Shown here: piece after piece, positions 1 to 35,279 of the stretch
Numbering within the stretch: position 1 is the stretch's first letter
How the letters are laid out: each line of letters opens with the position of its first letter
IMG/VR virus record: IMGVR_UViG_3300007538_000083
Span: 1-35,279 of that record
Strand: one strand, 5' to 3'
DNA: 35,279 bases
DNA from: a virus
The notes under the pieces: generated by a model
Databases searched by the model: none
Told to the model about the DNA's origin: nothing
What the model saw: the letters and a program-made list of their open reading frames with translations, nothing else
Translations under genes and position numbers: made by a program

Positions 1-1
1 A

Positions 2-76
2 GATATGTCTAAAGCTCAAAAAGATTTTATATTAAGAGAAACAAAAAAAGAGTTAAATAAACGTTTAAGAAAGTAA
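2..76 (+). CDS. 3' end of an unknown gene (partial)
   Basis: An open frame enters from the left edge and ends with TAA at 74-76. It encodes about 24 residues, rich in Lys and Arg (ending NKRLRK). There is an in-frame ATG at 5, so a 23-residue peptide is possible, but a longer gene cut by the window edge is more likely. Nothing in the visible part identifies a function. The next gene starts 12 bases downstream, so it probably belongs to the same transcript. Confidence 0.45.
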   Translation, partial: DMSKAQKDFILRETKKELNKRLRK

Positions 77-87
77 TTTTAAAAACT

Positions 88-366
88 ATGATTAAATTTT
101 TTGAAAAAATCGGAATTATTGGAACATTTTTATTTACTATTTTGGTTACCATAGTACCACCATTAATAGTGGGATTTTTGGTAGATGGTATCAATGAAAA
201 TGTTCAAAAAGTAGCACAGGTGTTATTTTACGTAATGCTTAGTCTATTAACTTTAGGATGGATATTGGCTATAATTGGCACATCAAAATATCCAAAATCA
301 AATAATGAACCAATCAGAAATGCTATAAGAAAGTTGTTTTCTATATTAGGTTGGAGAAATGATTAA
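88..366 (+). CDS. small membrane protein, unknown function
   Basis: A 92-residue protein with two clear hydrophobic segments, about residues 10-33 (IGTFLFTILVTIVPPLIVGFL) and 44-66 (VLFYVMLSLLTLGWILAIIG), followed by a basic, soluble C-terminus. This fits a two-helix inner-membrane protein. I do not recognise a family. The gene overlaps the next one by 8 bases, which suggests coupled translation with another membrane protein. A holin or superinfection-exclusion role is conceivable from size and topology, but nothing in the sequence proves it. Confidence 0.6.
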   Translation: MIKFFEKIGIIGTFLFTILVTIVPPLIVGFLVDGINENVQKVAQVLFYVMLSLLTLGWILAIIGTSKYPKSNNEPIRNAIRKLFSILGWRND

Positions 367-754
367 TATTATCTTATATTTTGTATTATCTGTGGCTTTA
401 GGAATCACTAAAGCCATAGTTGATACTTTATCTTTTAGAAAGGGAACAAATATCTTCCCAAGTTCATGGCAAATAGATAACAGTTGGAGAAATAAGTGGA
501 AAAACGGTGACCCTAAACAAGGAGAAAAGTTTTGGGGTAGTAGTCGTTGGTTTGTACCATTTACTGATGCCTTTCATTTTACAGGTATGATTAACCACAT
601 AATAATATTTTTAATGATTGGTGTTTTTCATTTTATCCAAGTTGAAAGTATTTGGTCAATATTATTTTTGTATTTAGTAGGTGGTTATGTGTTATCAAGA
701 ACGGTGTTTCATGTTTTTTATACTTATATTTTCATAAAAAATAATGTGGATTAG
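359..754 (+). CDS. small membrane protein, unknown function
   Basis: A 131-residue protein with hydrophobic stretches at the N-terminus (about 3-20), at 78-95 and at 98-120. Between them lies a Trp- and Lys-rich hydrophilic loop (WRNKWKNGDPKQGEKFWGSSRW, in part). The two overlapping genes 88-366 and 359-754 probably act at the same membrane. Family not recognised. The starting ATG lies inside the end of the upstream gene, in another frame, a common arrangement for translational coupling. Confidence 0.6.
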   Translation: MINIILYFVLSVALGITKAIVDTLSFRKGTNIFPSSWQIDNSWRNKWKNGDPKQGEKFWGSSRWFVPFTDAFHFTGMINHIIIFLMIGVFHFIQVESIWSILFLYLVGGYVLSRTVFHVFYTYIFIKNNVD

Positions 755-803
755 TATTATATACTCAATTAACACCAAATCTTTAATTTAAGATAGTAAT
801 ACA

Positions 804-811
804 TATTTATA
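804..811 (+). promoter_or_regulatory. TATTTATA motif, candidate promoter element
   Basis: Exact TATTTATA 27 bases before the ATG of the HAD-family gene at 831. It belongs to the set of such 8-mers found before many genes in this window. Confidence 0.4.
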
Positions 812-830
812 TGATATAAAAGTATTTAAA

Positions 831-1502
831 ATGAAGAATTTAATAAGACAAATTTTAAAAGAGTATACTAATCAACAATTAAATGAGTTGGCTAAGACTA
901 ATAGATTAATTCTTTTAGATGTTGATGATACATTACTTAAACCAACTGGAGTATACATTTATAGAAACCTACCTTCAGACCCACAAGAAGTAGCTCTGAC
1001 ACCTTATGAATATGGGTTAGAGTCAGTAACACCAGAAACAAAAAAATATTACGATTACAGGGATTTTATTGACCCAAGAAAAACACAAATGTCGATAGAA
1101 AAAGCAGAACCAATTGTTGCTAACTTATCTGTTATGGATGATTATTTAAAAATGGGTCATCAAATAGGTATATTAACAGCTAGAGCAAATGAAGATATTG
1201 TTTATAACGGACTTAAAAATTTCTTAACATATAGAGACAGTAAAGGTAATTTAGTTCCAATAGGAGATAGATTATCTAGAGAGAATGTGTATGCAATTAA
1301 TGACACAAATAGAGCTAAGACATTAGAGTCAGAAACTGATTATGGTAAAAAAGCTGAAGTGGTTGAAAAACTGTTAAACAGATACGATGAGATAGTATTC
1401 ATTGATGATGATATGAAGAATATTAAACAAATGAAATTATTGAAAAGAGATTTGCCAGAATATTTAGCTAATAAATTATTTGTAATGTACGCTAAAGAAT
1501 AA
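831..1502 (+). CDS. HAD-superfamily phosphatase-like protein
   Basis: A 223-residue protein with the haloacid dehalogenase (HAD) motifs in order: motif I LDVDDTLL, with the nucleophile and general acid at Asp30 and Asp32; motif II in ILTAR (Thr); a Lys-rich region that can supply the motif III Lys; and motif IV IVFIDDDMK. Such enzymes usually remove phosphate from nucleotides, sugars or DNA/RNA 3' ends through an aspartyl-phosphate and Mg2+. The substrate cannot be read from the sequence. The first 20 residues (MKNLIRQILKEY...) form an amphipathic extension ahead of the HAD core and could be a targeting tag. The gene stands between intergenic gaps of 76 and 142 bases with candidate promoter motifs on both sides, so it may be its own unit. 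A 5'-nucleotidase or a polynucleotide 3'-phosphatase are both possible. Confidence 0.75.
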   Translation: MKNLIRQILKEYTNQQLNELAKTNRLILLDVDDTLLKPTGVYIYRNLPSDPQEVALTPYEYGLESVTPETKKYYDYRDFIDPRKTQMSIEKAEPIVANLSVMDDYLKMGHQIGILTARANEDIVYNGLKNFLTYRDSKGNLVPIGDRLSRENVYAINDTNRAKTLESETDYGKKAEVVEKLLNRYDEIVFIDDDMKNIKQMKLLKRDLPEYLANKLFVMYAKE

Positions 1503-1514
1503 TAGCTTTTAATG

Positions 1515-1522
1515 TATTTATA
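1515..1522 (+). promoter_or_regulatory. TATTTATA motif, candidate promoter element
   Basis: Exact TATTTATA just after the HAD-family gene, 130 bases before the tail tube gene. A small inverted repeat (TATGCT/AGCATA, 1534-1548) follows it. With the copy at 1604 it makes a tandem pair before the tail tube gene. Confidence 0.35.
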
Positions 1523-1603
1523 TATAAAAGGCTTATGCTGTAAGCATATAAATTTAAAAAAATAAAGTAAAGGGTTAATTTAGACAATTTTTAAAATCCT
1601 ATA

Positions 1604-1611
1604 TATTTATT
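1604..1611 (+). promoter_or_regulatory. TATTTATT motif, candidate late promoter of the tail tube gene
   Basis: One-base variant of the 8-mer, 41 bases before the ATG at 1645. The bases between are very A-rich and have no Shine-Dalgarno sequence. Confidence 0.35.
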
Positions 1612-1644
1612 AGTAAATAAGAAAAACAAAAAAGAAAAAATAAC

Positions 1645-2133
1645 ATGGCTGATTTATTAATGAAAATGCCCATACCGTATGAACCTAAAAAGAAAAATAG
1701 GTTTATTTTAAGATTTCCATCATCTTTGGGAATTAATGAATGGTATGTGGAGAGTACTTCTAGACCTGCTGTTAATATTAATGCAGTAGAAATTCCTTTC
1801 CTAAACACATCTACTTATGTTGCAGGTAGATTTACTTGGAACACCATTAGTGTTACGTTTAGAGACCCTATTGGTCCTTCAGCAGCACAAGCTTTAATGG
1901 AGTGGGTAAGACTTCACGCTGAGTCCGTTACTGGTAGAATGGGGTATGCTGCGGGATATAAGAAAGATATTGATTTAGAAATGTTAGACCCTACAGGTGT
2001 TGTAGTTGAAAAATGGATATTACAAGGAACATTTTTACAAGATGTAAATTTTGATAGTTTAGGTTATAGTGATGATGCTATCGCTACTATTTCAGCAACT
2101 CTAAGACCAGACAGATGTATTTTGGTTTACTAA
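1645..2133 (+). CDS. gp19: tail tube protein (gp19-like)
   Basis: A 162-residue protein, almost the same length as T4 gp19 (163 aa). It polymerises as hexameric rings into the inner tube through which DNA passes. Features typical of the family are an N-terminal strand with basic residues (KKKNRFILRFPSSLG), the SRPAVNINAVEIPFLNTSTYVAG stretch (in part) with a tube-fold strand and loop, and the central WNTISVTFRDPIGPSAAQ segment followed by ALMEWVRLHAE. A strong terminator follows directly, so it can be made in large amounts from a short transcript, as expected for a major structural protein. The downstream chaperone and tape measure genes support the call. Confidence 0.9.
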   Translation: MADLLMKMPIPYEPKKKNRFILRFPSSLGINEWYVESTSRPAVNINAVEIPFLNTSTYVAGRFTWNTISVTFRDPIGPSAAQALMEWVRLHAESVTGRMGYAAGYKKDIDLEMLDPTGVVVEKWILQGTFLQDVNFDSLGYSDDAIATISATLRPDRCILVY

Positions 2134-2158
2134 AATTAAAAATAAAATAATATTTAAG

Positions 2159-2187
2159 AATCCACACAAAAGTGTGGATTTTTTTTT
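2159..2187 (+). terminator. rho-independent terminator after the tail tube gene
   Basis: Hairpin with stem TCCACAC (2161-2167) and GTGTGGA (2172-2178), loop AAAA, extended by AA/TT at the base and followed by nine T residues at 2179-2187. It lies 25 bases after the tail tube stop codon. It would uncouple tube expression from the low-copy chaperone and tape measure genes. Confidence 0.85.
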
Positions 2188-2219
2188 ATAACTATGTACT
2201 TAGAAAATTATTTATCTAT

Positions 2220-2227
2220 TATTTATA
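2220..2227 (+). promoter_or_regulatory. TATTTATA motif, candidate promoter for gp26/gp51
   Basis: Exact TATTTATA between the terminator at 2187 and the ATG at 2266 (46 bases upstream). A promoter is needed here because the previous transcript should end at the terminator. Confidence 0.4.
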
Positions 2228-2265
2228 CGTTATAAACTAATAAATAAGATTATTTTAAATTTAAT

Positions 2266-3024
2266 ATGGACCCAAGAGAATACGCAGACCCATCTTATTC
2301 TAATATACCATACGATGTAGTACAATTACCATCTAAAGGTATGTTTTATAGAAACAAGTTGGATTCGGTTAAAGTAACATACTTAACAGCATCTGATGAA
2401 AATTTACTAAGTTCACCTAACATAATTGAAAGTGGAAATATTATTGATGAACTTCTTAGAAGAAAAATTCTAGGTAGTGATGTTAATATTTCTGAAATGT
2501 TAGAGTGTGATAAACAAGCTATTTTAATATTTTTAAGAAACACAGCTTTTGGTTCCACCTATGAATTCACATTAACAGACCCAAAAACAAAACAAAAATT
2601 TACACACAGTCATGACTTAAGTAATGTTAGTATGAAAGAGTTTAATTTAGTGGCTGATGAAAAAGGTGAATTTACATACACATTACCAATTACAAAAAAA
2701 GTAATTAAATTTAAATTCTTAAGTTCAACACAAGAAACTGAATTAGCTAATATTGATTCACAATATGAAGGAAGAATATCACCAAAAGTAACAAGAAGGT
2801 TAGAATATTTAATCCAAGAAATAGAAGGTGAACGAGACAAAGGTAATTTAGCACAAATGATTCAGTCAATGCCAATAAAAGATTCCCAAGAGTTTAGAAA
2901 TTATGTTAAAGATAATGAACCTGGGTTGGATTTAAAAGTAACAGTTAGGGCACCATCGGGAGAAGAGGTTACAACTTCGGTTGTTCTTGGTGCCCATTTT
3001 TTTCGTCCTTTCTTCGGAGTATAG
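2266..3024 (+). CDS. gp26: baseplate hub assembly protein (gp26-like), frame-0 product of a probable frameshifted chaperone
   Basis: A 252-residue protein resembling the T4 gp26 family. It opens with a short region ending YDVVQLPSKGMFY, a hallmark of the family (polar loop then LPSKG and Y). Next comes a helical section with IIDELLRRKILG and the AILIFLRNTAFG segment, then a beta-rich part holding the family-type TYTLPITKKVIKFKFLSSTQE. The gene lies between tube and tape measure, exactly where tail assembly chaperones with frameshifts are usually found. The last residues HFFRPFFGV are followed by TAG at 3022, while the next ORF (gp51-like) overlaps in the +1 (or -2) frame. I infer that most ribosomes end here and a minority continue into gp51, giving a fused protein of about 310 aa. 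Confidence 0.8.
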   Translation: MDPREYADPSYSNIPYDVVQLPSKGMFYRNKLDSVKVTYLTASDENLLSSPNIIESGNIIDELLRRKILGSDVNISEMLECDKQAILIFLRNTAFGSTYEFTLTDPKTKQKFTHSHDLSNVSMKEFNLVADEKGEFTYTLPITKKVIKFKFLSSTQETELANIDSQYEGRISPKVTRRLEYLIQEIEGERDKGNLAQMIQSMPIKDSQEFRNYVKDNEPGLDLKVTVRAPSGEEVTTSVVLGAHFFRPFFGV

Positions 3025-3199
3025 GCAAGGTGTGCTTGATGAAATCTATTATTTAGTAAAATTTGCAAATTTCAATCATAAAGACTTAATGTTAATGCCA
3101 GTATATGAACGTAGGTATTACCTTAATAAACTTATAGAAGAGTTTGAAAAGAAAAAAGAAGCGGTTGAAAAACAAAAAAATAGTTCCCGTAGACTTTAA
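2981..3199 (+). CDS. gp51: baseplate hub assembly catalyst (gp51-like), probably translated as a fusion with gp26
   Basis: The frame is open from 2942 to the TAA at 3197-3199. The only starts before the conserved part are TTG at 2981 or GTG codons; the first ATG comes too late, inside DLMLMP. The recognisable part, YRQGVLDEIYYLVKF...DLMLMPVYERRYYLNKLIEEFEKKKE (in pieces), matches the small gp51 family: a helix with the IYYLVKF pattern, a central MPVY-x-RRYY turn and a Lys/Glu-rich helical tail. T4 gp51 acts catalytically in hub assembly and is not in the virion. Here the lack of an ATG and the 44-base overlap with gp26 favour production by frameshift. Read with the shift, the protein joins HFFRP to SSEYRQGVLDE, about 62 gp51-frame residues. 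Confidence 0.7.
   Translation: MFLVPIFFVLSSEYRQGVLDEIYYLVKFANFNHKDLMLMPVYERRYYLNKLIEEFEKKKEAVEKQKNSSRRL
2997..3011 (+). promoter_or_regulatory. candidate ribosomal frameshift site (gp26 to gp51)
   Basis: A run of seven T residues (2997-3003) is followed by CGT CCT TTC in the gp26 frame. Skipping one T after CCT (3007-3009) gives RP then SSEYRQG, leading smoothly into the gp51-like domain. A -2 slip on the T run reaches the same frame. A classic -1 slip on T-TTT-TTT does not, because the gp51 frame is +1/-2 relative to gp26. A sequencing indel in the homopolymer is the main alternative. Confidence 0.5.
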
Positions 3200-3214
3200 A
3201 AATCATTAATAATC

Positions 3215-3224
3215 TATTTATATA
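3215..3224 (+). promoter_or_regulatory. TATTTATA motif, candidate promoter for the tape measure gene
   Basis: Exact TATTTATA (with a further TA) 20 bases before the ATG at 3235. The spacer is A-rich with no clear Shine-Dalgarno sequence. Confidence 0.4.
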
Positions 3225-3234
3225 GAAAAAGAAC

Positions 3235-5346
3235 ATGGCTAGATTTAATGCTTCACCAATCAACACTAATTGGCAAAATTTAACTGTTAATCAAAGAGAG
3301 GAACTAGAAAAGGTAAATATTGACCAAAAAGTATGGGATGGTTGGAATAGTACAGCTAAATCCACAACTAGTAGTGCTGCTAATTCAACAACAGATTTTA
3401 ACAAAGGTCAAAGTGAATTAACTGGTACAATATCTAAAAATTTATCGTTATGGACAGACCTTGCAGATTCGATTAGGGGAGCTGAAGGAGCACAAGAAAC
3501 ACTTACTTCACTTACTAACATAGCTGTCGCTGCTTTACAAAAAGAACAAACTATAAGAAAATCAATAGTTCAAGATTTAGGTCAAGTAGGTCAACTACAA
3601 CAAATGCAAAATGAAACCATAATGCAAGCTTCGATAGAAGCTCAAAGATATGGTGTTTCATTAGATAATGTTTTACGAACAACGCATGCATTATCACAAG
3701 AAATGGGTAGAAACGTACTAATGTCTGATGAAGACATATCTAGATTAAGTATATTTACAGAAGCTATCGGATTGACAACTAATCAAACAGCTAGAATGGT
3801 TACACATTTTGACCAAATGGGTCTTTCAGTTGGTGAAGCTATAGACAAAGGTAATGAAATGGCTAATGTAGCTAGACAAATGGGTCTAAATGTTGGTGAA
3901 TTCATGGATACCATAAGTCAAAATATGGATATGATGAATACCTATAATTTTTCTGATGGTGTTAGAGGATTTGCAAAAATGGCTGCACAAGCACAAAAAT
4001 TAGGTATTAGTATGGCGACAACAGCCTCTTTAGCTGAAAAAGTAATGGACCCAGAAGGTGCTATAGAATTGGCTGCTAACTTACAAGTAATTGGTGGAGC
4101 TGTTGGAGACTTAGCCGACCCATTTAAATTAATGTACATGGCTACAAATGATTTAGGTGCATTACAAGACTCATTAGTACAAGCAGGTCAAGAACTAGCG
4201 GTATTTAATGAAGAGACTGGAGAAATATCTTTCCCACCTACAGCTCAAAGACAACTACGTGCTATGGCAGACGCACTAGGTATGAATAAAGAGGAGTTGG
4301 CGTCAATGATTAAACTACAAACTAAATTCCAAGCAGTACAAAATCAGTTCTCATTTGATTTAGAAGGTAGAGAAGACATGCAGGAATTTGTTACTAGCAT
4401 GGCTAGTTTAAATCAACAAACTGGAAAATATGAAATAAAAGTTCCTGGATTAGAACAAGCGGTAGAAATAGAGGATTTAACAGCTAGTCAGTTAGATAAG
4501 TTAAAAGAAGTTCAAGACCAACAACAAATGACAGAAAAAGAGTTGATGGCAGAACAAACTGGAATTTTAACAAATATAGACAACAATACAAAGGCTTTAG
4601 ATGCCGCTTTATTAGGTGGTGTTATGGAAGGTTTAGATGTATCAGAAATATCTACAAACTTAAGTCAAGCTATAAATAAAGCTTTTAGTTCTGATGAATT
4701 AGGTAATTTAAGTGATTCTGTAGGTTCATTAGTAAGAAGTGGTTTTGAAAATATTTTTGGAACGGAATTCGAAAATATTACTGAAGGTACAGCTGATGTA
4801 GGTAATGTTGCACAAGCTTTAACAGGTACTCTTTTTGGTGGACTTACAGATGCATTAAATAATTTTACAGAAATGAGTGAGGGTAGTTTTGAATTACAAT
4901 CAGGTTACTTTGATGTTAATACATTAAATGTTACTGGTAAAAATGCAGAGGATTTTACAGTACCAGAAGGAAAAACTAAAGCTGTTTTAACTAACGATGG
5001 ATTTATAATACCTTCAGTAAATGACACTGTGAGTGGTGTTGATTTAACCGCTGGAGCTAGAGGAGCAAATTTAGGTTCATTAGTTAATAATACAACAAAT
5101 ATGCCAGAAAAAAATATTAAGGTAGAGTTTACAGGGTTACCTACAAAAATACCAATTGAATTAAATGGAATAAATATGGGTGATTTCAATTGGAGAGGAT
5201 TAATAGGTAATTCTTTATTTATGCAGAATTTAAAAGCTACATTAATTGAGACTAATTTAACTACAGCTCCCGATATGAATAATGAAAGAGAATTAGCCAG
5301 ATACTCAAATTTGAATAGGTATCCAAATATGGGTATGAATAGTTAA
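3235..5346 (+). CDS. tail tape measure protein
   Basis: A 703-residue, largely alpha-helical protein rich in Ala, Gln and Met. It has long heptad-like stretches, e.g. residues 100-135 (QKEQTIRKS...GQLQQMQNETIMQASIE in part) and 395-440 (IEDLTASQLDKLKEVQDQQQ in part). Its C-terminus is more beta-like and Asn-rich. Position directly after the gp26/gp51 chaperone frames and before the baseplate genes is the usual site of the tape measure, which sets tail length and is ejected with DNA. T4 gp29 is 590 aa, so this one implies a somewhat longer tail. No transmembrane helix or enzymatic domain is obvious. Sequence identity to gp29 cannot be judged by eye, so the call rests mainly on composition, size and position. 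Confidence 0.75.
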   Translation: MARFNASPINTNWQNLTVNQREELEKVNIDQKVWDGWNSTAKSTTSSAANSTTDFNKGQSELTGTISKNLSLWTDLADSIRGAEGAQETLTSLTNIAVAALQKEQTIRKSIVQDLGQVGQLQQMQNETIMQASIEAQRYGVSLDNVLRTTHALSQEMGRNVLMSDEDISRLSIFTEAIGLTTNQTARMVTHFDQMGLSVGEAIDKGNEMANVARQMGLNVGEFMDTISQNMDMMNTYNFSDGVRGFAKMAAQAQKLGISMATTASLAEKVMDPEGAIELAANLQVIGGAVGDLADPFKLMYMATNDLGALQDSLVQAGQELAVFNEETGEISFPPTAQRQLRAMADALGMNKEELASMIKLQTKFQAVQNQFSFDLEGREDMQEFVTSMASLNQQTGKYEIKVPGLEQAVEIEDLTASQLDKLKEVQDQQQMTEKELMAEQTGILTNIDNNTKALDAALLGGVMEGLDVSEISTNLSQAINKAFSSDELGNLSDSVGSLVRSGFENIFGTEFENITEGTADVGNVAQALTGTLFGGLTDALNNFTEMSEGSFELQSGYFDVNTLNVTGKNAEDFTVPEGKTKAVLTNDGFIIPSVNDTVSGVDLTAGARGANLGSLVNNTTNMPEKNIKVEFTGLPTKIPIELNGINMGDFNWRGLIGNSLFMQNLKATLIETNLTTAPDMNNERELARYSNLNRYPNMGMNS

Positions 5347-5361
5347 TAATTTTTTTTCGAA

Positions 5362-5369
5362 TATTTATA
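5362..5369 (+). promoter_or_regulatory. TATTTATA motif, candidate promoter of the 1685-aa gene
   Basis: Exact TATTTATA 23 bases before the ATG at 5385, in the short gap after the tape measure gene. Confidence 0.4.
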
Positions 5370-5384
5370 GTAAAATAAAGAATT

Positions 5385-8300
5385 ATGCCGGGTTCTCCAC
5401 AAAATAACAATTTTTCACAATTAAGTTTTTCGGGTACTAAAGCTCTAAGAGATTTATTATTAACCAAAAATTTACCAAATCCAGAAGGGATAGGACCATA
5501 TGGCACATATAATAATTCAACATATTCTGTTACATCTTTAAGTGTTAAAGACGTTATAGACCAACCAAGTGTTGAAGAAAATTCTGAGATGTTTTTAGAT
5601 AAACTTTATTTAAATAACGCTTATGGTCCAAAAGGTGGTTATTCAAATTTTATAAACATATATACTACTAGTCAAGGTGTAGCTAAAGTAAATGAAGGTG
5701 AATACCCTAATTTTACAGCACCAGAAACTGGAGCTGGTTTATTTGGTGAAAATCCATTTAGAACAGTAGGAAGATATTATTCACCAATAGATATACTATT
5801 AGGTGTATCAGCTGAAGGTTTATTATCACAAACATTATTACAAGATAGTCCATTACAACAGGCTGCAGCAATACAATTAAGAAGTGAATTTCAAGAAAGG
5901 ATAGCTCAAGAATTATATCAAGAAACCATAGGCAGACTAAGTTTTGTTGATGCTTTACAAGACCCAATAGACGCTTTAGATATTGTAACTGGTAGACAAC
6001 CATTAATTCAAAGAGATAATACAATAACACAACCTAAATCAATTGTAGGTCAAGGATTAGATTTTGTATCAAGAATTACCGGAGTTTATGTACCTTATTC
6101 TTATATTCCTGGTGATTACTTTGAACTTGAACCACCTAGAGGTTCAAGTGGAGTTGAAAAAGTTATTTCAGATATTACGGGTATATTAGGAAGTTTAATT
6201 GGGATACCAAGAAGAAGACAATCACCATCACAAAGATTTTTAGAGTATACTGGTAATGGTACTAAATCCAGGTTATTTAAAGCTATTAGATATAATAAAT
6301 ATGGTCCACAATATGGTGAGGGTGAACAAGCACGGACAGCTATAGGTGTTGGATTTGGTGAAGCTATAGATTTTATAGGTGGTGGAATATTAGGTTTTGG
6401 TAATTTCCCACCTAACCCACCACAGTATGTTGGTGGACCTAGAAATAGGATTGTTGATATGACAAGTCCACCAGAAAACACATATGCTGGTAAAAATTAT
6501 GTTCCGATATTTGGACCAGACGCAGTATCTAAAGAATTTGACCAAAACGATTATGATTTTGGTATGAAAGGTAGGACCTATACTAATCAAGGTGACACGG
6601 CGGCTGGTTTTACTTGGTATACTAATAAAACACCTGGTGGTGGTTTTCTAAACAGTATTCCATCTTTATTTAATAATAATGCAAATAACAATAGAGTAGG
6701 TCCACAAGAACCTGGTGCAACACAAGGACCAGAAGGGTCAACAGACGACACTACTAGATATCAAACACCAAATAATTACGATAGGACAAAATCATCAAAC
6801 TATTCATTTAGAGAAGATAGTTTGATGGATGTAACACAACAAATTATTGATTCAGTACCAAAAGGTGGAGCGGCTTTAAAGTCAGTTTCACACGCTATGA
6901 ACCAAGTTAGTAAAGTATTTAATGATGGGTATAAAGAATTGACTAAAGGTTCTAGAGTTAGAAGATTTGTAAATACAGACCCAACAAGTGGAAATGGTGT
7001 TGAAGAAGCGAGAGAATACTGTAGAGTATGGACTAAAGACGTACCTTATTACACTTATGATAGAATGGTTAGATTTAATACTAACCACAGAAAAGAAACT
7101 TATTCTGTTTTAGATAGTCCGTTTAATTTAAATATAGCTCCACATAGAACTGATGAATCTGGAAAAGGTTCAAGTAATATTGTTGATGGTAAAGTTAAAA
7201 AATATATGTTCTCAATAGAGAACTTAGCTTGGAGAACTAGTGGTGAACCTGGATTTACATATGATGATTTACCATCGTGTGAAAAAGGTCCGAATGGGGG
7301 TAGAATTATGTGGTTTCCACCTTATGATTTAAGTGTTGATGAATCTAGTAATGCTAATTGGACTGAAAACACATTTTTAGGTAGACCAGAACCAATATAT
7401 ACTTACAATAGTACAAATAGAACTGGTAGTTTAAGATTTAAAATAGTTGTTGACCACCCAAGTATTCTTAATTTATTAGTTAGGAAAGAATTAGAAAAAT
7501 TAGGACCAGAACAAACTGACGCTATAGTAGATTCATTTTTTGCTGGGTGTAAAAGATATGACATATTTGATTTAGCTAGGAAATGGAAACAATTTTCAGT
7601 TAATGAGTTACAATCTTTAAACGAACAACTTAACACACCTGGTTTATCAGATAGAGCAACTAGAGAAATTATAAATGAATCAGCGACAGAAGAACCACAA
7701 GAAGTAGAGAATGTAACTTTACCAACTTTACAACCAGGTTTAACATTTTATTTTGATAACGATTATCCAGACCCAAATACATCTAGAATTACATCAACTG
7801 TTAGTTATGTTGAATGTGCGGAAGGGAGTATGTCTAAATTTGGACAATATTTAGTACCTGGAGGAACATCATTTCAACCACAAATAGATAGAGCTGTTGA
7901 TTCACAAAAAGAAGGATTAAGTAATTTTTTCAATGATGTAGCTTATAATGAATATCAAGATGTTTGGCCTAAATTTGCTAGGGACTTAAAAACAATATTA
8001 GATTCGGGATTACATACTGTTACATTGAGTTTTAATGGTTCAGCTAGTTCTATCGCTACTAATGAATATAACAAAAAATTATCACAAAGAAGATTAGATT
8101 CTGTGAAACAAATGTTTAAAAACTATCAAATAGATGGGAAAAATGCATTTTCAGCTTACATTGATAGTGGTGATTTAAATATACCAGATGGTCAAGCTTT
8201 AGGTGAAGAATTTTGTAATAATGTTTTATATTCTGCGACAACTGGAACTGGTGAGGCTGGAGAAGTTGGAGCTGTTTATTCTGCTCCAGCAGCTAGTTGT

Positions 8301-10442
8301 AGATATGTGACAATATCTAACATTGATATGGAAGCTAAACCAAAACCTGAACCAGAACCTGAACCAAAACCACCTATAGATAGAAAAAGAATTAGACCGA
8401 TATCACAACAAGAAGAATTAAATATTGAAAAAGATAAAAATACTAGAAGAGAAATCGCTAATAAGATATTACAAAAAATGGTTACAGAATGTGATTATTT
8501 TGATATGATACAAGAAGAAAATGAATTTATTTATGATTCTTTAAAACAAAAATTTAAATTTTTCCATCCAAGTTTTCATAGTATTACACCCGAAGGTTTA
8601 AATAGTAGATTAACTTTTTTAAATCAATGTGTTAGACCTGGTGCTACAATACCAACAGTTGTTGATAGAGGAGGAACTTTAAATAGGTCTGTAGATGCTA
8701 AAAATACATCATTTGGTGCACCACCGATATGTGTTTTAAGGGTTGGTGATTTTTATCACACAAAAATAGCTATAGATAATGTTTCTTTTACATACGATAA
8801 TAATTTATTAGATTTAAATCCTGAAGGTATTGGAGTACAACCTATGATAGCTGCTGTAACTATTAGTTTTAAATATATTGGTGGTCAAGGGTTAAAAGAA
8901 CCAGTAACACAATTACAAAATGCATTATCATTTAACTTCTTCGCTAATACAGAAGTTTATGATGATAGAGCTGTATTAACTGTAACAGATAAAGACCCAG
9001 ACGAACAAGCTTGGATACAAGAAAATTCTGATTTAATTAATAATACTGGATTAGATAATCCACAAGGTACAGCTGATGAGGTAGATGAACAAGATACTTC
9101 ATCTAATGATGGTATTACGATAGGTGATAGAACAAACTCACAAGAAGGTACTAGTGGTCAAACTGGTACTATAAATTATCAAAATAATTGGAATGATTTA
9201 AGTGAAGCAGCTTATGAATATATAAGTGGAAGTAACGATTATCTATTTAAATATATTAGTGAACAAAATTACGCTGGATTACAAATTTTCTTTTCTGAAA
9301 AACAAATGTATGAAGGTGAATATTATACATCTACATCAACGTCTGGTACTTTTGATACTAATAATGGAAAATTAATTGGTTTTTCAGAGGGTTGGGAAAA
9401 TAGACTTAGTAACCTTAGTGATACATATAAATCTAAAATAGAAAGTGGTACTACATATATACAAACAATAGCTGATGGACTTACAGAAGCACAAGAAGAC
9501 GACCTTAAAGATTTCTTATTAGAACAGTTAGAATTTAGTATAGGTGAATACGAATATCAATTTACCCAATTAGATTTAAATTTAAAAACTTTAATATTAA
9601 AATATATTAAGTATGTTAATCAATTAAATGTTGTTAATAGGGGAGCTGACGGTTATGGTGAAAATGGTAAGTGGACAACACTTAAATTGTCTGGTGGGAC
9701 TGATGTATACCCAACAGCTAATGGGGTTGCACCACCAGATAACACTTTAAAAGAATTGGGTGACGATTACAAATATTTGACAAATCTAGTAACGTGTTAC
9801 AGTAAAATATATAATGGTGATAGTAGTGATTTAGCTTTAAGTACGGTACTTAATGACGTTGTGAATGCTAAATTAACAACAGAAAACCAATTTGATTTGT
9901 CATCAACTGGAACATTAGCTAATAATTTTAGTTCACCATCTAGTTCTTCTCTAGACCCATTTATTATGGAATATATTTTATTTGGAATAGACTTAATGGA
10001 TGAATCTACTGTTGATTCTTTAGTTACAACAAACATACAACCATTAAAAGATAATAATATAAATTATCCAGGTCCAGCTAATTTTATAACTGAAATGATA
10101 GATGTACTTTATCCACCACCACTTACAACACCTTTATGGGTAACTACCTTCCAAAACAAATGTTCTGAATTCATAGCTTTAAATGAAGATTTCTACATGA
10201 GAAAATTATTAGATATTAAAGAAGAGTTTGTTGATAAAACAATACCAGAAGGAAAAAATACATTATCACAAGGATTAACACAATTAGTTTATCCTACTGA
10301 CCTAACAGATTTAAAAGATGATAAAAAACGAGAAATGACTTACGAACAAGTTACAGACCCAACATTAGAATCTTACATAAGAGAAAACGCTAGTCAGAAA
10401 AGCTTAGGTCCTACTAGTAGTTTTAATTTAAAATTTTATTAA
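5385..10442 (+). CDS. giant baseplate/tube-junction structural protein with an OmpA-like domain
   Basis: A 1685-residue protein, Asn/Thr/Gly/Tyr-rich like a virion protein. Roughly: 1-520 is an unrecognised N-terminal part with Gly/Pro-rich stretches. 560-740 is beta-rich and includes KKYMFSIENLAWRTSG and FLGRPEPIYTYNSTNRTGSL, which look like tube-fold strands. 785-980 is an OmpA-C-like domain opening with LTFYFDNDYPDP and holding YNKKLSQRRLDSV (893-906). 985-997 is a Lys/Pro/Glu linker (KPKPEPEPEPKPP). 1030-1220 has FHSITPEGLNSRLTFLNQC, VLRVGDFYHTKIAIDNVS and NPEGIGVQPMIAAVTISFKY, again tube-initiator-like. The rest is unrecognised. T4 places gp48 and gp54, which start the tube on the baseplate, after the tape measure; this protein may combine such functions. 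In the OmpA-like part the Arg of LSxRR is kept, but the usual Asp of the GHTD motif is replaced (NGSAS), so peptidoglycan binding is uncertain. The next gene starts 2 bases after its stop codon. Confidence 0.65.
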   Translation: MPGSPQNNNFSQLSFSGTKALRDLLLTKNLPNPEGIGPYGTYNNSTYSVTSLSVKDVIDQPSVEENSEMFLDKLYLNNAYGPKGGYSNFINIYTTSQGVAKVNEGEYPNFTAPETGAGLFGENPFRTVGRYYSPIDILLGVSAEGLLSQTLLQDSPLQQAAAIQLRSEFQERIAQELYQETIGRLSFVDALQDPIDALDIVTGRQPLIQRDNTITQPKSIVGQGLDFVSRITGVYVPYSYIPGDYFELEPPRGSSGVEKVISDITGILGSLIGIPRRRQSPSQRFLEYTGNGTKSRLFKAIRYNKYGPQYGEGEQARTAIGVGFGEAIDFIGGGILGFGNFPPNPPQYVGGPRNRIVDMTSPPENTYAGKNYVPIFGPDAVSKEFDQNDYDFGMKGRTYTNQGDTAAGFTWYTNKTPGGGFLNSIPSLFNNNANNNRVGPQEPGATQGPEGSTDDTTRYQTPNNYDRTKSSNYSFREDSLMDVTQQIIDSVPKGGAALKSVSHAMNQVSKVFNDGYKELTKGSRVRRFVNTDPTSGNGVEEAREYCRVWTKDVPYYTYDRMVRFNTNHRKETYSVLDSPFNLNIAPHRTDESGKGSSNIVDGKVKKYMFSIENLAWRTSGEPGFTYDDLPSCEKGPNGGRIMWFPPYDLSVDESSNANWTENTFLGRPEPIYTYNSTNRTGSLRFKIVVDHPSILNLLVRKELEKLGPEQTDAIVDSFFAGCKRYDIFDLARKWKQFSVNELQSLNEQLNTPGLSDRATREIINESATEEPQEVENVTLPTLQPGLTFYFDNDYPDPNTSRITSTVSYVECAEGSMSKFGQYLVPGGTSFQPQIDRAVDSQKEGLSNFFNDVAYNEYQDVWPKFARDLKTILDSGLHTVTLSFNGSASSIATNEYNKKLSQRRLDSVKQMFKNYQIDGKNAFSAYIDSGDLNIPDGQALGEEFCNNVLYSATTGTGEAGEVGAVYSAPAASCRYVTISNIDMEAKPKPEPEPEPKPPIDRKRIRPISQQEELNIEKDKNTRREIANKILQKMVTECDYFDMIQEENEFIYDSLKQKFKFFHPSFHSITPEGLNSRLTFLNQCVRPGATIPTVVDRGGTLNRSVDAKNTSFGAPPICVLRVGDFYHTKIAIDNVSFTYDNNLLDLNPEGIGVQPMIAAVTISFKYIGGQGLKEPVTQLQNALSFNFFANTEVYDDRAVLTVTDKDPDEQAWIQENSDLINNTGLDNPQGTADEVDEQDTSSNDGITIGDRTNSQEGTSGQTGTINYQNNWNDLSEAAYEYISGSNDYLFKYISEQNYAGLQIFFSEKQMYEGEYYTSTSTSGTFDTNNGKLIGFSEGWENRLSNLSDTYKSKIESGTTYIQTIADGLTEAQEDDLKDFLLEQLEFSIGEYEYQFTQLDLNLKTLILKYIKYVNQLNVVNRGADGYGENGKWTTLKLSGGTDVYPTANGVAPPDNTLKELGDDYKYLTNLVTCYSKIYNGDSSDLALSTVLNDVVNAKLTTENQFDLSSTGTLANNFSSPSSSSLDPFIMEYILFGIDLMDESTVDSLVTTNIQPLKDNNINYPGPANFITEMIDVLYPPPLTTPLWVTTFQNKCSEFIALNEDFYMRKLLDIKEEFVDKTIPEGKNTLSQGLTQLVYPTDLTDLKDDKKREMTYEQVTDPTLESYIRENASQKSLGPTSSFNLKFY

Positions 10443-10444
10443 TT

Positions 10445-10912
10445 ATGGCTAGATATTATAATAGATATTCAGATTTTAACGTTAATGGTGAAAATTTAAC
10501 AATACCATTTCTTAAATTACCATCATTACCTACAGACAAAAAAACTATATATAAAACTAATAGCTCAAGACTAGATAAAATAAGTCAACAATATTATGAT
10601 AGTCCATATTTTGGTTGGTTAATTTTACAAGCTAATCCACAAGTTGGTGGATTGGAATGGAATATTAAAGATGGTCAAGTATTGATTGTTCCGTATCCTT
10701 TAGTAGCTTCTTTGCAAAATTATAAACAAGCGGTGGATGACTATTTCTTTTTTTATGGTAAAAATGTACCAATAAACACTTTTGATGTTCCAAATATTGG
10801 TACCACACCAATTACTTATGTGGCACCCGTAAGTACTAACACAACTGGGAGACAAGGTACCATTAATACTAGGTCAAATAATAGTAGTAGTTCTTATTCA
10901 TCTTCTTTTTAA
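10445..10912 (+). CDS. gp53: baseplate wedge protein with LysM-like fold (gp53-like)
   Basis: A 155-residue protein. Residues about 40-82 form a LysM-like unit: SRLDKISQQYYDSPYFGWLI, then LQANPQVGGLEWNIKDGQVLIVPYP. This is the pattern seen in gp53-like wedge proteins (Tyr-Tyr-x-x-Trp/Gly-Trp, then Asn-Pro, then a hydrophobic ending at an IP or VP). T4 gp53 clamps wedge units around the hub. The C-terminal 25 residues are Ser/Asn-rich and disordered-looking. It lies between two giant baseplate genes, 2 bases after one and 14 before the other, so all three should be made together. Confidence 0.75.
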   Translation: MARYYNRYSDFNVNGENLTIPFLKLPSLPTDKKTIYKTNSSRLDKISQQYYDSPYFGWLILQANPQVGGLEWNIKDGQVLIVPYPLVASLQNYKQAVDDYFFFYGKNVPINTFDVPNIGTTPITYVAPVSTNTTGRQGTINTRSNNSSSSYSSSF

Positions 10913-10926
10913 CTATTTAATTAATT

Positions 10927-13900
10927 ATGGCAAATGAAATATCTAATGGTAATAATGTATTAGTTGAATTTTCAGAAAACAATATTTTATTGGTAGACCC
11001 AAACAGAGTTTTTGAAGGTGGACGAGTAAAAGATAGATTGGTTAAATCTGAAGAATTGGTAATATATGCTAGTTTAAAAGCTAGAGTGGTACCAAGAAGT
11101 AAACTAATAAGTGGTGCCGGTGTAGATAATCAAACACCAGAGGCTTTTATTGATGTTTTTGAAGGTGAAATAAATTTTTTAAAACCACAAGGTAAAGATT
11201 ATTACACTAGTGATTGGACTGATACACAAACTGGTAAAGGATTTGGTACTGACGCTGGTTCACTAAACCAAAGGATACAAACTAGTACAATAGGAGCTAA
11301 TGGTCAATTATTATTTAATGAACAAATTAGAAATAAAATTGATTCTGAATCTTTTGGAATTAATAATATTTCAGTCTCATTAAGTAGAGCATTTACTCCA
11401 ATAGTAAATATAACTTTTACTGATGTAAGAGGACAAACACTTTTTGAACAAGGAGCTAATTCACCATACGCCGCTTTTTTTCAACTACCATATCCATTAT
11501 TTAAATTAAAATTAAAGGGATATTATGGTAAAGCGGTAGAATACCAACTAATGTTGGAAAAATTTAATGCATCATTTGATTCAACATCAGGAAACTATAA
11601 TGTAGTTTGTAATTTTAAAGGTAGAGTGACAGCATTATTAGCTGACATTACACTACAAGAAATGAGAGTAGCTCCATATATGTTTTCTAAATCATACCAA
11701 ATAGAGACTAATGAGGATGAAAAGTCTGATTTTATAACTAGTCGTGGAAGACAAATTTTAAGTCAAGTATATGCTGCTTACAAATCAAAAGGTTTAATTA
11801 GTGAAAATTTACCAGATATAACAATAGATGACTTAATACAAAGAGTAAAAGAGTTAGAAAATGATATAGAAAAAAAATTAAAAAGTTATAATTTAGATGC
11901 TTTGGATGATATTGAAACTTATGATAAAAGTTCAACATTATATAGAAATAAAATATTAACTTCTGGTGGTTGGAGGTCAACATATATTGATACAGATATA
12001 AATTCAGTTAGTGGTCCACAAGTTGATATATCTACAGACGTAGTATATTACCAATTTAAAAAACAATATAGGGATAATCCAGTAAAACAAAAAGAAGCTT
12101 TCGAAAATATAAAAAAAAGAATAAAAGAAGGTAATGAATCTTTATTAAGAAATAAAACTTTTGGCAATGGAGGTAAACAATCCATACCTGTCGATATAAA
12201 ATTAGATGATTTTATAACAACACCACCTACAGGGTTTGAAGATAGTACGGGTGATTGGTTTAGGTTTGATGTTTTTGAAGATAAAATAGGCAAAATAATA
12301 ACAGTATTTAATACAAAAAGGACACAAATTGAAAATGAATTAACTTCAGCTGTAAATTCTGTAGTTATAGAATCATTAGGGTTTAATCCAACGATAAGAA
12401 ATATATTTGCTATATTTATATCACACGCTGACACATTTTTAAGATTGATGGATGAAACACATTCAGAAGCTTTTGCGGTTAGAGATAGTTTAGATAGATT
12501 AAATGCTGTTAAAGGACCTGGTAATCCTAGTAGTGTTGATGAAGACGTTATAGTTTACCCTTGGCCACATTATTATATTGAAGAAACTGATGAAAATGGA
12601 CCACAGTATGTTAGTACTTACCCAGGTTCACCAAAAGTATTAGGTCAAACAAAGGCTTATGATAATATATTGTGGCCAGAAGTTTATTTTGTGGAAGAAT
12701 TTTTTAAAGCTCAACTTATCAGTAATTCTGATACCAAACCAGAATTTTCAGTTAATAGCGTTGGTGGTAATTGGATACCTATTACATCATTTGAGTTAGG
12801 TGAAGAACAAGTTTATATTAATAAATCTGTAGTTCCATTCAATTATGAAATTTGGGATAGGTCTACAGTATTTTCTGTTTTTTCTGGTTTATCAACTAGA
12901 TTAAAAGAAAATGTTAGTAAAAATGCATTTTACGAATTATCAAAAATAGAGGCTTTTAATATAAAAGAATATTTAAGTGGTTTGCTTGACCTTAATGAAT
13001 TACTTAAAAATCAAAACTTTAATTACAATACTTATTTAGATTATTTACAAGAAATATCACCATTAAACAATTACCAACTCTTAATAAGAGACCAATTTAA
13101 TACACCATATATTAGGACTAAAGTAAATGATTCTAGTTTTACATTGACACCTTTTAACGAATTTAAAAATTTAACTTATCAATTAAATGATGGTGACATA
13201 CAAGAAACTTTGGATAAATTAAATTCTGTTTTAATTTCTGGAAACATTAGAAATGAAAATATTTTGGAAACTTTTCCTTTTTCACATTTTGTTTCAACAT
13301 CACCAAACACATCTTGGACTGTAAATAATTTAGCTGCTGGTATAGATATATCTAGTTATGAAAATTTAAATAATATTTCACAAAGTATTAATTACCAAGC
13401 AGACCAAAAAGTTTTCGCTTCAATAATACCAAATAATGCAACATCTTTAGTTGTAGAAAACATACAATTTTATACTGATGGTGATTGGGCAACAAAAACA
13501 GCATTAACAGAATTATCTAATAAGGTACAAGATAGGTTTGTTAATAATCAAAATACTAGAAATTCTTGGGAAACTTTTTATGGTACGGTACAATATCAGG
13601 AGGGAACAGAATACGTGTGTAATCAAAACTTAATTACAACAGAAGGTAATTTAGAATATGGTAATGATTACAATGGTAAGATTTTTTCTAAACAAATAAC
13701 TTCATTATTGAATACACCTTATTTTATTAATAGTTTAGTTGAAGGTGTTTCTAACGAAATTAATAATGTTGATAATCCATATAAATCAGCGGCTTACTTA
13801 TTTTTGAATTCATTACCACTACCAACTTTAAGAGAAAAAACATTATTAACGAATCAATCAACCTATAATATATATGGTGATTACATAGCTAAAACGTTAA

Positions 13901-16900
13901 ATCAAGTATCTGCGGTACACCCATTACCTAGTGCTTGGATTTTAAAATATGGTGCTATATGGCATAGATATAAAGAATTTATTGACAATGGTAATGATTT
14001 TTTAAGTGACGTATGGGATAATTTTGATGCTAATACATACTTCAACAATACAAATGGTTTAGGGTACACGTATGATTTAAATGTGGGAGTTAATAATGCA
14101 TTAATTAGTTTTGGTGGACAATGGTCTCCAGCACCAACCACAGACCAATTAAATTTAGGGTTTTATCCAGAACTAAATAACTATATTTATTATTTTGTAA
14201 CTGGTGAACTTTTGTATGATGGTTTAAATGTTAGTGGTTTCCCAATAACAGATAATCAAATTAATCAATTAATATTACAAGAATCTTTATATTTAAAAAA
14301 CGCTGAAGAACTTACAATAACTTCAATAGATACGGACCCAATACAAACAAAAGCTAATTTATGGTTTAATTATTATGACTTAACTAGAGAAGGTTATTTA
14401 AGTGGGTATACAACAGCTCAATATTTATTATTTCCATGTGAGGGAGGTATGAAAAAATCACAATTAGAATTTGAAGTTGAAAGTCCGTATTATTTAAAAA
14501 ATAATCAAAATGTGACTAATGGTGCTGTTAGATTAGTTTGGGGATTATCAAATTATGGTTATTTTGAACATAAACCAAATACATTACCTAGACCAGACCA
14601 ATATTTAAAAAGAATATTAAGTGACCAAGAAGAACAGTTGTCTTTTGACATTGTAAATAATGAAGAGTATGCTTCAATAGAAGAACTTTTTGATATATTT
14701 ACACCAGAAATATTAGATAGGTTTGAAGAATATTTTTTAAACTTTACAAAATATTTTGACCCAGACCCACAGGTATTTTATGATGAGGAAGATATTATGT
14801 CTTTGAACTTTCAAAAATTATTAAGAGAATTTTTAAAGATAGACCAAGATAAAGTTAATACAACACAAAGTAACACACAGTTAAGTTATAATTTAGGTAA
14901 AACACAGTTGGATAAAATAAATGTGACACTAAGACAATTCTTATCACACCAAACTGCTTTTAATTTCTATAACCCTAAAGATGTGGATATATTAGTATTT
15001 AAGAGTATAGCACCTTCTTCGGGAGCTACACAATATATTAATTTTGGAAACTATCAAGGAAATTTACCACCAGATATTTCATTAACTCAATCAACCACAT
15101 TATATCCGAATGAATGGAAAGAATTAAGAAAAAATGTTGGGTTTTATAGTGATTCATTATCTTCGGGATATACTTTAAATTTAATATATAATGATGCTGG
15201 AAATTATGTCACTGAATTTTTTAGAGAGTTTAATATAGATTTTAATGTTACTAATATTAAAAATTTAAGAAAAATTATAAGAATGTATGTGACAGCTAGA
15301 ATAGAAGCTGGAGCTGACCAAAATATCGATAATAGAGAATTTTTACAAAGGATTAAAACAGAAGTTATTGAGTCCTGGGAATTTAGTCAGTTTGACTATC
15401 TAAATCAATTATTCATACAACTTCAAAAAGTTCTACCAGAGACCACAGAAACAGAAATAGAAGAGTTTACTAATAATTCAACATATGAAAGTGATGAAAA
15501 TAAGTTGGAACAATATCAAGTATTTAAAACATTAAATGATAAATGGGTTAGTGGTGAAGAATTCAGTAACAAATACTTATTCGAAGATTTTCTATTTTAT
15601 GATGTTGCAAATAGAGATGTGGGAGATAAAGCAATTATTACTACTGATGCTATCATGAGTTTTGGTAGTCCTAACAATGCAAAAGCAAGTTTATTAACAA
15701 TTATAGGTTCTTTGTTACAAGGTAATTTCTTTAATTTTATGGGCATGCCTAGTTACATCAATTTTTACGGTATGACATCCCAAGGAGATACCCCTATACC
15801 AAAGTTAAGTACACAGGATGAAGCTGATGCAATTTTTGGTACTCATTTGGAAGTGGATAGTTTGGATTCTGGACCTAAATTTTTATGTCAGTATGTAGGA
15901 CCACCATCTACACAACTTGGTGGTGAATTAAGTAAAAAAAGTAAGTATGAAAACGATTCATTTTTATTAGGCAGGACTGCACAAAATCCTTTGTTGTCTA
16001 CAAATTATGACCCACAAAAAAATAATAAAGTAGTTGCGTTTGCGGTTGATTTTGGAATACAAAGTCAAGGAATTTTTAAAGGAATAGCTTTAGACCAAAG
16101 TCAATTTAAAAATACTTCAGAATCATTTGCTGTTACAGAGTCTATGGCTCAATCAGCTAATGATAAAAGTATTTTAACTCAAGGATTAAGTTTATTTAAC
16201 ATATATAAAACTAGGTCTTATACTTGTAAAATAGAAGCTATGGGAAATGTATGTATACAACCAACCATGTATTTTTCACTTAGACATATACCTATGTTTA
16301 GTGGTCCATATTTAATTTTAGATGTAGAACACAATATACAACCAAATACAATGACAACTACGTTTACTGGTGTTAGAGTACCATTTCACAAAATGCCTGA
16401 AATAACACAATTAGTAGCTAAGGTTAATCAAACATTTTTAAATAAAGTAAGGAAAAAAGTTAAAGAAGAAAAAGCGATACAAAGACAAGGTGGTTTTGAA
16501 CCAGAAAGCACCACAGAAAGTGAATCAGTTAAAAGCGGTAATTCTAATTTTAGAGGTAGAGATGACGATAAACTAGATTATATTATTATTCATGTTACCG
16601 CTGGAATAAACTATGGTAATGACCCAGTTTCCACAATAAATCAACAACATATAAATAGAGGATTTGCTGGTATTGGTTATCATTTTTTAATTGGTAGAGG
16701 AGCTGAAGGAAATGATAATAGTCCAGAAGGTACTTTGTATGGTGCTAGACCAGATAATAAAATTGGTGCTCACACTACGGGACATAATAGTAGGTCTTTA
16801 GGTGTTAGTATGATAGCGAATTGTGATAAAATAGGTGTGTATGGTAAAGATGAAGGAGGTGACCATCCAACTAGAATACAAAAAGAAACACTGGAATGGA

Positions 16901-17325
16901 CATTATTGTGGTTATTATTTAAAACAGGATTACTTAAAATGGGTAATAATATGTCAGTTATTGTTAAAACAAGAGAATCAGACGTTGAAGTTACTAACCC
17001 AAAAGTTTTGGACAATACTGGTGGTATAGGCTCAGATTTATGGATGAATATTTTAAAAGGACATAATGAATTTGCTAACAAAAGGTGTCCTTGTTTTAGA
17101 GTAGAAAGAACTTTAAGTGATACAAGTCCTGGTAGTTTAATGAGTAAACTAAGAGTTAAACTAAAAAAAGCTTTGGAAGATAGTAACTTTACACCAGGTC
17201 CAGATTATGGGCAAACATCAATGATTAGGTATTTTTCTAAAAAAGCTAAAGAAAAAGGTTGGGTACCAAGTCCATGGTCAACATCTACTGGACAATTCGG
17301 TGGAAGAGATTTAGCTGTAAACTAA
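10927..17325 (+). CDS. giant baseplate hub protein with C-terminal zinc amidase (cell-wall hydrolase)
   Basis: A 2132-residue protein. The N-terminal part (1-260) is beta-rich with SVSLSRAFTPIVNITFTDVRG and YPLFKLKLKGYYGKAVEYQL, resembling hub/tube-like domains. A very long middle part is unrecognised. Around 1740-1830, SYTCKIEAMGNVCIQPTMYF and ISGPY-type text (FSGPYLILDVEHNI) look like the end of a gp27/gpD-type hub. Residues 1880-2100 form an N-acetylmuramoyl-L-alanine amidase of the T7-lysozyme/PGRP type: IIIH (His1889), GYHFLIGRG (Tyr1918), GAHTTGHN, and GHNEFANKRCPCF (His2046, Lys2052, Cys2054). The spacing His to Tyr (29) and His-Lys-Cys (0, 6, 8) equals that of T7 lysozyme His17/Tyr46 and His122/Lys128/Cys130, so an active zinc amidase is likely. 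This is the functional counterpart of the T4 gp5 lysozyme on the tail needle, here fused to the hub. Its role would be local opening of peptidoglycan during infection. Confidence 0.75.
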   Translation: MANEISNGNNVLVEFSENNILLVDPNRVFEGGRVKDRLVKSEELVIYASLKARVVPRSKLISGAGVDNQTPEAFIDVFEGEINFLKPQGKDYYTSDWTDTQTGKGFGTDAGSLNQRIQTSTIGANGQLLFNEQIRNKIDSESFGINNISVSLSRAFTPIVNITFTDVRGQTLFEQGANSPYAAFFQLPYPLFKLKLKGYYGKAVEYQLMLEKFNASFDSTSGNYNVVCNFKGRVTALLADITLQEMRVAPYMFSKSYQIETNEDEKSDFITSRGRQILSQVYAAYKSKGLISENLPDITIDDLIQRVKELENDIEKKLKSYNLDALDDIETYDKSSTLYRNKILTSGGWRSTYIDTDINSVSGPQVDISTDVVYYQFKKQYRDNPVKQKEAFENIKKRIKEGNESLLRNKTFGNGGKQSIPVDIKLDDFITTPPTGFEDSTGDWFRFDVFEDKIGKIITVFNTKRTQIENELTSAVNSVVIESLGFNPTIRNIFAIFISHADTFLRLMDETHSEAFAVRDSLDRLNAVKGPGNPSSVDEDVIVYPWPHYYIEETDENGPQYVSTYPGSPKVLGQTKAYDNILWPEVYFVEEFFKAQLISNSDTKPEFSVNSVGGNWIPITSFELGEEQVYINKSVVPFNYEIWDRSTVFSVFSGLSTRLKENVSKNAFYELSKIEAFNIKEYLSGLLDLNELLKNQNFNYNTYLDYLQEISPLNNYQLLIRDQFNTPYIRTKVNDSSFTLTPFNEFKNLTYQLNDGDIQETLDKLNSVLISGNIRNENILETFPFSHFVSTSPNTSWTVNNLAAGIDISSYENLNNISQSINYQADQKVFASIIPNNATSLVVENIQFYTDGDWATKTALTELSNKVQDRFVNNQNTRNSWETFYGTVQYQEGTEYVCNQNLITTEGNLEYGNDYNGKIFSKQITSLLNTPYFINSLVEGVSNEINNVDNPYKSAAYLFLNSLPLPTLREKTLLTNQSTYNIYGDYIAKTLNQVSAVHPLPSAWILKYGAIWHRYKEFIDNGNDFLSDVWDNFDANTYFNNTNGLGYTYDLNVGVNNALISFGGQWSPAPTTDQLNLGFYPELNNYIYYFVTGELLYDGLNVSGFPITDNQINQLILQESLYLKNAEELTITSIDTDPIQTKANLWFNYYDLTREGYLSGYTTAQYLLFPCEGGMKKSQLEFEVESPYYLKNNQNVTNGAVRLVWGLSNYGYFEHKPNTLPRPDQYLKRILSDQEEQLSFDIVNNEEYASIEELFDIFTPEILDRFEEYFLNFTKYFDPDPQVFYDEEDIMSLNFQKLLREFLKIDQDKVNTTQSNTQLSYNLGKTQLDKINVTLRQFLSHQTAFNFYNPKDVDILVFKSIAPSSGATQYINFGNYQGNLPPDISLTQSTTLYPNEWKELRKNVGFYSDSLSSGYTLNLIYNDAGNYVTEFFREFNIDFNVTNIKNLRKIIRMYVTARIEAGADQNIDNREFLQRIKTEVIESWEFSQFDYLNQLFIQLQKVLPETTETEIEEFTNNSTYESDENKLEQYQVFKTLNDKWVSGEEFSNKYLFEDFLFYDVANRDVGDKAIITTDAIMSFGSPNNAKASLLTIIGSLLQGNFFNFMGMPSYINFYGMTSQGDTPIPKLSTQDEADAIFGTHLEVDSLDSGPKFLCQYVGPPSTQLGGELSKKSKYENDSFLLGRTAQNPLLSTNYDPQKNNKVVAFAVDFGIQSQGIFKGIALDQSQFKNTSESFAVTESMAQSANDKSILTQGLSLFNIYKTRSYTCKIEAMGNVCIQPTMYFSLRHIPMFSGPYLILDVEHNIQPNTMTTTFTGVRVPFHKMPEITQLVAKVNQTFLNKVRKKVKEEKAIQRQGGFEPESTTESESVKSGNSNFRGRDDDKLDYIIIHVTAGINYGNDPVSTINQQHINRGFAGIGYHFLIGRGAEGNDNSPEGTLYGARPDNKIGAHTTGHNSRSLGVSMIANCDKIGVYGKDEGGDHPTRIQKETLEWTLLWLLFKTGLLKMGNNMSVIVKTRESDVEVTNPKVLDNTGGIGSDLWMNILKGHNEFANKRCPCFRVERTLSDTSPGSLMSKLRVKLKKALEDSNFTPGPDYGQTSMIRYFSKKAKEKGWVPSPWSTSTGQFGGRDLAVN

Positions 17326-17349
17326 AACAGAGATTTAGTAATGTCGTAA

Positions 17350-17357
17350 TATTTATA
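17350..17357 (+). promoter_or_regulatory. TATTTATA motif, candidate promoter
   Basis: Exact TATTTATA, running on as TATTTATAAATAAAA, 25 bases before the ATG at 17375. The run-on also contains a T4-type late promoter match, TATAAATA (17354-17361). Confidence 0.45.
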
Positions 17358-17374
17358 AATAAAACGTTATTATT

Positions 17375-17593
17375 ATGGAAAATATTGAAAAAAATTTAGA
17401 TAATTATTTAGGAATCAAAAAACCTATCTCTAGTACTGTTTATAAAAAAGAAATGAAAACTGAAGAAGGGTTTGAAGAAGTATGTGATATGCAAACTGGA
17501 GAATGTAAAACAATTAAAACAAAAGACGGACTTATCGAAAGAGTTAATAAAAGAATGATTACTGAAGACGGTAGGAGTTTATTAATGGGATAA
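17375..17593 (+). CDS. small conserved-looking protein, unknown function
   Basis: A 72-residue, charged, soluble protein without membrane segments. It contains a Cys pair spaced CDMQTGEC and a charged C-terminal half (TKDGLIERVNKRMITEDGRSLL). I do not recognise a family. The gene starts after a candidate late promoter and is followed, 11 bases later, by the acidic 238-aa gene; both probably form a two-gene unit ending at the terminator at 18347. Confidence 0.6.
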   Translation: MENIEKNLDNYLGIKKPISSTVYKKEMKTEEGFEEVCDMQTGECKTIKTKDGLIERVNKRMITEDGRSLLMG

Positions 17594-17604
17594 AAAAATA
17601 AAAA

Positions 17605-18321
17605 ATGGCTCGTATAAAAAAAATAGAAAACATTTTATCTGAAGAATTAAAAAGATTCAACCAAATAGGTAGTTACGTAAAACAATTGGATGAACAATTT
17701 TTAGGTTTTGCTGGTGGAAGCTTTGAATTATCTGAACAAGAGGAGGGTGAAGAAGAAGTTGAAACTGAGGGTGGTGAAACAAATGTGGAAACTGATGATT
17801 TAACATTAGATGATACAGATACAACAGAAGATGAGTTGAGTTTAGATGACACAACGGAAGATGATTTATCTATGGATACTGATGTTACAACAGATGTTAG
17901 TGGAAATACTGAAGAAATTGATGTTACAGACATTGTAAAAATGACAAAAGAAACTGGTGAAAAAACTTCAGACTTGGAAAGTAGTGTTAATAATCAAAAA
18001 GATAGTATAGATTCATTAATAGATAAGTTAGATGATTTAGAAAATAAATTAAACTATATGGATAAACTAATGGCTTCCATTGGTAATTTAGAAGATAAAA
18101 TAGAAGAATTTAGACCACAAACACCAGAAGAAAAATTAGAATTACGTTATTTAGATAGTGGACCATTTAATCAATCACCAAAAAAATACTGGGAAGAAAA
18201 AAAAGGTGAATTAAAAAAACAAAAAGACAAACATGATTATGTATTAACTTCTGATGATGTTGAAGATTATAATGATAGTGATATTAAAAATAGTTGGGTA
18301 TACAATCCAGACGAAGATTAA
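17605..18321 (+). CDS. highly acidic coiled-coil protein, unknown function
   Basis: A 238-residue protein in three parts. Residues 1-32 are a basic, amphipathic helix (MARIKKIENILSEELKRFNQ). Residues about 42-105 are extremely acidic, rich in Asp, Glu and Thr, with a degenerate repeat of the type TxDDLSLDDT. Residues about 110-170 are heptad-like (DSLIDKLDDLENKLNYMDKL), then a polar tail with Trp near the end. Acidic helical proteins are found among prohead scaffolds, internal proteins and DNA mimics, but nothing here selects one. It is followed directly by a strong terminator. Its gene may be of the late class since a late-type motif precedes the unit. Confidence 0.6.
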   Translation: MARIKKIENILSEELKRFNQIGSYVKQLDEQFLGFAGGSFELSEQEEGEEEVETEGGETNVETDDLTLDDTDTTEDELSLDDTTEDDLSMDTDVTTDVSGNTEEIDVTDIVKMTKETGEKTSDLESSVNNQKDSIDSLIDKLDDLENKLNYMDKLMASIGNLEDKIEEFRPQTPEEKLELRYLDSGPFNQSPKKYWEEKKGELKKQKDKHDYVLTSDDVEDYNDSDIKNSWVYNPDED

Positions 18322-18346
18322 TTAAAAATAATATAATAAATTTAAG

Positions 18347-18375
18347 GGGGAAGGTTCATTGACTTCCCCTTTTTT
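18347..18375 (+). terminator. rho-independent terminator before the replication block
   Basis: Stem GGGGAAG (18347-18353) pairs with CTTCCCC (18363-18369), loop of nine bases, followed by six T residues (18370-18375). It lies 25 bases after the stop of the acidic protein gene and separates the structural from the replication genes. Confidence 0.9.
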
Positions 18376-18400
18376 ATTTGTTATAATTAGGTATATAAAT
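18375..18400 (+). promoter_or_regulatory. candidate early or middle promoter of the replication block
   Basis: Between the terminator and the SSB ATG at 18424 lies TATAAT (18382-18387) and TATATAAAT (18392-18400). No TATTTATA is present here, unlike before the structural genes. A promoter is expected after the terminator, but the exact element cannot be decided by eye. Confidence 0.3.
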
Positions 18401-18423
18401 TTAATTAACAAAAAAAAATAAAA

Positions 18424-19299
18424 ATGAGTAGTTTAGACGCAATTTTAAAACAATACGAACAGGGACAATCAGATAATAATACACCTAAAGTTAGTATTAG
18501 TAGAGAAGAAAGACTTAAAAAGTATTTCGCTACTTATCTACCTAAAGGTGAAAAAGAAGGTGAGAAAACTATTAGAATCGTACCAACAAGTGACGGTAGT
18601 TCACCATTTAAAGAAGTGTTCTTTCATGAAGTACAAGTAGATGGACAATGGGTTAAATTAATGGACCCAGGTAAAAATGGTGATGGTTCACCAACTGGTG
18701 AAAGAAGCCCATTAAATGAAGTTGAAGAGGCATTAAGAATGACTGGCAATCAAAAAGACAAAGAAATTGCTAGACAATATCGTTCTAAGAAATTTTACAT
18801 TGTTAAAATTATTGACCGTGACGCTGAAGAAGATGGTGTTAAATTCTGGAGATTTAAATGGAATTATAAAGGTGACGGAATCATGGATAAAATCATCCCA
18901 ATTTTCCAAAAAAGAGGAGATATTACAGATGCTGTTGAAGGTAGAGATTTAACATTAATGTTGAAATCAATTCCATTACCTAATGGTAAAGGAAACTATA
19001 CTGTTGTTTCTATGGTGATGGCTGAGGACCCAAGTCCGTTGTCTACAGATGAAAACACAGCTAAAGAATGGTTAAGTAATTCTGAAACATATAAAGATGT
19101 TTATTCACAAAAACCAGTTGAGTATTTAGAAGCTATTGCTAGAGGAGAAACCCCAACATGGGATAGTGATTTGAAAAAATATGTTTATGGTGACTCAGAA
19201 AGTACTATAGAGTTTGGAGACAATTCAAATCAAACACAAAATGTAGGTAACTTTGACCCACAGGATGACCAAGATGTTGATGAAGAATTACCTTTCTAA
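18424..19299 (+). CDS. gp32: single-stranded DNA-binding protein (gp32-like)
   Basis: A 291-residue protein that should coat single-stranded DNA during replication and recombination. The N-terminal arm holds basic residues (SREERLKKYFATYLPKG), followed by the OB-type core: EKTIRIVPTSDGSSPFKEVFFHEVQ (in part), then ARQYRSKKFYIVKIIDRD and KFWRFKWNYKGDGIMDKI, typical of the gp32 family in T4-like phages. The C-terminus is acidic and ends DQDVDEELPF. Oddities: no Cys anywhere, so the zinc site of T4 gp32 (His and three Cys) is absent, and the last residues look like the DxxxPF tip of bacterial SSB rather than the T4 tail. It heads a run of replication genes, with UvsX 12 bases downstream, matching functional partnership. 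Confidence 0.85.
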   Translation: MSSLDAILKQYEQGQSDNNTPKVSISREERLKKYFATYLPKGEKEGEKTIRIVPTSDGSSPFKEVFFHEVQVDGQWVKLMDPGKNGDGSPTGERSPLNEVEEALRMTGNQKDKEIARQYRSKKFYIVKIIDRDAEEDGVKFWRFKWNYKGDGIMDKIIPIFQKRGDITDAVEGRDLTLMLKSIPLPNGKGNYTVVSMVMAEDPSPLSTDENTAKEWLSNSETYKDVYSQKPVEYLEAIARGETPTWDSDLKKYVYGDSESTIEFGDNSNQTQNVGNFDPQDDQDVDEELPF

Positions 19300-19311
19300 A
19301 ATTAAATTATA

Positions 19312-20307
19312 ATGGCAATTAAGAAAAAAAGTTTTAAAGACGTTAAAGGTAAATTTTCTAAAAAAGCTTCCTTCAAACCAGATAGATTTTTTGATTTGGG
19401 GGAAGCGTTTTTAGACGCTACTGGAATACCAGGACCTTCCATGGGGCATATAAATATGTTTCTTGGTCATTCTGATACTGGAAAAACTACAGCTTTAGTT
19501 AAAACAGCTGTTGATGCTCAAAAGAAAGGTATTTTACCGGTGTTCATTATAACTGAACAAAAATGGGATTTTGACCATGCTAAATTAATGGGTCTTGATT
19601 GTGAGTTAACCGAGGAAGGAGATTGGGACGGTTTTTTCTTATTCAATAACGATTTTCAATATATTGAACAAATCACTGATTATATAAATGATTTGTTAGA
19701 TGCACAAGAAAAAGGTGAATTAGAATATGATTTGGTTTTCCTTTGGGATTCGGTTGGTTCTGTTCCATGTAAAATGACTTTTGATGGTAAAGGGGGGAAA
19801 CAGCATAACGCTAGTGTATTATCTGATAAAATTGGTATGGGAATAAACCAAAGAATTACTGGTTCTAGAAAAACTAGTTCAACATATTTAAATAGTTTAA
19901 TTACGGTAAATCAACCGTGGGTTGAACTACCAGATAACCCATTCTCACAACCTAAAATTAAAGCTAAAGGAGGTGAATCACTTTGGTTAAACTCCACATT
20001 AGTATTTTTGTTTGGGAATCAAAAAAATGCTGGAACATCTAAAATAACAGCAACAAAAGATAAAAGAAAAGTAAAATTCGCTACACGTACTAAAATATCT
20101 ATTATGAAAAACCATGTAAATGGTTTGGGTTATGAAGATGGTAAAATTTTAGTTACACCACACGGTTTTTTAAAAGGTAAAGATGCTAGTGAAGAAAAAA
20201 AATCAATAGAAGATTATAAATCTGAAAACTCTGATTATTGGAAAAACATAATTGGTTCTGACGGTGATTATAATTTAGCTGTCGAAGACACAGGAGAAAT
20301 ATTTTAA
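19312..20307 (+). CDS. uvsX: UvsX-like RecA-family recombinase
   Basis: A 331-residue RecA/RAD51-fold ATPase for homologous pairing and recombination-dependent replication. Walker A is GHSDTGKT (52-59), an acidic residue follows in FIITEQKWDFD (Glu82), and Walker B is DLVFLWDSVGS (140-150). The DNA-binding loop region ends with the conserved ITVNQPWVELPD and the KAKGGESLWLNSTLVFLFG segment. The length is somewhat below T4 UvsX (391 aa). The protein would replace gp32 on single strands, as in T4, and the SSB gene lies just upstream. The ATG at 19312 is preceded by an A/T-rich spacer without Shine-Dalgarno. Confidence 0.92.
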   Translation: MAIKKKSFKDVKGKFSKKASFKPDRFFDLGEAFLDATGIPGPSMGHINMFLGHSDTGKTTALVKTAVDAQKKGILPVFIITEQKWDFDHAKLMGLDCELTEEGDWDGFFLFNNDFQYIEQITDYINDLLDAQEKGELEYDLVFLWDSVGSVPCKMTFDGKGGKQHNASVLSDKIGMGINQRITGSRKTSSTYLNSLITVNQPWVELPDNPFSQPKIKAKGGESLWLNSTLVFLFGNQKNAGTSKITATKDKRKVKFATRTKISIMKNHVNGLGYEDGKILVTPHGFLKGKDASEEKKSIEDYKSENSDYWKNIIGSDGDYNLAVEDTGEIF

Positions 20308-20317
20308 ATTAAAAAAA

Positions 20318-20752
20318 ATGGCAAAAGTAGAAAAAGGAAACAAAATTAAAGTTCATTACGTTGGAACTTTAAATAACGGTGAAAAATTTGATAGTTCACA
20401 TGATAGAGGACAAACTTTAGATTTTGAAGTTGGCAGTGGACAAATGATTAAAGGATTTGATGAGGGAGTTATTGGTATGGAAGTAGGTGAAAGTAAAACA
20501 CTACAATTAAAACCAGAAGATGCTTATGGTTTAAGAAATGAAGAAGCTCAAACGGAAGTACCAAGAGAGGCTTTACCACAAGATTTTAATCCACAAATTG
20601 GTGAAACAGTACAAGGACAAACTGTCGATGGAAGACCAATTCTAGCTAAAGTTAAAGAGTTATTAGAAGACAAAGTAATTTTAGATTTAAATCATCCACT
20701 AGCGGGTGAAGAATTGAATTTCCAAGTAGATTTAGTAGAGATAGAAAAATAG
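20318..20752 (+). CDS. SlyD-like FKBP-type peptidyl-prolyl isomerase
   Basis: A 144-residue protein with the FKBP fold: KVHYVGTLNNGEKFDSS, then GQMIKGFDEGVIGMEVGESK, the typical pocket of SlyD/FKBP enzymes. Residues about 68-115 (AYGLRNEEAQTEVPREALP...) match the SlyD insert-in-flap chaperone domain, and the end (ILDLNHPLAGEELNFQVDLVEIE) matches the SlyD C-terminal strand. The His/Cys-rich metal tail of E. coli SlyD is absent. The family catalyses cis-trans isomerisation at proline and has chaperone activity. In a phage it is unusual; it lies 10 bases after uvsX and 24 before the RNase H gene, so it is made with the replication proteins. Its target is unknown. Likely a host-derived gene. Confidence 0.88.
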   Translation: MAKVEKGNKIKVHYVGTLNNGEKFDSSHDRGQTLDFEVGSGQMIKGFDEGVIGMEVGESKTLQLKPEDAYGLRNEEAQTEVPREALPQDFNPQIGETVQGQTVDGRPILAKVKELLEDKVILDLNHPLAGEELNFQVDLVEIEK

Positions 20753-20776
20753 TATTTAACCACATAAATAACCAAA

Positions 20777-21793
20777 ATGTTAAAGACATTAGTTGTCGAT
20801 GGTAATAGTATATTACAAACAGGATTTCATGGTGTAAAAGATTTTTACCATAATGATAAACATTTTGGTGCTATTTTTTATTTCTTAAACACACTCAAAA
20901 AAAATCTAGAAAATGAGTCGTATGATAAAGTAGTTGTTTTTTGGGACGGAAGAAAAAACTACAAATATAGAAGAGACTTATATCCAACCTATAAGGTAAA
21001 TCGTAAAAAAAGATTAGATAAAGATAAGACTGATGATATGTTCCGTCAAAAAAATAGGATATCACAGTATCTAGAAGAATTATTTGTTAGACAAGGTGAG
21101 TACGATAATTGTGAAGCTGATGACTGCATCGCATATTATTGTACTCATTCTAAAAATGAAATAAAAACAGTGTTAACAAATGATAAAGACCTATTACAAT
21201 TAGTTGATAATAATGTTAATGTATTACTAAATACAAACGATACACTTATTAGAATTAATGACAAAGTTAGAATAGGAAAATTACCCTTAAATATCCCAAC
21301 AACAAACATCCCCATAGTTAAAATTTTATTAGGTGATAGAAGTGACAATATCAAAGGAATTATGTATTTTGGTGAAAAGTCTTTAATAAAACATTTTCCA
21401 GAGATAGAAAATCAAAAGGTTACTGTAGAAGAAATATTAATTAAGACTAGGAGTAAAATTACTGAAGGTAGTAAAGATAGGGGTTTAAAAAACTTATCTA
21501 ATGGACTTTCAGCGGATGGTAGGAAAGGTGATGAGTTTTTTAAAATTAATAAGAAGATAATAGATTTAAATAATGTTTTTTTAACTGATGAAGCTAAGAC
21601 TGAAATATTAGATTTGATAAACGAATCTTTAGACCCAGAAGGTAGAGAAAATGAAAATATAGTACAAATGATGAATGAAGATGGGTTGTTCGGTGTACTA
21701 TCTAAAAAAGATGACAATTGGACATCATTTATTCACCCATTAATTAAAATAAGAAAAAAAGAAATTAATTATTATAAAACACAAAACAATTAA
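20777..21793 (+). CDS. rnh: 5'-3' exonuclease / RNase H (FEN1-like)
   Basis: A 338-residue PIN-like flap nuclease. T4 RNase H (305 aa) is the counterpart and removes RNA primers and some adjoining DNA from Okazaki fragments. Metal-binding acids occur in order: DGNS (Asp9), VFWDGR (Asp57), EADDC (Glu113, Asp115, Asp116), TNDKD (Asp136, Asp138) and GDRSDNI (Asp187, Asp190). The helix-3-turn-helix follows (IKGIMYFGEKSLIKHF). Basic residues KYRRDLYPTYKVNRKKR (61-79) fit the arch region. The extra C-terminal part beyond about residue 230 is not recognised. It sits in a replication operon next to helicase and SSB genes. There is a TATTTAAC in the short gap before it, a weak promoter candidate. Confidence 0.88.
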   Translation: MLKTLVVDGNSILQTGFHGVKDFYHNDKHFGAIFYFLNTLKKNLENESYDKVVVFWDGRKNYKYRRDLYPTYKVNRKKRLDKDKTDDMFRQKNRISQYLEELFVRQGEYDNCEADDCIAYYCTHSKNEIKTVLTNDKDLLQLVDNNVNVLLNTNDTLIRINDKVRIGKLPLNIPTTNIPIVKILLGDRSDNIKGIMYFGEKSLIKHFPEIENQKVTVEEILIKTRSKITEGSKDRGLKNLSNGLSADGRKGDEFFKINKKIIDLNNVFLTDEAKTEILDLINESLDPEGRENENIVQMMNEDGLFGVLSKKDDNWTSFIHPLIKIRKKEINYYKTQNN

Positions 21794-21794
21794 A

Positions 21795-22244
21795 ATGGAA
21801 GATAGAAAAATAACAAAATTCGAATTTTTACTAACATTGGAAGACCACATTGTTTGCCAAAGATTTTTTAATGTTAAAGGGTATAAACCAGTTAATATTA
21901 GGTCTTTAAATTTGTATGATACGGTAAATGATATAAAATCTGATATAATGAAGTCATTAAAGATGAAATCCACAGATTATTTATTGTCTCTTTATAATCC
22001 ATATATATACACTGTCAATTTGTCAGAACAAGACTTAGATGAAGCACCTAAAGAATATTTTAATATCTACATAAAATTGAACAATGAAGTAGTATCACAT
22101 AGAATTTTTCCAGCTTGGATATACCCAGGAAAAGTAAGATATACTGTAGATATTAGACCATTTCTTGGACGAATTTTAAGAGAATTAACTGACGTATTGT
22201 CAGCTGAAAAAGTTGAGAGAAAATATCTAGAAACTACACTTTAA
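21795..22244 (+). CDS. unknown protein between RNase H and helicase genes
   Basis: A 149-residue soluble protein, predicted mixed alpha/beta, with many aromatic residues (LSLYNPYIYTVNLSEQDLDE, PAWIYPGKVRYTVDIRPFLG). No catalytic motif, signal or membrane helix is visible. The ATG follows the RNase H stop codon by one base, so the two genes are translationally coupled. In T4 the genes for the helicase loader gp59 and the late co-activator gp33 lie beside gp32 and RNase H, so such a role is conceivable from context, yet I see no sequence similarity that supports it. The overlapping minus-strand frame at 21740-21973 is a shadow. Confidence 0.6.
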   Translation: MEDRKITKFEFLLTLEDHIVCQRFFNVKGYKPVNIRSLNLYDTVNDIKSDIMKSLKMKSTDYLLSLYNPYIYTVNLSEQDLDEAPKEYFNIYIKLNNEVVSHRIFPAWIYPGKVRYTVDIRPFLGRILRELTDVLSAEKVERKYLETTL

Positions 22245-22248
22245 TAGT

Positions 22249-22256
22249 ATTTATTA
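22249..22256 (+). promoter_or_regulatory. TATTTATT motif, candidate promoter for the helicase gene
   Basis: One-base variant of the 8-mer, 32 bases before the ATG at 22281. Confidence 0.3.
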
Positions 22257-22280
22257 ATTACCTTAAAAGATGTAAGATAG

Positions 22281-23651
22281 ATGAGAGAAAATAAAAGTTT
22301 TGGTTATTTAGGACACACGTTTCAAATCAAATTAATTAACCAAATAATAACTGATAAAAAGTTTGCTAATAATATAATTGAAGTAATAGACCCAAAGTAT
22401 TTTGACAATCAATATTTTAAATTGATTAGTCAAATGACTAAAGAATATTTTGAAAAATACAACACACCACCAACTTTTGATGTTTTAGACCAAATGACCA
22501 AATTGGAAGTTAGTTCCGATATGGCTAGAACTAACATATTTGATATGTTGGTCGAGATAAGGGAAGTTAATGTTGAAGACCATTTGTGGATACAAGAAAA
22601 AGCTCTTAAATTTTGTAAACAACAAGAACTTAAAAAAGCTATAGTCAAAGTTAATAAAATAATTGAGAACGGTGATTTTGAGTCTTATGATAAGTGTGAG
22701 GAATATATTAGACAAGCGACACAAATTGGAGAGGTTACAGATGGGGCAATGGATGTTTTTCAAGACCTAGATGAAGCTTTAATTGATGATTTTAGAGACC
22801 CAATACCTTTAGGTATAAACGGTATTGATAATATTTTAGATGGTGGTTTAGCTAAAGGAGAGATTGGTGTATTTTTAGCACCCACTGGTGTTGGTAAAAC
22901 CACTGTATTGACTAAAATAGCTAACACAGCTTATAATATGGGGTTTAGTGTTTTACAAATATTTTTTGAGGACAACCCAAAAGTTATACAAAGAAAACAT
23001 ATTACGTGTTGGTCTGGGATACCAGCACAAGAACAATCTTCTAGAAGAGAAGAAGTTTTAGAAAAGATTGCACCATATAAAAAAGGAAGAGGTAAATTAA
23101 TCATAGAAAAATTACCATCAGATAGAATAACAATAGCTTCTATCAAAAATAGAATAAGAAAATTGGTAGCTGAAGGTAATAAATTTGATATGATTGTTTT
23201 AGATTATATTGATTGTGTACTTCCAGACAAACATTTTAATGAAAGTTGGCAAGGAGAAGGTTTAGTGATGAGACAATTTGAAAGTATGTGTAATGAATTA
23301 GATGTCGCAGGTTGGACCGCAGCTCAAGGAAATAGAACATCCATAAGTTCAGAAGTAGTTACAACTGATATGATGGGTGGTTCTATAAAGAAAGCACAAG
23401 TAGGTCACGTAATTATTACCCTAGCAAAAACATTACAACAGAAAGAAATGGGTCTAGCTACCATCGCAATTACCAAATCAAGAGTTGGTCAAGATGGTAT
23501 TGTTTTCGAAAATTGTAAATTTAATAATGCAACATTGGAAATAGATACCGAACAATCTCAAACTTTATTAGGTTTAGAACAAGATAGAGAAAGAAGACAA
23601 GCTGAAAGAGTTAGAGCAGCATTAGCTAGAAGAGACCAACAAATAAACTAA
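22281..23651 (+). CDS. gp41: replicative DNA helicase (gp41/DnaB-like)
   Basis: A 456-residue hexameric-helicase protein that unwinds the replication fork 5'-3'. The N-terminal domain (1-160) is helical, with DPKYFDNQYFKLISQMTKEY resembling DnaB/gp41 N-domains. The RecA-like domain starts near LGINGIDNILDGGLAKGEIG. Walker A is APTGVGKT (200-207), an acidic residue follows in FFEDNPKV (Glu230), and Walker B is FDMIVLDYID (302-311). GWTAAQGNR gives the sensor Gln/Arg region, and ITKSRVGQDG the Arg-finger region. T4 gp41 is 475 aa, so the size fits. No primase is fused to it. It lies next to RNase H and NrdB genes, with 15 bases to NrdB. Confidence 0.93.
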   Translation: MRENKSFGYLGHTFQIKLINQIITDKKFANNIIEVIDPKYFDNQYFKLISQMTKEYFEKYNTPPTFDVLDQMTKLEVSSDMARTNIFDMLVEIREVNVEDHLWIQEKALKFCKQQELKKAIVKVNKIIENGDFESYDKCEEYIRQATQIGEVTDGAMDVFQDLDEALIDDFRDPIPLGINGIDNILDGGLAKGEIGVFLAPTGVGKTTVLTKIANTAYNMGFSVLQIFFEDNPKVIQRKHITCWSGIPAQEQSSRREEVLEKIAPYKKGRGKLIIEKLPSDRITIASIKNRIRKLVAEGNKFDMIVLDYIDCVLPDKHFNESWQGEGLVMRQFESMCNELDVAGWTAAQGNRTSISSEVVTTDMMGGSIKKAQVGHVIITLAKTLQQKEMGLATIAITKSRVGQDGIVFENCKFNNATLEIDTEQSQTLLGLEQDRERRQAERVRAALARRDQQIN

Positions 23652-23666
23652 TAATAAAATTATAAA

Positions 23667-24677
23667 ATGAGTAAAAGTAAAAATTTATTTAAGGAGAGAA
23701 TTCCATATAAACCATTTGAATACCCAGAATATTATACTGAAGGTTGGATGAAACAGGCTCAGGCATTTTGGTTACACACTGAAATTTCAATGCAAGGTGA
23801 TGTTAAAGATTGGAAAGAAAATTTAACTGAATCTGAAAAAAATTTAGTAGGGAATATCTTATTAGGTTTTGCACAAACTGAATGTGCGGTAAGTGATTAT
23901 TGGACAACTATGGTTACCAAATGGTTTCCAAAACACGAGATTCGTCAAATGGCTATGATGTTTGGTTCACAAGAAACTATTCATGCTGTTGCTTATTCTT
24001 ATCTTAATGAAACTCTTGGTCTTGAAAATTTTGAAGCATTTCTACACGAAGAAGCTATATCTAACAAATTTGAGTTATTGATGAATACTAGTTCTGATTA
24101 TGACCACAATGATTTAATAACAATACCTACAGCTAGAAAAGAAGTTGCTAGAAGTTTAGCTATATTTTCTGCATTTGCAGAAGGTGTTTCACTATACTCA
24201 TCGTTTGCTGTTCTTTATTCATTTCAATTGAGAAACTTATTAAAGGGTATTGGCCAACAGATGAAATGGTCTGTGAGAGATGAATCATTACATTCAAGAA
24301 TGGGTTGTAAACTATTCAATCATATGTGTGAAGAATATCCAGAGTTGAGAGAAGAAAGCAAAGAAGATATTTACTCAGCAGCAAAATTAATAGTAGATTT
24401 AGAAGAAAAATTTATTGATAAAATGTTTGAAATGGGTGATTTAGAAAATTTATCAGCTTCGGATTTGAAAGAATTTATCAAACAAAGAACTAATGAAAAA
24501 TTAAAAGAATTGGGTTACGGTGAACTATTTATCGTTAACCAAGAAAAATCTAGTAATCTTGATTGGTTTTATCATTTGACAGGTGGTCTTACACACACTG
24601 ATTTTTTTGCCATTAGACCTACAGATTATTCTAAGGCAGGTGAAGATGACGATTGGGATGAAGATTCTTTATTTTAA
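23667..24677 (+). CDS. nrdB: ribonucleotide reductase small subunit, class Ia
   Basis: A 336-residue protein carrying the diiron-tyrosyl radical cofactor of class Ia ribonucleotide reductase. Ligands can be read in order: Glu39 in LHTEIS, Glu103 and His106 in SQETIHAVAY, with radical Tyr110 at the expected spacing, Glu172 in FAEGVS, and Glu206 and His209 in RDESLHSRMG. The tail ends WDEDSLF, the aromatic/acidic end that docks to NrdA. All essential residues are present, so the enzyme should be active. It makes dNTPs for phage DNA. NrdA follows after 20 bases. No intron or inteins seen. Confidence 0.94.
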   Translation: MSKSKNLFKERIPYKPFEYPEYYTEGWMKQAQAFWLHTEISMQGDVKDWKENLTESEKNLVGNILLGFAQTECAVSDYWTTMVTKWFPKHEIRQMAMMFGSQETIHAVAYSYLNETLGLENFEAFLHEEAISNKFELLMNTSSDYDHNDLITIPTARKEVARSLAIFSAFAEGVSLYSSFAVLYSFQLRNLLKGIGQQMKWSVRDESLHSRMGCKLFNHMCEEYPELREESKEDIYSAAKLIVDLEEKFIDKMFEMGDLENLSASDLKEFIKQRTNEKLKELGYGELFIVNQEKSSNLDWFYHLTGGLTHTDFFAIRPTDYSKAGEDDDWDEDSLF

Positions 24678-24697
24678 CAAAAAAATTTAAATTAAAT

Positions 24698-26470
24698 ATG
24701 AAAAATTATGCAGAACATTTAGGTTGGGAAGTTGACGTGGACTTCCCAAGTTGGGCAAACACACACGTATATATACAAACAATTTCTAATGGTTATTTAC
24801 TTCCAGGTGAGAAACCAAAGGATGCGTATTGGAGAGTTGCTACTACAGTAGCTAAAAGGTTAGGTAAACCACAATTAACTACTAAATTTTTTGATTACAT
24901 TTGGAAAGGGTGGTTATGTTTAGCTACACCAGTTTTATCTAACACAGGAACTGAAAGAGGACTACCTATTTCTTGTTTTGGTATTGATGTTGCAGATTCA
25001 ATTGTAGATATTGGTACTAAAAATCTTGAAATGATGTTATTGGCAAAACATGGTGGTGGTGTTGGTATTGGAATCAATCAAATCAGACCAGCTGGTTCAT
25101 CTATTACTGATAATGGTACTAGTGATGGTATTGTTCCATTTTGTAAAATATATGATTCTACAATTCTTGCAACTAATCAAGGTGCAGTAAGAAGAGGAGC
25201 AGCATCAGTAAATGTTAATATAGAACACGGTGATTTTGATGAGTGGTTAGAAATTAGAGAACCTAAAGGTGATGTTAATCGTCAATCTTTGAATCTTCAT
25301 CAATGTGTTGTAATAGGTGATAAGTTTATGAGAAAACTTGAGGTTGGTGATAAAGAATCTAGAAAAAAATGGGCTAATTTACTTAAAAAACGTAGACAAA
25401 CCGGTGAACCTTATATTATGTATAAGGGGAATGTTAATAAACAGAACCCAGAATCTTACAAGAAAAATGGTCTTAAAGTATTTATGACAAACATTTGTTC
25501 AGAAATTGTTTTACATACAGATGAATCACATTCATTTGTTTGTTGTCTTAGTTCATTGAATTTATCAAAATATGATGAATGGAAAGATACTGATTTAATT
25601 TACACAGCTACTTGGTTCTTGGATGGTGTTCTTGAAGAATTTATACAAAAGGCAAAATATAGAAAAGGATTTGAGAACTCAGTTCGTTCAGCAGAAAAAG
25701 GTAGAGCTTTAGGTTTAGGTGTTCTTGGTTGGCATACTTATTTACAACAAAAAGGAATTCCATTTGAGGGGTTACCAGCTCAATTTGAGACTAGAAGAAT
25801 TTTTGGTCAAATTCAAACTGAATCTGAACAAGCTTCTAGAGATTTGGCTACAGAATATGGAGAACCTTTATGGTGTGTTGGTACTGGGATGAGAAATACA
25901 CATCTAAGAGCTGTTGCACCAACGGTATCAAATTCAAAATTAGCTGGGGGTGTTTCAAGTGGTATTGAACCTATTCCAGCTAATGTTTATACGGAACAGA
26001 GTGCGAAAGGAACTTTTATTAGAAAAAATAAAGAACTAGAAAAAATATTTAGAAAGATTGGTATTAATAACAAAGAAACTTGGGATAAAATATTAAGTGA
26101 TGGTGGTTCAGTTCAAGATATAAAAGAATTGGACGATTGGGGTTATATGAACAATAAGATAACACATATTGATGAAAAAAGTAATTCACATTTAGATTTT
26201 GTACCAGTTAAAGAAGTTTTTAAAACATTCAAAGAAATAAATCAATTAGAATTAGTTAGACAAGCTGGTGTAAGACAACAATTTATTGACCAATCAGTAT
26301 CATTAAATCTTGCGTTTCCAAAAGAAGCGACACCAAAATGGATTAACCAAGTTCATTTAGAAGCTTGGAGACAAGGAATAAAAACTTTATATTATGTTAG
26401 AACAGAGAGTGTTTTAAGAGGTGATATAGCTAATAATGCGATGCAGGAATGCGTTAGTTGCGAAGGTTAA
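24698..26470 (+). CDS. nrdA: ribonucleotide reductase large subunit, class Ia, without ATP cone
   Basis: A 590-residue catalytic subunit. Active-site residues are present: Cys93 (ISCFGI), Asn265-Cys267-Glu269 in TNICSE, Cys283 (CCLSSLNL), the radical-transfer Tyr565-Tyr566 (TLYYVRTES), and the C-terminal thiol pair Cys585/Cys588 (ECVSCEG). GGGVGIGI and VRRGAASVNV fit the substrate-binding core. The family usually has 750 aa or more; here the N-terminal ATP cone that switches the enzyme off with dATP is missing, so dATP feedback should be lost. The ATG at 24698 follows an A-rich gap without Shine-Dalgarno. NrdB lies upstream, and a small Cys-rich protein gene starts 10 bases after the stop. 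Confidence 0.94.
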   Translation: MKNYAEHLGWEVDVDFPSWANTHVYIQTISNGYLLPGEKPKDAYWRVATTVAKRLGKPQLTTKFFDYIWKGWLCLATPVLSNTGTERGLPISCFGIDVADSIVDIGTKNLEMMLLAKHGGGVGIGINQIRPAGSSITDNGTSDGIVPFCKIYDSTILATNQGAVRRGAASVNVNIEHGDFDEWLEIREPKGDVNRQSLNLHQCVVIGDKFMRKLEVGDKESRKKWANLLKKRRQTGEPYIMYKGNVNKQNPESYKKNGLKVFMTNICSEIVLHTDESHSFVCCLSSLNLSKYDEWKDTDLIYTATWFLDGVLEEFIQKAKYRKGFENSVRSAEKGRALGLGVLGWHTYLQQKGIPFEGLPAQFETRRIFGQIQTESEQASRDLATEYGEPLWCVGTGMRNTHLRAVAPTVSNSKLAGGVSSGIEPIPANVYTEQSAKGTFIRKNKELEKIFRKIGINNKETWDKILSDGGSVQDIKELDDWGYMNNKITHIDEKSNSHLDFVPVKEVFKTFKEINQLELVRQAGVRQQFIDQSVSLNLAFPKEATPKWINQVHLEAWRQGIKTLYYVRTESVLRGDIANNAMQECVSCEG

Positions 26471-26478
26471 TATTTATA
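26471..26478 (+). promoter_or_regulatory. TATTTATA motif after nrdA
   Basis: Exact TATTTATA directly after the nrdA stop codon (26468-26470) and only 10 bases before the ATG at 26481. Too close to serve as a usual leader with a long 5' end, but identical to the other copies. Confidence 0.3.
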
Positions 26479-26480
26479 AT

Positions 26481-26663
26481 ATGTGTTTAAAGTTCGATAA
26501 AGAAGATTTTTATTTGGATGACAATAATAAAATGGTGTTAACAGAAAAATACCATATAAAAAAAGGTTCTTGTTGTGGTGGTAAGTGTGTACATTGTCCA
26601 TACTGGCCACCACATCAAAAATTTAATAAAGAGTTAAGAGAAGATGTATACGTTAAATCTTAA
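26481..26663 (+). CDS. small Cys-rich protein (DUF5522-like)
   Basis: A 60-residue protein with a dense cluster of possible metal ligands: GSCCGGKCVHCPY, with Cys31, Cys32, Cys36, His38 and Cys39, preceded by MVLTEKYHIKKG. From memory this resembles the short bacterial DUF5522 family, whose proteins have the pattern of a Tyr-His-x-Lys/Arg-Arg-Gly stretch followed by CCGxGCxHCPY and are frequent in Bacteroidota. The function of that family is unknown; the cluster suggests zinc or another metal. An in-frame ATG at 26436 exists within nrdA, but the ATG at 26481 fits better because it follows nrdA and gives the family's start. The gene overlaps the next by 20 bases. Confidence 0.7.
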   Translation: MCLKFDKEDFYLDDNNKMVLTEKYHIKKGSCCGGKCVHCPYWPPHQKFNKELREDVYVKS

Positions 26664-26862
26664 AGGTTATAAGATAGATGAAGCCCCCGAAATTGTAGAT
26701 AGTTTTTTATATGACCAAAAATTGTACGACACAAAAGAAGTACAAATAATAACAGGAGATAGTAAAGTTATTAAATCCGTAGTTGCTGAAATAGCAGAAA
26801 ACTACGGTTTTTCATGCAAACCACATTTATATAATAAAGAAGTTTTGACCCTTACAGTTTAG
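26644..26862 (+). CDS. small protein resembling a degenerate Smr domain
   Basis: A 72-residue protein. Smr domains start with LDLHGxxxxEA and later have a hydrophobic strand ending in IIHGKG. Here the text is LNLKGYKIDEAPEIVDSFL and VQIITGDS, with helices and a final strand (VLTLTV) in matching places. The His of DLHG and the HGxG loop are changed (Lys-Gly, Thr-Gly-Asp-Ser), so nuclease activity is unlikely. Such small domains may bind nucleic acid. The overlap with the Cys-rich gene and the following baseplate operon do not reveal a role. The assignment is by pattern only. Confidence 0.45.
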   Translation: MYTLNLKGYKIDEAPEIVDSFLYDQKLYDTKEVQIITGDSKVIKSVVAEIAENYGFSCKPHLYNKEVLTLTV

Positions 26863-26877
26863 ATTTACAAAAGTTAA

Positions 26878-26885
26878 TATTTATA
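26878..26885 (+). promoter_or_regulatory. TATTTATA motif, candidate late promoter of the wedge operon
   Basis: Exact TATTTATA, running on as TATTTATAAATAAAAG, 18 bases before the gp25-like ATG at 26896. It is nearly identical to the copy at 17350 and likewise contains a T4-type TATAAATA match (26882-26889). It marks the switch from replication genes back to structural genes. Confidence 0.5.
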
Positions 26886-26895
26886 AATAAAAGTC

Positions 26896-27354
26896 ATGGC
26901 AGAAAGAGAAACATTTGGAATTGATTTTCCTTTTCAGGATAGTGTGTTTGGGGATTACTTAAAAATGACAGAAACCCCCGAACAAGAAATTAAAGCTGAT
27001 TTAATTCATTTGTTATTAACTAGAAAAGGAAGTAGGTACTTTTTACCAGATTTTGGTACTTCTTTATATGAATATATTTTTGAACCATTAGATGCTCCTT
27101 CTTTTGCTTCTATAGAAGCTGAAATTAGAGAACAAGTAATAAAATATATACCTAATTTAAAATTAACCAATATTGAAGTTACAAGTGCTTTGGAAGCTGA
27201 AGAATTACCAGGTACGATAGTAGCTGATAATGACCCTCGTGTTTATAGAGTTGCAGGTCAAGGTACTAAAGAACATACAGCTAAAGTAAGATTAGACTAT
27301 ACTATAAACAGTGATGCTTTTGAAACACGAGACTTTGTAATAATTAATATTTAA
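26896..27354 (+). CDS. gp25: baseplate wedge protein (gp25-like)
   Basis: A 152-residue protein of the gp25/lysozyme-like wedge family, found in phage baseplates and in type VI secretion (TssE). The hallmark is EIKADLIHLLLTRKGSRYF-type text: ADLIHLLLTRKGSRYFLPDFG, followed by TSLYEYIFEPLD. This is the I-x-x-L-L-x-T-x-x-G-S-R-x-x-x-P-x-F-G pattern. The rest has beta strands (HTAKVRLDYTI). It links the wedge to the tube and sheath. Length compares with T4 gp25 (132 aa). The gp6-like gene starts 2 bases after its stop codon, the same gene order as in T4. Confidence 0.93.
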   Translation: MAERETFGIDFPFQDSVFGDYLKMTETPEQEIKADLIHLLLTRKGSRYFLPDFGTSLYEYIFEPLDAPSFASIEAEIREQVIKYIPNLKLTNIEVTSALEAEELPGTIVADNDPRVYRVAGQGTKEHTAKVRLDYTINSDAFETRDFVIINI

Positions 27355-27356
27355 TA

Positions 27357-29210
27357 ATGGCAAATAATAAAATATCTTATTCTGAAAGAGATTTTGTTAG
27401 TTTAAGGGGAGAACTATTAAACTATGTACAAGACCAATATCCAGACTTAATTCAAAACGCTAATGATGCGTCACTCTTTTCTGTTTTTCTTGATTTGAAT
27501 GCGGCTATTGCTGATAACTTACATTATCATATAGATAGAAGTTTACAAGAGACAGTTTTACAATATGCAAATCAAAGGTCATCATTATTTAACATTGCTA
27601 GAACCTATGGTTTAAAGATACCTGGTAATAGACCTTCAGTGTCTGTTTGTGACTTTAGTATTACAGTACCAGTTTTACAAACTTCTGGTGGTGGTGATAA
27701 AGAAGATTTTAGATATTTGGGTACACTTAGAAGAGGTTCACAAATAAAAGGTGCGGGACAAGTATTTGAAAATATACACGATATTGACTTTTCAGTACCA
27801 TTTGATGCTACTGGTTTCCCAAACAGAACAAAAGTGCCTAATTTTAACAATAATGGTAATATTGTTAGTTATACAATAACAAAACGAGAAGTTGTAATAA
27901 ACGGAATTACAAAAGTTTTTAAACGAGTTATAACAAATAATGATGTGTTACCGTTTTTAAAAATATTTTTACCAGAGAAAAATATTTTAGGTGTAACTGG
28001 AGTAATTCAAAAAGATGGTACTAATATACAAGCAGTTCCAAAAGCTACTGAATTTTTAACTTCACAAAATAAATGGTATGAAGTTGATGCTTTAGCACAA
28101 GATAAAGTTTTTGTTATAGATACAACTAAACAATCAGATTTACCTGGTGTAAAAGTAGGTAAATGGCAAACTGTAAATCAAAGATTCACTACAGAATATA
28201 CACCAGAAGGTTTCTTTTATTTAACTTTAGGTGGTGGAACTAGTAGTTCACAAACTACATTAGATGATTTTACAACCCAAGGGTTTACAATGGATTTAAG
28301 TAGGTATATGAATAATTTTTCTTTGGGTAGTTCACCTAGAGCTAACACAACATTATTTATTCAATATAGAGTTGGTGGTGGAAAAGCTACAAATATAGGT
28401 CCAAATACACTAAATACTTTTGGTACTATAGATTTTGTTTTAAATGGTCCAAACATTAATATAAACAGGTCAGTTACTGAGTCTTTGAGTGTTAATAATG
28501 TTACAGCTGCTATAGGTGGAAATAACCAACCAACTGTAGAAGAAATTAGAAATTATATTGGTTTTAATTTCGCTTCACAAAAAAGAGCGGTTACTCTTTC
28601 AGATTATAAAGTTTTAATGGACACAATGCCTTCTATTTTTGGTGCACCAGCTAAATCTGGTGTTATGGAAGTAGAAAATAAAGTTATGGTTAAATTACTA
28701 TCATACAATACCGATGGTTCATTAACATCAAATGTTAGTACTACATTAATGAACAATATTAGTGAGTACTTATCAGATTATAGAATGTTAAATGATTACA
28801 TTACTATTGAACCAGCGGAAGTTATTGATTTATCATTAGAAATTGATTTATTGATTGACCCATCATTTAATAGTGGTGTTATAATAACAAATGTGATTAA
28901 CACAACTAATGAATTTTTTGCTCCTAGAAACAGGGAAATGGGTACCGATGTATTTGTTGGTGAATTAATTAAAGATTTGGTAGCACAAGACGGAGTAATA
29001 AACTTAATTGACTTAAGAATATACAATAAAGTTGGGGGAGAATATTCAAGTAATGAAGTATCACAAAGATATATTGATGATGCGACTAAACAAATAGAAT
29101 TAATTGACGGAGTTATATTCGCACAACCAACACAATCCTTTCAAGTAAGATATCCAACTAAAGATGTTTTGGTTAGAGTTAAATCAACAAATCAAACAAC
29201 AGTATCTTAA
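27357..29210 (+). CDS. gp6: baseplate wedge protein (gp6-like, baseplate J family)
   Basis: A 617-residue protein. The N-terminal part has the gp6/baseplate-J signature: an SERDFVSLRGELLNYVQDQ-type segment, then DLNAAIADNLHYHIDRSLQET and the RSSLFNIARTYGLKIPGNRPS stretch. The middle is a beta domain, and the C-terminal third contains SQKRAVTLSDYKVLMDTMPS, DYRMLNDYITIEPAEV, EIDLLIDPSFN and NREMGTDVFVGELIKDLVAQ, as in T4 gp6 and phage P2 gpJ relatives. Pairs of this protein form the ring linking wedges around the hub. T4 gp6 has 660 aa. It follows gp25, as in T4, and precedes the 1151-aa protein. Confidence 0.9.
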   Translation: MANNKISYSERDFVSLRGELLNYVQDQYPDLIQNANDASLFSVFLDLNAAIADNLHYHIDRSLQETVLQYANQRSSLFNIARTYGLKIPGNRPSVSVCDFSITVPVLQTSGGGDKEDFRYLGTLRRGSQIKGAGQVFENIHDIDFSVPFDATGFPNRTKVPNFNNNGNIVSYTITKREVVINGITKVFKRVITNNDVLPFLKIFLPEKNILGVTGVIQKDGTNIQAVPKATEFLTSQNKWYEVDALAQDKVFVIDTTKQSDLPGVKVGKWQTVNQRFTTEYTPEGFFYLTLGGGTSSSQTTLDDFTTQGFTMDLSRYMNNFSLGSSPRANTTLFIQYRVGGGKATNIGPNTLNTFGTIDFVLNGPNININRSVTESLSVNNVTAAIGGNNQPTVEEIRNYIGFNFASQKRAVTLSDYKVLMDTMPSIFGAPAKSGVMEVENKVMVKLLSYNTDGSLTSNVSTTLMNNISEYLSDYRMLNDYITIEPAEVIDLSLEIDLLIDPSFNSGVIITNVINTTNEFFAPRNREMGTDVFVGELIKDLVAQDGVINLIDLRIYNKVGGEYSSNEVSQRYIDDATKQIELIDGVIFAQPTQSFQVRYPTKDVLVRVKSTNQTTVS

Positions 29211-29260
29211 TTAGTTTACATATTTAATTATCTAAGTAAATTTGATTTTAAGCTAATAAC

Positions 29261-29268
29261 TATTTATT
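29261..29268 (+). promoter_or_regulatory. TATTTATT motif, candidate promoter of the 1151-aa gene
   Basis: One-base variant of the 8-mer in the 74-base gap before the ATG at 29285 (24 bases upstream). Nothing else is evident in this gap except an ATG at 29278 that opens a four-codon frame. Confidence 0.35.
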
Positions 29269-29284
29269 TTATAAAGAATGCCAT

Positions 29285-32200
29285 ATGCCTAAATCATATA
29301 GGATTAAAGCTGAACCTAATCAAGACAAAAATATTTTTGTTAACTTAGAACAAGACTTTGACCAATTAGAAATATTAAGTTTAAAGATAATTAAGTCTGA
29401 GGTTTATTCTAGAACCTGTGCAGATTATGGTGTCATAGTTGGTCGTGCTCAAGCAAATGGTGGATTTGGAATACCTAACGCTAAAATATCTATTTTTGTA
29501 CCAATAACTGATGAAGATGCTGAAGATGAGGTAATTTCTCAATTATATCCATATCGTAAAGTTACAGATAAAAATGAAGATGGGTATAGATATAATTTAT
29601 TACCTAAAGAATCTGAAAGTTGTAATCATAAAGCGACTGGTAACTTTTTTACAGCAAAAGAAGTTATAAATAACCCAGTTATATTAGAGGTTTTTGAAAA
29701 ATATTACAAATATACCACAAAAACTAATGAAAGTGGTGATTATATGTTGTGGGGTGTACCTTTGGGAAATCAAACAATTCATGCAAGTATAGATGTTAGT
29801 GATATTGGTTGTTATTCTATGAGACCTTATCAATTTATTAGACAAGGTGTCAGTGCATCTAGATTTGAAAGTGCTTTGGAATTTAAAAGTTCTGAAAATT
29901 TGGATACGTTACCACAAATAGTTTTACAAAATAAGGCAATACAAGTAGTTCCATTTTGGGGTGATGAGGATTTGTGTGGGATTGGTATAACTAGAGTAGA
30001 TTTTGATTTAAGAGATTCTGGTGTAGAAATAACACCTAGTTCTACATTTATTGGTTCAATAATTACTGATGATGATAATAATTATGTTTCTATAAGTGGA
30101 GTACCATCTAAAGAACAAGGACAATTATGTAATTTAACTACTGGTACTGGTACTATTGAAGCTATTAGACACACCATATTAAAAGAAGAAGATGGTTCTA
30201 CACCTAAATTAGAAAGATTTAATTTAGATAATGGTGGAAAGGTAATTGATGGTAATGGAGCTTGGGTAACACAGTTACCTATGAACTTAGATTTTATAGT
30301 GACTAATGAATATGGTCAACAAATAATATCTGATGACCCAAAAGTAGGGATACCTACTAGAGCAAAATATAGATTTAGGATATCTTTTGATGGTACAGGG
30401 GGTGAGGTAAGAAGTGGTAGATATTTGGTACCCAATATAAGGGAATATACTGATGAAGAAAATTATCCAAAATCTTATTCGTTTTCAGATAAATTAGTAG
30501 ATTATCCAGAAGTTTCAACACCACAAGATGTTTATGGGTCACCAGCTAACAAAGCTACAGATTATTTTTATGAATTTGTACCAAACAGAGTATATAGTGT
30601 AGCTAATTTTATAGATAATTATAGACAAAACGTAAATCAAGGTGGTAACAGAAGTGCTAATAGTAGATGGAGATTTTTAGGTATTAAAACCATAAATCCT
30701 GCACCCGAATCAAGGTGTACTGATATTACTAAAGAATTTCCAGTTAATGATGTTTTTAGGGGTGGTACTAGTAAATTTTCTACAACACAGATAACAAGGT
30801 TATTACAAGTTATAACTCTTACAATAGCTGCTTGTTTAATAAGTTACCAGCTATTTTCATTGTTATTTCAATATGGTCAGTTCGCTTTAAGGACTGTTCT
30901 ATCAATTAGTTTATTTACTGCTGGTACTACAGTAGTAGGAACTATTGTAGATACACCGATAGGTCTAATTTTACTAGGTTTATTCACAGCCGAGTTCTTT
31001 TTATCAATTGCAACAGCGATATTTGGCCCTATATTAATAATACCTATAGCTAAGGCGTTAATAGAAAATTTTTATGTTGTTAGACAATTATATAATTATC
31101 CAAACTGTGAACCATGTTTTTGTGGTACTTCTTTTAAATTTTTTGTTAGTAGGTTCATTTCTGTCCCGGAGGAAGATAAAATTTTACAAGAAACAATTGC
31201 TGATGACCCAAATAGTATAAATAATTGTAATGAGGAACCATATATGGAAGGTTTTGGTAGTGATGAGGAAAATGCTTTTTTTTGGCAAGGAAGGGAGGAT
31301 GAATATCCAAAAGGTTGTTATGTATTACAATTTAGAAGAGGTGTATTTATTAGTTTTATTACTACGCTCGCGCTTATAATACCAGCTGGATTTATACCAT
31401 TCGCTGGTGGTGCTATAGTATATGGAGCTCTTGCTGTTGGACTATCAATCCTTTTTGGAACTTGTTTTGACAGTGTTTATAGAATGTATAAAAGTTTAAA
31501 CCAATGGAGAATATTAGCTAATATATATACTGGGTTATGTGAGGGTGTGTTTAACATGAAGTTTAGTAATAATTGGATAAATGGCACTTTGTATTTTCCT
31601 AAATTTATTGTTAAAAAACAAAAAATAGATGATGAAAATGGTCAAGAAATAACACCAATAGTTAAATACGACACTCGATTGATATATGAGGATACAAATG
31701 AAAATAATACATACTACTATTATAGAAGTTGCCCATTTAGTGAACAAGGATTTACATATAGTAACCCTTCTGTAGATTTATCATCACTTACTACACCATT
31801 AAAAGCTCCACATAAAGGAATAAACTTTCCAACTACTATAGTTGATTTAGGACCATTAGACCCATGTATTACAGAATTATGTAAAGAACAAAATAGTGAC
31901 GATACGTGTGTTATAATAGATAATTTAAAATCAAGTAGTTTCCAACCAAGTGAAGAGTTATTAGGGATGTTAATAGAAAGAAAAATTATCGCTATAAATT
32001 CCTATAGGGAGTTTGTGTGGTCTGGAGTCAATAAATGGTTTGGTGCTGATAGTAAACCTGGAGCTTCATATAATAGAAATTTAGGTAATGATAGATTAGG
32101 GAGTGCTGGAGATAATACTAATCCAGGCCCATGGAGAAATAGAGTAATAGATGGTGACATTGCACAACTTTTAGCGACTAATAACCAAATGGGGATATCA

Positions 32201-32740
32201 GTATTTACCAAAGATGATGAAGACCCATATTATGGAAGTCAAACATCGTGGGGTCAAGAATATAGTAATATTAGTGGCCAAGAAAATTACTTAACAGAGA
32301 GTTTCACTCAAATACCATTAATTCCTCGTAACAATGATTTAATTAATTGTCTTAAAGGTGGAATTTTTGGGATAAAACAAACACAAGTAGTTCCATATTA
32401 TGGGTGGAATTCTAGTGCTAGTTATGGCACATTAAATAATGATTATGACTTTGATGGTCAAATCTTAGTTAAAGGATACCAACAAGGTATAACTTATACA
32501 ACACCAAATAGGACAGATACAGCCACTTGGGAAACTCCAGCATATTATGATTCAAATGAAGAGTTACCAAATTACGGTTATTTTAACTCCATACCGACCA
32601 TAGTACCAACATCTACAGGGTCTAATTTTATATTGGGGACGGGTCTATATTTTTATTTTGGTTTAAGACAAGGAGCTTCATCGTATGATAGATTCATAAA
32701 CGAGTATTTACCACCTAAAGATGATGGACAGGAATTATAA
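29285..32740 (+). CDS. large virion protein with membrane helices, in the gp7 position
   Basis: A 1151-residue protein immediately after gp25 and gp6, where T4 has gp7 (1032 aa). The N-terminal part is beta-rich: VIVGRAQANGGFGIPNAKIS and TNESGDYMLWGVPLGNQTIH resemble a carboxypeptidase-regulatory-like (Ig-type) domain, residues about 45-175. Two hydrophobic clusters follow: about 505-592 (LLQVITLTIAACLISYQLFS; GLILLGLFTAEFFLSIATAI) and about 688-735 (ISFITTLALIIPAGFIPFAG), perhaps five or six helices. Between them are CxxCxC (Cys608, Cys611, Cys613) and an acidic loop. The C-terminal 400 residues are polar and Tyr-rich (GVNKWFGADSKP). T4 gp7 has no membrane helices, so this protein is not a plain copy of it. 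It could insert into the host membrane during infection, or be membrane-anchored before assembly. The next gene overlaps its end by 20 bases. Confidence 0.6.
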   Translation: MPKSYRIKAEPNQDKNIFVNLEQDFDQLEILSLKIIKSEVYSRTCADYGVIVGRAQANGGFGIPNAKISIFVPITDEDAEDEVISQLYPYRKVTDKNEDGYRYNLLPKESESCNHKATGNFFTAKEVINNPVILEVFEKYYKYTTKTNESGDYMLWGVPLGNQTIHASIDVSDIGCYSMRPYQFIRQGVSASRFESALEFKSSENLDTLPQIVLQNKAIQVVPFWGDEDLCGIGITRVDFDLRDSGVEITPSSTFIGSIITDDDNNYVSISGVPSKEQGQLCNLTTGTGTIEAIRHTILKEEDGSTPKLERFNLDNGGKVIDGNGAWVTQLPMNLDFIVTNEYGQQIISDDPKVGIPTRAKYRFRISFDGTGGEVRSGRYLVPNIREYTDEENYPKSYSFSDKLVDYPEVSTPQDVYGSPANKATDYFYEFVPNRVYSVANFIDNYRQNVNQGGNRSANSRWRFLGIKTINPAPESRCTDITKEFPVNDVFRGGTSKFSTTQITRLLQVITLTIAACLISYQLFSLLFQYGQFALRTVLSISLFTAGTTVVGTIVDTPIGLILLGLFTAEFFLSIATAIFGPILIIPIAKALIENFYVVRQLYNYPNCEPCFCGTSFKFFVSRFISVPEEDKILQETIADDPNSINNCNEEPYMEGFGSDEENAFFWQGREDEYPKGCYVLQFRRGVFISFITTLALIIPAGFIPFAGGAIVYGALAVGLSILFGTCFDSVYRMYKSLNQWRILANIYTGLCEGVFNMKFSNNWINGTLYFPKFIVKKQKIDDENGQEITPIVKYDTRLIYEDTNENNTYYYYRSCPFSEQGFTYSNPSVDLSSLTTPLKAPHKGINFPTTIVDLGPLDPCITELCKEQNSDDTCVIIDNLKSSSFQPSEELLGMLIERKIIAINSYREFVWSGVNKWFGADSKPGASYNRNLGNDRLGSAGDNTNPGPWRNRVIDGDIAQLLATNNQMGISVFTKDDEDPYYGSQTSWGQEYSNISGQENYLTESFTQIPLIPRNNDLINCLKGGIFGIKQTQVVPYYGWNSSASYGTLNNDYDFDGQILVKGYQQGITYTTPNRTDTATWETPAYYDSNEELPNYGYFNSIPTIVPTSTGSNFILGTGLYFYFGLRQGASSYDRFINEYLPPKDDGQEL

Positions 32741-34448
32741 ATTAATCCCAGCGGATAAACAATATAAAGGTGCTCCTTTATTAGATACCACATTAAATAT
32801 TGATTTAGATGGTACAAACAGACATCTTATTGAAGGTGACATAAGTGTACCATTAAATTTAGCTGAAAGATTTAATGATGAAAGACAAAACTTTTCGTTA
32901 TATAGAATATATGGTAAATTACAACCATATATTGAAAATGTTTACTCTGGTAGAGCAGACCAAACAGTTTCTAACTTAATTTATAATATGTATTTGACTA
33001 GTAGTTATTTAAGTGCAAACACTACCACTACTAGTGTTAATTTTTTTGGATATCCAGATTTTTCAGAGTTTGATTTTGTTAGAAATGATGTTGATGAATC
33101 TGTAAATGATGAAACTAATTGGAACTTATATGTTACCATACCAACAACATGTGATGAATTACAACCTATGTCATTTACAGCAGAAGAAGGTGGTGATTCT
33201 ATGTCTTTTATGGCATATGAAGGTATACCATATGTTATTAGAAATAAAAGAGTCGATGGTAGAAATCTTTTAGAATTTACTTGCCCAGTACCACACGGAT
33301 TAAATAAAAGTGATTATGTTATATTAGACATTAAAGAACCAACAAATTACACTTTTAGTAATGGAATATCTACATATCCAATATTTAGTTTTGGTAATGG
33401 TAAAAGAAAAAGTGAAAAATATGTTTTTAACTTATATATACCACAAGTTGATGTTGGAAATAATACAATAAATGATGGTGCTTTAGGAGTATTTAAAAGA
33501 CAAATAAATAAAAGTGATAGTTTTAGTATTTCTAATTATTATGTATTAGTTCATGAAATAATTACTAATGTAGAAGATTACCAAATAACAAGTTGTGGAT
33601 TCGCTGAAGGTGTTTTTAAAAGAATTGAAAAATTTCAACCAAGTTCTGAATCACCAAATAATCAAGATAGAATTGCGGTTAAACAGGACTATCCAACTTA
33701 CATATATACATTTACTAAAGATATAAATGTAAAAAAATATTTAGATAATTTAAAAAGACCAATAACTACATTATATGTTAGTATTTTATTAAGGAATAAT
33801 TTGGGTTACTTTAATTATCCACCAAATTATGGGTGGGAATGGAATTTCCCTTATTCTTTTTCAGATTCAAATACTTTATCACAGGTAGTAAAAGGGAACC
33901 CTAACGATTTACAACCAGTGACTGGTTTAATATATAATATACCAGGTAATGACCCAACTAGTCCTTTCAAATCTGGGATACCTTTAGTTCCTGGTGATAA
34001 ACTTAGAGGAGCATTTACAGAATATAATAATTATGAGTTAAAGGAAAGAACTATTTCTGAAATAAAACACAGTTTTAATTTTAATTCACAAATTTTTAGT
34101 GGTAGTGATGGGTATATGTATAAACCACATTATCCAGTTAAAATTAGAGTATATTCTGATTATATAGAAAATGGTGACCCTAAAAAAGTTGCTAATATAC
34201 CAAATTACTCCACATATTTTGAAATAGAAAAAACATGGAAATGGAGAGACATATATGAAATTGGTTTTGTAGAAGGAACAAACGGAGTAGATTATCCATT
34301 TTTAAATGCAGCTCACTACCCAAAAAGAGATATAAATTTTTTCACGTCTAGAACAGTTAGAAGTACTGCTTTTAGTAGTAGCGATTCTATATCATTTAGT
34401 GGTGCTAATAATACTTTAGAAAATTTTGTTATAGATGGTTGTGAATAA
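32721..34448 (+). CDS. putative virion structural protein, unknown
   Basis: A 575-residue beta-rich protein with Asn, Thr, Tyr and Ser abundance typical of phage structural proteins. It contains LIEGDISVPLNLAERFNDER near the start, FTCPVPHGLNKSDYVILDI in the middle, and a C-terminal region with KIRVYSDYIE and KTWKWRDIYEIGFVEG. No enzymatic motif, signal or membrane helix is seen. Two adjacent ATG codons (32721 and 32724) can start it. The overlap of 20 bases with the gene before, and of 14 with the gene after, shows one operon of baseplate or fibre-network proteins, in the region where T4 has gp8. It is not recognisable as gp8. Confidence 0.65.
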   Translation: MMDRNYKLIPADKQYKGAPLLDTTLNIDLDGTNRHLIEGDISVPLNLAERFNDERQNFSLYRIYGKLQPYIENVYSGRADQTVSNLIYNMYLTSSYLSANTTTTSVNFFGYPDFSEFDFVRNDVDESVNDETNWNLYVTIPTTCDELQPMSFTAEEGGDSMSFMAYEGIPYVIRNKRVDGRNLLEFTCPVPHGLNKSDYVILDIKEPTNYTFSNGISTYPIFSFGNGKRKSEKYVFNLYIPQVDVGNNTINDGALGVFKRQINKSDSFSISNYYVLVHEIITNVEDYQITSCGFAEGVFKRIEKFQPSSESPNNQDRIAVKQDYPTYIYTFTKDINVKKYLDNLKRPITTLYVSILLRNNLGYFNYPPNYGWEWNFPYSFSDSNTLSQVVKGNPNDLQPVTGLIYNIPGNDPTSPFKSGIPLVPGDKLRGAFTEYNNYELKERTISEIKHSFNFNSQIFSGSDGYMYKPHYPVKIRVYSDYIENGDPKKVANIPNYSTYFEIEKTWKWRDIYEIGFVEGTNGVDYPFLNAAHYPKRDINFFTSRTVRSTAFSSSDSISFSGANNTLENFVIDGCE

Positions 34449-35279
34449 ACTAAGATTAAGAGTAAACCAAATAAAAGATGGTGTTTATGACCGTCAAATA
34501 ATTTTTCCATTCGGACAAACATATGATGAAGCTGGTAGGGGTGATTTGGTTAAAAAATATGAGGATGATACCATAGATAAATTAGTTGGTATTAAAAAAG
34601 ATTATGAAGTTGTTAGATATACTCACGCACCTTTATTAAATGGAGACCCAAGTCCTAATATATTTTACAATTTTAATTTAGGTGCCATGATAGATTCTAA
34701 TCTTAGTACTTTTACTACATTATTTCCATCAGAACCTAATTTATCAACTTCACTAGGTCCCCCTTTTGGGTGGGACACTAATAACGACCCTTGTCCAGAT
34801 AAGTTACCTGATTATTATCCAGATAATTCCACTAATACCATTTATTTACCCTATGACCCAAATGACATAACGTCTTGGTATGGTTACGATTTTCAAGGGT
34901 TTACACCAGAAGAGACATATAAAAGTAAAACAACATTTACGAAAAGTTTTTTTAAGTTAGACTTATACAATAGTAGAGACCGAAAACAACAAAAATTATT
35001 TATTAGCATAATAATTAACCCAATAAATGGTATAAAGATATTAAGACCTACTTTAAGTGTACAATGTCCTTCCGAAATTCCAGATGGTAGATATAATTGT
35101 AGACCAGAAGGTGAACAATTTTGTCCTACACCTAATTTCGAATTAGACCCAATAAATAACAATGAGGGTTATTTTATTTATTGGTTAAAAGAAAAGACAT
35201 TTTTAGATATAGATGTATTTTACATGAGTTGCAAATTTTATAATGGTAAAACTGGAGAAGTTACACAATTAATTAATAC
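34435..35279 (+). CDS. putative virion structural protein, 5' part (cut by window end)
   Basis: From the ATG at 34435 an open frame runs to the right edge without a stop (281 complete codons). The start overlaps the end of the preceding gene by 14 bases in another frame. The protein begins MVVNKLRLRVNQIKDGVYDR and has Asn/Pro/Tyr-rich text such as TIYLPYDPNDITSWYGYDF and a beta-type stretch near FISIIINPINGIKI. Cys residues appear late (VQCPSEIPDGRYNCRPEGEQF). No known domain is recognised. Its place within the baseplate operon suggests a structural protein. The minus-strand frame at 34893-35162 is a shadow of it. Confidence 0.65.
   Translation, partial: MVVNKLRLRVNQIKDGVYDRQIIFPFGQTYDEAGRGDLVKKYEDDTIDKLVGIKKDYEVVRYTHAPLLNGDPSPNIFYNFNLGAMIDSNLSTFTTLFPSEPNLSTSLGPPFGWDTNNDPCPDKLPDYYPDNSTNTIYLPYDPNDITSWYGYDFQGFTPEETYKSKTTFTKSFFKLDLYNSRDRKQQKLFISIIINPINGIKILRPTLSVQCPSEIPDGRYNCRPEGEQFCPTPNFELDPINNNEGYFIYWLKEKTFLDIDVFYMSCKFYNGKTGEVTQLIN

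Follow-up and report, generated by a model that had tools for sequence, protein, structure and literature searches.

The window, that is, the whole stretch of 35,279 nucleotides analysed here (IMG/VR record IMGVR_UViG_3300007538_000083), is a fragment of a T4-like myovirus. Its tail genes code for a tube protein (PHROG 4542), a T4-type baseplate hub protein (PF12322), a putative tape measure, a protein at the gp53 position, gp25 and gp6. Directly 3' of the gp25-like and gp6-like genes, where an earlier note on this DNA had placed it, lies the gene for a large protein which we call P0001. The genes needed for the argument are the following.

3235 to 5346, plus strand: putative tape measure without transmembrane-like segments, assigned by its position after the tube and hub genes, as in phage immuto; maximum Kyte-Doolittle (KD) mean 1.19
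26896 to 27354, plus strand: gp25-like baseplate protein (PF04965, E 1.2e-11)
27357 to 29210, plus strand: gp6-like baseplate protein (PHROG 219, E 2.6e-14)
29285 to 32740, plus strand: P0001, a single open reading frame of 1151 codons (1151 amino acids), member of an undescribed family directly after gp6

Another large gene of the tail region (10927-17325, plus strand) codes for a 2132-residue protein at the hub position with an Amidase_2 domain at its C-terminal end (residues 1881-2006); its product is a predicted cell-wall hydrolase fused to the tail.

A 19-residue Kyte-Doolittle mean of 1.6 or more was taken as a stretch of transmembrane (TM) strength, and an approximate insertion-energy scale was used for P0001 as a cross-check only. 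P0001 has five such stretches in two clusters and none elsewhere in the protein.

Cluster 1: residues 509-527 (KD 1.99), 550-568 (KD 1.88) and 571-589 (KD 2.28)
Cluster 2: residues 686-704 (KD 2.19) and 710-728 (KD 2.02)

They match the two hydrophobic clusters which the earlier note had put at about residues 505-592 and 688-735 (nucleotides 30797-31060 and 31346-31489). There are 4 charged residues in 506-592 and 2 in 686-735. The charge depletion in P0001 alone is not decisive; 6.5% of the background proteins also reach 5 charges or fewer over an 88-residue segment. The hydrophobicity is indeed unusual, as had been supposed: among 92 non-redundant neighbouring proteins of at least 300 residues from related loci, five have a single such stretch and no protein has more. 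The only other proteins in the window which reach KD 1.6 are two small ones encoded by overlapping genes on the plus strand upstream of the tail tube gene (88-366 and 359-754), with 2 and about 3 TM-like segments. They gave no match in PHROG and one sub-threshold match in Pfam, for the first gene only, and are possibly holin-like or host-membrane proteins.

Sequence searches of Pfam, PHROG, NCBIfam and the PDB gave no match to P0001. Three different family members were also searched against 50,697 phage records, and none of them turned up a relative. In viral contigs, five scans that used family members as queries gave 77, 78, 9, 39 and 80 loci, some recurring between scans; these loci, about 280 with recurrences included, lie on contigs of up to 413 kb. 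Genome contigs gave three more members, two in Bacteroidota MAGs and one on a contig labelled Mycoplasmatota. The 281 loci were reduced to 116 distinct full-length proteins and these to 76 representatives below 70% identity, with lengths from 1,058 to 3,022 amino acids. To judge from these scans the P0001 family is undescribed, large and widespread. A likely further member is A0A8S5LA66, a protein without assigned function from the metagenomic Myoviridae sp. ctPuP5, which a Foldseek comparison aligns with the P0001 model (E 3.7e-45, 25% identity over 936 alignment columns). The gp6 gene is found directly upstream, the arrangement of T4 gp7, in 230 of 246 members, and a gp25 gene lies no further than 3.5 kb away in 174 of 179; because gp6 is so regularly the neighbour, the family belongs to the baseplate operon.

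It had been proposed in the earlier note to look for homologues and to see if the helices are conserved. Every one of the 76 representatives has at least one stretch with KD of 1.6 or more, with few strays elsewhere in the proteins. The stretch lies at about residue 455-550 in 75 of them and at 435 in one shorter protein, nearly always just after a conserved N-terminal region of about 460 amino acids. Conservation in 25-residue blocks is mostly 0.5-0.77 in the N-terminal region and 0.08-0.32 in the hydrophobic blocks, which suggests that hydrophobicity is kept and not sequence. The best 19-mer has 0 or 1 charge in 53 of the 76 and at least 2 in the other 23, several of which look amphipathic. 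In most relatives large soluble parts enclose only one or two hydrophobic stretches. The layout with two clusters is confined to seven representatives forming one clade, that of the window (support 100/99 in a tree of the N-terminal region); two of the seven reach KD 1.6 at three places, one at four and the others at five. In nearly all aligned representatives of other clades a longer soluble insert is found at the place of the second cluster.

An AlphaFold2 model of P0001 was made from a 23-sequence alignment (mean pLDDT 62). Both hydrophobic clusters are placed in long helices, so the helix prediction which the earlier note had called for came out as anticipated. The long helices of the full-length model are 496-551, 557-594, 685-701 and 708-752, with pLDDT by ten-residue block of 54-86, mostly 70-86. 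When residues 463-841 were folded alone the helices were 493-551, 554-594, 685-701 and 708-757, and the local confidence was somewhat higher in most of them. Outside the helical module the model is beta-rich. The parts of the gene are as follows.

29420 to 30034, plus strand: N-terminal transthyretin/CarboxypepD_reg-like domain, residues 46-250 (AlphaFold2 model compared with the PDB)
30761 to 30937, plus strand: helix A, residues 493-551, holding the hydrophobic residues 506-530; counterpart in nearly all representatives (AlphaFold2)
30944 to 31066, plus strand: helix B, residues 554-594, pairing with helix A in hairpin 1 (AlphaFold2, hydropathy)
31106 to 31123, plus strand: cysteine motif C-x-x-C-x-C (C608, C611, C613; alignment)
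31337 to 31387, plus strand: helix C, residues 685-701, arm of hairpin 2, found only in the window's clade (AlphaFold2, aligned representatives)
31406 to 31555, plus strand: helix D, residues 708-757, pairing with helix C in hairpin 2 and leading into the C-terminal core (AlphaFold2)
31532 to 32737, plus strand: conserved C-terminal core, residues 750-1151 (column conservation in 76 representatives)

In the model residues 46-250 adopt a transthyretin-like fold. With VIA-align this region, modelled with moderate confidence, matches carboxypeptidase N (2nsm) with Z 9.1 over 79 residues (rmsd 2.2), 3mn8 with Z 8.8 and 3e8v with Z 8.1; PF13620 matches in relatives of P0001 are weak and below the cut-off. 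The likeness to CarboxypepD_reg and transthyretin-like proteins is limited to this one domain. C608 and C611 are invariant in the 23 aligned relatives, and all three cysteines are invariant in 12 proteins of the window's clade. W764, G767, G856, F1125-G1126 and G1130 of the C-terminal core are near-invariant in the 76 representatives. In the window's clade the four long helices are predicted to pair as two hairpins, A-B and C-D. A fold search with the helical module alone gave matches at chance level only, the best of these weak matches being soluble helical bundles.

The earlier note named P0001 a baseplate wedge protein. This turned out to describe its position only, since its sequence matched neither gp7 nor another wedge protein. 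P0001 resembles T4 gp7 in gene place after gp6, in size (gp7 has about 1000 amino acids) and in having a segment of TM strength, and it could be imagined that P0001 is a divergent gp7 whose hydrophobic part is the gp7 segment. We consider this very improbable. The two have no sequence or profile similarity (hhalign of the family against six gp7 sequences gave a best probability of 0.4%), and gp7 has one segment near the C-terminus, at 886 of 1032 residues, compared to about 510 of 1151 in P0001. A PHROG scan of P0001, in which the gp7 family (PHROG 964) was looked for, returned no tail family. The Foldseek and VIA-align matches of the AlphaFold2 model did not include gp7, although such lists cannot exclude it. 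It is another protein, six genes downstream of P0001, that resembles the large protein found at the gp7 position in Flavobacterium phage immuto, Microcystis phage Mel-JY01 and LR756508 (E 1.7e-13). As a gp7 candidate this downstream protein also has a TKG-type motif; the T4 gp7 profile aligns in the expected region with a probability of 0.2%, which is not significant. As far as the evidence goes, P0001 may be called a baseplate-operon protein.

The comparison with gp7 is instructive in another way. T4 gp7 (L144, 7061-10159) has a hydrophobic segment at residues 886-904 with KD 2.07, five homologues keep it with KD 1.74-1.89, and the stretch FVHPVGFGF-ITLLT is conserved in the six proteins. The T4 gp7 record predicts an integral membrane domain. 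Nevertheless this wedge protein is soluble; it is monomeric in solution (PMC3004832) and is included in solved baseplate structures, so its segment is a standing false positive of transmembrane prediction. The argument of the earlier note that wedge proteins are normally soluble thus fails as a diagnostic, and because soluble gp7 has one, a single hydrophobic stretch does not tell whether a baseplate protein enters a membrane.

This precedent leads to the reading that the helices of P0001 form a buried structural core, a hydrophobic bundle within or between baseplate protomers which never meets lipid, as must be the case for the gp7 segment. We regard it as a serious possibility, somewhat short of an even chance. 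The long helices of P0001 resemble soluble bundles, and an internal core would be a natural setting for a helix that has a conserved soluble part on either side. For the relatives with a single stretch the gp7 precedent would be adequate, but it appears strained for the two hairpins found in the window's clade: they hold about 6 charges over roughly 137 residues and amount to far more hydrophobic surface than one segment, and two or more such segments were found in none of the background proteins.

The reading which we tentatively favour, by a narrow margin, over a buried core is that P0001 contains a host-membrane-inserting module of a tail-tip or baseplate structural protein; also for this reading the sequence and model data leave the probability below one half. 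Segments of TM strength, such as a membrane-inserting tail protein should keep, occur in all 76 representatives, and those of P0001 are predicted to be helical. P0001 would be a structural protein of large, possibly "Far-T4"-type, T4-like myoviruses, and presumably present in the virion. The conserved N- and C-terminal soluble parts would dock it in the baseplate, and between them would lie the hydrophobic helical module, which has a single helix or a few in most relatives and two antiparallel hairpins in the window's clade. The assembled tail would shelter the helices until it engages the host, at which point the hairpins may insert from one side into a membrane of the envelope, where they would anchor the baseplate and perhaps help to line the path of the DNA, elsewhere a job of the tape measure. 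The proposal of the earlier note, that the helices may stay buried until the baseplate opens and then enter the host membrane as a DNA channel, is supported in part: hydrophobic helices well above background are conserved in a protein of the baseplate module, and a DNA channel is a conceivable role.

Hairpins can insert without moving soluble domains across the bilayer, and insertion is for this reason favoured for the window's clade. One helix between 460 and more than 600 soluble residues is another matter: insertion from outside would require that a folded domain crosses the bilayer. A single segment between two large soluble parts thus fits single-pass insertion from outside poorly, and for many relatives outside the window's clade we favour an interfacial or buried helix. 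It should also be noted that the predicted helices of P0001 are up to 59 residues long, longer than a bilayer needs, which counts against insertion.

How the DNA of contractile-tailed phages passes the inner membrane is not settled, and it is usually the tape measure that is credited with membrane entry. The tape measures of T4 (gp29, maximum KD 2.2) and immuto (several stretches, up to 2.24) have hydrophobic stretches, and none were found when the baseplate-locus proteins of immuto were searched for them. The annotated tape measure of immuto lies at the place equal to 3235-5346 of the window. In ten marine and freshwater genomes of the family the putative tape measures have no hydrophobic stretch (maximum KD 0.74-1.29), and in twelve rumen-type relatives the tape measures are longer and carry moderate stretches (maximum KD 1.42-2.03); the clade names marine, freshwater and rumen refer to the presumed metagenome type of the records. 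The freshwater clade has a tape measure without a hydrophobic stretch, yet mostly one segment in its P0001 homologue. On these grounds a simple replacement of the tape measure by P0001 homologues in every clade can be rejected. The contrast would fit a shift of the membrane role from the tape measure to P0001 in the aquatic clades, without proving one, and it does not extend to the rumen clade, where the tape measures keep moderate stretches. That a baseplate protein instead of the tape measure supplies membrane-entering helices which line or anchor the DNA path, the window's clade having grown two hairpins in P0001 and having none in the tape measure, is in our judgement rather unlikely. P0001 is not itself a tape measure; it lies after gp6 and not between the tube and hub genes, and it is beta-rich outside the helical module, with no long helical rod.

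Hydrophobic segments in tail proteins are known from other systems. Those of T5 pb2 are thought to form an outer-membrane channel (PMC10038345), and the diffocin tape measure CD1366 has five predicted TM helices (PMC10996793). Both are proposed to enter the target membrane; these two, gp29 and the immuto tape measure all differ from P0001 in gene, place and domain make-up. Cis13, a baseplate-bound protein of a thylakoid-anchored contractile injection system, has a TM helix that places the machine in a membrane (PMC8894136), and by its description it may be comparable to P0001. It differs in being trimeric and fibre-like, with a C-terminal helix that anchors it in the membrane of its own cell.

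The several TM-like helices, and the presence in the window of the two small TM-like proteins at 88-366 and 359-754, might also suggest that P0001 is a membrane protein of the infected cell, an assembly platform on the host inner membrane or an exclusion factor, and not, or not only, a part of the virion. This is quite unlikely in our opinion, given that the gene keeps its position immediately behind gp6 in the baseplate operon over a large divergence, and given the large conserved transthyretin-like and C-terminal parts, which are typical of structural proteins. Explanations of other kinds are left with a very small share.

With a hydrophobic helix as its most constant feature, this family of baseplate-operon proteins offers a concrete and testable alternative to the tape measure. 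If the helices are buried, P0001 gives, together with T4 gp7, a strong warning that transmembrane predictions in baseplate proteins mislead. In either case it is a conserved marker protein for an abundant group of uncultured phages.

The viruses carrying this family probably infect Bacteroidota, because two members lie on MAG contigs of that phylum and the nearest relatives of gp6 and of the ribonucleotide reductase are found in Flavobacterium and Cellulophaga phages. A Bacteroidota host has been predicted for Far-T4-like viruses (PMC7198788), to which the present virus only possibly belongs. The member on the contig binned as Mycoplasmatota (L083, CATEWF010000002.1) may owe that label to mis-binning, since related members point to Bacteroidota phages. 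The reductase of the window is encoded by two genes (23667-26470), as in the relative L016 at the equal genome place; at that place another relative, L003, has a single reductase (5212-7119) which matches the B12-dependent type (PF21995), so that one class of reductase seems to have been exchanged for another. A small gene for a cysteine-rich DUF5522 protein (26436-26663, plus strand) overlaps the end of the reductase gene in the window.
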